IMG/VR virus record: IMGVR_UViG_3300005534_000005 | Coordinates: 1-42,970 of that record | Origin: a virus | DNA: 42,970 nucleotides | Strand: one strand, 5' to 3' | In this document: positions 1 to 42,970 of the stretch, one piece after another | Position numbering within the stretch: the first letter of the stretch is position 1 | Layout of the letters: each line of letters begins with the position of its first letter | Notes under the pieces: model-generated | Database searches by the model: none | Seen by the model: only the letters and a program-made list of their open reading frames with translations | Told to the model about the DNA's origin: nothing | Translations under genes and position numbers: made by a program

Positions 1-70
1 CATGGAGAGGGCGGCAACATGCAGAACATTAAACGTCCCGATGATGAATAGAAAGGAACAAACATGCCCA
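1..70. repeat. Terminal direct repeat, left copy
   Basis: These 70 bases are identical to bases 42901-42970. They hold the last codons and stop of the polymerase N-terminal gene (stop at 49-51), a ribosome-binding site (GAAAGGAAC) and the start of the gene at 64. Because the repeat falls inside ordinary coding sequence and joins the two ends without a break, the simplest reading is a circular or circularly permuted genome cut arbitrarily by assembly. A true short terminal repeat is not excluded. Confidence 0.9.
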
Positions 71-399
71 GCGTAAGCCCTGAGAATATCTTGAAAGTCC
101 TCAACGACTCCTTCACTCCCGTCCGCACCATCGAGGGAGACTTGATCGGCGTCATTCCGAAGATACCCGATCACGACACTTCTCCCTACGTGACGGGATC
201 GACCGGCATGAACTTCGAGCTACGGATACAGGCGCAAGTCTGTGTCTGTGTCGATCCCGCACGGCAACCAGTCGATACCCTACCGGGCTTCGTCGCCATC
301 GACACGTTCCACACGCCGACGAAGGGTAGGAAGAAGCTTCTCCCCGATGCGCCTCCCCCCGACCTGGGGAAAGACCCCGACCTTGGCCGCGAGGTATAA
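64..399 (+). CDS. Hypothetical protein, first gene between the polymerase halves
   Basis: 111 residues, not recognised. It starts 12 bases after the stop of the polymerase N-terminal gene, with an AAAGGAA ribosome-binding site at good spacing. The sequence is mixed hydrophilic with a beta-rich centre (ELRIQAQVCVCVD) and a proline-rich, charged C-terminus (PDAPPPDLGKDPDLG). There is no signal peptide or membrane segment. It is the first of three genes lying between the two halves of a family A DNA polymerase, so a replication-associated role is likely by context only. Confidence 0.8.
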   Translation: MPSVSPENILKVLNDSFTPVRTIEGDLIGVIPKIPDHDTSPYVTGSTGMNFELRIQAQVCVCVDPARQPVDTLPGFVAIDTFHTPTKGRKKLLPDAPPPDLGKDPDLGREV

Positions 400-402
400 G
401 CG

Positions 403-594
403 ATGTCCCGCTTCGATCTAGTTGACATCGCTTGTACACTCCTTCGTGAGACTGAGAAAGCCTATCATTTAGACTGCGGTAATGCCGCCCCAGTATGGCT
501 TCCAAAGTCACAGTGCGAAGTGGACGTGGACAAGCTAGGCAACGGTACTGTGACCCTCCCTGAGTGGCTCGCCATCGAGAAGGAACTAATCTAA
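403..594 (+). CDS. Small phage protein of the replication module
   Basis: 63 residues, start 3 bases after the previous stop. The pattern of a central KAYHLDCG, then VWLPKSQCEVD, then a C-terminal TLPEWLAIEKELI resembles small uncharacterised phage proteins found near polymerase or exonuclease genes. That comparison is from memory and no function is known to me. The next gene follows 1 base after its stop, so the two are probably translationally coupled. Confidence 0.8.
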   Translation: MSRFDLVDIACTLLRETEKAYHLDCGNAAPVWLPKSQCEVDVDKLGNGTVTLPEWLAIEKELI

Positions 595-595
595 C

Positions 596-1198
596 ATGCT
601 CCTATTCTTCGACACGGAGACGAGCGGGATGGTCGATTGGAACCTACCCGTCGATCACCCCACTCAACCTCACATCGTCCAACTCGCCGGTATCCTATGC
701 GACGACGACGACGCTTGCTCCATCATCAAGCAGTTCCAAACCATCATCAAACCGGATGGGTGGGAAATCCAAGAGGAAGCCGCGCGCATCCACGGTATTT
801 CCCGCGACTACGCGTGGAAGTTTGGAGAGAAGATCGACGACGCCTTCAAGGCGTTCAATAAACTCATCGCGCAAGCCGATGGGAGCGGTGACGGCCGCCT
901 AATCGGCCACAACGTCACCTTCGACATTCGGATGATGCTGCGGGAGTACTCCACTCTCCCTGTCCACGATCATATTCCCATCAACAATCTTCTCCCGTTC
1001 TGTACGATGAAGTCAATGACCAACGTTTGCCGCATCCCCCATCCTACTAGGCGAAGCGGCTACAAGTGGCCGAAGTTGATGGAAGCGTACTACTACTGCT
1101 TCAACGCCGAGTTCCCCAACGTCCACACTGCGTTGGGTGACACTCTGGCCTGCCGTGACATCTTCGTACACGGAAGGCGGCAAGGATGGTGGCGCTGA
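596..1198 (+). CDS. DnaQ-like DEDDh 3'-5' exonuclease
   Basis: 200 residues. The DEDDh exonuclease signature is complete: FDTETSG at the N-terminus (D6, E8), GHNVTFDIRM (D110) and HTALGDTLA (H177, D182). Family knowledge: such enzymes remove nucleotides from DNA 3' ends, as proofreading subunits or repair nucleases, using two metal ions held by the acidic residues. The gene lies between the two parts of the split DNA polymerase, and its end overlaps the start of the polymerase C-terminal gene by 13 bases. The polymerase N-terminal protein has its own DEDDy exonuclease domain, so this is a second, separate exonuclease. Whether it works with the split polymerase is inference. Confidence 0.9.
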   Translation: MLLFFDTETSGMVDWNLPVDHPTQPHIVQLAGILCDDDDACSIIKQFQTIIKPDGWEIQEEAARIHGISRDYAWKFGEKIDDAFKAFNKLIAQADGSGDGRLIGHNVTFDIRMMLREYSTLPVHDHIPINNLLPFCTMKSMTNVCRIPHPTRRSGYKWPKLMEAYYYCFNAEFPNVHTALGDTLACRDIFVHGRRQGWWR

Positions 1199-2094
1199 TG
1201 ACGATGATCGTCGGGGACGACCTCTCTCTCCATCTACCTAACGTCCGCTCCCTGTTCATCCCTGGACGGGGCCGCACCTACGTAGAAGCCGACCTAGCAC
1301 GCGCTGATGCGTGCGTAGCAGCATGGGATGCAGATGCCAAAGAACTCAAACAACAAGTCCTCGACGGAGTTGACCTCCACTCCGACAACGCACAGCTTCT
1401 GTACGGCACTCGTTGGACCGGCCGGAAGTTCGAGACGGTGCGTGAGATCGCGCCCCGTACCATGCACTCCAACGGAATGTCCTATCGCGACAATGCTAAG
1501 CGATGGGTCCATGCAACGAATTTCCACGGTGGCGCTGATACGGTGGCGTCCGTCATCGTAGTCGATAAGGAGCATGTGAAGGCGTGCCAACAGTGGTGGA
1601 CTGAGGCGCGGCATCCTGAGATCGGCCGCTGGCACCGTCGCATACAAGCGGCGCTCAACAGCCGCAAGATGCCAGTTATCCACAACGCGTTCGGGTTCCA
1701 CCGCATGTATGTGGGCGGCTCACCCTACGGCCGCAGTGACGGCAATCTACTCGGTCAAGCACTTGGATGGATATGTCAATCCACCGTCGCCATAGTCATC
1801 AATCGCGGGATTGAGAGGATCGATTGTAACCTCGACTTGATCGGCCGGCCTCGTTGTGGTGACTGCCTCGTGTGTCACGGTAGAGAGTGGGAGCTTCGCC
1901 TACAAGTCCATGACAGCATCCTAACAACCATCCCCACTCCATGCGTAGAACCCGTTCGTATGAAGGAGCTTATCTCCGCTCTAACTATCCGTGTCCCTTA
2001 CGACGATCCCCTTTACATTCCAGTCGAGATCAAGTACTCTCATGACAATTGGGGAAACATGAAGAAGTGGACTGATGACTCGGCGGCATTATGA
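1186..2094 (+). CDS. polA: Family A DNA polymerase, C-terminal part (fingers and palm)
   Basis: 302 residues holding the catalytic core missing from the protein at 41206-42951. Motif A is VEADLARAD (catalytic D36; Asp where E. coli Pol I has Glu710). Motif B starts RDNAK (R101, K105), with His109 and Phe113 where Pol I has Phe762 and Tyr766. Motif C is QVHDS (H242, D243). It opens with NVRSLFIPGRG, matching the segment just before motif A in Pol I, so no conserved block is lost between halves. A four-cysteine stretch (C214, C224, C227, C230) lies just before motif C. ATG 1186 is chosen because GGAAGG lies 8 bases upstream; ATG 1198 and 1204 are alternatives. The C-terminus ends YSHDNWG like other Pol A proteins. 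Confidence 0.93.
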   Translation: MVALMTMIVGDDLSLHLPNVRSLFIPGRGRTYVEADLARADACVAAWDADAKELKQQVLDGVDLHSDNAQLLYGTRWTGRKFETVREIAPRTMHSNGMSYRDNAKRWVHATNFHGGADTVASVIVVDKEHVKACQQWWTEARHPEIGRWHRRIQAALNSRKMPVIHNAFGFHRMYVGGSPYGRSDGNLLGQALGWICQSTVAIVINRGIERIDCNLDLIGRPRCGDCLVCHGREWELRLQVHDSILTTIPTPCVEPVRMKELISALTIRVPYDDPLYIPVEIKYSHDNWGNMKKWTDDSAAL

Positions 2095-3478
2095 AGACTT
2101 CCTCGCATCCTACGTCGAAATAATCTCTCCGAAGGGAGAAGCCCCCGCCCGCTTCCACTTCTGGACTGCTGTACATACTATCGCTGGAGCACTCCGCCGC
2201 CGAGTGTACTTCGATGCGGGTACGTTCAAGTGGTATCCGAACTTCTACATTATCCTCGTGGGGCCGCCCGGCATCGTGAAGAAATCGACAGTCATCAACA
2301 TCGGCGCGCGGCTCCTTCGCGAAGTCCCCAACGTCATCGTCGGCGCTGACTGTACGACGTGGCAACAATTCGTCCAAGAGGTCGCAGAGGCGAAGGACTT
2401 CTTCGCTGAGGGCGATCCACAGAGCCTCGATGAAGAAGCCCTCCTCAACCGCACTCACACCGTCACAAGCGCCCTCTCACTCGAAATCAGCGAACTCGGT
2501 ACGTTCCTAAACACCGATGATCGCGATATGATTAACATCCTCACCGAGCTGTGGGACTGTAAGCTAGATCAGAAGTTCGTCAAAGCGACGAAGACACAAG
2601 GCTCGGACGAGATCATGAACCCCTTCGTCAACATCATTGCCGGGACGACGCCAGCATGGATGAACGATAACTTCCGAGGCCGCATCGGTGGCTGGGGGCT
2701 GTCAAGTCGTTGCATCTTCCTTCACGCCTCGCGGCCGGATCGCCGCATCGCCCTCCCTCATCTCGAATGGAAGGGAGAGCATGACGCTATAATGGCGAAG
2801 TTCCGCGAAGACCTTATCGACATCGCGAAGCTGCAAGGTGGCTGCATACTAACGCCAGAAGCACAAGAGTTCTTCACCGCATGGTACATCGCGCACGGCG
2901 AGCGGCATGAGCGGCTAGAGAGCCACCCGCATCGCGATCCGTGGCTCTCGTACTACATGGCTCGCAAACATGACAACGTGATGAAGCTCGCAATCGTGCT
3001 CACGGCGGCCCGCCGCGACACCCTCATCATCACCCTGCAAGACGCTCAGGATGCAGTCGCTCGTTGTGATGAGATCGAAGAAGAACTCTCCCATGTCTTC
3101 CAAACGAAGGAAGCTGTAGATCGTGATGCGAAGGTCCGTACAGACGTATGGAACGGCATCTGTCGCGGCCTACGTAAGTCGCCTAGTGGCGAGCTACTCG
3201 ACTACAAGCTGCATGGCTATTGCTCGCAGTTCATGTCGGGTGGCAAGGCGAAGGAACTCATCACACAACTGATAGAGAGCCGCTACCTCTATAGACGTGG
3301 CGAGAATGGCAACGTATTCTACGGCCTCGGCGATGCGGCTGTCGTCGATGAGAGTAAGATGGGAGAGATACCTACTGTAACCCTGTCAGGGACATTGCGG
3401 CGTTCCCAATCGCCTGCCCGACCGGAGCAAGTGGCGCCGTTGCCGGTGCCGCGCGACGACCTAGAACGGCAGCGCTGA
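2075..3478 (+). CDS. DUF3987-type P-loop ATPase, putative replication helicase/primase-like protein
   Basis: 467 residues, starting inside the end of the polymerase C-terminal gene (20-base overlap). After an N-terminal HFWTAVHTIAGAL helix comes a Walker A loop, GPPGIVKKST (about residues 63-72), then an acidic LEISELG segment and an NIIAGTTPAW segment where a sensor residue is expected. This layout matches DUF3987-type ATPases of phages and plasmids, some of which sit at the helicase position of replication modules. No separate DnaB or primase gene is seen in the window, so this is the best helicase candidate, by inference. Its last 107 bases overlap the 3' end of the opposing late gene at 3372-6008. 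Confidence 0.75.
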   Translation: MTRRHYEDFLASYVEIISPKGEAPARFHFWTAVHTIAGALRRRVYFDAGTFKWYPNFYIILVGPPGIVKKSTVINIGARLLREVPNVIVGADCTTWQQFVQEVAEAKDFFAEGDPQSLDEEALLNRTHTVTSALSLEISELGTFLNTDDRDMINILTELWDCKLDQKFVKATKTQGSDEIMNPFVNIIAGTTPAWMNDNFRGRIGGWGLSSRCIFLHASRPDRRIALPHLEWKGEHDAIMAKFREDLIDIAKLQGGCILTPEAQEFFTAWYIAHGERHERLESHPHRDPWLSYYMARKHDNVMKLAIVLTAARRDTLIITLQDAQDAVARCDEIEEELSHVFQTKEAVDRDAKVRTDVWNGICRGLRKSPSGELLDYKLHGYCSQFMSGGKAKELITQLIESRYLYRRGENGNVFYGLGDAAVVDESKMGEIPTVTLSGTLRRSQSPARPEQVAPLPVPRDDLERQR

Positions 3479-6008
3479 CAACGACACGGCGCTCCAATTC
3501 CTTCATCGCGGCTTCCATCTGCTTACTGTCCGGCTGCAACTTCCCGATCTGCCGGATGAGTGGTAACGTCCCTGGAACCTCTTGCAACTTCGTGATGACG
3601 TTGAATAGTAGATGTCCCGCGTAGGGGGCGGCGATCATACCCAGGCCGCCGAAGATATGGCGCGGCTCGCCGGTCATCACGCCTTCGGCCACTTTGATCG
3701 CCCCGAAGGCTTGCAGCCACGAGTGATGCGTGAGTATGTCGAACAGACGCGAACGCTTAGACGGCTCCACTGCAAGCCTATTAGCGATCTTCGCTATGCC
3801 CTGCACTCTCTCCAACAACTCCTGTCCACCGACCTCTCTAATCGCGTCCGTATGATCTTTGATGTACGCGCTGAACTTCTCATAGGGGTTCTTGCCGCGC
3901 TCTATCTCGTTCAACATCTTATACGCGAATGCCTTGAGCATGTCTTCCTTGGCGGCCGGCCCCACCATCTGCATGAACGAACGCAGCGCATCCATGTCAT
4001 GCCCTTCCATCAGCGTCGTCGCTTGATCGAAGAACTTCGCGGGCGTGACGCCGCTGAACGGCACGTTAGGATCGCCCCTAATCTGCGACGGGTTCATTCC
4101 ATGAAACTGTCGCTGGATAGGCGCGATGTTTCTCGCATTGAAGGTCGCGGCCTCCCGCGAGCGTTTGATGAACCTCTCCACGCTCATCCCGGCTTCGGCC
4201 GCAGCCTCCTTCGCAGCACTCTCCAAGTTCCCACGCATCTCTAGGAGTTGATGGCGTGTAGCTGGATCGCGCGTGCGCGACTTCTCTCTATTAATCGCCT
4301 GTACCGCGCTGCTGTACTGTGCAGGTGTAATGGCCGGCGGCTCGAACTCACCAGGATGTATGGGTGCGGGCGGTATGCGGCCACTTGCTATATCATTCCG
4401 TAACTGTGCTGCTCGCAGTTCGGCCGGCAAGCTCTCCATGCCCTTCGTATACGTCTTTTCCCACTCCTTGTAATCCTTCTCATGCTGCTTGATCGCGGCT
4501 TGATGTTGCTTCTCCATCGCACGAGCGGCCGGGCCGCCAAGCTCCTCATCGACACGCGCCGCTACACTTCGCGTTGCCGGTGTCGGCGCTACGCCCGCTA
4601 CACGAGTACCATCCATCGCGTCCTTCACAGGCGTACCCATCGCCTCCCGGGGAAATCCATCACCAATCTCCCGGCCGGCCGCGTTCCTCAACGTGTACTT
4701 TGCGTCCTTCTCTTGCCACAACTTATCGTAATGTTCGAGGAAACGCTGTTTGATCTGTGAGGCAGAGGGGGAGATCGTGCCTACTGCGTCCTTCACGGTG
4801 CCGATGAAGTCGCGGTAGGCGTTGTTGTCGGCGATGCGGGAAGCGCCGATCCCCACGGCGCGCGTGATTTGGCCGACTGTGCCGCCGAAGGCCGCCCCCA
4901 CGATGCCTTCTAGCAGCCTGGACGCCTCCTCAGGCTTGGGGTTGTAGGAGGTCGCCCCTGCGGCCCCACCAGCCAACGCCGCCCGCGCGGTAAGCCCTAG
5001 GCGCGCGCTCACGGCCGGCATGATTGAGGCAATCGCCTGCGGCGCTTTGATCGCCCCGAGAAGCTCGCCGCCGGCCATGATCCCCAACGCCGTCCCGACC
5101 GTCTTCCCAGCGAACGCAATATACGGATGCTTCTTCGGCGCATCGAATTGATCCTCGAACGAGTTCACCATGTTAGTGAACTTCTGCGCGGTCTGCGGCG
5201 ATACTTGTTCGAGTGTGGCTTGTATCGGTCCGGTGACAAGCTCTTGCATTCCTTGCCGCACTCCATGCGCGAGCGCGCTAATGCGCTCATCGGGAGGATC
5301 GTTGGGAGCGTGTCCCATCGAGATCGCTTCAACGTCTGCGAGATCGTCTTGCGGCCCACCCCGTCCTCGTTCCGATGCATCTTCACCGCTCGCGGTTGGC
5401 GGCTTTAGGAACTTATCAATATCATCGGTCTGTCCGACGCGCTTAGCCTCTACGATACTCGTGGGCGACGTGTCTCCTAGACCTGCATGTGCAAGGACGG
5501 CCGGGACGTAGTTCTTTGTCTCTGCTGGTAGCGCGTACTTCCCGTCTTCCGGCCGCCCTTCGGCGATCCACTTGTCAACGCGTCCGGGTCCCGCGTTGTA
5601 CGCGGCCAACGTATCATCCCAATTCCCGTACTTATCGAACAACTGTCCGAGATACATCTTGCCGCCGGCCCGGTTCTGCGCTTCGTCGGTAGGATCAACG
5701 CCAAGCTGCTTCGCAGTGTCAGGCGTAAGCTGCGACACACCCATCGCACCCTTTGGGCTAGTGATGATACGTCCCTTATCATCCGTCTGTCGGTTCCCGC
5801 TCTCCTGCTGCCACATCGCCCCGGCGATCATGTCGAGGGCGGCGCGGCCACGGTTAGGGACGTTCAGATGCAGCGCGCCGCCATACTGTCCTTCAGGCGG
5901 TAACGGTGCGCCTCCGCTCTGCGGCTGGGGCGCGGACTGCGGTATAGGCGCGACAGCTCCGGGCGTCCGCGCTGCAACTTGATCGAGCGCCGCGTCTAGC
6001 GCGCTCAC
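3372..6008 (-). CDS. Ejection (internal virion) protein with N-terminal lytic transglycosylase domain
   Basis: 878 residues, GTG start overlapping the upstream stop (GTGA). Residues about 50-175 form an SLT-type transglycosylase: catalytic Glu in QQESG (E69), KGAMGVSQLTPDTA (86-99) and AAYNAGPGRV (135-144). The family cleaves peptidoglycan. In short-tailed phages such domains sit on proteins ejected with the DNA that open the cell wall. The middle (about 290-400) is rich in Ala and Gly with hydrophobic stretches that could cross a membrane, and later parts are charged and helical (KQHEKDYKEWEKTY). Last gene of the late operon; its 3' end overlaps the convergent ATPase gene by 107 bases. Confidence 0.85.
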   Translation of the reverse strand: MSALDAALDQVAARTPGAVAPIPQSAPQPQSGGAPLPPEGQYGGALHLNVPNRGRAALDMIAGAMWQQESGNRQTDDKGRIITSPKGAMGVSQLTPDTAKQLGVDPTDEAQNRAGGKMYLGQLFDKYGNWDDTLAAYNAGPGRVDKWIAEGRPEDGKYALPAETKNYVPAVLAHAGLGDTSPTSIVEAKRVGQTDDIDKFLKPPTASGEDASERGRGGPQDDLADVEAISMGHAPNDPPDERISALAHGVRQGMQELVTGPIQATLEQVSPQTAQKFTNMVNSFEDQFDAPKKHPYIAFAGKTVGTALGIMAGGELLGAIKAPQAIASIMPAVSARLGLTARAALAGGAAGATSYNPKPEEASRLLEGIVGAAFGGTVGQITRAVGIGASRIADNNAYRDFIGTVKDAVGTISPSASQIKQRFLEHYDKLWQEKDAKYTLRNAAGREIGDGFPREAMGTPVKDAMDGTRVAGVAPTPATRSVAARVDEELGGPAARAMEKQHQAAIKQHEKDYKEWEKTYTKGMESLPAELRAAQLRNDIASGRIPPAPIHPGEFEPPAITPAQYSSAVQAINREKSRTRDPATRHQLLEMRGNLESAAKEAAAEAGMSVERFIKRSREAATFNARNIAPIQRQFHGMNPSQIRGDPNVPFSGVTPAKFFDQATTLMEGHDMDALRSFMQMVGPAAKEDMLKAFAYKMLNEIERGKNPYEKFSAYIKDHTDAIREVGGQELLERVQGIAKIANRLAVEPSKRSRLFDILTHHSWLQAFGAIKVAEGVMTGEPRHIFGGLGMIAAPYAGHLLFNVITKLQEVPGTLPLIRQIGKLQPDSKQMEAAMKELERRVVVSAAVLGRRAAPATAPLAPVGQAIGNAAMSLTGLQ

Positions 6009-7507
6009 TGCTTCACTCCCATCGCCGCTAGTACATCGGTAGGATCAAGGTTCCTCTGTTTCGCCTTGAGGATGATGTCTGCTCCAAGATACGAAGCACC
6101 GTCACTCGCCTTGTACTTCTTGTCACCGACGACTAGCGATTTGAAGCTCTTAGGATCGACCTGATTGCCATTAAACATGACGACGCTCTTTTGCTCGTCC
6201 GGTTTATCCGCGGGACCGACGACGTAGGATTGCAAGGAGCCGGTGAGCTTCTTCACTCCCTCCCATTTCTCCTTCGCTTGTTGGAGGGACTTCTGGTCCG
6301 GCCGATCTGCGATACGAGCGTTCAAGTTCGCGAGCATCCTATCCGCGACTTGATCCGCGCTAATGAGTGCATGTAACGGTGTCTCCGTGATACCGGGCGT
6401 CACATCCTTAGCGAGCCGCACTCGCCCTTGTGCGAAGAACCCTCCACCGCTAGTCGCGGCCGATGCGGTCTGCTGTATTGAAGCATTCCACATATCGAGA
6501 ACTTCGGGATCACCAGTCGGCACCCCCCAGCTTTCTAGGCTGGCCTTGAGGTTCGCACCTTGCAATAAACCGACCTTCTGTGGGTTCTTAGCGAACGCGT
6601 CCATGAACCGCTGTGCGCTCTCCGCATGGGTGGCAGCTTCGGCCGCGTACTTCGTCTCTGCTTCATTTGGAACATCTGCACGCATCTTTGCGGCGCTCTC
6701 CGCGCGCTGCCGCGCCGTGATGTCCTTCATCACCGCTTCACCGGCCTTGCCGGGATCGCCCGTCGAATAGAGGACGTTCCCATACATAGCTTTGTACGTC
6801 GCTGCTTGCTTCGGATCGTTGATCCCAACGGCGTGGAGCATCGTGTCGAGGCTAGTAGGGGACGCCTCACCCTGCGTCAATATCTCATTCATTCGACGCA
6901 TACGATCTGCGGTCATAGCGGCTACCTGCGACTCACTCCCAGCCTTTTCGGCCACCGCGCCAGCTTCTTGCACCCCACTCGTACCGATAATTTGGTTCTT
7001 GATCTGAAGCTGTTTCGCATCCTCCGGGGTCAATATCTGTGAACGCGCGGTAGCTTGCTGTGTACCTGCTGTAGTCGCCGCAATCTGCCCCGCTTCTAGT
7101 GGAGCTAGCATCTTAGACTTCTCTGTTGCTTGCTGTGTAGCAGCGGTAGCTGCCTCTGTGCCAGCGAGTGTGGCGGCGGCCTGCGGCCCCGCGTAAGGAG
7201 TTTTCGCTTCAAGTTGTGCCTTCTGTGCGGCTGTCAACCCCACTTGTGCCAGCGTATCCTTCAACTTCGCCTGCACAAGTTGGTTCTGTGTGAAGGTCTT
7301 GAAGAACTCTGTACCCGGCACGCCGAACTGCTTCGCGACCTCGCCGAACTTATCATTATCGGCGATGGACGGGTCGGACATGATCTTCTGCACGCCTTCG
7401 GCAGTCTGCTTCAACTGCACGTTCTGGATGGCGCTACCAGCGGCCGCCCCTAATCCCTGCCCGATCAGTGCGGAGCGTTTATCTTCCGGTAGATATATGA
7501 CGGGCAT
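6005..7507 (-). CDS. Internal virion (ejection) protein candidate
   Basis: 500 residues, TAATG junction with the gene upstream and GTGA junction with the transglycosylase gene downstream. It is rich in Ala, Gln, Lys and Thr and predicted largely helical. Residues about 115-165 hold two imperfect copies of a repeat: TQQATEKSKMLAPLEA and TQQATARSQILTPEDA. No enzymatic motif is seen. Its place between an S74-tailed protein and the transglycosylase, its length and its composition fit the second of three podoviral ejection proteins. The assignment is by context and composition. Confidence 0.7.
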   Translation of the reverse strand: MPVIYLPEDKRSALIGQGLGAAAGSAIQNVQLKQTAEGVQKIMSDPSIADNDKFGEVAKQFGVPGTEFFKTFTQNQLVQAKLKDTLAQVGLTAAQKAQLEAKTPYAGPQAAATLAGTEAATAATQQATEKSKMLAPLEAGQIAATTAGTQQATARSQILTPEDAKQLQIKNQIIGTSGVQEAGAVAEKAGSESQVAAMTADRMRRMNEILTQGEASPTSLDTMLHAVGINDPKQAATYKAMYGNVLYSTGDPGKAGEAVMKDITARQRAESAAKMRADVPNEAETKYAAEAATHAESAQRFMDAFAKNPQKVGLLQGANLKASLESWGVPTGDPEVLDMWNASIQQTASAATSGGGFFAQGRVRLAKDVTPGITETPLHALISADQVADRMLANLNARIADRPDQKSLQQAKEKWEGVKKLTGSLQSYVVGPADKPDEQKSVVMFNGNQVDPKSFKSLVVGDKKYKASDGASYLGADIILKAKQRNLDPTDVLAAMGVKQ

Positions 7508-8727
7508 TACGCGGCCTCTAGTAGATCAGCGATCACCGCTCCATAATCGACGGTCTTAACGCCACTTCGTAGTGTGCCCACGGCATGTGGCAACTTCTTC
7601 TCGACATCTTGTGCAACGAAGCCGACATGCGTCTCCGGCCGCCCCTTATACCGAAAACGATAGATACCCACACCGCTATCGAGTGAGCCGACCTTCTTCA
7701 CGTCATCCTTCACACGTTCGTCTGAGAGGAACGATAGAAGAGAGGAGCCAGCGCTTGCAAGTGAGGGGCCGAGAGCTTGTCCGAGACCCTGGTTCGATGC
7801 GAGATTGCCGAGCAGTGAAGGAATAAGGCCAGTCTGCCCAGGATTGACGATGCTGTTCGTCTGTTGCGTGGGGATGCCAGTGGCATTAATCGCCAATCCC
7901 ATCCGTTGCAACGTCTGCTGTATCTGACTGTAGAAGTCGTTGACCTGTCCCGCGACTTGCGTCTGCTGTTGCTGTTGAGGCACCGCACCGGCCGCCAACG
8001 TACCACCGAGCAAACTCTCCGTAGTAGATGCTTCCGCCCCTGGAATGGCGGAGGTCGCGGGAGCTAGGCCAAGTGCTTGCAGGATCGCACTCTGCCCAAA
8101 CTCGTTCGCACCGATGTTTAGGCCGCCCGCAGTCAGGGCGTCGGCCGCCGTGGTGGTGGCTGCCGACAGGTTCGCTCCCTGGTTTGCACTGGCCGCGCTG
8201 AACCCAAGTTGCCCGGCCTCCGTCGCGATGTTGCTTTCGAGGTCGCTGCCGGCCTGCCTACGTGCCTCCATCGCGTCCGAGGAGAACCCGCCGCCAGCGC
8301 TCGCACCGTACTTCCCTGTAATCGCCGGCAAGATGCGGTCGTTGAACGCCTTAGTCAACGGATCGACGACGCTCTGCTGAATGACTTGAGAGGGATCGAT
8401 CTGCTGCGCTTGCACCGTCGGCGCACTGACTTGGCCCGGCCCGCCGTAGTTCAATCCCTTCGACAGTGCTTGGAACGCCTGCGTGGGATCAAGCTGCGGC
8501 ATGTTCGGGATGACGTTGGAGGCGAAATGCTCTAAGCCGGCGAGGGACATATTCTGCAAGCCGCTTAGCGGCGCTGAGAACGTCCCTTGATACGGCTGCA
8601 CCCCAGGAGCGGGAGCGCCGCTCTGCATGAAGCCGGCAAGAGCGTTAAGTATGTTCTCTTGTGTGGGATTGATCGTCGGCGAAGTTGTCGTCTTGACAGA
8701 CGGAGCCGAACCAAAGAGGAAGCTCAT
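7507..8727 (-). CDS. Virion protein with C-terminal S74 intramolecular chaperone domain
   Basis: 406 residues. The first 330 are Ala/Gln/Gly/Ser-rich and helical (runs such as QQQQQTQVAGQ), typical of a small ejection protein. The last 72 residues form a peptidase S74 domain: LSDERVKDDVKKVG (Ser335-Asp336, the expected self-cleavage dyad), then YRFRYKG, HVGFVAQDVEKKLPHAV and TVDYGAVIADLLEA. Family knowledge: S74 domains help trimeric fibres fold and then cut themselves off just before the serine. Here it is fused to a protein that looks internal, not a fibre. ATG with GAAGGAA upstream, 4 bases after the acetyltransferase stop. Confidence 0.8.
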   Translation of the reverse strand: MSFLFGSAPSVKTTTSPTINPTQENILNALAGFMQSGAPAPGVQPYQGTFSAPLSGLQNMSLAGLEHFASNVIPNMPQLDPTQAFQALSKGLNYGGPGQVSAPTVQAQQIDPSQVIQQSVVDPLTKAFNDRILPAITGKYGASAGGGFSSDAMEARRQAGSDLESNIATEAGQLGFSAASANQGANLSAATTTAADALTAGGLNIGANEFGQSAILQALGLAPATSAIPGAEASTTESLLGGTLAAGAVPQQQQQTQVAGQVNDFYSQIQQTLQRMGLAINATGIPTQQTNSIVNPGQTGLIPSLLGNLASNQGLGQALGPSLASAGSSLLSFLSDERVKDDVKKVGSLDSGVGIYRFRYKGRPETHVGFVAQDVEKKLPHAVGTLRSGVKTVDYGAVIADLLEAA

Positions 8728-8731
8728 AACG

Positions 8732-9229
8732 CTATTCCTTCACACGCGAGAGGCAGAGAAGTACGAGATCGCGTAAGGGAGGGCCGTCTTTGACCCTACG
8801 AACTACTGCCTTCGTCAATCTACCTTCTTCCTTGAAGCCGATGTTCCTCGCGAGATAGATCGCCGGCTTGTTGTCTGAGGGTATCATAGCACACAGCTTT
8901 GTCAAGCCCTTTTGCGTAAACGCGAGGCCGATACAGTGCTTGATGAAGTTCTTAGCGATCAGGCCGCGGAACTGCGGTAGGAAGCCTGTGTGTATCTCGG
9001 CCATGACACTCGTCCGCTTGATGAACTGAATGTAACCGATGATGACGCCACGGAAGGTAGCTGCGACCGTCCATGTATCGGGATGAGCAAGATGGCTCTC
9101 GAAGTCCATCTCCTCCGGCTGCGGAGCGAGCGCGTCGGTCGCGCTCCAGTACACGGCCGGATGGCGCATCATGGCGGCCATCGCCCCCATCTCATACCGA
9201 TCCGTCACGGAGAAGTCTTCACCACTCAC
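8732..9229 (-). CDS. GNAT-family N-acetyltransferase-like protein
   Basis: 165 residues from a GTG at 9229, chosen because AGGAG lies 9 bases upstream; a TTG at 9235 is the alternative. The fold pattern is GNAT-like: N-terminal helices, a central TWTVAATFRGVIIGYIQF strand pair, then EIHTGFLPQFRGLIAKNF where acetyl-CoA would bind, and IPSDNKPAIYLARNIGFKEEGRL, the classic NxxAxxxxxxxGF pattern. The family transfers acyl groups from CoA to amines. The target is unknown. Genes of this kind occur in the structural clusters of several podoviruses, so a role in head or tail maturation is possible. Confidence 0.8.
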   Translation of the reverse strand: MSGEDFSVTDRYEMGAMAAMMRHPAVYWSATDALAPQPEEMDFESHLAHPDTWTVAATFRGVIIGYIQFIKRTSVMAEIHTGFLPQFRGLIAKNFIKHCIGLAFTQKGLTKLCAMIPSDNKPAIYLARNIGFKEEGRLTKAVVRRVKDGPPLRDLVLLCLSRVKE

Positions 9230-11027
9230 TGTCAATTACTCCTAGTAGAGTACCACGCCGTAGCTGGAACGTCGGATCGGTGCCGCTGAGGCGGAACATG
9301 ATCTTCGTGGTCGAGAGATCGACGTATGCGTTCATAGATGCGGATACGCCAACACCGAGGCCGAACGTGCCAATCGTCGTCCAGGTGTTTCCTTCATCGG
9401 TCGAATACTCCAGTAGAACATTCGATCCCTCACCGACGAAGGCCCATCGCTCCCTGCGAACATACTCCGCGCCATCCCCATATTCCTTTGTGATGATCTG
9501 CCACGGAATTACCGTACCATTATCAGTCGCGGTACTGTAATCATATACCATCAGCTTGCTCTGTGTAGGAGAGCATAAGAGGAAATTGGGGATGTTCTGC
9601 TTGTAGATGCGGCTGTTCCACGGCTCTGGGTGATCCGTCCACACTCCTGGTATAGTCGCCCAGGTGAACGCTTGCAGGGTGATACGAGGAGCGATCGACA
9701 CGAAGCTATCCGCAAAAGTTCGATGGAACCACGCATTGTTGTCGAGAGCGACGCGGAGCATCGTTCGGGGGAACGCGTCATTGCCGGACGGAAAGAATAC
9801 CCAACACTCATCGAAGTCGCCGACGTATTGTGTGAACACGGTTCGGCGGGCGGCCGGGTTCAGCGCGCCACCTTGCGAGAAGTAGTCGAAGAACACTGCA
9901 TCGCCGATGCTAGTCAACTCGTAGCTGCCGTCATATAGATACAGACCGGCATTCCCAACGAAGAAGTGAACATCGCCTGTCTCACTCACCGCGGCCTGTG
10001 AGATTGCCCCCTCACCGTAGATCATATACTCCCAATACAGCGTCTGATTGGGCAGCCCGAAGTACGACGCTCGCATGATCGTCGTCTCGCGGTACGCGAT
10101 CAAGTACGGTCCCAGGAGGTTGAGAGAGAGGATGAAGTCTTCCGTGTCGAGGAGATCGTAGATCGCAGCGATGCCCGTACCAGGCGTCCACACCTGCGGA
10201 TTGAGTTGATCCGACATACGGATACGCTGGGGATACGACGTACCATTCTCGATCAAGTTGCCTAGGATGAGACACTCGTGGAACACGGCCATCGCTTGAC
10301 AAGTCGTGTTCGTCGGGAGGCCGCCGAGAACCTGTACTACTCCTTGATAGTAATACATTACAGGATCGACGCCGTTCGAGAAGATCGTCCACCCATTACC
10401 GGGGAACTCGGTGAACACTACCTGCGTCTCATTGGTAGGATCACCGTGGAGGGTGGCGGCTAGTGCGACTGGCGCACTATTGTTCACGGTCTTCGTCGAA
10501 GGTGTAGAAATGGTGACGACAGTACCACTGATATTTGTAATCGTTCCGACGATCTGCGTACCGTCGCTCTGCTGCACTCCTAAGGTCGCGCCGACTGTGA
10601 GGCCGGCAACCGAGGCGAGGTTGAATGCAGTCGTGCCTATGGGATACGTACCAGCATGATTGACTGAATACGCCGCACCGAAGGACACAAGTTGCCATTG
10701 GACGACGTTTTGATCGTACTGATATATCGTCGCGGTGGTGATGAGTAGATCGACGCTCGAACCATCAGGATTGAATATCTGATACGAGGCGGCCGCCTGT
10801 CCGATGAAGGTCGATCCGAACGGCGTGTAGCCGGTATCGACACTGAGATCGCCTGCGACGATATTGAGGTTCTCGATGTAGACGGCTTCGTTCGGTGCGA
10901 GATCGGGCGGCGCTTTGTCAGTACGGAAGCCGCCAGACAGCAACGGCATCGGCTCGCGAACCACTTGTTCTTGTGGTGCGAGCTGCGTCAATACCCTCGC
11001 GTCGGTCTCTACATTCCGGCCTTGCAT
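9219..11027 (-). CDS. Large podoviral tail protein (nozzle/tubular candidate)
   Basis: 602 residues from ATG 11027, overlapping the upstream TGA (TGATG). It opens PMPLLSGGFRTDKAPPDLAPNEAVYIENLNI, a pattern I associate with proteins in the position of podoviral tail nozzle or stabilisation proteins. The rest is beta-rich with repeated aromatic and Gly turns (DVHFFVGNAGLYLYDGSYEL, WTTIGTFGLG), suggesting a propeller-like fold. No enzymatic motif. The 3' end overlaps the acetyltransferase start. Alternative: another tail hub component. Confidence 0.7.
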   Translation of the reverse strand: MQGRNVETDARVLTQLAPQEQVVREPMPLLSGGFRTDKAPPDLAPNEAVYIENLNIVAGDLSVDTGYTPFGSTFIGQAAASYQIFNPDGSSVDLLITTATIYQYDQNVVQWQLVSFGAAYSVNHAGTYPIGTTAFNLASVAGLTVGATLGVQQSDGTQIVGTITNISGTVVTISTPSTKTVNNSAPVALAATLHGDPTNETQVVFTEFPGNGWTIFSNGVDPVMYYYQGVVQVLGGLPTNTTCQAMAVFHECLILGNLIENGTSYPQRIRMSDQLNPQVWTPGTGIAAIYDLLDTEDFILSLNLLGPYLIAYRETTIMRASYFGLPNQTLYWEYMIYGEGAISQAAVSETGDVHFFVGNAGLYLYDGSYELTSIGDAVFFDYFSQGGALNPAARRTVFTQYVGDFDECWVFFPSGNDAFPRTMLRVALDNNAWFHRTFADSFVSIAPRITLQAFTWATIPGVWTDHPEPWNSRIYKQNIPNFLLCSPTQSKLMVYDYSTATDNGTVIPWQIITKEYGDGAEYVRRERWAFVGEGSNVLLEYSTDEGNTWTTIGTFGLGVGVSASMNAYVDLSTTKIMFRLSGTDPTFQLRRGTLLGVIDSEW

Positions 11028-11287
11028 CACACATTCGTACCAGTGGCATCTACCCAATGACTAGTCGAGCCGTTCCACCATATCGGCTTATTGATCGTTG
11101 TGTCGAAATAGGTCTGCCCCGTTACAAGCTGCTGAGTTGGTCTCGAAGCTGTCGTCCCAAAGTCGGGGTTGTTGATCGCCCCCGCGATCCTCTGAAACGC
11201 CGTGAGAATGTTCGTGATGAGAGTGCGGAACTGCGGATAGCCGCTCGGCGTCTGTAGCGTTGGGAAGCTCGTTGGGACTTTTGGCAT
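11027..11287 (-). CDS. Small tail-associated protein, out of frame inside the upstream gene
   Basis: 86 residues. The sequence looks truly coded: a helical start (YPQFRTLITNILTAFQRIAGA) and a C-terminus (TGQTYFDTTINKPIWWNG) typical of phage fibre or baseplate segments that bind sugar or neighbouring chains. Its ATG at 11287 lies about 200 bases before the end of the upstream frame (11088-11561), with only a weak AGG upstream. Translation may start by internal initiation or reach this frame by a +1 shift near 11290; a sequence error is also possible. The stop overlaps the start of the next gene. Confidence 0.7.
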   Translation of the reverse strand: MPKVPTSFPTLQTPSGYPQFRTLITNILTAFQRIAGAINNPDFGTTASRPTQQLVTGQTYFDTTINKPIWWNGSTSHWVDATGTNV

Positions 11288-11561
11288 CGGGCAGCCTGTG
11301 ATACAAGATGAGAGCGGTCGCATTGCCGACGCGCGTGACTTCATCGCGAGCCGCCTGCGCGGACGCGGCCGCCTCCGAACACTGGCGCGCGAGGTTGTTG
11401 AGGTAGGCGGGAAGCTGCTGGAAGGCGCACGAACGGACGTGTTGCGTCTCGCCGACATCATTCGTCCATGTAGTCTCCCACCACGCTGGACAGGCGCGCT
11501 TCGCACGTGGATCATTCGATCCCGGACAACGCACGCAATCGAACGCACCTTTGAACGGCAT
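11088..11561 (-). CDS. Cysteine-containing small virion or tail-assembly protein
   Basis: 157 residues as an open frame, starting directly after the tail-collar gene's stop. The first 105 residues look coded: FDCVRCPG, KRACPAWWETTW, RSCAFQQLPAYLNNL, then an Ala-rich helix with alternating charge. The four cysteines (CxxC, C, C) could bind metal. After about residue 105 the sequence turns into His/Ser/Asp/Gln-rich text typical of an out-of-frame reading, exactly where the 86-residue gene starts in the +1 frame. The real product may therefore be a fusion of this N-terminal part with the next frame. Function unknown. Confidence 0.6.
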   Translation of the reverse strand: MPFKGAFDCVRCPGSNDPRAKRACPAWWETTWTNDVGETQHVRSCAFQQLPAYLNNLARQCSEAAASAQAARDEVTRVGNATALILYHRLPDAKSPNELPNATDAERLSAVPHSHHEHSHGVSEDRGGDQQPRLWDDSFETNSAACNGADLFRHNDQ

Positions 11562-12398
11562 TTAGTTCTTCCTCGCGACGAGAGTGTTGACGTAGGAGGG
11601 CCGCCACGTTCCATCGTTCGAGAAGGAGGACGCGGAGCTAGAACTTGAACTCGATGAGGCAGAGCCGCCAGTGAACGAAGCGCTACCAGTCGGAGTGAAC
11701 GAAGCGCCGCTACCCGTCCCCCCATCGGTCGTCCCACTGATCGTACCAGTCGTCGTATAACCGGCATTGCTACCGCTACCGAACGCCGTAGCGGACGCGC
11801 TGATAGAAAAGCCGTGTGTGTGCGACGGTAGGTTAGCAGTCACCAATGTCACCGGATTGATGGTGACATTCATATTGACGCTGTTAATCGTCGTCGTGGT
11901 GGTGGTCGAGGTCGTCGTTGTGACGTTCGTGCCACTGATAGTCCACGAGCCGCCTGAGACACCACCGCTACCGTCATTCACGACGCGTATCATACGGTCG
12001 TTGAAGCCCGTAACCTGCGTCCAGCCGGCCGGCGGCACCGCCTGTACGAACATCATCTGCGTGCCAGATGGGAACGGGCTATAGTCGAGCGCTCCTGCCG
12101 CCGTTAGCTGTAGGACGTTCCCCGAGCTGTCCTTATAGAACAACTCTCCGTTGCCGGCCACCGACTTGATGTACAGCGCGCCATCGGTCGGATCGAGGGT
12201 AGGATCGACCGTTATGCGTAATGTGACTTGATTATGCTTGCCGTCATTCGCATCGCCGGCCCATGAGTGATCGACGGCTAGGCGCTGTCTAATATCCACC
12301 TTGAGGTTGCGGATACGCATCGCGCCTTCATCCGTCGCCTCGTTGTCCGAGGGGATGCCTTCATAGGCCGCGTTCCACGTATCGATGAAGGAGGTCAC
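11562..12398 (-). CDS. Tail-collar-like fibre protein
   Basis: 278 residues, GTG start overlapping the stop of the 43-residue gene (GTGA). The N-terminal half (SFIDTWNAAYEGIPSDNEAT, DGALYIKS) fits attachment to the tail. Residues about 115-160 hold MMFVQAVPPAGWTQV and NDRMIRVV, then LPSHTHGF with an HxH pair, and a C-terminal WRPSYVNTLVARKN. This is the phage tail-collar fibre pattern, in which HxH pairs bind a metal ion in the trimer. Thr-rich (TTTTSTTTTTT) and Ser-rich (SSSSSSSSSASS) runs flank the domain. Likely role: receptor contact. Confidence 0.8.
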   Translation of the reverse strand: MTSFIDTWNAAYEGIPSDNEATDEGAMRIRNLKVDIRQRLAVDHSWAGDANDGKHNQVTLRITVDPTLDPTDGALYIKSVAGNGELFYKDSSGNVLQLTAAGALDYSPFPSGTQMMFVQAVPPAGWTQVTGFNDRMIRVVNDGSGGVSGGSWTISGTNVTTTTSTTTTTTINSVNMNVTINPVTLVTANLPSHTHGFSISASATAFGSGSNAGYTTTGTISGTTDGGTGSGASFTPTGSASFTGGSASSSSSSSSASSFSNDGTWRPSYVNTLVARKN

Positions 12399-12526
12399 AG
12401 GTACTTCCTAAGCACATCATGGACAATGTTCTTCGGAGATTTGATGGATGGCGGCTTCGGTGCGCCCACCTTGCGGCCGAGGGATGGCTTCTTTGGCTTC
12501 GGAACCTTCACCTTACTACTTAACAT
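12395..12526 (-). CDS. 43-residue Lys/Pro-rich peptide
   Basis: A short open frame between two tail genes: ATG at 12526 lies 11 bases inside the upstream gene's end, and the TGA at 12395-12397 overlaps the GTG of the downstream gene. It begins MLSSKVKVPKPKKPSLG and ends HDVLRKYL, strongly basic with repeated KP pairs. The tight overlap at both ends, like other junctions in this operon, supports real translation. No function recognised; a small virion or assembly factor is possible. Confidence 0.6.
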   Translation of the reverse strand: MLSSKVKVPKPKKPSLGRKVGAPKPPSIKSPKNIVHDVLRKYL

Positions 12527-13145
12527 TGAACTGCGTCCCGTTCCAGACGAACACCGCACTACCGTAGGGGGAGGCGATGACGAAGTTGTTAGCGCCGTCT
12601 ATCTTCACCGAAACGCCTTGAACTGTGATGTTGTAAGTTTGGCTCGTACCGCTTCCATCTTTGATCCAGAACTCCTGCCCAAGCCCCGGATTGGCAGGTA
12701 GCGTTACCGTCACGGCTGCGGGCGTCGTGAGGTTGATGATGACATCGACAGCGGGGGCAGATGACGGAGCGACGGCTATGGACGTGCCACTCGTAACGAC
12801 TTGTACGCTCGCGAGGGATTGAGATAGCGCTGTACTAATCCAGCGGCCGGGCGTACTCGTCGATACGAATGGGCAGAAGATGTTGATGTTATCGGGAGTA
12901 GCGAGCGATGCAGCTACCCACATCAACCACTTCTGGCCGCCGTCAAGCTCTGTGTTCGTACCGGCGAGGAACGCAACAGTGCCATCGACCGGCCCGACGA
13001 TCCCACCAATCTGCGTCGTCGCGTTGTATTCGAGGTACCCCACATTGGGGATCGTCGTCGCCACTGAGACGACAAGCTGGCCGACCGTAAGGTTGTACCA
13101 CGGGTCTTGCGGTATGAATGTAGAAACGGGTGGCGGCGTAGTCAT
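12516..13145 (-). CDS. Beta-rich virion protein, probably tail or fibre
   Basis: 209 residues, ATGA junction with the upstream adaptor gene. The N-terminal part (VGQLVVSVATTIPNVGYLEYN) is followed by Gly/Thr/Ser-rich beta segments, and the C-terminus (PGLGQEFWIKDGSGTSQ, NFVIASPYGSAVFVWNG) resembles repeated beta-sandwich units of phage fibre proteins. It lies between the head-tail adaptor candidate and the tail-collar fibre. No enzymatic motif. The exact role is uncertain. Confidence 0.7.
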   Translation of the reverse strand: MTTPPPVSTFIPQDPWYNLTVGQLVVSVATTIPNVGYLEYNATTQIGGIVGPVDGTVAFLAGTNTELDGGQKWLMWVAASLATPDNINIFCPFVSTSTPGRWISTALSQSLASVQVVTSGTSIAVAPSSAPAVDVIINLTTPAAVTVTLPANPGLGQEFWIKDGSGTSQTYNITVQGVSVKIDGANNFVIASPYGSAVFVWNGTQFNVK

Positions 13146-13876
13146 CCTGGCGTCCCTTTCGAGAATGGTTGCTGCCAGTACGCGCCACTCGCGGCATCTC
13201 CACCGCTACTCAACTCCGTCGCGACTTCAATATCTGGACGATCATCGTCCTTGTCGATTGCCTCGTCAAGTTGTTCCTTCGCAAGTCCCTCGAAATACGT
13301 CGCACGATCCGCGCGACCGAGTATCTTGTGGAAGTACGCAAGAGCCCACGATATGAGGAGATCATCCTTATTCTCGAAGTCGCTCGATTGCGACATTCCC
13401 GATGTGGTGAAGGGAGTAGCGAAGGACATCCACCGTAGCTGTGCGGTGAAGGCTTGGAAGGGCGAAGGAGCCATGACGATGTAGCGGCCCCATCTGCAAT
13501 ACTCGGCCGGCCAGCCGGGCGGTAGCCATTCAGGAGCAGGGTACTTCTTGTCGAACCAACGCCACGGCCGCTCCGTCACCTTCTGCGATTGGCCGAGGGA
13601 GGAGACCCCGGCCGACGTGTCTAGGAGAACGAATGAGTGGATCGAACGGAGGCGTGGCGGTGGTACGAGGAACTTGTCGAGCGCCGGATTGCCAGTGAAA
13701 TTCATCGACGCAAACGAAACTTGCGCCATCTCGCTAAAAGCGTAGGCGCGGTCGATGCGGCTTTGTGCCATATTCAGCCCGTTGACTAGACGGGCATCAG
13801 ACAGCGAACTCTCCGTGCGGTTCCCTAAGCCGGCGAGTATCTCCGTCTTGAAGTCGGACAGCGCGAGTGTGCCCAC
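13142..13876 (-). CDS. Head-tail adaptor (connector) protein candidate
   Basis: 244 residues from a GTG at 13876, four bases after the upstream stop codon; a longer frame exists upstream but would overlap the previous gene fully. It opens TLALSDFKTEILAGLGNR, then LVNGLNMAQSRIDRAYAFSEM and later LLISWALAYFHKILGRADRATYFEGLAKEQLDEA. This helical pattern is typical of adaptor proteins that bind under the portal in podoviruses. The centre (PWRWFDKKYPAPEWLPPGWPAEYCRWG) is rich in Trp and Pro. Position after capsid genes and before tail genes agrees. Confidence 0.7.
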   Translation of the reverse strand: MGTLALSDFKTEILAGLGNRTESSLSDARLVNGLNMAQSRIDRAYAFSEMAQVSFASMNFTGNPALDKFLVPPPRLRSIHSFVLLDTSAGVSSLGQSQKVTERPWRWFDKKYPAPEWLPPGWPAEYCRWGRYIVMAPSPFQAFTAQLRWMSFATPFTTSGMSQSSDFENKDDLLISWALAYFHKILGRADRATYFEGLAKEQLDEAIDKDDDRPDIEVATELSSGGDAASGAYWQQPFSKGTPG

Positions 13877-13880
13877 AGGA

Positions 13881-14219
13881 TCATCCGAGTTGCCCGAACG
13901 CGACGAAACCGAAGGTGCCGACGTTGGTCGTGTTCGCCGCTTCGGCGAGGGCGGCCGGAGAAGCACCGTTCGATCCATACGCTTTGAATGACAGCGTAGC
14001 ATCATCCCAGCGGATCGCGTAGCCGTTCGATGACACACCATCGGGAACGACGCGCAGTGTCACCGTTTTGTTGATGACCTTGCCCGTCAAAGCAGTGACC
14101 TCGGGATGCGTGTTGTCATACGACGACATCGTGACGAGGCCGGTGATGAGACCGAAGCCGGGGACGGTGCCTAGTCGCACCGTCTTCCGTTGGTCGAACG
14201 CAATGGTCGGCGCCGCCAT
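13881..14219 (-). CDS. Small head protein, hypothetical
   Basis: 112 residues, ATG one base after the stop of the upstream gene. Beta-rich (VTMSSYDNTHPEVTALTGKV, VTLRVVPDGVSS) with an Ala-rich stretch near the end. No cysteines, signal peptide or motif. Lying between the decoration protein candidate and the adaptor, it may be another capsid surface or completion protein. Confidence 0.65.
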   Translation of the reverse strand: MAAPTIAFDQRKTVRLGTVPGFGLITGLVTMSSYDNTHPEVTALTGKVINKTVTLRVVPDGVSSNGYAIRWDDATLSFKAYGSNGASPAALAEAANTTNVGTFGFVAFGQLG

Positions 14220-14220
14220 A

Positions 14221-14664
14221 TCAGTTCTCGCAATCGAGGTTGATGACCTTGCCGGCCACGTTCACCATCGAACCGATGACGTTCATGTTTGATGTCGTCG
14301 ATTTGGTGGCGTTGGGAGCAGTCGCGCCGCTCGTAGTGAGGTAGTCGCCGAAGGCCGGCGAGCCTGCTGCGGTTTGCGACATAACGGCGATGCCGGTGAT
14401 CTGTATCCAGCCGTAGAGGACGGTCCCGGTTCCCACGGCGTTGATAGCGACACCCGCCCCGTATGCCGTGTTAGCGCCATCGACCGTCTGCAAGTTTTGG
14501 TCGGACGACACGTAGCACAGAACGTCGCCGACGTTGATAGCCGTGGTGCCGCTGAACTTGACATACTTATATCGCTTGTTGTCAAGCTCGTAGATCGAGC
14601 CAAGCGACACTTGTGCCGTAGTGTCGAGATCGGCGAGATTGGCATGAAATGCTTGAGCGACCAT
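14221..14664 (-). CDS. Capsid decoration (cement) protein candidate
   Basis: 147 residues, start with AAGGAG upstream, 12 bases after the major capsid gene. The sequence is small, beta-rich and Gly/Ala/Thr-rich (INVGDVLCYVSSD, GAGVAINAVGTGTVLYGWIQI, SPAFGDYLTTSG). This matches DUF2190-like decoration proteins, which hold parts of the shell together from outside and are often coded beside the capsid gene. The family match is by pattern only. Confidence 0.65.
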   Translation of the reverse strand: MVAQAFHANLADLDTTAQVSLGSIYELDNKRYKYVKFSGTTAINVGDVLCYVSSDQNLQTVDGANTAYGAGVAINAVGTGTVLYGWIQITGIAVMSQTAAGSPAFGDYLTTSGATAPNATKSTTSNMNVIGSMVNVAGKVINLDCEN

Positions 14665-14676
14665 CGGTGAAGCTCC

Positions 14677-15666
14677 TTACTGAGTGTTGATCGTATCGAG
14701 CACGCCGAGGACGCGCCGGCGATTGGTGAGGAACGTCATGGCGCTAACGATCTGCGCGGCCTTGTCGTTCACCTGGTTCGGGATCGGCTTCCACTCCGTC
14801 ATGTCGAAGAAGTAGCCCGGATCGTAGATGAGCTTGAGGAAGCGCGTGTTGAGGAAGTACATCCTCTGAGTGATCGACGGCGACCACACCATCGGGATTT
14901 TCTTGAACGTCTGGCTGTCGAAGCCAGCGTCCGCGAGCTTGTTGTTGCTCAAGCGGAGCATCGGAAGGACCGCATCCTCGTACAGTTCATACGAGGTCAT
15001 GTCGCTGAGGATGATGTCGGGCGCATCCATGCGACGGTTGTTCATGCAGAGGTTCAACAAGTGGCGCATGTTGTAGATGCCCCACACGGCGAACGACAAG
15101 TTGTTCATGCCGATCGCTTGGTTCTGCCACCACGTATAGACAGACGGATCGATGCCGCCCGCATTATATGCGCTGTTGGCGACGTTCGCGCTGTCCGGCA
15201 CGAGGTACTGCAAGCCGTGGATCGAGGGCGGGTTGTTCGTGTCGCCGTTGCTGCCGACCAACCGTGTCTCCAGTTCGGAGACGAGGCTTTCTTCCGTGTT
15301 GTCGAGCTTCGACGTGACCCAATCGATGATCTTCTCACCGTTCGAGTTCTGCTGCTCGTCGATACCGAACCGGAGGATGTTGGCCGTCAAATACCGCCAG
15401 TTGTACTGCGCGACGGTGAGGAACTTGAAGTCCGTCATCGGAACCGTACCGCCGCGGCCGATCCAGCCAACGGTAGTGTTCGTGCCGTACATCAAGTTGG
15501 TCTCGATGAAGCGGCCGCCACGCTGCGGTTCGAGCTTGCCTTTGTCCTTCATCCAGTACCAGAAGGGCGTGGCTGCGAAGATGTTGTCGAAGACGCCCGG
15601 CAGACGTTTCTGCCAAGTCGTCGTGTACAGGTCGTCGAGTGCCTGAGTGAATTGGTTCACAGCCAC
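14677..15666 (-). CDS. Major capsid protein
   Basis: 329 residues, GTG start with AGGAG 9 bases upstream. Features of phage capsid proteins: an N-terminal arm (NQFTQALDDLYTTTWQKRLPG), then GGRFIETNLMYGTN, a helical LDNTEESLVSELETRLVG spine, IILSDMTSYELYEDAVLPM, and a C-terminal MYFLNTRFLKLIYDPGYFFD. The scaffold gene lies directly before it and the decoration protein candidate after it. Length is normal for an HK97-fold podoviral capsid. No protease gene is seen nearby. Confidence 0.85.
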   Translation of the reverse strand: MAVNQFTQALDDLYTTTWQKRLPGVFDNIFAATPFWYWMKDKGKLEPQRGGRFIETNLMYGTNTTVGWIGRGGTVPMTDFKFLTVAQYNWRYLTANILRFGIDEQQNSNGEKIIDWVTSKLDNTEESLVSELETRLVGSNGDTNNPPSIHGLQYLVPDSANVANSAYNAGGIDPSVYTWWQNQAIGMNNLSFAVWGIYNMRHLLNLCMNNRRMDAPDIILSDMTSYELYEDAVLPMLRLSNNKLADAGFDSQTFKKIPMVWSPSITQRMYFLNTRFLKLIYDPGYFFDMTEWKPIPNQVNDKAAQIVSAMTFLTNRRRVLGVLDTINTQ

Positions 15667-15679
15667 GTTACGTTACTCC

Positions 15680-16471
15680 TTAGCTGTTCATCAACGCCGC
15701 GAGGACAGGATGTCGCTCGGTGACTTCATCGAGGGCCGCCATCGTAGCTTCGCGGCCAGAGAGCTTCTCGGCCTTGCCATCGCCGTCCGCTCCGGTCGAT
15801 CCGCCGAACGGTGTCAGGCCGCCCCATTTCGGTTTCGGGGGAGCGGGTGGATTGTACTTCTTGTCGAGGGCCGCAACCTTCTCCGGGTTCAATCCCTTCG
15901 CGAGCGCATAGAGTTGGGGGATGGAGAGGGTCTGATGCTCCTTCGCGAGCGCGGCCATGTCTCCCTTCCAGTCATCGAAGTCCTTCGCCTTCGACTTGAG
16001 GGCCATGATGTCTTCGTTGACGCTCTTTGCCGAGACGTTCGTCTGTAGGGAGTTGACTGCGGCGACAATCGGTTCCATCGCTTTGTTGATCTCGTCGCGG
16101 AGCGATCCGTGAAGATTACGGGTCACGTGTTCCGCGAGTTCGCGAGGCGTCATCGCATCGAAGTCAACCGGCTCTGGTTCCGGTTCGGGCGGCGTCGCCG
16201 CCTTAACGGTGTCGATGAGCGCATCCATCTTCCCGGCAAGCACACCGTTGCCGTTGTTCATGCTCTCCAACGACTGCATGAACGCACCCCAATCCGGCCC
16301 CGGTGCGGCCGATCCACCTTCGCTGCCAGTCGTGGAGCCACCGCCGCCACCACCGCCGTTCGTACCTCCGCCGGCCTCGCCACCCCCCTCCCCGTCGATA
16401 CTCAACGCGAACCGCGAGGTCGTCCGCAGTAGGTGGGATAGCATCGGGTCTGTGTACTTCGACGGGTTCAT
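15680..16471 (-). CDS. Scaffolding protein candidate
   Basis: 263 residues, ATGA junction with the upstream 68-residue gene. The N-terminal 60 residues hold a Gly-run linker (GGGTNGGGGGGGSTTG), followed by an acidic, Pro/Glu-rich part (PPEPEPEPVDFD) and a long helical charged middle (LRDEINKAMEPIVAAVNSLQ). The C-terminus is basic then helical (REATMAALDEVTERHPVLAALM). Low complexity, high charge, helical content and place just before the capsid gene are typical of scaffolds that shape the procapsid and then leave. Confidence 0.75.
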   Translation of the reverse strand: MNPSKYTDPMLSHLLRTTSRFALSIDGEGGGEAGGGTNGGGGGGGSTTGSEGGSAAPGPDWGAFMQSLESMNNGNGVLAGKMDALIDTVKAATPPEPEPEPVDFDAMTPRELAEHVTRNLHGSLRDEINKAMEPIVAAVNSLQTNVSAKSVNEDIMALKSKAKDFDDWKGDMAALAKEHQTLSIPQLYALAKGLNPEKVAALDKKYNPPAPPKPKWGGLTPFGGSTGADGDGKAEKLSGREATMAALDEVTERHPVLAALMNS

Positions 16472-16674
16472 CGTGCAATTCCTTTCTTCGATCCAGTGAT
16501 TGTTTCATGGCGCACCCCGGCCTGTGCGGTGAGAATGGCAGTAGCGATCTGCGCTTGACTGTCGCCAATCAAGCCCGGAGTGAACATACCAACTGGATCG
16601 AACGTGATGTCCATCGTAGGTTTGCCGGGGCCGTCCTTGTGAAGCTCGATAACCATCTTGCCAACGTTTGGCAT
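16468..16674 (-). CDS. Small hypothetical protein between portal-side gene and scaffold
   Basis: 68 residues from ATG 16674, chosen because GAGAGGAGA lies 9 bases upstream; the frame stays open further upstream but that part reads as non-coding. Sequence: KMVIELHKDGPGKP, then DITFDPVGMFTPGLIGDSQAQ, then a helix ending KKGIAR. Not recognised. The stop overlaps the scaffold start (ATGA), so the two are probably made together. Confidence 0.7.
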   Translation of the reverse strand: MPNVGKMVIELHKDGPGKPTMDITFDPVGMFTPGLIGDSQAQIATAILTAQAGVRHETITGSKKGIAR

Positions 16675-16700
16675 AGGGCGAAGTCTCCTCTCTGAGCGGG

Positions 16701-16717
16701 CAGCCGTCAAGCGGCTG
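16701..16717 (-). other. Hairpin in one of the few gaps of the late operon
   Basis: Bases 16675-16759 are one of the few non-coding gaps inside the late operon. They hold a perfect 6-bp stem, CAGCCG paired with CGGCTG, with a 5-base loop. No T-run follows on the minus strand, so it is not a typical terminator; an mRNA processing or stabilising site is possible. Confidence 0.45.
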
Positions 16718-16759
16718 TCAAGGGGAAAATGCGCGGCGTGTGCGCCAAATGTGCAATCA

Positions 16760-17035
16760 TTAGACCCATCGCGTCTCTCCCGTCTTCCATACCATGCTAT
16801 CGCGCAGGTAGTGTGACGTAACTCCCTGCTTGTTGCACAGTTGCCGAAGTTCCTCCCGCGACGACACAGGCCGAACGGGGTCCCAAGGGTCAAACGCATG
16901 TTCCATCACGAGTTCGTCTGGGAAGGACACGACTGCGGGAGTACGTGGGGCCGCAGCCATGTCTGCCTCACACCGTTCGCACGGCTCGCCGATCAGATGG
17001 TTGCAGCCGGTGTTCGTCTTGATCCTATAGCTCAT
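16760..17035 (-). CDS. Small cysteine-containing protein next to the portal gene
   Basis: 91 residues, ATGA junction with the portal gene. The N-terminus has TGCNHLIGEPCERCEAD (Cys-x7-Cys-x2-Cys plus His), a possible zinc site, and another Cys lies in LRQLCNKQG. The C-terminal half ends WKTGETRWV. Not recognised. Its position suggests a head assembly or portal-associated role, which is inference. Confidence 0.65.
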   Translation of the reverse strand: MSYRIKTNTGCNHLIGEPCERCEADMAAAPRTPAVVSFPDELVMEHAFDPWDPVRPVSSREELRQLCNKQGVTSHYLRDSMVWKTGETRWV

Positions 17036-18801
17036 TGTGATACTCCATTACCACTGCCACCGTTGGCGGCCATCATCTGCTGTATGCGTTGCATCCCTTC
17101 GGGAGAAGGAGGCGGGAGGGACGACAGTTGTTGAGCGGCCCCCTTCACGTCCATCGGATTACCTTGCGACGTGTTCATCATCGGGTTGAGCATCAAGCTA
17201 TCTGCGTACACGCCGTAGAGTTCGTTGAGGAGGAAGCGTGTCAACTCCATCGGGTTGATGAGGGGGTTAGGGCGTAGCATTCCAAATAGTTGTATTGCCT
17301 TGCTCTCACGCATCTGCTTCGTGAGGGGAAGCGACGTGTCGGGATCGACGTGGAGATCATAGATGGCGTTGTGGAGTTCGTGAGGCGCGAACTTGATCCA
17401 GATGGGTACACCGGCCGGCCCAAGGATGTCGAGCACGATGTCACTCGTCCAGTGCTCGATAATCACTTGGTTCATGTCGGTGACGAGATCGACAAGGAGA
17501 TCGGCACAAGCGTCACGATGTTCATCGATGCGGATTTGTGTCGCTTGGTTGACGATCTGTGCTTCCGTCGCCGAACGATCCGCACTCCCTGGTGCGTACT
17601 CACCGAACTGATTGACGCCGAGACCCATCAACTCCTGCGCCTCGCGATCCATCAACTCATCTTCTTCGATGAGGCCGGCCGGGATGCCCGACGAGACGAG
17701 TTCCTTCACACCGTTGATACTCTTGACGTGGACAACGCCCTTCGTATTGCCGTCGATGAGTTTACTCTCCTCATCTGGAGTGATGGTTCCAATCTCGGAG
17801 AGGAGCTTCACGATAGACACACGCCGATGACGCATAATCATCGTGCGAGTTTCGTTCTTCTCTCCTTGGATCGGCGTGATGATTTGGGAGAGCGGTACAC
17901 CCCAGAACGCCTCGTCATCTTGATTGAAGATGAGAGGATAGTAATTGAGGCGGCCGTTGTGTTGCAGGTCGTCCTCGCCCTCGAACAACACCTTCGACCG
18001 GGGATTGCCCTTCCTCGCGTTGCTGAACGGAGCATAGACGAACACGATCCCTGTCTTCTTATCCCTTATCTCTCGAAGCAGCACTCCGTTCTTCGCACGC
18101 TGGTTGGAGGAGGCTCCGGCCGTTATCATCTTGTTGTCGCCGATGCCTTCTTCAAGCTCCTCGGTGTTCTTGAGCCGCTTGTCGTGCTTGATGTCATCGA
18201 GAGTGCGGATACTCTCATAACACACCCAACGCGCCGAGTGAATGTCGGATGCGCCCTTTGGTAAGATGGTGTTGCCGGGGTGGGCCGGAAGTACCCAGGG
18301 CATGTTTGGGTGTACGAGATCGTTGTACTCGACGCGCTTGCGGCGATGATACGAGCCGTGTTCGGGAGCGCTCGTAGCGAGATCGTCGGGAGTGGGAGTG
18401 AACTCCGCGCCGTAGCCGAGACGTAGGCCGCCCGTACCAAACATGAACGCATGTTGTACGCAGCGCTTCATACTCTCCTTAACGTGCATCACGTCTAGGA
18501 GTTTGTTGTCGGCCCGCTCCATCAACTTGCACCAAATCATGTTCTCGACACCCGGCACTGAGGGCGTGATCGAGACAGACGGATTGCGGTAGTAGACGCG
18601 AGGGATGAAGGTGCGCGCGATCTTGAAGTAGACATTCGAGGGGAGGGTGCCGGCCGACCACTCCCCTCTATACCACCGCCGCCACATCGGCCATTGGTCT
18701 TCCTTCGCATACTTCTTGCGTTCTTCCTTGCCTTGTTTGACAGCGCTATCCCACCAGCCGATGTCAACTAGGCCGCGGCCGCCCGTGTACCCATCAGCCA
18801 T
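17032..18801 (-). CDS. Portal protein
   Basis: 589 residues, start one base after the ATP-grasp gene stop. The N-terminal half has the portal pattern: DQWPMWRRWYRGEW, IPRVYYRNPSVSITPS, and later IFNQDDEAFWGVPLSQIITPIQGEKNETR, which is strongly typical of podoviral portals. The last 120 residues are helical (NPLINPMELTRFLLNELYG) and end in a flexible Pro/Met/Gln/Gly tail. The portal forms the ring at one head vertex through which DNA is pumped by the terminase. The large terminase is two genes upstream. Confidence 0.88.
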   Translation of the reverse strand: MADGYTGGRGLVDIGWWDSAVKQGKEERKKYAKEDQWPMWRRWYRGEWSAGTLPSNVYFKIARTFIPRVYYRNPSVSITPSVPGVENMIWCKLMERADNKLLDVMHVKESMKRCVQHAFMFGTGGLRLGYGAEFTPTPDDLATSAPEHGSYHRRKRVEYNDLVHPNMPWVLPAHPGNTILPKGASDIHSARWVCYESIRTLDDIKHDKRLKNTEELEEGIGDNKMITAGASSNQRAKNGVLLREIRDKKTGIVFVYAPFSNARKGNPRSKVLFEGEDDLQHNGRLNYYPLIFNQDDEAFWGVPLSQIITPIQGEKNETRTMIMRHRRVSIVKLLSEIGTITPDEESKLIDGNTKGVVHVKSINGVKELVSSGIPAGLIEEDELMDREAQELMGLGVNQFGEYAPGSADRSATEAQIVNQATQIRIDEHRDACADLLVDLVTDMNQVIIEHWTSDIVLDILGPAGVPIWIKFAPHELHNAIYDLHVDPDTSLPLTKQMRESKAIQLFGMLRPNPLINPMELTRFLLNELYGVYADSLMLNPMMNTSQGNPMDVKGAAQQLSSLPPPSPEGMQRIQQMMAANGGSGNGVSQ

Positions 18802-18802
18802 G

Positions 18803-20071
18803 CTACAGCCATCCCCATTGCTTCAACTTCGCGATGTCATCGTTGACACGCGCGCCTATGTCCGTCCGATACTGCTTCCCCAAAACTGCGATCTTGTCGA
18901 GCAAGCGGTACACGCGACGCCGCGCCTCATACGTGTAATCCGGCTTGCCGCGTCGATTAATTGATCCCACCGCTGTTGCTTTGAGTAGGACACCATCGCC
19001 GCTAGCAGTGAAGTAATCGCCTCTTTCTTGAAACAGGTCGGTGAGGAACAGATGCCAGATATTGTCATCGTCGATGCCTGTGATCGGTTCCGGTTCATCG
19101 TCGCTGTCGGGCTTACGGACAGGCCACGGCGGGACCGAGAGGCGCACCGCGATCATTGTGTCTTCCGTCAACTTCATTTCCTTCTTCGTACCGTTTGCGA
19201 CATCGAGGAGGAACTGGCCGGCTGGTTCTTCAAGCCCTTCGATGAGCGCTTCGACCGCATCGTAACCCATGCGCGAAGTCGCTTCAAGCGCATATGCACC
19301 ATCTTCGGTGACGATACAGTTCACGTCGAGCGGCCCCCTATACCCGATCATCCGAAGGAATGGGGCGATACGCTCCACAGTAGCAGAAGTAAGCCGATTT
19401 CCGTCAGCGCGAATGACAATGTTGCCCATGCAGCCAGTGTTGACGCCGAGATTACCCGCGAGGAACCGTTTCTCCTCGAATGTGTGGTTGAACGGCCGAA
19501 TGAACTCGTTCCCATTGAACCACCCCTCCGTCGAGACTTCCACTCCACTGACAATCTGCTGGACTATGCCATCGCACTTCTCCTGTAGTTTCGCTAGGCA
19601 GCGATCCCACAGCTTCTCGTCCTTGCAAACCATCGTCTTGGCCGTCGATAAGTTGCCGTTCGGTTTCACTACCCATCCTTCACCCCATCCTTCCTTCTGT
19701 GTGATCGCTTTGGCTTCTGCCGTAGAGTGGAACTCGAACGTGGGCGGGACGGAGACGCCTGCCCGTTCAAAGAGTTCCATACCCTTGACGCGGTTGAGTT
19801 CGATAATGTCGAGGAGCGAGGAGAAGCCAATAGCCGGCTTGTTGAAGGAGCGTACGAGGTCTTCATACTTGCCGAGGCCGACGCTATCAGCGATGATGAG
19901 ATCGGCGCGACGGGCCGCCGTCTGCCATGACGGGACACGTGAGATGATCCCCCGGCCGGCCTTCTTGAACCGCTCATCCGGTATCCACACATCTACCGAA
20001 TGACCTTCGAGGGCGAGCCGTTGGGCCACCCCAAGGCCATCTCCTTCCTTACTGACAAATAAGACACGCAT
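18803..20071 (-). CDS. PurD-like ATP-grasp ligase between terminase and portal
   Basis: 422 residues, TAATG junction with the large terminase. Residues 1-90 form an N-terminal Rossmann-like domain (MRVLFVSKEGDGLGVAQRLA). The ATP-grasp part follows: GWVVKPNG (K136), GVEVSTEGW (176-184), FEEKR (198-202), NTGCMG (211-216; NTGGMG in PurD) and ALEATSRMGYDA (261-272). PurD joins phosphoribosylamine and glycine using ATP. The conserved blocks argue for an active ATP-dependent carboxylate-amine ligase, but the Gly-rich loop after K136 is altered (NLSTAKTM), so the substrate may differ. The gene lies inside the packaging module, not near nucleotide genes, so a role in virion or DNA-end modification is possible. 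Confidence 0.8.
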   Translation of the reverse strand: MRVLFVSKEGDGLGVAQRLALEGHSVDVWIPDERFKKAGRGIISRVPSWQTAARRADLIIADSVGLGKYEDLVRSFNKPAIGFSSLLDIIELNRVKGMELFERAGVSVPPTFEFHSTAEAKAITQKEGWGEGWVVKPNGNLSTAKTMVCKDEKLWDRCLAKLQEKCDGIVQQIVSGVEVSTEGWFNGNEFIRPFNHTFEEKRFLAGNLGVNTGCMGNIVIRADGNRLTSATVERIAPFLRMIGYRGPLDVNCIVTEDGAYALEATSRMGYDAVEALIEGLEEPAGQFLLDVANGTKKEMKLTEDTMIAVRLSVPPWPVRKPDSDDEPEPITGIDDDNIWHLFLTDLFQERGDYFTASGDGVLLKATAVGSINRRGKPDYTYEARRRVYRLLDKIAVLGKQYRTDIGARVNDDIAKLKQWGWL

Positions 20072-21675
20072 TAGTGGTACATCCGAGGGACGCCGAACAG
20101 GTATTCGTCGTCGCGTTCGGGGCTGCGGAAGCCCATGCTTTCAGCATGGCCGGGGAAGAGTGTATCGAAGCCCCACGGATTAGGATCGGCGATCTTCTCC
20201 TCTGTCTCTTTGATCGTCGCGGCGATGCCGGCGCGCTCTATGACGATGAGTGCATGGAGGGCGGCCATGACACGATCATCCATACACCCGCTATCAGCCT
20301 CGATCTTCCCATCCTTCTCCACGAACGTATCGAGTTCCCCCTTCAGTTCAGGGGAGTGGATGGTGAATAGGTCGGAGAGAAGCTCTCTCGCCGTGCCGAG
20401 TATCAGGCCGCGATTGGCGACGGTCACATTCGTCCCGAAGTGCGAGAGGCGGGAGAGTATCTCTTGGTTCGATTGCTCTCCATGCGAGCCGCGATGGATG
20501 AGGTAGAGCGGATACACGTCGATGAGGCGGGCCAATGTCGTCCCCCCATGATTATTCCGTTCGACGTTCACGTACGCGTTATTGAACCGCTTCGCGAGAC
20601 TGGCAAGAACGGACCCGAAGGTATGCGGCTCGGTGTAGTCGGACGCGAATTCAGCGACTTGTTCTCGTGTGGTGAGGGAGAACACTTGTGCGACGGCGTT
20701 ATCATCGCCCACACCGCCAGAGGGATCAGCACCAATAACATAAGCGTGGTCAGGGGAAGGATGTCCATCAAGGACATGAAGATCAGCGCTTTCCCGCTTC
20801 CAGAGTTGTGTAGGCTCATAACGCACCTTCCGAAAGAAGCCGAAGCCGGTGGATTGGAAGCACTCGTCGAAGTCGATAGGGTAGGATTGTTTGAACTTAC
20901 GAAGGTTGCCGTCGAAGTCTATTTCGAGACGCTCGCGCCGCCACTGGAGTTGTTCGAGGGAGCAGCCGCGATGGAGGAGAATGAGTTCTTCGTACTCATC
21001 GGAGAGCGAGCCGTGGAATTGCTTACGTTCGGCTTCACTCGTGAAGGGGAGAGCATATTCAGCGACATCAATCCAAGGGATGAAGTGGAGCTTGAAGCCG
21101 CGCCCCCTACGAGCGCGCGAACACATACGATGGAACCAGTTGCCGACGCCGTGTCCCGTACTCTCGACGGTAATCTCGCCGTGTTCGGCGGCCGGGAAGG
21201 TGCCATCCACGATACTCTCCGGATCGGGGTAGCGCGAGGCTTCCGACAAGTGGAGATCGGTGATTGTGTCACCATGACCGAACGTGCTCGACCCGGCCGT
21301 GCCTATGAATATCTTGCTGTTCGTTTTCTCGAAGAATATCTCCTGCGCGCTCGCGCGGCCGATCTGCGGCTTGAGGCCGCCTTTGAGGTTCTTGACGATG
21401 AACTTCGCGCGCTGGAGAAGACGGCGTGTCGCATCGCCCTCGTGTGACACGATAACACAGGTACGGTTTTCTTCGGCGAGACACTTAGCGAGATACCTTG
21501 CGATGACGTAAGAGGAGACGCCAGTCTGTCGGGCTTTCGGGATGATGTTGCGACGGTGCCAACTTGCATCTAGCCGCGCCTGCACTTCATTCAAGCGAAA
21601 GGGGCAGCGCACGCCGTTCTTATCGACGATCTGAAACATCGTCTCGATGATGGGCCGGTAGGGAGATGGCGTCAT
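20071..21675 (-). CDS. terL: Large terminase subunit
   Basis: 534 residues from ATG 21675 (ATGA junction with the 115-residue exported protein); the longer upstream frame lies within that gene. ATPase motifs: Walker A-like PKARQTGVSS (46-55), Walker B region TITDLHLSEAS, and coupling motif ITVESTGHG. RNase H-like nuclease motifs: VIGADPSGGVGDDNAV, NVERNNHGGT and MDDRVMAALHA, supplying the acidic metal ligands. The enzyme cuts concatemeric DNA and pumps it into the head. Unusually, the small subunit gene lies about 6.6 kb upstream, with ten or more genes between. Confidence 0.93.
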   Translation of the reverse strand: MTPSPYRPIIETMFQIVDKNGVRCPFRLNEVQARLDASWHRRNIIPKARQTGVSSYVIARYLAKCLAEENRTCVIVSHEGDATRRLLQRAKFIVKNLKGGLKPQIGRASAQEIFFEKTNSKIFIGTAGSSTFGHGDTITDLHLSEASRYPDPESIVDGTFPAAEHGEITVESTGHGVGNWFHRMCSRARRGRGFKLHFIPWIDVAEYALPFTSEAERKQFHGSLSDEYEELILLHRGCSLEQLQWRRERLEIDFDGNLRKFKQSYPIDFDECFQSTGFGFFRKVRYEPTQLWKRESADLHVLDGHPSPDHAYVIGADPSGGVGDDNAVAQVFSLTTREQVAEFASDYTEPHTFGSVLASLAKRFNNAYVNVERNNHGGTTLARLIDVYPLYLIHRGSHGEQSNQEILSRLSHFGTNVTVANRGLILGTARELLSDLFTIHSPELKGELDTFVEKDGKIEADSGCMDDRVMAALHALIVIERAGIAATIKETEEKIADPNPWGFDTLFPGHAESMGFRSPERDDEYLFGVPRMYH

Positions 21676-22019
21676 TGTGGATCGGGAGTGAGGAGCTTTC
21701 TCATACGCGCGTCGTCGGGCGGCGTGGCGGCCTTCTCCTCTTGATACTTCCGATACCGCTGCAACGCGCCACCGTTGATGAACTGCATCGCGTAGGCTGT
21801 GCAGAGCGGTTGAGAGGGATCGTAGGCATCGCACGCAGGCGCGTTGGCACCGCAGACGCCACCTGGTTGCCGAAAGGAATGGCCCATCGTATCGGCCGGC
21901 CGAATGGCGTATTCCATGCAGATGTGGAGCTTCCACACGAGGTTCGCATCTGACGCCGATAACTCCTCCGCTTGCGCTGCAAGTGGGAGAAGGAGGACGA
22001 GGGCGGTAAAGGCTTTCAT
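21672..22019 (-). CDS. Exported hypothetical protein upstream of the large terminase
   Basis: 115 residues with a clear signal peptide (MKAFTALVLLLPLAAQAEE; likely cut after AQA). The mature part has five or six cysteines (HICMEY, GGVCGAN, PACDAY, PLCTAY), fitting disulfide bonds in the periplasm. The C-terminus is charged (KYQEEKAATPPDDARMRK). GGAGCGATAGG lies before the ATG. Not recognised. One of six exported or lipoprotein genes in this stretch. Confidence 0.7.
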   Translation of the reverse strand: MKAFTALVLLLPLAAQAEELSASDANLVWKLHICMEYAIRPADTMGHSFRQPGGVCGANAPACDAYDPSQPLCTAYAMQFINGGALQRYRKYQEEKAATPPDDARMRKLLTPDPQ

Positions 22020-22029
22020 CCTATCGCTC

Positions 22030-24297
22030 CTAGTTGAGTGTCCATGCGATCACGCCAGAGCCGGCTGAGAATGGTGCGAATACCTTGACGCGCGCCGAGC
22101 CTGCAAACGTGCCTGTGCCGTTGCTCGATTGGACCTGTACGAGAAACGTGCTGCCACTGACAACCGCACGAGCCTGTGCAGCCCCCGACCCACTTGCAAG
22201 CACTGTCGTCGTTGCACCAGCCGTCAACACGCCATTTGCAACATCGAATGGGATAAGATATTTAGCGACACCGTTGCCGACTGAACCAGTATCTCCGCCA
22301 ATCGTAATCTCGATAAGACCTTGTGTGTACGCATTGGCCGTGACACTTGGTACGATGGTGACTAGTGTCGTCCATGCCGTAAAGGACGTTGGGCCGTTAA
22401 AGCGGAAGATGCGTACATCTTCGAGTGAGTCGTTCGTGTTGTCAACACGTTGGGCGACGCTGCTAGAGAACCCTTTACCATTGTCTTTGACTTGAAGGTA
22501 TGTGTCGGGCAGTTCGGGCGGCAGGATAATCATTGCCTGACTACCCGCGTTACAGTTGATCGAACCGTTCTGCGCGACCGGGTTCTTGTTTAGCGTAACG
22601 GACGTGTTACTATTGATTGTTTGAATGTACGTGCCGGGATCAAAGCACGGCCCAAAGACTTGCACCTTGTTGCTATAGACCGTGTTGTAGTTGTTGAAGT
22701 TCGCCGTCGCCGATGTGACCGTGGGGCTAGAGGTACTCGTAACGGCGTCCTGGACTGTAGGATCGACAACAACCATCCATGACGGAGAGGTAGTAGAGCT
22801 GGCCGTCTGAGAGAGGTTCGCACCACCGCCTACACAGCTAAGGATGTAAGTGTAGCGATGTAGAGTTGAGTAGGTGCCGGGTTGCGGCCCGAGGCCATAC
22901 CCTTCGATCAACGCGCCAACATCGGCACTGCCACAGGCGAGGGAAGCAGATGAGAGGGACGTACTTCCTGCGGTAGTCGAGCCGTCGGCAATGTGGCGTC
23001 CATACTTTGTCGTATTTCCGCCGATATCGACCTCGGCATGATCGCCAGTATACGAGGAGATACCGTATACTTCGGCCTTGCCGAGACCAGAGCCGGTCGG
23101 GATGCCTACCGTGAGGTTAGTGGTGGGATTGAGGTACTTATCAGGTTGTGCTCGGAAGATCGCTCCACCTGTGAAGGGAAGCAGGACAGGGCTTTCGCCC
23201 GCACTCATCACCTGCGGAGAGCCGTAAGCTCCCTTCATACGACAACCGACGCAGCCCACATTGAAGCCGACGCCGTTCGTATCGCCGAAGTATAGGAAGT
23301 CGCCGGCCGACACGTCGAGGTAGCCGCCTATACCTGGGGTGTTGTTGTTGAACGCGTTGCCGACCGTTGGATCGGCGAGAAGGTTCGGCAGGTTGAGTAG
23401 CGGGTTGTTCATATAGAACTTGGTATTCGTGAGCGTGTTGACACGCCCATATCCGTTGACGCCAGTGGCGTCTAGTGTGATGTTGGCGTTCGTATCGACT
23501 TGGAAGGGGGTGATAGTGCCAGTGCCATCCGAATGCGTGGATTGTAGCGCCCACTGCGCGTAGGTAGTGGGGCTTGCGCCCCACGTAATGTCAATGCCAG
23601 TGTTGCTCGCGAAGTGCTGGCCGACCGACGATGGATGGTTCGATGGGAACGTCAACGAAGTCCAGAACGGGCCGCCGAGGGATGCAATGGCTGCGGCTGC
23701 GGTCGTAGCTCCCGTACCCCCGCTACCGAGCGGCAATGCTACACCGAGTGAGAGACCGCCTCCTGCGACGTAGGTGGTAGCGTGGGCGGCTATGATAGTA
23801 CCGACGCCTGAGATCACTGCGCCGGGAGATAACAGCCACGCGGAGAGACCGCCGAGCGTCGGATTGGAGTTGAGCTTATATGTCCCCTTCGGCACGATGA
23901 CGAGCGCGCCATTGGCGGCGGCATCGACGGCCGAGAAGATCGTCGTGTTGTCGTTCGTACCAGTCGGATCAGCACCGAATTGTCGTGGATCAATACCAGT
24001 AGCAGGAAACTGTGCGAGCCAGCACTTGCCGTCACCGCTACGTACCTGTGATCCGTTGTCTCCCGAACCGCCGTTGAGGGAACAGGGGGAGCTGGACGGA
24101 GTGTAGAGGAGAGGTTCTACATCACCTTTCGTCGTGAAGCCTTGACGGATGACGGCCTTGAAGGCTGTCGTCGGTACGGTGAGAAGTTCAGCATTGTTGC
24201 CGACGACATGGAGGGCTTGTGGATCATAGGCCGCGCTCGCCGCACTCGCTAGAGCGATGGAGGAAGCGGCCGCCAGTAAGAGCTTCCGCAACATCAT
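22030..24297 (-). CDS. Pectate-lyase-like fibre or spike protein with signal peptide
   Basis: 755 residues from ATG 24297 (ATGA junction); GTG 24303 and ATG 24294 are alternatives. It opens with a signal-peptide-like segment (LRKLLLAAASSIALASAASA). About 110-165 residues in, GIDPRQFGADPTGTNDNTT then ALVIVPKGTYKLN match the start of pectate-lyase-3 type right-handed beta-helix proteins, common in tail spikes and polysaccharide-cutting enzymes. The remainder is beta-rich with many Gly, Ser and Asn. The C-terminus (SARVKVFAPFSAGSG) is also beta. Either an exported polysaccharide-active protein or a spike with an unusual leader. Active-site residues cannot be placed by eye. Confidence 0.7.
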   Translation of the reverse strand: MMLRKLLLAAASSIALASAASAAYDPQALHVVGNNAELLTVPTTAFKAVIRQGFTTKGDVEPLLYTPSSSPCSLNGGSGDNGSQVRSGDGKCWLAQFPATGIDPRQFGADPTGTNDNTTIFSAVDAAANGALVIVPKGTYKLNSNPTLGGLSAWLLSPGAVISGVGTIIAAHATTYVAGGGLSLGVALPLGSGGTGATTAAAAIASLGGPFWTSLTFPSNHPSSVGQHFASNTGIDITWGASPTTYAQWALQSTHSDGTGTITPFQVDTNANITLDATGVNGYGRVNTLTNTKFYMNNPLLNLPNLLADPTVGNAFNNNTPGIGGYLDVSAGDFLYFGDTNGVGFNVGCVGCRMKGAYGSPQVMSAGESPVLLPFTGGAIFRAQPDKYLNPTTNLTVGIPTGSGLGKAEVYGISSYTGDHAEVDIGGNTTKYGRHIADGSTTAGSTSLSSASLACGSADVGALIEGYGLGPQPGTYSTLHRYTYILSCVGGGANLSQTASSTTSPSWMVVVDPTVQDAVTSTSSPTVTSATANFNNYNTVYSNKVQVFGPCFDPGTYIQTINSNTSVTLNKNPVAQNGSINCNAGSQAMIILPPELPDTYLQVKDNGKGFSSSVAQRVDNTNDSLEDVRIFRFNGPTSFTAWTTLVTIVPSVTANAYTQGLIEITIGGDTGSVGNGVAKYLIPFDVANGVLTAGATTTVLASGSGAAQARAVVSGSTFLVQVQSSNGTGTFAGSARVKVFAPFSAGSGVIAWTLN

Positions 24298-24665
24298 CGC
24301 CACGCTTCGATTGTGACGATAGCATTCGACGGACAGATGATGGATGGGTTCGGCTTACCGTCCGGCACAGCGATTAGGACGGGGCCGAGGTCGGTACGAA
24401 GGATACCGCTCGACGCTCCATTGGTGGTGTTGGCGATGGGGACGATAGCCGTACCGGCGAAGTTTATGTAGAGCGGCCCCCCGTTGCTACTGAGCCGGAG
24501 GATCGTACCGACGTTGCCGTTGGCGTCGACTGGTAGTGCGTAGGTCTGTGCCACGCCTGCCGCAAGGATGAGGCTGTCGATCCAGTTGGCGAACTGGACG
24601 AGGCCGGGAACTTGCACACCCTGATTGCGAGTGATCGGGACGATACGTGTGATCGATGCGACCAT
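24294..24665 (-). CDS. Hypothetical protein, possible virion component
   Basis: 123 residues, no signal peptide, beta-rich and mostly neutral (GNVGTILRLSSNGGPLYINFAGTAIVPI). The C-terminal half ends with two strands (SIICPSNAIVTIEAW). Its stop overlaps the start of the spike-like protein. Pattern and position suggest a small fibre-associated or surface protein; no specific family recognised. Confidence 0.65.
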   Translation of the reverse strand: MVASITRIVPITRNQGVQVPGLVQFANWIDSLILAAGVAQTYALPVDANGNVGTILRLSSNGGPLYINFAGTAIVPIANTTNGASSGILRTDLGPVLIAVPDGKPNPSIICPSNAIVTIEAWR

Positions 24666-24674
24666 GTTGAAAAC

Positions 24675-24938
24675 TCACTTAGGAGTGGCGGGGGCGTGCG
24701 CGTTGAAGACAGAGAGAGCACGAACTTCATCGCACTTCTTGTCTGGGAAGGAGAGAGACATACCGACCGGCGCGGAAGGATCACGGTCGTCGTACAGAGT
24801 GTAGGAGCAATCGCTCCACTCGATGACGTGTCGATTGAACTTGTCGGAGAGATCGCGCCCCGGAGAGGGAGGTTGCGGCGGAGCTTCCTGCGCGAGAGCC
24901 GGCCCCGCGAGGAGGAGTAGAAGGATCGCGAGCTTCAT
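24675..24938 (-). CDS. Small exported hypothetical protein
   Basis: 87 residues with a short, strong signal peptide (MKLAILLLLLAGPALAQE; cut after ALA). The mature domain of about 70 residues begins Pro-rich (APPQPPSPGRD) and has two cysteines (DCSYTLYDD and KKCDEVR), likely a disulfide. The ATG overlaps the stop of the glycine-rich gene upstream (ATGA). No known function. Confidence 0.7.
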   Translation of the reverse strand: MKLAILLLLLAGPALAQEAPPQPPSPGRDLSDKFNRHVIEWSDCSYTLYDDRDPSAPVGMSLSFPDKKCDEVRALSVFNAHAPATPK

Positions 24939-26173
24939 AAGTTCGCCTTTCCGTTACACGCAGCGCCCGCAGTACCGCCTGTAGCGCCAGAGTGCGCGCC
25001 GCCCGCACCCCCAGCACTATCACCGACAACGGGATGCGTGTAGGAGTTGGCCGCTAGATTGATAATGTCGATTGCGCCACAGTTGCCGCCTTGGCCGCCA
25101 TCCCCACCGACACCCGTAGTCGATCCGTTGCCACCTGCTGCACCAGCGCCGCCACTTACGTCGAGCGCGTTGGTTGCTGTCGTACCGATGAGGGAACCTA
25201 CAACGAGATGTAACCAACCACCGGCTCCACCGCCGCTACCTCCACCGCCGCCAGCCGTACCTGCAACGCCAGCGGCACTTGCACCTGCATTCTCTCCTAA
25301 GGCGGCGATACAGCTTGCGGCCGTCGAAGCTCCTCGATTGATAGTGCCTGCCGCGATGCGTAGCGGCCCGCCAGCGGTTCCACTAGCACCGCTACCCCCG
25401 CCAGCATTAGTACCATCACCCCCACCTGCGCCGCCTACTGCGCCGCCTGTAGATATAGAGATCGTGGCAGGCGTACCATTGAGGTAGTAAGTGAACACAG
25501 GATTGAGAGCGAGTAAGCTGAGGTTCACTCCGAAGCCGGCCGTTCCACGCTGCGCTGCGGCCGCGCCACCCGCATTAGGAGTAGCAGAAGCACCGCCGGC
25601 ACCTGCCGCACCACCACGGCCGCCAAGCATCCATTGTTGTGCGGCTTGCCCCTGTGCGCCTGCTGTACCTACGCCCGTTGTTCCTGTCTTGCCGCTCGTA
25701 CCTCCCTCTGAGTAGGGAACGTCTGTACGATCGGCGAATATACCTGTTGATGTGCCGCCCGTAGCTCCGGAGGCGGCAGCGTTCGTAGGGTTGTAGATCG
25801 CAGTCTCGATCTGCGGGAAGATGCCTCCGGCCGGACATGAAGTGAGATCTAGAGTGTTCTGTACCCGTATCCAGAAACCGTTCTGTGCGTTTAGATGTCC
25901 TGTACCGTTGATCGTGAGATTAGCGTAGTTCATCTCACGGTTAACGGTAGCCGTGCCGCTGTTTATAGTGACAGTACCATCGCTACCGATACCGAAGATC
26001 GCCCCGCTTGTCGTTGTGAGGGGAGAGCCGGCCGCGCCGAGCTTGTTGCCAGCTCCGTCCTCGATGACGAAGCCGGGAGCGGTAGTACCGCTCGATGACG
26101 GCCAGTTGGCGGCCGCTAGAGCGAGAGCGCTAGCGGTCAGGGAGAGGGCGACGGCGACGTGACGGAGCTTCAT
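24935..26173 (-). CDS. Glycine/alanine-rich exported protein
   Basis: 412 residues. A signal peptide (MKLRHVAVALSLTASALALAAA) is followed by NWPSSSGTTAPGFVIEDGAG, which closely matches the neighbouring 56-residue protein. Residues about 60-150 are beta-rich (SDGTVTINSGTATVNREMNYANL). From about 150 on there are long Gly/Ala-rich segments (GGRGGAAGAGGASATPN, GGGGGSGGGAGGW) ending in CNGKANL. Such Gly-rich blocks occur in polyglycine-helix adhesin tips of phage fibres and in some secreted adhesins. Function unknown; an exported adhesin or a fibre tip are the main options. Start ATGA-overlaps the 56-residue gene. Confidence 0.75.
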   Translation of the reverse strand: MKLRHVAVALSLTASALALAAANWPSSSGTTAPGFVIEDGAGNKLGAAGSPLTTTSGAIFGIGSDGTVTINSGTATVNREMNYANLTINGTGHLNAQNGFWIRVQNTLDLTSCPAGGIFPQIETAIYNPTNAAASGATGGTSTGIFADRTDVPYSEGGTSGKTGTTGVGTAGAQGQAAQQWMLGGRGGAAGAGGASATPNAGGAAAAQRGTAGFGVNLSLLALNPVFTYYLNGTPATISISTGGAVGGAGGGDGTNAGGGSGASGTAGGPLRIAAGTINRGASTAASCIAALGENAGASAAGVAGTAGGGGGSGGGAGGWLHLVVGSLIGTTATNALDVSGGAGAAGGNGSTTGVGGDGGQGGNCGAIDIINLAANSYTHPVVGDSAGGAGGAHSGATGGTAGAACNGKANL

Positions 26174-26340
26174 TGGCAGCGCAGGGGGTTGGCGGCCGTA
26201 CCGAGCACGTTACCAGCACCGTCCTCAAGGACGATACCGCGGGCTGTCGTACCGCTAGTGGAAGGCCAATTCGCCCCACCGAGAAGTAGGGCGATGGTAG
26301 TGAGACTGACTGCTATAATAGCAGTGGCGACGTGGGACAT
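26170..26340 (-). CDS. 56-residue exported protein, short paralogue of the glycine-rich protein's N-terminus
   Basis: ATG at 26340 with GGAGAT upstream, TGA at 26170-26172 overlapping the next ATG. It starts MSHVATAIIAVSLTTIALLLGG (signal-peptide-like) and continues NWPSTSGTTARGIVLEDGAG, differing from the downstream protein's same stretch (NWPSSSGTTAPGFVIEDGAG) at only a few positions. It ends NPLRCQ with a Cys. This looks like a tandem duplication in which the copy kept only leader and repeat unit. Function unknown. Confidence 0.65.
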   Translation of the reverse strand: MSHVATAIIAVSLTTIALLLGGANWPSTSGTTARGIVLEDGAGNVLGTAANPLRCQ

Positions 26341-26345
26341 GATGG

Positions 26346-27026
26346 CTATCTCCGCAGGGTGGAGCGTTTATACACTCGGCCGCGCCGCTGTGAGCGGTAG
26401 GAGAACGTACCGTCGAGTTTGCGGGCAGTGACTTGCGTCCACTGGCCGTCGCGATAGAGCGACTGGTAGCCGCCACTCGCGAGGGTAGGGCAGGGGCCGC
26501 CAAGATGGCCGCCGTAGTCGTATCGAGCGCCGGGCGCTGCGGCCTGCCAGTACGCGGGCAACACGAAGTCGCTCACACGGATGCCGTTGAATGGGATGGC
26601 GTAGAGGTCATCTTCGACGGGATCACATAGTTCATAAGCAGCGAGATCGCCGTCCGGTAGATGCACAGTCTTGTTGATGGCAGGATCGCCGCGCATCTCC
26701 CATGCTTCATGTGTGCAGTCCACCATCCAGTCGATCCCGTACTTCTGGCAGTCGCCAGCGAAGACCCGCGAGAAGATGAGGTCGGCCGCGTCGTCGTGCC
26801 AGCCGAGTGCACCGGGATCGGTCGAATGATTGTTGATGAAGATCGGCCACACGTCCGTTGTAGGAGTGGGGATTTGGCCGCGCGGTACGAAGTCATACGT
26901 CGCTTCGTCCAGGGAGAGCGCGGGCGCGAATACCTCGCGGTCGAACTGCTGAACGAGTGGGACCATCTGAGCCACGCGCTCATCTGGTACGATGTCACAG
27001 GCGTTGACAATGAGGATATGCGGCAT
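26346..27026 (-). CDS. HExxE-containing protein, putative zinc metallopeptidase-like
   Basis: 226 residues with TAGGA before the ATG. The centre has DCTHEAWEMRGDP (H106, E107, E110, D114), then YELCDPVED (131-139) and GIRVSDFVLPAYW (148-160). I recall uncharacterised bacterial proteins with the same order (HExxE...DP, then EVCDPVE, then VSDFVxPxY), which suggests a metal site and a shared fold. Peptidase activity is not shown, and no third His ligand is clear. The N-terminus (PHILIVNACDIV) is not a typical signal peptide. Confidence 0.6.
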   Translation of the reverse strand: MPHILIVNACDIVPDERVAQMVPLVQQFDREVFAPALSLDEATYDFVPRGQIPTPTTDVWPIFINNHSTDPGALGWHDDAADLIFSRVFAGDCQKYGIDWMVDCTHEAWEMRGDPAINKTVHLPDGDLAAYELCDPVEDDLYAIPFNGIRVSDFVLPAYWQAAAPGARYDYGGHLGGPCPTLASGGYQSLYRDGQWTQVTARKLDGTFSYRSQRRGRVYKRSTLRR

Positions 27027-27060
27027 GTGTTCCTACAACGGACGTGGGGTGGAGTAGAAG

Positions 27061-27558
27061 TTAGTGGGCGACCCGCGCGTGAACTTCGGCGATGATCGCT
27101 TGCGCCTGCTGGACGCTCATCGTGGCCGCACCCGGCAGCCGGCGGGAGAGCGTGATGCCGAAGATGTTGCCGAGCGTCGGTAGGAGCGTCGAGACGGCCG
27201 GGACGATGAGATCGAACGGCGGCGGGAGTGCGATACCGAGCGCGCCGAGGATGTTCGTCGCGACACTGAGGATCGTACTGACGCTCGGTAGCCCAGTCGA
27301 TGTCGTCGGTGCGGCACTGAGGGCCGCGACCGCACTTTGTAGAGTGACGAGCCATTGCGAGAGCTTCGCCATCGTAGCCGCGCCGACAATGGAGGAGAGG
27401 TTTGGAGTGTTCTGAATGAGGTCGGTGAGGCCCGTGAGTACTGATTGAGCGAGGCTCAATGCCGACGATACTCCCGTAGCGACCGGGCTGGGAGCCGACG
27501 CGCAGGCGGCGAGAGCGACGGTAGAGCATCCGACGAGAAGCAAATCACGGCGACGCAT
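27061..27558 (-). CDS. Phage lipoprotein with Tat-like/lipobox signal
   Basis: 165 residues from ATG 27558, chosen because GGAGG lies just upstream, inside a longer frame that starts 12 bases earlier. The N-terminus is MRRRDLLLVGCSTVALAACAS: a twin-arginine-like RRRDLLL, a hydrophobic core and a lipobox LAAC. The mature protein is rich in Leu, Ala, Ser and Thr (SSALSLAQSVLTGLTDLIQ), predicted helical. Its start overlaps the holin candidate's end by 14 bases. Options: an outer-membrane lysis factor (spanin-like, though longer than most) or a surface exclusion lipoprotein. Confidence 0.7.
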   Translation of the reverse strand: MRRRDLLLVGCSTVALAACASAPSPVATGVSSALSLAQSVLTGLTDLIQNTPNLSSIVGAATMAKLSQWLVTLQSAVAALSAAPTTSTGLPSVSTILSVATNILGALGIALPPPFDLIVPAVSTLLPTLGNIFGITLSRRLPGAATMSVQQAQAIIAEVHARVAH

Positions 27559-27739
27559 TGTTACCTCCATGTGGAGTGAAGTACACCGCCGGGATGGCGA
27601 GTACGGCGTTTAGGACGGTGGTGAGGGCGACAGCTACTTCGGGCGAAGCGTCCTTCCACCACAGAGCGATGATGAGGATGGCAAGAGCCGATCCGACGGT
27701 GATACCACCGCCGCCTGCTGCTGCCTTCGCGGGGAGCAT
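27545..27739 (-). CDS. Holin-like membrane protein
   Basis: 64 residues from ATG 27739, two bases after the stop of the previous gene. Two hydrophobic segments (GITVGSALAILIIALWW and VALTTVLNAVLAIPAVYF) separated by a short acidic loop (KDASPEVA). Size and two-segment layout are typical of class II-like phage holins, which form holes in the inner membrane at lysis. The C-terminus is short and polar (TPHGGNNASP). No sequence family recognised with certainty. Confidence 0.65.
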   Translation of the reverse strand: MLPAKAAAGGGGITVGSALAILIIALWWKDASPEVAVALTTVLNAVLAIPAVYFTPHGGNNASP

Positions 27740-27741
27740 CG

Positions 27742-27894
27742 TCACCGTCCGAAGATGAGGAATATGATAATGATGAGGAGGATGAGGCCGACCCCGCCGT
27801 ACACAGGCGTCCCGTAGCCGAAGCCCCCACTGTAGTACCCAAACCCCCCACCGAACAGAAGAAGGACGAGAAGGATGATGAGGATCAGAGACAT
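27742..27894 (-). CDS. DUF3309-like small hydrophobic protein
   Basis: 50 residues from ATG 27894, with TAGGAG upstream. Two hydrophobic stretches (MSLILIILLVLLLFGGG and GVGLILLIIIIFLIFGR) flank a Gly/Tyr-rich turn (FGYYSGGFGYGTPVYGG). This is the DUF3309 pattern, common in proteobacteria, especially alphaproteobacteria, and of unknown function. In this position it may act with the neighbouring holin candidates. Confidence 0.7.
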   Translation of the reverse strand: MSLILIILLVLLLFGGGFGYYSGGFGYGTPVYGGVGLILLIIIIFLIFGR

Positions 27895-27905
27895 CGTTGA
27901 TACTC

Positions 27906-28316
27906 CTAGTGGCCGTGGAACCACGCGACGAAGACGAGTGCGATGTTCGTGACGAGGGACATAGTGGCGACGGTGATCGCGCCAATGGCGGCCCATGATG
28001 CACGGCCTCCCTCACGTTGGTAGCGGGCGGCTATGAGCGCTTCGATGTTCGGCTGCATCTCGTGGAACTTCGTCACGGCCGCAAGCATGTCGGGGAGGCG
28101 CTCTGTCTGCCCTTTGATTGTCTTGAGATCATCAACGCACCGTTGTTCGAGGATGAGCGTCTGTTGAAGTGTGTTGTTGGTTTGATGAAGCGAAGTGCGT
28201 ATGAGTTTCAAGTCCTCGTTCGTGACGTTTTGCTTCGTCTCTACGATAGCAAGACGAACTTCTACACCGTGGCTGTGTGGGAGTTCGACGGGAGCCACTT
28301 CCCCGGTATCCTGCAT
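27906..28316 (-). CDS. Coiled-coil protein with C-terminal membrane segment
   Basis: 136 residues from ATG 28316, which overlaps the small terminase stop (TAATG). Residues about 20-70 form a helical heptad-like region (NEDLKLIRTSLHQTNNTLQQ). A single membrane segment lies at the C-terminus (AAIGAITVATMSLVTNIALV) with a short HGH tail. This layout recalls XhlA-like lysis accessory proteins or antiholins. Function is inferred from shape and neighbours only. Confidence 0.65.
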   Translation of the reverse strand: MQDTGEVAPVELPHSHGVEVRLAIVETKQNVTNEDLKLIRTSLHQTNNTLQQTLILEQRCVDDLKTIKGQTERLPDMLAAVTKFHEMQPNIEALIAARYQREGGRASWAAIGAITVATMSLVTNIALVFVAWFHGH

Positions 28317-28837
28317 TATTCGGACTTGTCGTTGACATTGACGTTCACTTGGATGCCGAGCATGAGCTGCTTCGCGACATCCTCCGCAGTCACCCCCTGC
28401 GGGCCGGTATCCTTCTTGTTGTAGCCACCGTAGGAGGCCGCAGTGAACCACTGATCGGACGCGCGTAGTGCGACGTTCTCATCGTTCGATTGCAGGCCGG
28501 TCTTGAGAGCGTCGATGGCGAGTGGCTTGAGGTTGAAGAACTCCTCGTCGAGCATGGCGAGGTAGTCGTTGCGGTACTTGATGTACCGATGATCGCGAGT
28601 GATCTGCGCAACGGCGCTTTCAGTCATACCTAGTTGTTCTGCGATCTTCTTCTTAGTGAAACCCTGCATCTCGTAGGAGAGGATAACGCGCCACCGCGTA
28701 GGTATGTGTTCTTCGGTAGCAGCGGGCCCGCGCCCCTCATTACGATGCGTCTTATCTACCGCGAAGCCGGACCCTGGGCTCGTCACTCTTTGCGCCTCGG
28801 CCGCAGGGAACAAATCTGTCAACCTAAGCGGCGGCAA
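28316..28837 (-). CDS. terS: Small terminase subunit
   Basis: 173 residues, overlapping the upstream 54-residue gene by 14 bases. A helix-turn-helix lies near residues 50-80 (GFTKKKIAEQLGMTESAVAQI), typical of DNA-recognising small terminases. It is followed by KYRNDYLAMLDEEFFNLKPLAIDALK, a helical oligomerisation-type segment, and an acidic Asn-rich end (IQVNVNVNDKSE). The protein finds the packaging site and hands DNA to the large subunit. The large-subunit gene is separated from it by the exported-protein cassette. Confidence 0.78.
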   Translation of the reverse strand: MPPLRLTDLFPAAEAQRVTSPGSGFAVDKTHRNEGRGPAATEEHIPTRWRVILSYEMQGFTKKKIAEQLGMTESAVAQITRDHRYIKYRNDYLAMLDEEFFNLKPLAIDALKTGLQSNDENVALRASDQWFTAASYGGYNKKDTGPQGVTAEDVAKQLMLGIQVNVNVNDKSE

Positions 28838-28988
28838 GGTCCGTCTCCTCGTCCTTCTCTACTGGCGCGTCACGTTCTTCCATGAGTGGATCGGCCGCTC
28901 GGTCTAGTAGCTCACGGACGCGCTCTGGGTTGGCCCGACCGAGATCGGACGTTAGGAGTAGTTCGGCGAGAGTGAGCATGGGCGGCAT
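28824..28988 (-). CDS. Small first protein of the late operon
   Basis: 54 residues from ATG 28988; ATG 28979 is the alternative. Acidic, with a leucine-rich start (MLTLAELLLTSDLG) and a charged C-terminal half (RELLDRAADPLMEERD). No ribosome-binding site is present upstream, and the predicted promoter places transcription start within a few bases of the ATG, so translation may be leaderless. Not recognised; a late regulatory or packaging helper is possible. Confidence 0.6.
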   Translation of the reverse strand: MPPMLTLAELLLTSDLGRANPERVRELLDRAADPLMEERDAPVEKDEETDLAAA

Positions 28989-28997
28989 AGTGATACA

Positions 28998-29026
28998 GCT
29001 ATAGCAGTTGGCGGCTGTTCTGTCAA
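28998..29026 (-). promoter_or_regulatory. Late-operon sigma70-like promoter
   Basis: On the minus strand a consensus -35 box TTGACA (29026-29021), a 17-base spacer and a -10 box TATAGC (29003-28998). The ATG at 28988 follows the -10 box after 9 bases, so the message would begin 2-3 bases before the start codon. Confidence 0.6.
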
Positions 29027-29170
29027 CGTTCGCGGAGGGTGAAAGGGTCCGGCAGGCGGCCGAATGATTGAAAGTGCTTGAAACTAGGTGGAGTTGTGAA
29101 AAGGGAAGTACAATATATAAGTACCCCGTAGGGGGTCCAGGCCACCCCGGCCGCCCCGTCCATACATATA

Positions 29171-29381
29171 TGCGAGTAAGTCGCAGTCGCAATGCGAGTG
29201 ACTCTTAGTCGCACTCTAAACGTTGCGACGCGCGCATGTATTGTTACACTCATTGCGATTGCTCTAATCGCTCGCAATGTTAAGCAACGTCACATCGACG
29301 GTAGTGCGGCTGCGAGGCTCGTCTGATGCGATGAAAGTAGGGAGGTAGGGTAGGATGGTTCGCAGCTTCGCTCGTCTGCGA
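29171..29381. repeat. Cluster of TGCGA/TCGCA pentamers
   Basis: Twelve copies of one pentamer in both orientations: starts at 29171, 29181, 29187, 29193, 29209, 29224, 29254, 29272, 29311, 29327, 29360 and 29377. About 0.4 would be expected by chance in 211 bases at equal base use. One pair (CATTGCGA at 29251-29258 and TCGCAATG at 29272-29279) is a perfect inverted repeat. Possible binding array for an initiator or repressor. Confidence 0.6.
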
Positions 29382-29412
29382 GCCTCACAGGGACGCTAGC
29401 GTCGATGTCACG
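29288..29412. repeat. 34-bp imperfect inverted repeat
   Basis: Bases 29288-29321 pair with 29379-29412 on the other strand at 27 of 34 positions without gaps; the 57-base centre is purine-rich. The right arm also contains a perfect 12-base palindrome GACGCTAGCGTC (29392-29403). It could form a large cruciform or an RNA hairpin. Confidence 0.6.
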
Positions 29413-29459
29413 GAGGGCGCGGCGAGATGTAATCATTGGGGAGAAGGCGCTAGAGCACA

Positions 29460-29473
29460 CTCTATATATAGAG
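29460..29473. repeat. AT-rich 14-base palindrome
   Basis: CTCTATATATAGAG is a perfect palindrome. Together with the AT run at 29544-29560 (TATCTATATATATATAA) it gives easily melted DNA inside the control region. Confidence 0.55.
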
Positions 29474-29610
29474 CGCGGAGAGCGCGGAAGGCTCTGATAG
29501 CGCCATACCGGACGAATGGGAGAAAGTGCGTCTATTAGTAGTGTATCTATATATATATAACTACCATATTTAGTCGCGCAGAACCCCTTACGTCCAGTAT
29601 AGCGCTCTCT

Positions 29611-29640
29611 GAGCCTTACAGGCTTTCCGAGCCTTACCGG
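29611..29640. repeat. Direct-repeat pair upstream of the early promoter
   Basis: GAGCCTTACAGG (29611-29622) and GAGCCTTACCGG (29629-29640) are 18 bases apart start to start and match at 11 of 12 positions. The first also forms a short hairpin (AGCCT TAC AGGCT). They end about 19 bases before the -35 box, a fitting place for an activator or repressor. Confidence 0.5.
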
Positions 29641-29658
29641 CGCATCGCGCCATCCCGC

Positions 29659-29686
29659 TTTACACAGCGCGCGCCATCTGTATAAT
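29659..29686 (+). promoter_or_regulatory. Early-arm sigma70-like promoter
   Basis: TTTACA (29659-29664), 16-base spacer, TATAAT (29681-29686). Transcription would start near 29693, just before a GCCGGC/GCCGGC hairpin in the leader (about 29695-29714), and lead into the DUF932 gene at 29743. Confidence 0.65.
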
Positions 29687-29742
29687 GGTCCCTGCCGGCC
29701 GCCTCGCGCCGGCTCAACTACCGCATAGAGGAGTAAGTCACG

Positions 29743-30855
29743 ATGGAACTCATGCAAGCAAACCGTCAATGGGCGTCGCGTCCCAGCGATGAGCGCTTCA
29801 CGTCGCTGTACGATCTTGCCGCGTTCGTGCGGTACGAACGGCAAAACTCGCGCCGTCGCGTCATGCCGAACCGTGGCCTCACTGTCGTGCCGTCCGTCAC
29901 CGACGCGCAGGACATCGCCATTACCGGGCCGAATGGCCATCCCGCGCAGTTCACTCATTGGGCGTTCACGCAGCTTGCCGGCCTCGCAGGCGTTCCCGCC
30001 GGGTACATTCGCGAGAGCGAGATGCCGGGCGGCCTCGCCGCTGACTGTCTCAATTGGGGGCTGCACCATCACCGCAAGGTGGAGGATGTTTCCGTCCTTC
30101 TCCGCCGTCGTGAGAACACGGACGGCAGCACGTCAACGTTCTTGGGCGCAGTCAACGGGCCGAACTACGGACCCGTATGGAACGCTGACATCGCCGAAGC
30201 GCTCGTCAACCATTACGGCGACGGGCGCAGTGGCAAGTTCCGCGTCCCTGGAGAGTTTGGGAAGGCTGTCGCTGTGACTAAAGACAACACGACGCTTTAC
30301 GCTTCCGACCGCGATATGTGGGTTTTCCTTGCGGACGAGGAGAACCGTATTGACGTGCCGAACCGTCGCGCCGGTTCCACAGGCTCACTCGCACGCGGCT
30401 TCTACGTGGGGAACTCGGAAGTCGGCGCACAGACACTCACCCTTGGGATGTTCCTGTTTGATTACGTATGCTGCAACAGGATCATCTGGGGCGCACAGGA
30501 CTTCCGCGAGATTAAGGTACGTCACACTGCCTCCGCGCCGCACCGTTGGCTAGAAGAAGTCGAACCGATCCTTCGCGCCTATGCGGAAGCGCCGGCCGCC
30601 CCCGTGGCCGAAACGATCCGCCTTGCCCAACAGGCGAAGATCAAAGGCGATGTCGAGAAGTTCCTATCGTCTCGCTTCGGAACCGGGATGGCTGCTTCGA
30701 TCCAAGCCTCGCATATGGTCGATGAAGGCCGCCCCATCGAAACGCTGTTCGATGCCGTCACAGGTGCAACAGCGTTCGCCCGCCAGCTTGTCCACGTCGA
30801 TGCACGCGTTAAGCTCGAACGGCAAGCTGGCGACCTGCTACGCCTCACGGCGTAG
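29743..30855 (+). CDS. DUF932-family protein
   Basis: 370 residues with GAGGAG 9 bases before the ATG. Typical DUF932 features: an N-terminal QFTHWAFTQLAGLAGVPAGYI helix region, LGAVNGPNYGPVWNADIAEAL, then GFYVGNSEVGAQTLTLGMFLFDYVCCNRIIW. The family occurs in plasmids and phages and its biochemical role is unclear; some members accompany recombination or stress genes. Being first in the early arm right after the promoter, it is probably expressed soon after infection. Confidence 0.85.
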   Translation: MELMQANRQWASRPSDERFTSLYDLAAFVRYERQNSRRRVMPNRGLTVVPSVTDAQDIAITGPNGHPAQFTHWAFTQLAGLAGVPAGYIRESEMPGGLAADCLNWGLHHHRKVEDVSVLLRRRENTDGSTSTFLGAVNGPNYGPVWNADIAEALVNHYGDGRSGKFRVPGEFGKAVAVTKDNTTLYASDRDMWVFLADEENRIDVPNRRAGSTGSLARGFYVGNSEVGAQTLTLGMFLFDYVCCNRIIWGAQDFREIKVRHTASAPHRWLEEVEPILRAYAEAPAAPVAETIRLAQQAKIKGDVEKFLSSRFGTGMAASIQASHMVDEGRPIETLFDAVTGATAFARQLVHVDARVKLERQAGDLLRLTA

Positions 30856-30862
30856 TTCCTAC

Positions 30863-30891
30863 CGGCGCGGCGATATTGTGTCGTCGCGCCG
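30863..30891 (+). terminator. Hairpin with T-rich tail after the DUF932 gene
   Basis: An 11-bp stem (CGGCGCGGCGA with TCGTCGCGCCG, including one G-T pair) and a 7-base loop, followed by TCTTCTCTC. It could be a partial terminator or attenuator that lowers expression of the genes that follow. Confidence 0.55.
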
Positions 30892-30919
30892 TCTTCTCTC
30901 ACTCGGAAAGGAAACCGTC

Positions 30920-31222
30920 ATGCCAGCTATCGAGAACGCCATCACCGATGTCTTTAAGGCGTTCACGGATGAGCTTATCGCTCTCCACCAGCGGGCCGCT
31001 TGGCCGCAATACAAGTCAAGCGCGCTCACTCTGCGCGTGACTTACAGTCAACAGGAGGGGGGCAAGTTAATGCTTCAATGCGAAAGCGGTTGGGGAACGG
31101 AAGTCAAGGCCGCCTCACTCGGCCGGTTGATGGATGAAGTCTATCGCCGCAACGACTTCAATGATCGCGAAGACGCGGCGATGAACATGATCGCCATCGC
31201 TCCCCCCGAACCGCGCGACTAA
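30920..31222 (+). CDS. Hypothetical early protein
   Basis: 100 residues from ATG 30920, chosen for the GGAAAGGAAA just upstream; the frame is open further back but overlaps the previous gene. Helical start (ITDVFKAFTDELIALHQR), then strands (LTLRVTYSQQEGGKLMLQCES). No signal peptide. Not recognised. Confidence 0.75.
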   Translation: MPAIENAITDVFKAFTDELIALHQRAAWPQYKSSALTLRVTYSQQEGGKLMLQCESGWGTEVKAASLGRLMDEVYRRNDFNDREDAAMNMIAIAPPEPRD

Positions 31223-31229
31223 CGGCGAG

Positions 31230-31273
31230 TGACACTGAGAGGCCGTGCCGTGCGCGCGGCCTCGATTGTGTCA
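31230..31273 (+). other. Two-part hairpin before the 54-residue gene
   Basis: TGACAC (31230-31235) pairs with GTGTCA (31268-31273), and inside it GAGGCCG (31239-31245) pairs with CGGCCTC (31257-31263). The ribosome-binding site AAAAGGAG of the next gene follows 10-15 bases later. Confidence 0.55.
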
Positions 31274-31298
31274 ACCGTCTGTAAAAGGAGAACAGACA

Positions 31299-31463
31299 AT
31301 GTTTACGCGTCGTCATTACGAGTGGCTTGCCCATTGGGCGCGCGACAACCTCACGGACGCACAGAAGGCCGCGCTCGCCTCCGCGCTTCGCAAGACTAAT
31401 CCCGCGTTCAAGACCGACCGCTTCTTAGAGGCGGCTGACTGCGGCCCGGAACTCCCACGATGA
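31299..31463 (+). CDS. Small hypothetical protein
   Basis: 54 residues from ATG 31299 with AAAAGGAG upstream. Sequence: RRHYEWLAHWARDNLTDAQKAALASAL, helical, then KTDRFLEAADCGPELPR. This short pattern resembles small phage proteins of the HYEWLA type with unknown role. ATGA overlap with the next gene. Confidence 0.75.
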   Translation: MFTRRHYEWLAHWARDNLTDAQKAALASALRKTNPAFKTDRFLEAADCGPELPR

Positions 31464-31657
31464 AGACCGCTTGCGTCCCACTCAACCGGCGCGAAGCTGC
31501 GGTCTTGACACTCGCTCTAATCGAGTTCAAGCGCCGCCAGCGCTCCCCCGCAGGCGCGCGTCCTAGCGAATTCGCAACACGCTTAGCCGACCTAGAGCAG
31601 CTTACAGCGCGCCTACAGGCCACATACGACCAGCTACGGAGCGAAGACAATGCATAG
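31460..31657 (+). CDS. Small helical hypothetical protein
   Basis: 65 residues, helical and basic (RREAAVLTLALIEFKRRQR; ADLEQLTARLQATYDQLR). Two likely helices with leucine spacing fit a small coiled-coil. It overlaps both neighbours by a few bases. Confidence 0.7.
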   Translation: MKTACVPLNRREAAVLTLALIEFKRRQRSPAGARPSEFATRLADLEQLTARLQATYDQLRSEDNA

Positions 31658-31796
31658 CCATGATCTACATCTAATCGAGACACGGCGCATCCGCGCCCGC
31701 TGGCGGAACGCATTCGGCCTGCTACTCGTCACACTGGCAGCCGCCTTCTCCCTTGGCGTCATGACCGGCGCTTCTCTAGCGGAGTACTTACGCTAA
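31650..31796 (+). CDS. 48-residue single-span membrane protein
   Basis: ATG at 31650 inside the previous gene's end, TAA at 31794-31796 overlapping the next ATG (TAATG). A basic start (RRIRARWRN) is followed by one hydrophobic segment (AFGLLLVTLAAAFSLGVMTG). Positive-inside rule suggests an N-in, C-out inner-membrane peptide. Function unknown. Confidence 0.6.
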   Translation: MHSHDLHLIETRRIRARWRNAFGLLLVTLAAAFSLGVMTGASLAEYLR

Positions 31797-32167
31797 TGCC
31801 CCGCAATGAAGCTCGCACCTATCGCGACTTCCCCTCCGAATATGCCGGTTTCTTCTTGCGGATCGGAGAGGAGGGCGAAGCGCACATCGGCCCCCTAGAT
31901 CGCTCCGTCGCGCGCACGCTCGCTCGCGACCTGAACCGCTACCGCCTCGCGATCCGCCGCGCCATCGCCGACGATCCTGGGGACGAGTACCTTCAAGACT
32001 TAGCTCGCGCGTGCCAACGCTCCACAGTTGGCGTGCGCCTCACTGGCACGGATGACGCGCCGCTATGGTTCGTCCGTATCGGCGTCAACGCGCTAGTCGA
32101 GGCGATGGAAGGCGGCCTAGTTCAATACGGGCCGCCTGCCGGAACTACCTCCGAAGACGACTGTTGA
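31796..32167 (+). CDS. Hypothetical early protein
   Basis: 123 residues. Mixed helix (SVARTLARDLNRYRLAIRRAIADD) and strand (GVRLTGTDDAPLWFVRIG) with an acidic, Cys-ending tail. No motif recognised. It ends at the -35 box of a candidate internal promoter. Confidence 0.7.
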   Translation: MPRNEARTYRDFPSEYAGFFLRIGEEGEAHIGPLDRSVARTLARDLNRYRLAIRRAIADDPGDEYLQDLARACQRSTVGVRLTGTDDAPLWFVRIGVNALVEAMEGGLVQYGPPAGTTSEDDC

Positions 32168-32193
32168 CAATCCAAACCGCAGCACGTTACAAA
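32164..32193 (+). promoter_or_regulatory. Internal early promoter candidate
   Basis: TTGACA (32164-32169), 18-base spacer, TACAAA (32188-32193), located at the end of the previous gene. A small GCCGCG/CGCGGC hairpin (32201-32215) follows in the leader, before GAAAGGAAC and the ATG at 32235. Confidence 0.5.
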
Positions 32194-32234
32194 CACTCCC
32201 GCCGCGCCTCGCGGCTAACCTGAAAGGAACTACG

Positions 32235-32849
32235 ATGGCTGACACGAAGACCCGCAAGCGCGTCGCTACAACCAACGTGGACGAGCACAAGATCAGCATC
32301 TTCGGCCCACCCGACGAAGACGGGGAGCAGGGTATCGCTCACGTGTTCCATCCGACCGTGAAGGCGTGGCCGGAAGACATGCTTCACAAGATGGCGGTCT
32401 ACGGTTTCGCTCAAATCGCCAGCAACATCTACAACCGCGTGGACGATCAGTCCCCCGATAACGTGCTGGCGCTGATCCAAAAGCTTCACGATACCGTCTC
32501 CGATGGCACATGGACGCCCGGCCGCAACGTCTCGACCGGCGAACCGGACGACATCGTTCTCGCCATCGCGGAAGCAACCGGAATGCCTGTCCATGTCGTC
32601 CAAAACGACATCGAGGAGCGCGTTGCCTTGGACGAGCATGGTCAACCCATCAAGGACGCGCGCGGTCGCACGAAGCGCGTGTTCACGAAGGCCGTTCTCA
32701 AAGCGATGGAGCGTGATCCGCAGATTGCCCCGATCCTCGCTCGGCTCGCGGCCGAACGTGCGAAGGTGGCGAAGAAGGACGGTGCGACGACTGGCGGCCT
32801 TGACCTGTTCAAGCAGCATTCGCGGCACGTCTCCGCCGCCGCCAACTAA
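32235..32849 (+). CDS. Hypothetical early protein, possibly highly expressed
   Basis: 204 residues with AAAGGAA upstream and its own promoter candidate. Sequence: basic start (KTRKRVATTNVDEHK), HVFHPTVKAWPEDMLHKMAVYGFAQ, then QNDIEERVALDEHGQPIKDARGRTKRVFTKAVLKAM and a Lys/Ala-rich end. Similar proteins with this KMAVYGFAQ-type helix appear in other phage early regions, as I recall, without known function. It is flanked by hairpins on both sides, so it forms its own expression unit. Confidence 0.75.
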   Translation: MADTKTRKRVATTNVDEHKISIFGPPDEDGEQGIAHVFHPTVKAWPEDMLHKMAVYGFAQIASNIYNRVDDQSPDNVLALIQKLHDTVSDGTWTPGRNVSTGEPDDIVLAIAEATGMPVHVVQNDIEERVALDEHGQPIKDARGRTKRVFTKAVLKAMERDPQIAPILARLAAERAKVAKKDGATTGGLDLFKQHSRHVSAAAN

Positions 32850-32874
32850 CCTTCTACCGGCTCTTGCAAACCTT

Positions 32875-32900
32875 GACGGCTCGCCCTCGCGCGGGCCGTC
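32875..32900 (+). terminator. Terminator-like hairpin after the 32235 gene
   Basis: GACGGC (32875-32880) pairs with GCCGTC (32895-32900), with extra G-C pairing inside, followed by TCTTTATAT. A moderate intrinsic terminator is plausible. Confidence 0.55.
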
Positions 32901-32924
32901 TCTTTATATGGGGGACCATACACC

Positions 32925-33182
32925 ATGTCTCTATCGCCCGATCCTAAAGCCGTTGCTTCAATGGCTGGCTTTGACGATCTCCCTCCCGCTTTCCGCGACC
33001 TGCTCAACTACTCTCCCGTCACGATGCAACCAACTTCGCCCTCTAGCTACCCTTGCCGCACCGTCCTAAGCCTAATCGACCGCCACGGAGCGGCGAAGGT
33101 GCAAGTCGCTCTGATTAGCGCGCTAGGCATTGCAGCCGCAGACCCTGATCGTTTCCGAGACACGAAGACGGCAAACCGCTGA
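32925..33182 (+). CDS. Small hypothetical protein
   Basis: 85 residues. FDDLPPAFRDLLNY, then CRTVLSLIDRHGAAKVQVALISALGIAAADPDRFRD. The DLPPAFRDxxN pattern near the start and helical end are not linked to a function I know. Upstream sequence GGGGGACC gives a weak ribosome-binding site. Confidence 0.65.
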   Translation: MSLSPDPKAVASMAGFDDLPPAFRDLLNYSPVTMQPTSPSSYPCRTVLSLIDRHGAAKVQVALISALGIAAADPDRFRDTKTANR

Positions 33183-33250
33183 TCCTTCCGAGAAGGTCAT
33201 GTTTAACACATATCAATTGTGTTGAATTGACCGGCCGGACATGCAATCAT

Positions 33251-33284
33251 TTGGCCTCGCCTCCGTTTACAGGGGCGAGGCCAA
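33251..33284 (+). terminator. Strong hairpin in the gap 33183-33305
   Basis: A perfect 11-bp stem, TTGGCCTCGCC (33251-33261) with GGCGAGGCCAA (33274-33284), and a 12-base loop. No T-run follows, so it may be a processing or attenuation site and not a full terminator. The same gap has ACACA-TATCAAT-TGTGT (near 33206), a possible operator. Confidence 0.6.
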
Positions 33285-33305
33285 TCGCATTCAAGGGGCC
33301 GCCCG

Positions 33306-33701
33306 ATGACCGTCCTAGCCAATCAGCAAAAGCCGCGCATAGCGCTCGACACTCTCTTGGCTAGGGCTGCCCCGGCCCCTCGCCGTCCGGCCCCTCAGCG
33401 CCTCGCGCACGCGTCCCTAAGCGCCCTCGAAAGCGCCTCGTCCCTCAACCCCAACGGGGTGCGGCCCCCCCTCCTCGATCAACCCCTCGCCCTCGTCCTC
33501 TGCGTCACAGTCGCAACCTGTCAATCCTGCGGCTCCGTCCATCGTATGCCGGGAGCTAACGTCCTCGTCCGCTACGACCGAGCTGGCCTCCAGAACTCCA
33601 CGCACTGCCGACGCGAAACCCTCACTCCACAAATGCTCGGCCTCCCGCGCGACGTGAAGGAGTTCACGATCAGCGTCCCTTACTGCGAAGGATGCTTCTG
33701 A
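33306..33701 (+). CDS. Cysteine-rich hypothetical protein, probably zinc-binding
   Basis: 131 residues. The N-terminal 60 are Ala/Pro/Arg-rich. The C-terminal half has ATCQSCGSVH, THCRRE and PYCEGC: a CxxC pair, a single Cys and a final CxxC pair, fitting a zinc ribbon. Role unknown; DNA or RNA binding is possible. Confidence 0.7.
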   Translation: MTVLANQQKPRIALDTLLARAAPAPRRPAPQRLAHASLSALESASSLNPNGVRPPLLDQPLALVLCVTVATCQSCGSVHRMPGANVLVRYDRAGLQNSTHCRRETLTPQMLGLPRDVKEFTISVPYCEGCF

Positions 33702-33702
33702 C

Positions 33703-33900
33703 ATGCGCGACACTAGATGGAACGACGGCTCCCCGCGTCCCCGCCGCACTGGCGCATGGATACGAGGGAGCGAACATGGTGCGGCATGGGAGTACACGGC
33801 TAACCCGGAGCGCGCCAGTGGGGAGATGTACGAGTTCCCGCCACATATGACGGGAGCGCGCAATCCGTTCATCGAACGTAAGAGGCGCGCATCGTCGTGA
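33703..33900 (+). CDS. Small basic hypothetical protein
   Basis: 65 residues, basic and without hydrophobic segments (RWNDGSPRPRRTGAWIRG; PFIERKRRASS). Begins two bases after the previous stop and overlaps the next start (GTGA). Not recognised. Confidence 0.6.
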   Translation: MRDTRWNDGSPRPRRTGAWIRGSEHGAAWEYTANPERASGEMYEFPPHMTGARNPFIERKRRASS

Positions 33901-34079
33901 ACCGCCGCCGCGAACCTACCGTCCCCGTCTGCATCCGTATCCCGGAGAGCCTCAACATGGAACTCCGCATCCTACTCTGTGACCCGCGCACCGGCGCGCC
34001 GCGATACGGTACGTGGGGCCGCACCATAGAACGAGCTTTGCGCGAATGGGTGGAGGCGCAAAAGGTAGCTGCGCAGTAG
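33897..34079 (+). CDS. Small DNA-binding protein candidate (ribbon-helix-helix-like)
   Basis: 60 residues, GTG start. PVCIRIPESLNMELRILLCD followed by TWGRTIERALREWVEAQK resembles the strand-helix-helix order of Arc/MetJ-type dimeric DNA-binding proteins. If so it could control the early promoters. The match is by shape only. Confidence 0.5.
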   Translation: MNRRREPTVPVCIRIPESLNMELRILLCDPRTGAPRYGTWGRTIERALREWVEAQKVAAQ

Positions 34080-34114
34080 CGCCGGCTACATCTATCCACC
34101 TGTAGGAGTATCGT

Positions 34115-34474
34115 ATGGACTACGCTTCACTAACCGACAAGATGGCGTCATGGGTGGATCGCGTCGTCGCGGTCGCGGAGCGGCTCGCGCCGCACGCGGA
34201 CGCTACGGTGCGCGGGATGGCGGAGGAGCTTCACAACGTCGCTTCCGAAATCTCCGCTACTCACACGCAAGCAACGAACGTCGGCGCTGTGAGCGTCGAG
34301 AACCGCGGCACGCCCCGCACGAGCGAGGCGAACACCGTTGTGAAGACGGACGTGGGCGAAGTGGCGGCCGAACGTGTCGCGGATCACAGTGGGACGCTCG
34401 ATCAGAGTGGCACCGTTACCGCACCGGGAACGATCAATCCCGGAGTGCCGGCCGGCGCGGACCCGAAGCCCTAA
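34115..34474 (+). CDS. Hypothetical protein with low-complexity tail
   Basis: 119 residues. N-terminal helix pair (WVDRVVAVAERLAPHADATVRGMAEELHN) and a Thr/Val/Gly-rich C-terminal half ending PGVPAGADPKP. Has TAGGAG upstream. Function unknown. Confidence 0.65.
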   Translation: MDYASLTDKMASWVDRVVAVAERLAPHADATVRGMAEELHNVASEISATHTQATNVGAVSVENRGTPRTSEANTVVKTDVGEVAAERVADHSGTLDQSGTVTAPGTINPGVPAGADPKP

Positions 34475-34476
34475 GC

Positions 34477-34522
34477 GGAGAGTAGGGGAGGTACATCGTC
34501 TGTACCTCCCTGCCCTCTCTCC
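34477..34522 (+). terminator. Long two-part hairpin after the 34115 gene
   Basis: Inner stem GGGAGGTAC (34486-34494) with GTACCTCCC (34502-34510), outer stem GGAGAG (34477-34482) with CTCTCC (34517-34522). It begins at the stop codon and ends just before AAGGAG of the next gene. No T-run. Confidence 0.6.
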
Positions 34523-34533
34523 AAGGAGACACG

Positions 34534-34776
34534 ATGAGCGAACTATCCATCGACGCGCAGTTGAAGCTGCAAGAGGTCCGGCTACGCGTCCTCAACCGTG
34601 AGACTGTCACGATGGACGAGTATAGACAGTTGATGCACTCCCTGCGTGGGGATCGCGAGAACGCGGCCCGCGCACAAGCTGCCGCCTCGCGCGTGAAGCG
34701 CAAAGCGGAGAAGGGAGCCGCGCTCCCCTCTATCTCTCTCGACACACTCTTTCCAGGAACGAAAGCATCACAGTAG
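34534..34776 (+). CDS. Small helical hypothetical protein
   Basis: 80 residues, AAGGAG upstream. Helical, charged (QLKLQEVRLRVLNRETVTMDEYRQLMHSLR) with an Arg/Lys/Ala-rich middle and a loose C-terminus (LFPGTKASQ). Position just before the nuclease gene suggests a recombination or DNA-processing accessory; not proven. Confidence 0.65.
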   Translation: MSELSIDAQLKLQEVRLRVLNRETVTMDEYRQLMHSLRGDRENAARAQAAASRVKRKAEKGAALPSISLDTLFPGTKASQ

Positions 34777-34816
34777 CACCTTCCCAACACACTTCTAACT
34801 CAGAGCGGGGATCACC

Positions 34817-35776
34817 ATGTCAGACGAAACAAGCACGCCGCTGTTCCCTCGTGTGATCGACAATACGATGTACAGTGATTGGAAGGCGTGTCCTCATCGC
34901 TTCTTCCGCCGCCATTGTCAAGGACTGACCAGGGGCGGCCCGAACGTCCATCTTCACTTCGGAGGAGCGTTCGCGGCCGCCCAAGAGACAGTGCGGCTCG
35001 AATGGCTCGAACACTACGATCTTGAAGATGCCGTCAAGGCCGGCTGTGAGCGGTTCATCGACTATTGGGGCGACTTCGAGATGCCCGAATACGCGAACCA
35101 AACGATGCTCAACAAGTCCCTCGCGGCCGGCCTGATCGCCGTCCAAGAATACTACCGACAGTGGCCGCTAGACGAAGACCCTCTCACCATCTACATACAT
35201 GAAGGAAAGCCGGCCGTCGAGTTTAGCTTCGCCCTCCCCATTCCTGGTAGTCGCCATCCGACCACGGATGAGCCGCTCGTCTACTGCGGCCGGTTCGACA
35301 TGATCGGCGCGCTCGGCTCCTCCCTCCACGGACTTGACGACAAGACGACATCTTCCCTCGGCCAGCATTGGCGGAACCAATGGAAGCTCCGCTCCCAATT
35401 CACCGGCTACGTGTGGGGCGCGCGTGAGTATGGGCTGCACCTGGACGGCTTCATCATCCGAGGAACTTGTATCCTCAAATCGAGCGTCACGTTCGATGAA
35501 GCGTCCGTCCCCTGCCCACCGCACAAGGTCGAGCGTTGGCTTGCCCAACTGTGTGAAGACACGAAACGGATGAGTGAGCAGTTCCGCGCGTGTGAGGTTG
35601 CATCTGCTCTCCATCAACATCAAGAGCCGCATCCCTTCGGCCGCAATCTCGACCACGCTTGCAGCGACTTCAATGGCTGTGCCTACCTCGATCTATGTTC
35701 GGCCGAACGGCCAGAAGCATGGCTCGATGACTTCATCGTAGAGCGGTGGAACCCACTCACGCGGCAAGGAGCATAA
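34817..35776 (+). CDS. PD-(D/E)XK nuclease with Cas4/AddB-like iron-sulfur motif
   Basis: 319 residues. Nuclease elements: HLHFGGAFA (His47), VEFSF (Glu135), GRFDMIG (D161) and LDDKTTS (D174/D175, K176), then QFTGYVWGAR, the RecB-type QxxxY-like segment. Cys25 plus three Cys in the C-terminus (C282, C288, C294) match the four-cysteine iron-sulfur cluster of AddB and Cas4 nucleases. Such enzymes process DNA ends. The neighbouring Sak4-like ATPase two genes downstream makes a recombination pair likely. Confidence 0.85.
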   Translation: MSDETSTPLFPRVIDNTMYSDWKACPHRFFRRHCQGLTRGGPNVHLHFGGAFAAAQETVRLEWLEHYDLEDAVKAGCERFIDYWGDFEMPEYANQTMLNKSLAAGLIAVQEYYRQWPLDEDPLTIYIHEGKPAVEFSFALPIPGSRHPTTDEPLVYCGRFDMIGALGSSLHGLDDKTTSSLGQHWRNQWKLRSQFTGYVWGAREYGLHLDGFIIRGTCILKSSVTFDEASVPCPPHKVERWLAQLCEDTKRMSEQFRACEVASALHQHQEPHPFGRNLDHACSDFNGCAYLDLCSAERPEAWLDDFIVERWNPLTRQGA

Positions 35777-35780
35777 CACG

Positions 35781-36077
35781 ATGTCACAGCACAAACGTAT
35801 GCCGAAGGAACAGGCACTAAACATCCTTCGCGCTCTTGGCGTGAGTGAGCGGGAAGCGGAGGAACACTACAAGAAGCACGATGAGACCATACGGCTCGGC
35901 GAGGAACTCTATCGCTACGAGCGCGAGATCATGGGCATCGACGACATGCAGCAAGCGATCCTAGTCGCGGCTCACAATCTCCTCGTGCTTCTCAAGGAGG
36001 GCCGCCGGGAACTCGATCCCGCCCACTATGCGATGATACACGCTCTCCTCTCTAGCGGTATAGGGGCGGCCCGATGA
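35781..36077 (+). CDS. Hypothetical protein between nuclease and Sak4-like ATPase
   Basis: 98 residues. A short HTH-like or helical beginning (MPKEQALNILRALGVSEREAEEHYKKHD), then a helical end (HYAMIHALLSSGIGAAR). The first third resembles a UBA-like or winged-helix turn. ATGA overlap with the ATPase gene. Probably part of the recombination unit. Confidence 0.65.
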   Translation: MSQHKRMPKEQALNILRALGVSEREAEEHYKKHDETIRLGEELYRYEREIMGIDDMQQAILVAAHNLLVLLKEGRRELDPAHYAMIHALLSSGIGAAR

Positions 36078-36913
36078 AGTCCAACGTCATAATCCAAGGC
36101 GACATCGGAACGGGCAAAACCCGCTCCCTCATCACGCTCCTCCCTACCTACATTGACGAGCGCGGGAAGGAACACGAAGGAGTCGGCCTCGAACGTGTCG
36201 GCGTCATATCAATGGAACCCGGTGGCGAGGCCACCCTCGGCCGGAACTTATGTGGCGCTCCCAACGCGCACTCTCACGTAATCCATCAGAAGTTCATTCC
36301 CGCCGTTGACGTTCCTTGGGAGACACTCGCTCAATACGTAGAACTAGCCAACCGCCTACCTCTCAAAACACTCCTCGAAACGACCGATCCACAGAAGAAC
36401 CGTTACCGGCAGTTCGTCGAGCTATACTCGACGTGTGCTGACTATGTGTGCGATCACTGTGGAGAGAGCTTCGGTCATATCGACGGATGGACCGACAAGA
36501 TGGCGATAGGGATCGACGCCTTGACCGGCCTCACGCGCGCCGCGATCCAGAACCTCGTAGGCGGCAAGCCTATCCGCTCACTGCCAGAGATCGGTACCAT
36601 CATGGAGTTCATAGAGAGCTTCCTTGATAAGTTTTGGTCATCGACCAAGTGCAGTGCGATCCTCCTCGCCCATATCGACCGGGAGCAATCGCCGCTCACC
36701 GGCATGTCCACGCTAACCATCCACACTATCGGCCAGAAGCTCGCACCGAAGATCGTGAAGAAGCCCGATGAGGTCATCACGTCCTATGTAGCCGATGGCA
36801 CCTACCTATGGTCCACCGAGCCGACCGGGACGGAGGTACAGAAGCGTCGTCGGTTGCCGCTCTCTAGCCGCATACCAGCCGACTTCCGGGAGGTCTTCAA
36901 TGAGCGAGCGTGA
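36074..36913 (+). CDS. Sak4-like RecA-fold ATPase
   Basis: 279 residues. Walker A at the very N-terminus, GDIGTGKT (9-16), then VGVISMEPGGEATLG, a Cys pair (CDHCGE) in the middle, WTDKMAIGIDALTGLTR and a Walker B-like AILLAHIDRE. The size, early Walker A and order match phage Sak4/AAA_24 annealing-type ATPases, which help phage recombination. The nuclease gene just upstream supports this. Confidence 0.75.
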   Translation: MKSNVIIQGDIGTGKTRSLITLLPTYIDERGKEHEGVGLERVGVISMEPGGEATLGRNLCGAPNAHSHVIHQKFIPAVDVPWETLAQYVELANRLPLKTLLETTDPQKNRYRQFVELYSTCADYVCDHCGESFGHIDGWTDKMAIGIDALTGLTRAAIQNLVGGKPIRSLPEIGTIMEFIESFLDKFWSSTKCSAILLAHIDREQSPLTGMSTLTIHTIGQKLAPKIVKKPDEVITSYVADGTYLWSTEPTGTEVQKRRRLPLSSRIPADFREVFNERA

Positions 36914-37403
36914 GCCGACAGTAGAGGCGATGGCACTCGCCGCTCACATTCGGGCGACGATGGCAAACCCGAGAAAAAGCTCGCGGGAATGCGCTCTTGA
37001 TATTGATGCGCTCGCCGCTAGCCGTGTAGCCGAGCGGGATGCAGAGATCGCCGAACTCGAAGCGGGCGCGGAATTGGCTTTGACGTATCATGGTCGTCTT
37101 GAACGAGCAGATGCAGAGATCACCGCTCTGCGGGCGCAGCTAGAGTGGCGGCCTATTGGGACGGCTCGCGGAACCGACCCGGTTCTGGTTGTAGATGCCT
37201 ACGGGGATCAGTGGATTGCTTATCAAGCTTTGGGCGATGAAGGTATGGAGTGGCGCTCCAACGGCGAAGGAGTGCCAACTTCTCCGATAGCTTGGCGCGC
37301 CCACTACCCACCCCTCCCGGCCACACCGGCACCAGTACGGAAGGAGACACATCATCATGATGACGCGTCGCGAAAAAGACCGCCGACACAAGGACATCGC
37401 TAA
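36900..37403 (+). CDS. DUF551-like protein with coiled-coil start
   Basis: 167 residues from ATG 36900, overlapping the previous gene by 14 bases; the longer frame upstream is not coding. Residues 40-80 are a charged helix (ERDAEIAELEAGAEL), then LEWRPIGTARGTDPVLVVDAYGDQW, the pattern of DUF551-type phage proteins, and WRAHYPPLPATPAP. First member of a small cassette with similar neighbours to other phages' accessory genes. Confidence 0.7.
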   Translation: MSEREPTVEAMALAAHIRATMANPRKSSRECALDIDALAASRVAERDAEIAELEAGAELALTYHGRLERADAEITALRAQLEWRPIGTARGTDPVLVVDAYGDQWIAYQALGDEGMEWRSNGEGVPTSPIAWRAHYPPLPATPAPVRKETHHHDDASRKRPPTQGHR

Positions 37404-37560
37404 TCAAATAGCGGAGCCTGAATACCTGCAAAAATTGCGTCGGCAAGCTGAACAGATCGAACAGCAAAAACGCATGGATCGGGAAGATGCGATATACGAG
37501 ATGGAAGCTAACCGGCTACGCGAGAAAATCAGGAAAGCGGGTCATATTCCGGTCTGCTGA
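37357..37560 (+). CDS. Small coiled-coil protein
   Basis: 67 residues, very charged and helical (RREKDRRHKDIANQIAEPEYLQ; QAEQIEQQKRMDREDAIYEME). Strong ribosome-binding site (GGAAGGAGA). Codons are less GC-rich than those of flanking genes. Function unknown. Confidence 0.65.
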   Translation: MMTRREKDRRHKDIANQIAEPEYLQKLRRQAEQIEQQKRMDREDAIYEMEANRLREKIRKAGHIPVC

Positions 37561-37578
37561 ATACGGAAGGAGAGAGTA

Positions 37579-37779
37579 ATGGCTGACCACCCCAAATTTA
37601 GTCCAGGTGGTGTGTGGGTGCGAAACACCGACAATCGCGCTTTTGTGTGCCTTGGCATCATTTCGTATGTTGATCCTTGCCGTGAAAATCACGCTGCGGC
37701 GGTTTTGCACAATTCCGGGAGTAATGAGTATGTGGCCGCACCGCCGGCTCAACTCTGGAAACAGTTCCGACCCACATAA
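37579..37779 (+). CDS. Small hypothetical protein of the accessory cassette
   Basis: 66 residues. GGVWVRNTDNRAFVCLGIISYVD, AAAVLHNSGSNEYV, then QLWKQFRPT: a beta-rich small domain. Its leader and first codons (37565-37586) match those of the next gene (37780-37801) at 21 of 22 bases. Confidence 0.65.
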   Translation: MADHPKFSPGGVWVRNTDNRAFVCLGIISYVDPCRENHAAAVLHNSGSNEYVAAPPAQLWKQFRPT

Positions 37780-37793
37780 GGAAGGAGAGGGTA

Positions 37794-38291
37794 ATGGCTG
37801 AGCGGGAAGAACTGTTACCGTGTCCGTTCTGCGGCAGCGCGGCTGAGTACGACAGCCAAAGGTGGCGTCCAGCGTACCGCGCCGAGTTTAAGTCGCTGAC
37901 CGGGCACGCGATCACCTGCTCGACCTGCGAGGCTGAGATCGGCCTGTTCGAGTGCTATGAAGATGCAGCCGCAGCATGGAACCGACGTATCTTGCCGCTC
38001 ACACCGACTACCTCTCAGGTGTCACCCGATGCGGAGGCGGTAGCGCGCTCCGTCATGGCTGCGCACCGCGGCGACGTTACCGGGAAGGGGCCGCACAATC
38101 TCGTAGATTGGGAAGGGCTTACTCGGAAATACACGGCCGCCATCACCCAGGCCGTGGAACGGGAGCGTAAGGAAATACTTAGAGCTATCTTTGTTATTCG
38201 CGACAAGTACGGAAGGTCTCTTGACTGGTGTAATGCACTTAATGCGATACAAGATGTAATCCGCGCCCGCTCACAGGGAGGAAACAAGTAG
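37794..38291 (+). CDS. Lar-like zinc-ribbon protein with helical extension
   Basis: 165 residues. LLPCPFCGSAAEY, ITCSTCEAEIGLFE and DAAAAWNRR match the restriction-alleviation (Lar) family, which has two CxxC pairs binding zinc. Some Lar proteins weaken host restriction. Residues about 70-165 are an extra helical region (SPDAEAVARSVMAAHRGDV; AVERERKEILRAIFVIRDKYG). Antirestriction function is inferred from the family name only. Confidence 0.75.
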   Translation: MAEREELLPCPFCGSAAEYDSQRWRPAYRAEFKSLTGHAITCSTCEAEIGLFECYEDAAAAWNRRILPLTPTTSQVSPDAEAVARSVMAAHRGDVTGKGPHNLVDWEGLTRKYTAAITQAVERERKEILRAIFVIRDKYGRSLDWCNALNAIQDVIRARSQGGNK

Positions 38292-38641
38292 TGACTAATC
38301 GCAACTGCAATCGTCCTAACGGCTGCACTTGCCGCACTGGTGAAGATAGCCGCTTCTGTCCTTTCTCTACAGACGTGAAGCCGCGCTCTACCATCGATCA
38401 CAACCTCTACAACGCGTCGGAGGAAGAAGCCGCGCTCGCTACCTTCCGCCGGGACTACGCGGACTTGTGGGGGCCGCTCTGCCGCGCCTGCGACATTCCC
38501 CTCGCGGCAGTCCGCAAAGAGCCTCCGCAAGTCGTCGTTTCGATGATCCTTATCCGGCTCCAACAACGCTTCGATCGTGAACTTCTCCATCTTCGTGCCC
38601 GCTGTGCGCGGCTCGAAAAGCAACTAGGAATGAAGGAATAA
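38291..38641 (+). CDS. Cysteine-containing hypothetical protein
   Basis: 116 residues, GTG start overlapping the previous TAG. Cysteines at the N-terminus (NRNCNRPNGCTCRTG, RFCPFS) and middle (PLCRACDIP), then a helical end (ILIRLQQRFDRELLHLRARCARLEKQLG). It may bind zinc. Not recognised. Confidence 0.65.
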   Translation: MTNRNCNRPNGCTCRTGEDSRFCPFSTDVKPRSTIDHNLYNASEEEAALATFRRDYADLWGPLCRACDIPLAAVRKEPPQVVVSMILIRLQQRFDRELLHLRARCARLEKQLGMKE

Positions 38642-38755
38642 AAGAATGGGACCAGTCGGCGGTGTCCCTAACAACACCGACAGCCTGCGGTGCTTAGCTG
38701 GCACGGCTCCTTCGGCACGTGGCAGGCATCTTACCTCGAAAGGATGGAACGCAAA

Positions 38756-39262
38756 ATGACTATCAACGTCCACGACTTCCGTGAATACGTCGTCGCTCCC
38801 TCCTGTGCGCTATGCGCGGAGCTGGCGGCCGTTCCTGCACCTAAATTCATCGAAGACCTGATCGTTGCGACGGCCGCGCAGGAGACAGCAATCGGCCGCT
38901 GGCTGCATCAAGGCGGCGCTGGCGATGCCGTCTCCATCTACCAGTTCGAGCCGGCCTCGCTCGACAGTCTCATGAAGGACTATATCATCCCGGCGAAGGA
39001 CAATCGCTTCGCCAAACTCCTCATCGCCTCACGCGTCGGCGTCTCCGTTCCTGCGGTAGACGAAGTGAAATGGAACCTACGCTTCGCTACCGTCATGGCC
39101 CGCCTGTACTACTACCGCGTCCCACAAGGTCTCCCTCTCACCACATCCTTCCAAACGCTATGGGAATACTACAAGAAGTACTGGAACACCGACCTCGGTA
39201 GCGCGACCGAAGCGAGCTTCGCGAACGCTCTCAAAGCCTATACCGATCTGCCGCACTCCTGA
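38756..39262 (+). CDS. Lysozyme-like phage protein (putative endolysin or virion muralytic protein)
   Basis: 168 residues from ATG 38756; ATG 38744 is an alternative. VATAAQETAIGRWLHQGGAG (catalytic-Glu position E43) and IYQFEPASLDSL, then VKWNLRFATVMARLYYYRVPQGLP and WEYYKKYWNTDLGSATE. I recall phage proteins with the pattern AAQE...GxYQMEPAT...YWKxxYNTxxGxGT that are annotated as structural or lysozyme-like, so the fold may be transglycosylase-like. No signal peptide. It is the only lysis-enzyme candidate seen outside the virion proteins, yet lies in the replication arm, about 10 kb from the holin candidates. Confidence 0.6.
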   Translation: MTINVHDFREYVVAPSCALCAELAAVPAPKFIEDLIVATAAQETAIGRWLHQGGAGDAVSIYQFEPASLDSLMKDYIIPAKDNRFAKLLIASRVGVSVPAVDEVKWNLRFATVMARLYYYRVPQGLPLTTSFQTLWEYYKKYWNTDLGSATEASFANALKAYTDLPHS

Positions 39263-39431
39263 GAGGCACCGGCTCAGGATGCGGCAGACGAGGGAGCGTC
39301 GAGCGCGGCCGTGGAGTTAGCCTCCCCCGCTCCTCCACAGCTTGAAGCTCCGCTCCCTCACCCCATTCGACGCGAGAGCGTCGTCCACCCGCACAACCTT
39401 GTGCAACCTCTAAACAGAAGGAAACATCAAA
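39263..39431 (+). other. Gap with two hairpins before the SSB-like gene
   Basis: CGACGC GAGA GCGTCG (39368-39383) is a 6-bp stem with a GAGA tetraloop, and GCACAA CC TTGTGC (39391-39404) is an adjacent stem. AGAAGGAAA and the GTG start follow. An open frame crossing this gap (39311-39703) overlaps the SSB-like gene out of frame and has no ribosome-binding site. Confidence 0.55.
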
Positions 39432-39923
39432 GTGAAGTCACAAAACACCGTCTTCGATCCGAACCAGTTCCTCGAAAGCCAGCACAAGGGGAACGTCGAT
39501 ACGTCCTACGTCCTGCCGGACGAGGGCGAGTACATGGCGCAGACCACGGACAAGATCACCGTTCGGAGCGGTCTCATCGAGAAGGGCGACCGCGCGGGAC
39601 AGCCGTGGGCTTCCATCGAACTGCAATGGGAGATACAGGACGAGAACCTCAAGCAGAAGATGAACATGGACAAAGTGTTCGTCCGACAGGGGATCATGCT
39701 TGACCTCGACGCCAACAATCAAATCGATTGGGGGACGAACAAGAACATGCGGCTCAAGCGTCTCATCGACGCGACCGGCCTCAACAGCCAGAAGAACTTT
39801 TCCCTCAACATGTTGAAGTTCCAGCCCGGCTATGTGAAGGTCGAACACCGGAAGATCGAAGGCATGGATGACCTCATGGCCGAGGTAACTCGTGTCGTCA
39901 ACATCAGCAAGGCGGCGCGGTGA
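39432..39923 (+). CDS. Single-strand DNA-binding-like (DUF669-type) protein
   Basis: 163 residues, GTG start with AGAAGGAAA upstream. DTSYVLPDEGEYMAQTTDKIT, WASIELQWEIQDENLK and VFVRQGIMLDLDANNQIDWG form a beta-rich N-terminal region; MRLKRLIDATGLNS and a charged EVTRVVNISK end follow. The order resembles phage DUF669/SSB-like proteins, which bind single strands during replication. The replication neighbours support this. Confidence 0.6.
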   Translation: MKSQNTVFDPNQFLESQHKGNVDTSYVLPDEGEYMAQTTDKITVRSGLIEKGDRAGQPWASIELQWEIQDENLKQKMNMDKVFVRQGIMLDLDANNQIDWGTNKNMRLKRLIDATGLNSQKNFSLNMLKFQPGYVKVEHRKIEGMDDLMAEVTRVVNISKAAR

Positions 39924-40480
39924 TGGCCGGCCGACGCAAGTACGAGGAGGAGAAGCTACGTTGGCTTGTCGATCCTCCCGGCGGCCGTAGTTCCGCCTTC
40001 GCTCCCCGACACTTCGCCACCTACGACGAAGCGGTGGAACATGTGGAGGAATACAATTACCCTCCACGTACTCGCATCGTTGACACACGCGTCGAGGAAT
40101 ATAGCGTCGCTAATGGGGAGGGCGCAGTAACTCCTAAGGACCGCGCTCTCGTCTCGGCGGCAGACTTCTGTGAACTCGCGGCCGAACTCGTCTCCGGCCC
40201 CCGAGAGGCGGCGCACGGTGACAAGCTCATTAACTTCAAGAACATCGCCTCGATCTGGAACGCGCTGCTAGAGATCAAGTGGCGAAAGAATGGAGGGAAC
40301 GTACACGAACCTCCCCAAGTCCTTGACGCAGGCGACGTAGGCGACTTCATGGAAGCCTTCAAGATCGCCCGCCGTCACAGTGGCTCGTACAACCCGGACG
40401 ACTACGTGGACGCGGCCGGCTACGCTGGCTGCACCGGGCAGATACGCGCCCAAGAAGCACGTGACGGCAAAGACGACTAA
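39923..40480 (+). CDS. Hypothetical protein with DUF6378-like C-terminal region
   Basis: 185 residues from ATG 39923 (TGATG junction); GTG 39920 is an alternative. The N-terminal half is basic (AGRRKYEEEKLRWLVD). The C-terminal half (REAAHGDKLINFKNIASIW; FMEAFKIARRHSG; NPDDYVDAAGYAGC) matches a small domain common in phages with unknown function (DUF6378-like). The domain often lies near replication genes. Confidence 0.65.
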   Translation: MAGRRKYEEEKLRWLVDPPGGRSSAFAPRHFATYDEAVEHVEEYNYPPRTRIVDTRVEEYSVANGEGAVTPKDRALVSAADFCELAAELVSGPREAAHGDKLINFKNIASIWNALLEIKWRKNGGNVHEPPQVLDAGDVGDFMEAFKIARRHSGSYNPDDYVDAAGYAGCTGQIRAQEARDGKDD

Positions 40481-40892
40481 CGGCCGACGATGGTGGACGG
40501 CGCGCGAGCTTACTCTACTCCGTTCCTATGCTCAGGACGGTATGAGCATGTCTCGCGCGTCGGCCGCCCTCTGTCTCACCGGCTATCAACGTAGTAGGGC
40601 CGCAGTAGCACAGGCGGCGGCCCGCTACTCCATCAAGTTCCACGGAGAGTATGGAGTATGGGGAAATACGAACAGAGCGAAGAAGAAGCGTCCACCCCTA
40701 TCGGCGGAGGAACGACGCAAGCGCAATCGGGAGAAGAACCGAAGGTGGAGGGCGAAGCAACCTCCGCTGTCGCGAGCGGAGAAGGACCGACGGAACAAAT
40801 ACCAACGCGACCTGCGCCGCAGACGGCAGAAGGAAGCGCTGACCTCGTGGATGGGCAAGATGCTCTCTGTGCCGCAGTTCGACGGCTCATAG
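40461..40892 (+). CDS. Basic HTH protein, Myb/GcrA-like
   Basis: 143 residues from GTG 40461, overlapping the previous gene by 20 bases. RRWWTARELTLLRSYAQDGMS then RASAALCLTGYQRSRAAVAQAA form a helix-turn-helix reminiscent of Myb-like and GcrA-type domains. The second half is extremely basic (EERRKRNREKNRRWRAKQPP; DRRNKYQRDLRRRRQKE). Likely DNA or RNA binding. From 40658 on it shares its DNA with the next gene in another frame. Confidence 0.6.
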   Translation: MTAKTTNGRRWWTARELTLLRSYAQDGMSMSRASAALCLTGYQRSRAAVAQAAARYSIKFHGEYGVWGNTNRAKKKRPPLSAEERRKRNREKNRRWRAKQPPLSRAEKDRRNKYQRDLRRRRQKEALTSWMGKMLSVPQFDGS

Positions 40893-41209
40893 AGTTCTCA
40901 CACTCCCTCGTCGCCGATCCGCGCGAGGTACGAGCCGCGCTACCCGAGCTAGAGAGTATCCATCGTGAGCTGTACTATCACTCGACGTATGGTGCTAATC
41001 GTGGGCGCACCTTCGTCCCACTCTACCAGCGGCCGGAAGCTGTTCGCTGCGCCGTCGAAGGATGCGAAGCACCCTTCCCGTACTTCAACATCGAAGCGAC
41101 ACGAAGCAGCTACAACTGGCGTTGTCTCACCCACATCCCTCCCGACATCACTTTCCCTATCGGAATGAACTCGGAGGAGTGGATCGCGTCGGGAAGGAAG
41201 AAGGCATGA
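40658..41209 (+). CDS. Hypothetical protein with acidic N-terminus overlapping the basic gene
   Basis: 183 residues, GGAGAG 8 bases before the ATG. The first 65 residues are acidic and low-complexity (SEEEASTPIGGGTTQAQSGE), encoded in the same DNA as the basic tail of the previous gene. From about residue 66 it looks like a folded domain: ALCAAVRRLIEFSHSLV, LESIHRELYYHSTYG, AVRCAVEGCEAPFPYF (a Cys pair) and a C-terminal TFPIGMNSEEWIAS. Overlaps the polymerase gene by ATGA. Function unknown. Confidence 0.65.
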   Translation: MGKYEQSEEEASTPIGGGTTQAQSGEEPKVEGEATSAVASGEGPTEQIPTRPAPQTAEGSADLVDGQDALCAAVRRLIEFSHSLVADPREVRAALPELESIHRELYYHSTYGANRGRTFVPLYQRPEAVRCAVEGCEAPFPYFNIEATRSSYNWRCLTHIPPDITFPIGMNSEEWIASGRKKA

Positions 41210-42951
41210 GCCGCATCCTCACAGACGGCGATCCATCCTCCCGCATTTGGATTGTGGGAGAAGCGCCCGGTCGGAATGAAGTAGAACAAGGCCGCCCGTT
41301 CGTCGGGGCGAGCGGTATCGAACTCGACAAGATGCTCCGCGAGGCCGGCCTACTTCGCGCCCAATGTTTCCTCACGAACGTCTGTCACGAACGTCCTCCT
41401 TCCATCATGAAGAACGGGAAGGTCATCAATGACAACATCGAACAGTGGTTCCTAGGCGTCACTGCTGCACGTGCAACTAACACTCCTCTTATCAGCGGCC
41501 GCTTTCCAGCTGAGCCTATTAGAGACGGAGTGTCAATCCTCCGCGACTTACTCTTGCGGCACAAACCTACCTTGGTCATCGCACTCGGTAACACTGCCTT
41601 GTGGGCGCTCAGTAGCCATACAGGTATCACTAAGTGGCGAGGATCCGTCTTCGATACCTCGGAAGCGCGGGACGCGGGGCCGGCAGCTACGGGTGGTAAA
41701 GTAATCGCTACATTCCATCCGGCCGATGTTCTACGGCAGTGGACCCACCGGCCCATCGTCGTACAAGACCTCCGCCGCGCCGTCCGCGAAAGCACGTCTC
41801 CCAACGTCCACAAGACGACATGGAACTTCACAATACCTCGTACGGTAGCGGACGTTCGCGCGTGGCTCGGTGACTATGGTGCGTTCGCGGGAGGCAAGCA
41901 ACTCATCGCTGACACTGAGGGCTGGGGCCGCGTCGATTGTATCGGATTTGCAGCCTCGGCCGAAGAAGCTATCTGCATTCCCTTCGTCCATGAGACGAAC
42001 ATCGCGGCCGACCTCTCTAACCTCCATTATTGGACGGAGGAAGACGAGTTCGACATCCTCCAATTCCTCCGTCAAGTCCTCACTACGAACGACATCACGT
42101 TCCACAACGCTCTCTGGGACACACAGGTGATCCTACGCTCGTGGGGCTTCCTACCGCGCCTTGGTGACGATACACAAGTCATGCAACACGTCGCGTTCCC
42201 CGGCCTGATCGGCGGCAAGATCGATCCCGTCACAGGCGAAGTCGCGAAGACCGGCTCCTCCCTCTCCCTCTCCTTCATCGCCTCTATGTATTGCTCTTAC
42301 TACCGCTACTGGAAGGACGATGGCCGCCACTTCGATCCCTCCATTGGTGACGAGATCGACTACTGGCGGTACAACTGCGAAGATTGCGTCCGTACGTATG
42401 AGTGCCGCGATAGCCTTCGTGCGACCTTAGAGCGATACAATCTTCAAGCTCAGTATGAAATGAAGATGCGGGAGTTTGGGCCGGTCCTCGCGATGATGCT
42501 GCGCGGTCTTCCATACGACGTGGAGCGTGCGAAGCGGTATCGCGCGGAGGTCGATAAGACGAAGCACGGTGTCCGCGAATGGCTCTCCCACGTCACAGAG
42601 ACAGACTTCAATCCGTGGAGCGCGCCGCAATGCAAGGCGCTGTTCTACGATGACCTCTGTCTACCGAAGATGCTCAACCGTCACACTAAGGCACCTACGC
42701 TCGACGATGCGGCTCTCGAAACAATCGGCCGCAAGAACCCGATCCTCCGGCCGCTCGTCCAGCAAATCCAGAACTTCCGCACGCTCGACACGGTGAAGGA
42801 CGACATGGACCCCGCGCTCCCCGGCCCTGATGGTATCGTCCGCTTCGCCCTTAACGTCGCGTTTGTGGAAACGATGCGCTTCTCCTGCAACTCTACAGCA
42901 CATGGAGAGGGCGGCAACATGCAGAACATTAAACGTCCCGATGATGAATAG
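41206..42951 (+). CDS. polA: Family A DNA polymerase, N-terminal part: UDG-like domain, DEDDy exonuclease and thumb
   Basis: 581 residues from ATG 41206 (ATGA junction, AAGGAAGAAGG upstream). Residues about 10-190: UDG-like domain (GEAPGRNEVEQGRPFVG; TNVCHERPP; FHPADVLR) like family 4, but without the four-cysteine iron-sulfur set. Residues about 230-400: proofreading exonuclease with ADTEG (D236, E238), HNALWDTQ (D305) and Y389/D393 (DEDDy). Residues 400-581: thumb and start of the palm, ending MRFSCNSTA and GGNMQNIKRPDDE, the GRxSS/NLQNIP-like block. A stop follows; motifs A, B and C are in the gene at 1186-2094. By itself this part cannot polymerise. Confidence 0.92.
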   Translation: MSRILTDGDPSSRIWIVGEAPGRNEVEQGRPFVGASGIELDKMLREAGLLRAQCFLTNVCHERPPSIMKNGKVINDNIEQWFLGVTAARATNTPLISGRFPAEPIRDGVSILRDLLLRHKPTLVIALGNTALWALSSHTGITKWRGSVFDTSEARDAGPAATGGKVIATFHPADVLRQWTHRPIVVQDLRRAVRESTSPNVHKTTWNFTIPRTVADVRAWLGDYGAFAGGKQLIADTEGWGRVDCIGFAASAEEAICIPFVHETNIAADLSNLHYWTEEDEFDILQFLRQVLTTNDITFHNALWDTQVILRSWGFLPRLGDDTQVMQHVAFPGLIGGKIDPVTGEVAKTGSSLSLSFIASMYCSYYRYWKDDGRHFDPSIGDEIDYWRYNCEDCVRTYECRDSLRATLERYNLQAQYEMKMREFGPVLAMMLRGLPYDVERAKRYRAEVDKTKHGVREWLSHVTETDFNPWSAPQCKALFYDDLCLPKMLNRHTKAPTLDDAALETIGRKNPILRPLVQQIQNFRTLDTVKDDMDPALPGPDGIVRFALNVAFVETMRFSCNSTAHGEGGNMQNIKRPDDE

Positions 42952-42970
42952 AAAGGAACAAACATGCCCA
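42901..42970. repeat. Terminal direct repeat, right copy
   Basis: Identical to bases 1-70. The polymerase N-terminal gene's stop (42949-42951) and the next gene's start (42964) lie in it, so both ends share the same junction. Confidence 0.9.

Follow-up and report, generated by a model that had tools for sequence, protein, structure and literature searches.

The open reading frame between the large terminase (terL) and portal genes of this virus probably encodes an active ATP-grasp carboxylate-amine ligase, one related by descent to PurD which has ceased to make GAR and has acquired new substrates. The window, by which we mean the whole 42,970-nucleotide stretch of DNA analysed, carries the gene on the minus strand at exactly 18803-20071, with an ATG start and a predicted product of 422 amino acids; its 70-bp terminal direct repeat implies that the record is probably complete, consistent with a circularly closed genome. 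We came across no published account of the gene in our literature searches.

The view of the product as a PurD-like ATP-grasp enzyme, first put forward in a sequence-only reading, was upheld by profile and structural comparison. The protein matches Pfam GARS_A above the cut-off (5.4e-9), GARS_C below the curated cut-off (4e-4), and the NCBIfam purD model TIGR00877 at 1.8e-19 and 69.9 bits, short of the 288-bit equivalog cut-off; searched against the PDB, the family profile finds PurD as its top match (E 3.5e-37). An AlphaFold2 model built with 56 aligned sequences (mean pLDDT 95.9, pTM 0.93) covers all PurD domains in the PurD-type N, A, B, C arrangement and superposes on the ATP-bound Aquifex aeolicus enzyme, 2yw2_A, with Z 37.6 and rmsd 2.9 over 389 of the 422 residues, the next-best relatives being PurK and PurT at Z about 25. 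On this model the ligase is a full-length four-domain PurD homologue, the whole fold rather than a stray domain. It is a variant of a known fold that is absent from PHROGs (no matching family in v4 at E <= 0.01), and nothing in the BFVD viral structure library matches it over its full length (the highest TM, normalised by query length, is 0.44), which leaves no relative among viruses from which to take a function.

Position beside terL is all that speaks for a nucleic-acid ligase sealing DNA or RNA ends during packaging, a role the same reading had entertained and which we now regard as extremely improbable. The protein is of the carboxylate-amine ATP-grasp type, its K136 occupying the position of the PurD ATP lysine and not that of a nucleotidyl-transfer lysine, and the closest structural relatives listed (PurD, PurK, PurT, biotin carboxylase) work by acyl- or carboxy-phosphate chemistry and give this role no support; nucleotidyltransferase-type ligases do not appear among the structure-library matches listed, an absence that does not amount to exclusion.

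A QM/MM model of Aquifex PurD specifies the residues that meet ATP, Mg and glycine (PMC8880213), and these were transferred through alignments. In the ATP site, E100, K143, E192, K214 and R287 of the A. aeolicus enzyme correspond to E91, K136, E178, K201 and R267 of the ligase, while R94 stands in for a Lys (K103) and Q171 for a Glu (E185); with E263, the ATP lysine and the Glu and metal/phosphate residues typical of ATP-grasp carboxylate-amine ligases are thus kept, and an acidic residue, D249, is near-invariant in the family. Matters differ where substrates are bound. Of the PurD glycine ligands D212, R287 and E292 only the arginine survives, the others having become E199 and A272. GGREH, invariant in 16 cellular PurD sequences, reads x-G-D-G in the family; NTGCMGN replaces the NTGGMGAYSPAP loop of PurD, with a five-residue deletion; EEKR is found for QDHKR and LEATSRMGYDA for LEFNxRFGDPE, the metal-site Asn giving way to Thr and RFGDPE to R-x-GYDA. 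The earlier statement that K136 and the PurD blocks were retained is therefore right as to their existence, but every block is altered and GGREH is lost. Judged by alignment, the residues replaced are the ones for which recognition of glycine and phosphoribosylamine has been reported or inferred. In their place stand nearly invariant signatures (EGWFNG, NHTxExK, NTGCMGN, GYDA, DxN), with new near-invariant positions at E182, G183, W184, N195, H196, T197, P247, D249 and N251.

These exchanges bear directly on another explanation, that the gene is an ordinary GAR synthetase serving as an auxiliary enzyme to raise purine synthesis in the host. PurD is the nearest solved relative, and some phage surveys report purD among their auxiliary genes (PMC11097641, PMC12043954). 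Nevertheless, the score lies far under the purD cut-off; GGREH, GDPE, NTGGMGAYSPAP, the metal-site Asn and the glycine ligands D212 and E292 have all been replaced by other conserved residues; and Pfam scans of nearly all the larger ORFs of the record revealed no other purine enzyme, as the sequence-only reading had it. The phylogeny it called for, which compared 59 family members with 16 cellular PurD sequences, places the ligases in one clade, divided from PurD by a fully supported branch of about 4 substitutions per site; the tree was made by a quick method, and the long MW202796 row sits at the base, its exact place unsure. On cut-off, residues and tree we rejected a GAR synthetase role as very unlikely; the new substrate suggested before is probable, given the remade substrate-binding positions and this very long branch.

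Among about 600 bacterial genomes from the phyla to which two MAGs belong, PurD scored at most 127 bits as against 294 or more for the ligase family, and family-level scores were confined to MAG contigs already found and one chromosomal-looking sister branch. Its members, L154, L182 and the viral-contig L181, have in common with the ligase a non-PurD core but not the pocket signature: the chromosomal PurD-like genes G148/L154 and G613/L182 share E199, D249, N251, T265, R402 and D404 with the phage enzyme and differ from it at E182, W184, H196, C214, N217 and D271. No phage structural genes were seen beside these two. The L154 gene (6145-7557, minus strand) directly adjoins a guanidinoacetate N-methyltransferase-like ORF (5509-6132, minus strand; E 2e-37 to GAMT), a neighbour from which we do not draw a function since the 65% relative in G613 (L182) lacks it. 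On L181 the ligase-like gene (7328-8476, minus strand) adjoins an ORF whose start, by eye only, resembles a PLP-dependent decarboxylase.

The gene is under strong purifying selection, dN/dS being 0.05-0.21 in the ten relative pairs that gave an estimate, of which two or three have saturated dS and values at dS above 1.5 are unreliable. All 23 key positions are kept in 74 of 100 aligned sequences, an alignment in which the window and several overlapping fetches from a single contig are counted, and the most conserved family positions include the ATP site. Both observations weigh against a non-catalytic assembly or scaffold protein that merely borrows the PurD fold. Such a protein is hinted at by just two loci, L071:6001-7071 and L081:4037-5356, whose copies retain an open reading frame between terL and portal and look catalytically dead from their sequences, having lost catalytic residues (a deleted K136 region, E263K and R267S in one case or 14 of the 23 key positions changed in the other); we think this reading improbable for the family. 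Since these eroded genes are nonetheless kept in place, activity is evidently not needed everywhere.

In the window the ligase belongs to a minus-strand series running terL, ligase, portal, scaffold-like gene, major capsid gene. The terL ORF reaches 21936, though its likely true start is 21675, homologues beginning at MTPSPYR; terL (phrog_2, 2e-28) thus spans 20071-21675. At the terL/ligase junction (20069-20073), which reads ...CACTAATGCGT on the minus strand, the terL stop TAA and the ligase ATG share one base in TAATG, a 1-nt overlap; at the ligase/portal junction (18799-18805), ...CTGTAGCATGGCT, a single base separates the ligase TAG from the portal ATG. Both junctions had been described from the sequence, and both proved exact. 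The SU10/phrog_12082-like portal protein (17032-18801) is identified by weak direct matches (phrog_12082, 2e-5; SU10_portal, 0.0017, below cut-off) together with its conserved adjacency to the ligase. Between it and the major capsid protein (MCP; 14677-15666, phrog_9953, 2e-36) lies the scaffold-like gene of the same cassette (15680-16471; phrog_4150, 0.003), kept in 7 sister genomes, and further along the same strand is a virion structural/stabilisation protein (9219-11057; phrog_3287, 1e-29). A GNAT acetyltransferase is encoded within this virion block (8732-9235, minus strand), and GNAT/acyltransferase genes are annotated at similar places in Mx8, BUCT555, ppBjS10J-1 and MW202796. On the opposite strand is a Lar-like restriction alleviation protein (37794-38291, plus; Pfam 9e-11). 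DNA polymerase A is seemingly split across the circular join: a UDG-fused N-terminal part at 41062-42951 has its stop near the record end, the C-terminal part is at 1186-2094 (plus), and a DnaQ-like exonuclease (596-1198) lies between them.

To judge from the junctions, the ligase is likely to be made late, with terL and portal. How general this arrangement is was surveyed in relatives: in IMG/VR a scan turned up 146 stretches encoding them, of which 80 were kept, and in genome_contigs four, two with flanking terL and portal. The search was keyed on conserved peptides that included STEGWFN and the QYRxDIG block, and so missed members without these; the invariance of such peptides is thus in part a product of how the sequences were chosen. 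On the same strand as the ligase, terL lies upstream and portal downstream at 64 of 74 sampled loci, several of which are overlapping fetches of one contig, and this placement is kept in relatives down to about 36% identity. The terL and ligase genes often overlap by 1-26 nt, the commonest terL/ligase distances being -4, -1 and -26 nt; at some loci further sequence has been inserted, the ligase still lying between terL and portal. The co-organisation with packaging genes proposed for the window, and the terL-ligase-portal order whose survey had been recommended, thus extend well beyond it.

Residence in structural gene regions, mostly between terL and portal but beside tail or other virion genes in the divergent members L015, L088, L095 and L096, could mean that the ligase modifies proteins, attaching an amino acid or other group to terL, portal, capsid or tail protein during assembly. 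Protein modification is a known or predicted function of certain other ATP-grasp enzymes (PMC4431377). While the PurD architecture alone fits a small-molecule or a protein substrate, the complete PurD N- and C-domains retained here are the layout of small-substrate enzymes; moreover the flanking virion genes vary by family branch, leaving no single virion target in common, and neither G015 nor the searched parts of MW202796 have terL, portal or MCP of the window type. We rate protein modification as rather unlikely. Another possibility is that the gene just travels with a stable operon.

Gene content was compared between the window proteins, eight fetched relatives and about 20 kb of the annotated phage MW202796. 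The ligase is present in all the relatives, as expected of genomes fetched through that gene, and accompanies terL, portal, MCP and polymerase in seven whole ones; G015 and the compared part of MW202796 share the ligase and polymerase A with the window, without those head genes. Conversely MW202803 has terL, portal and capsid matching the window but no ligase gene, and Mx8 and BUCT555 have the window capsid type without it. In the phage collection searched, MW202796 is the sole full-length match (27% identity) and no cultured family member was found. The genes in common being ordinary replication and virion genes only, we abandoned the attempt to read a function from co-occurrence. The pairing with polymerase A in the distant G015 and MW202796, and adjacency to the packaging motor gene, could be taken to favour a ligase that modifies DNA or nucleotides and so decorates the phage DNA before it is packaged, but a polymerase in common may be no more than a sign of shared ancestry or of a gene frequent in phages, and no base-modification gene was recognised in the window; there is little likelihood of such a role.

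The carboxylate-amine ligase that we prefer, whose activity we infer from its residues and modelled fold, would work as follows. ATP and Mg2+ would bind between the A and B subdomains through E91, R94, K136, Q171, E178, K201, E263 and R267, with D249 probably also in this site; ATP would turn a carboxylate into an acyl-phosphate, and an amine, bound by the N- and C-terminal domains, would attack it to form an amide. The changes of D212 to E199 and of GDPE to GYDA argue against glycine, bound in the PurD manner, as the carboxylate, and those in GGREH, HAGT and GGRVL against PRA, likewise bound in the PurD manner, as the amine. The substrates would then be a non-glycine, amino-acid-like carboxylate and a small, possibly phosphorylated amine, the latter because YRxDIG is retained and a Gly-Asp loop replaces GGREH; YRxDIG retention by itself weakly suggests a phosphate-bearing partner. 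By analogy with PurT, where the phosphate of GAR is bound by Arg and Lys residues of the C-terminal part (PMC6968694), the N-domain loop and R402/D404 may hold the phosphorylated amine; PurT serves here because PRA binding in PurD itself is unsolved (PMC8880213).

The ligase probably joins two small molecules, or tags something, while virus particles assemble, a role during assembly being proposed because a whole lineage of uncultured phages keeps the gene between terL and portal. A stronger version, in which a broad phage lineage has made a dedicated biosynthetic amide ligase an obligate part of head assembly and packaging, with a substrate pair new to ATP-grasp enzymes, is a distinctly more doubtful possibility; were it true, the product would be a compound or covalent tag without which packaging, maturation of the virion or late takeover of the host would fail. 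Phage metabolic genes are usually accessory and patchy, whereas here a ligase of metabolic type is kept beside terL and portal. If active, it represents an ATP-grasp specificity not described before and adds a new chemical step to virion production; thanks to the conserved pocket, the question of its substrates can be tested directly.

Among known systems the ligase stands closest to PurD (TIGR00877; PDB 2yw2, 2xcl, 1gso), with which it has in common the four-domain fold, the ATP-binding and phosphoryl-transfer residues and the C-terminal YRxDIG, and from which it differs in the glycine ligands, the GGREH and NTGGMG loops, the GDPE motif and the metal-site Asn, all replaced, as well as in its sub-cut-off score and separate phage clade. 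PurT, PurK and biotin carboxylase have the same N-A-B-C ATP-grasp layout, but at Z about 24-25 their structural similarity is clearly below that of PurD. Genes for ATP-grasp, amidoligase and GATase proteins occur in LUZ24-like and OM43 phages (PMC3890496, PMC10580990); compared by description only, their ATP-grasp or amidoligase enzymes resemble the ligase in being phage-borne and having no known target. ORF28 of UFV-P2, again by description, is unlike it: a protein of 291 aa encoded in an early gene module, together with amidoligase and glutamine amidotransferase genes.

What the first reader, a model, noticed from the sequence alone, without database searches (positions are those of the whole stretch)
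41206..42951. Family A DNA polymerase split into two proteins at the motif-1/motif-A border
This protein ends immediately after the GRxSS/NLQNIP-like template-contact block (R558 to NMQNIK), and the protein at 1186-2094 starts with the segment just before motif A (VRSLFIPG then VEADL). No conserved block seems missing, so the halves could rejoin as a heterodimer. The active site would form only when both chains meet. Split polymerases are known for some family B T4-like phages; a family A split at this point with other genes in between is, as far as I can recall, unusual.
Basis: partly seen in the sequence, partly recalled or inferred. Interest (0 to 1): 0.85.

Follow-up and report, generated by a model that had tools for sequence, protein, structure and literature searches.

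The report
Phage polymerase split into two proteins
This virus of microbes appears to make its DNA-copying enzyme as two separate proteins that would have to come together to work, and many of its relatives, on branches that do not group together, have their enzyme broken at exactly the same flexible joint.

Summary
Confirmed and extended. The window is a closed circle (70-bp identical ends), so the two halves lie only about 1.2 kb apart in one operon. The N-half (41206-42951) carries family-4-type UDG, 3'-5' exonuclease, thumb and part of the palm. The C-half (1186-2094) carries motifs A, B and C. Their profiles match complementary parts of one Klenow chain (14-360 and 366-596). The break is no assembly error: 62 of 146 distinct relatives, including cultured Vibrio phage VS-ABTNL-3, break at the same linker. 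In unsplit relatives this linker is hypervariable (8-54 aa). Catalytic residues are intact, dN/dS is 0.06-0.2 where measurable, and no other polymerase was recognised in the genes scanned. Split and unsplit forms interleave on the tree (at least 7-8 changes forced; one split clade rejected, p-AU 7e-60). Some halves abut with an ATGA overlap; others are parted by unrelated cargo genes. No intron was found. Best reading: a two-chain family A polymerase assembled non-covalently across the palm. Assembly and activity are inferred, not shown. Precedents: OM43 phage MEP401 (family A, published, break slightly downstream), PaP3 (domain border) and T4-like 43A/43B (family B, proven active). New here is the recurrence at one linker.

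The parts
41206..42951 (+). N-terminal half of family A DNA polymerase: UDG domain (aa 7-182), 3'-5' exonuclease domain, thumb and first part of palm; ends just after NMQNIK
   Evidence: Pfam UDG 2.7e-24; profile match to Klenow 14-360 and to family-4 UDGs; AF2 pLDDT 90.4; PDB fold matches to phiLo PolA, Pol I and UDGs
41911..42384 (+). exonuclease catalytic positions: D236/E238 (Exo I), N301/D305 (Exo II), Y389/N390/D393 (Exo III), all invariant in 53 relatives
   Evidence: alignment A3
42877..42879 (+). R558, counterpart of E. coli Pol I R668 (primer-terminus contact), invariant in 53 relatives
   Evidence: role of R668 is established knowledge
42949..42951 (+). stop codon TAG of the N-half (also present at 48-50 in the terminal repeat)
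1..70 (.). 70-bp exact terminal repeat (same as 42901-42970): the record is circular
64..399 (+). intervening ORF, 111 aa, homologues in the same gap of seven other loci in a loose clustering, no known domain
403..594 (+). intervening small ORF, 63 aa, loose match to small ORFs in four other gaps
596..1198 (+). intervening gene: DnaQ/RNase_T-type exonuclease, conserved in the gap of 12 loci (window and 11 relatives)
   Evidence: Pfam RNase_T 1.9e-11; phrog_192 'DNA polymerase exonuclease subunit' 2.7e-32
1186..2094 (+). C-terminal half of family A DNA polymerase: rest of palm and fingers
   Evidence: Pfam DNA_pol_A 3.8e-5, below the curated cut-off; profile A4 vs Taq/Klenow 2.5e-28 to 6e-26; AF2 pLDDT 89.3; fold matches to Pol I/KlenTaq/Pol theta
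1291..1293 (+). motif A aspartate D36 (E. coli D705), invariant in 61 relatives
1498..1500 (+). motif B lysine K105 (E. coli K758), invariant; H109 occupies the E. coli F762 position
1909..1914 (+). motif C His242-Asp243 (E. coli H881-D882); next residue is Ser instead of Glu, nearly invariant in the family
2075..3478 (+). primase/helicase-like gene (DUF3987) directly downstream, kept next to the polymerase in relatives
   Evidence: Pfam DUF3987 2.8e-12; phrog_14296 DNA primase 8e-64

Best explanation
The two genes encode the two chains of one family A (Pol I-type) replicative DNA polymerase. Chain 1 brings UDG, proofreading exonuclease, thumb and the first palm strands with the primer-contacting arginine. 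Chain 2 brings the catalytic aspartates of motifs A and C and the O-helix (motif B). They are proposed to assemble non-covalently across the palm, so that the polymerase site exists only in the complex. The break lies in a length-variable loop that relatives tolerate as a linker of 8-54 residues. Likely route (inferred): a stop plus a restart (ATGA) arises in this linker, whose K-G-D/E-E codons read as a Shine-Dalgarno-like purine stretch, giving two translationally coupled cistrons at once; the junction can then take in other genes. Shown: position of the break, conservation, recurrence, intact catalytic residues, absence of known introns, separate good fold predictions, a near-identical pair with and without cargo. 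Inferred: assembly, activity, direction of change.
For: Complementary coverage of one Klenow chain, 14-360 and 366-596, while an unsplit relative aligns continuously. The same break occurs in 62 of 146 distinct loci, N-halves typically ending NLQN[I/L]..KG[D/E]E* and C-halves starting LPNxR, including cultured Vibrio phage VS-ABTNL-3 and two MAG contigs (L190, L191). In the break census 62 breaks fall in the linker and 9 elsewhere. The linker in unsplit relatives varies from 8 to 54 aa. Invariant catalytic residues in both halves. dN/dS 0.06-0.2 in both halves where dS is measurable. Split and unsplit states change at least 13 times on a 114-row tree, 8 forced, and 11 times, 7 forced, on an IQ-TREE subset; one split clade rejected, p-AU 7e-60. 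ATGA-type overlaps in L022, L033, L053, L136, L159, L182. L159 and L177 are near-identical, both split, but only L177 has an HNH gene in the gap. Split termini bind the anti-Shine-Dalgarno more strongly than the gene average, -7.7 vs -3.9 kcal/mol, and more than synonymous recodings, -7.3 vs -5.8. N and C distances correlate across 44 split loci, r 0.38, none of 1000 permutations as high. No other polymerase among the further window proteins scanned. Established: split 43A/43B of Aeromonas phage 25 co-purify and are active (review PMC2988022).
Against: No complex could be predicted or assayed. dS is saturated in many pairs, so the dN/dS values are rough. The N-C correlation is modest and also expected from plain co-inheritance. 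Foldseek TM-scores are moderate (about 0.62-0.73 for the C-half; at best about 0.49, and 0.28 for the top hit, for the whole N-half). Pfam alone gives only a sub-threshold hit for the C-half and no polymerase hit for the N-half. Unsplit genes show no synonymous bias toward Shine-Dalgarno sequence, so that part of the route is suggestive only. Which state is ancestral is unresolved.
Confidence: 0.82

Rival explanations
1. The gene is interrupted by an intron or intein (or trans-spliced split intein), and a single full-length polymerase is made after splicing.
For: Introns are common in phage polymerase genes, and the authors of MEP401 considered this for their split polymerase (PMC10580990). 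Three gaps hold HNH genes.
Against: No Rfam match to any intron in the window or in 22 further loci, 21 of them carrying this split and one MEP401 (one tRNA only). Each half has its own start, and in the window its own plausible Shine-Dalgarno sequence. In L022, L033, L053, L159 and others the halves abut with stop and start overlapping, leaving no room for an intron. Gap contents are mostly unrelated between groups. No intein blocks seen at the ends of either half (by eye).
Confidence: 0.03
2. The halves do not rejoin; each has an independent function (N-half a UDG-exonuclease, C-half something else), and replication uses a host polymerase.
For: The N-half holds complete UDG and exonuclease domains that could act alone.
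Against: The N-half keeps the thumb and palm motif with R558 and NxQN conserved, useless without the rest. The C-half keeps motifs A, B and C. No other polymerase was recognised in the window. The two genes stay together and in order in the split loci where both were found, although loci were selected for having at least one half.
Confidence: 0.08
3. Pseudogenization: the polymerase is decaying after a nonsense mutation.
For: Breaks of genes by stop codons are a common first step of decay.
Against: 62 of 71 breaks fall at one linker. Low dN/dS on both sides. Intact catalytic residues and new start codons in many diverged lineages.
Confidence: 0.03
4. Programmed frameshifting, readthrough or re-initiation joins the halves into one polypeptide in the forms with overlapping stop and start.
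For: Overlapping reading frames in about a dozen loci, and L041/L042, where the N frame runs on past the C start.
Against: Impossible in the window and in the 47 loci with at least 100 bp between the halves. ATGA overlaps are typical of translational coupling.
Confidence: 0.04

Closest known systems
Split family A DNA polymerase of OM43 phages MEP401/MEP402 (Zobellviridae; OP830906, PMC10580990)
   Same: Family A polymerase in two genes with a small ORF between; break between the NLQN block and motif A (N-half ends PNLQNFDGEIKTLFLSRYGE*, C-half starts MILNADAKALEW)
   Different: Other polymerase lineage, no UDG domain; break a little further downstream, after the IKTLF segment; one 77-aa ORF between; authors suggested a possible intron and saw the split in most members of their own group only
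Split family B polymerase 43A/43B of Aeromonas phages 25 and 44RR (T4-like)
   Same: Replicative phage polymerase in two cistrons with a mobile element or untranslated sequence between; in phage 25 the halves co-purify and are active (PMC2988022)
   Different: Family B fold; few phages; not recurrent at one linker as far as described there
Pseudomonas phage PaP3 'DNA polymerase 1/2' (AY078382)
   Same: Family A polymerase annotated as two genes with several genes between
   Different: Judged from gene lengths and annotation only, the break is between exonuclease and polymerase domains, so the polymerase active site lies in one chain
Unsplit UDG-exo-PolA proteins (Microcystis phage Mel-JY34 PP438425, ctMlz233 MW202489) and phiLo PolA (PDB 9QHS)
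   Same: Mel-JY34 and ctMlz233 are direct homologues with the same domain order; 9QHS is the best fold match of the N-half by E-value
   Different: Single chain; the break corresponds to a variable linker; the 9QHS superposition is loose (TMq 0.28) and its UDG content was not checked
Vibrio phage VS-ABTNL-3 PVS_29/PVS_27 (MF497422)
   Same: Same domains, same break, same downstream primase-like gene
   Different: One unrelated 184-aa ORF between the halves; about 27-29% identity; the record's annotation makes no remark on the split

Membership tests
Family A DNA polymerase | Motifs A, B and C with catalytic aspartates and motif B lysine | tested here: met
   D36, K105, H242-D243 invariant in 61 relatives, aligned to Taq/Klenow
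Family A DNA polymerase | Pol I-like palm, fingers and thumb fold | tested here: met
   Each half matches Pol I-type structures; only as two separate chains, not as a complex
Family A DNA polymerase | DNA-dependent polymerase activity | not testable with these tools
   needs enzyme assay
DEDD 3'-5' proofreading exonuclease domain | Exo I DxE, Exo II NxxxD, Exo III YxxxD | tested here: met
   D236/E238, N301/D305, Y389/D393 invariant
Family 4 uracil-DNA glycosylase domain | Sequence and fold similarity, GEAPG motif, HP(A/S) motif | tested here: met
   Pfam UDG 2.7e-24, TM0511 profile match 4e-29, fold matches, GEAPG and FHPAD present
Family 4 uracil-DNA glycosylase domain | Fe-S cluster cysteines | not tested
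   not examined
Split phage polymerase (43A/43B type) | Two genes together covering one polymerase with no conserved block lost | tested here: met
   Klenow 14-360 and 366-596
Split phage polymerase (43A/43B type) | Chains co-purify and are jointly active | not testable with these tools
   needs co-expression
Intron-interrupted polymerase gene | Self-splicing intron at the break | tested here: not met
   No Rfam intron match; direct ATGA junctions in relatives

The most novel reading that the evidence does not exclude
In a large phage lineage the replicative family A polymerase behaves as an evolutionarily switchable one- or two-chain enzyme: it breaks (and perhaps re-fuses) again and again at one hinge in the palm, because the hinge codons double as a ribosome-binding site, and the hinge then serves as a landing site for cargo genes. 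In the window's clade the conserved exonuclease in the gap may have become a third subunit of the enzyme.
Probability: 0.25. Interest if true: 0.8.

Novelty: new variant of a known kind. Interest (0 to 1): 0.64.

Why it matters
If the halves assemble, the active site of a replicative polymerase is built from two chains in many phages, at a joint used repeatedly in separate lineages. That gives a natural place to split Pol I-type enzymes (for switchable or hot-start polymerases), shows how an essential enzyme can be cut without loss, and warns that homology searches can miss such polymerases: Pfam recognises neither half of this one as DNA_pol_A above its curated cut-off.

Tried and rejected
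Assembly or sequencing error at the contig end: rejected because the same break occurs in dozens of independent contigs, a cultured phage and MAG contigs. Intron: no Rfam match in the window or 22 other loci. Single invading element as the cause: gap contents differ between groups, and some gaps are empty. Single origin of the split: rejected by AU test. The VS-ABTNL-3 C-half used alone as a scan query found nothing. Literature searches for split family A polymerases found MEP401 only; no held paper mentions VS-ABTNL-3. L041/L042 were left out of the trees because their frame relation is odd. The share of split forms (62 of 146) is not an unbiased frequency: loci were chosen by conserved motifs and capped at 80 per scan. 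Complex prediction was not possible (single chains only, two jobs).

Full report
Observation. The window begins and ends with the same 70 bases, so it is a circular genome and the gene at the right end runs directly into the genes at the left end. Read in circular order the operon is: N-half polymerase (41206-42951), ORF 64-399, ORF 403-594, an RNase_T/DnaQ-type exonuclease (596-1198), C-half polymerase (1186-2094), DUF3987/primase-like gene (2075-3478). Gaps are a few bases or overlaps, and the genes start behind purine-rich Shine-Dalgarno-like stretches (seen directly).

What the halves are. The N-half has a family-4-type uracil-DNA glycosylase domain (Pfam 2.7e-24), an exonuclease domain with all catalytic positions invariant in 53 relatives, and the thumb plus the first part of the palm including R558 (E. 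coli R668). The C-half has motif A (D36), motif B (K105) and motif C (H242-D243), invariant in 61 relatives. Profiles of the two halves hit the same Klenow chain at residues 14-360 and 366-596, i.e. E. coli Pol I about 337-683 and 689-919, leaving only five residues between them. An unsplit relative aligns to Klenow in one continuous stretch. AlphaFold2 models of the single halves are confident (pLDDT 90.4 and 89.3), and Foldseek matches them to Pol I-type polymerases and, for the N-half, also to UDGs. The N-half's best match by E-value is phiLo family A polymerase (9QHS), but with a loose superposition (TMq 0.28).

The break is real and recurrent. Scans of IMG/VR with the two proteins and their profiles, plus the phage records, gave 146 distinct loci with both parts: 62 split, 84 in one reading frame. 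Nearly all split N-halves end within a few residues of NLQN..KG(D/E)E, and C-halves start a few residues before LPNxR; two of the 62 (L041, L042) have an odd frame relation and were left out of the trees. Counting all breaks in the gene, 62 fall at this linker and 9 elsewhere. In unsplit relatives the same place is a hypervariable linker of 8-54 residues, mostly 10-27. The cultured Vibrio phage VS-ABTNL-3 has the same break with an unrelated 184-aa gene between the halves. A scan of bacterial and archaeal genome contigs found two more split cases (L190, L191) and two unsplit ones (L189, and a partial, distant L192) in MAG contigs.

Evolution. On a FastTree tree of 114 loci, split and unsplit states need at least 13 changes (8 forced by well-supported branches). 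On an IQ-TREE subset of 58 they need 11 (7 forced). Holding all split forms as one clade is rejected on a 36-row subset (p-AU 7e-60). The root is not known, so fission and re-fusion cannot be told apart. Both halves evolve under purifying selection (dN/dS 0.06-0.2 where dS is not saturated; unsplit pairs are similar).

Route. In about a dozen loci the halves abut, several with ATGA-type stop/start overlaps. The preceding K-G-D/E-E codons (for example AAGGGAGACGAGGAATGA) can serve at the same time as a Shine-Dalgarno sequence: the split termini bind the anti-Shine-Dalgarno more strongly than the gene average (-7.7 vs -3.9 kcal/mol) and more than synonymous recodings (-7.3 vs -5.8). In unsplit genes the linker is purine-rich too (-6.3 vs -4.2), but not beyond its amino-acid sequence. 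Near-identical loci L159 and L177 are both split, but only L177 carries an HNH gene in the gap; L136 and its close relative L066 differ likewise in gap length (24 vs 212 bp). This suggests that splitting came first and cargo later, at least there. Gap cargo is diverse: DnaQ-type exonuclease in the window's clade, dUTPase, ThyX, ribonucleotide reductase, HNH, methyltransferase, Mom-like, Lon-like, SNase and others. No intron family was found in the window or in 22 other loci.

Interpretation. The simplest account is a two-chain family A polymerase whose active site is completed only when both chains meet. No other polymerase was recognised among the window proteins scanned (not every small ORF was scanned), so the phage would otherwise lack one. 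Assembly and activity remain inferred. The established family B case (43A/43B of Aeromonas phage 25, which co-purify and are active; PMC2988022) shows that such assembly is feasible.

Known versus new. A split family A polymerase at nearly this place was published for OM43 phages MEP401/402 (PMC10580990), in a different lineage and with a break slightly further downstream; the authors wondered about an intron. PaP3 appears to be split at the exonuclease/polymerase border. I found no report of the recurrent break in the UDG-exo-PolA lineage (literature searches cover open PMC papers only). I therefore file it as a new variant of a known kind.

Noticed in passing
window 1510-1512 (His109 of the C-half) and alignment A4: The residue at E. 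coli Pol I position 762 is an invariant histidine in this family; the virioplankton literature classes phage PolA by Phe, Tyr or Leu there (PMC6302109).
   Followed up: partly
L004, L049, L173, L176, L178, L179; also L008: A second, rarer recurrent break splits the same gene inside the exonuclease domain, between the YWKDD block and Exo III (profile position about 339-352); L008 (ctLwi270) breaks at about 381-391, after the exonuclease domain.
   Followed up: partly
window about 1850-1882: A cysteine-rich insert (RCGDCLVC) just before motif C, shared by the window's closest relatives, low model confidence; possible metal site.
   Followed up: no
window 596-1198: A second, DnaQ-type exonuclease sits between the polymerase halves in 12 loci, although the N-half's own exonuclease domain is intact.
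   Followed up: partly
L041 and L042 about 7628-7716: N reading frame runs on past the start of the C frame, in the same frame relation in two different contigs; could be a programmed frameshift or an overlapping split.
   Followed up: no
one member of the insert set A5 (locus not resolved): An Acb1-type anti-CBASS protein matched among the cargo genes between polymerase halves (Pfam PF23474, 1.7e-17).
   Followed up: no
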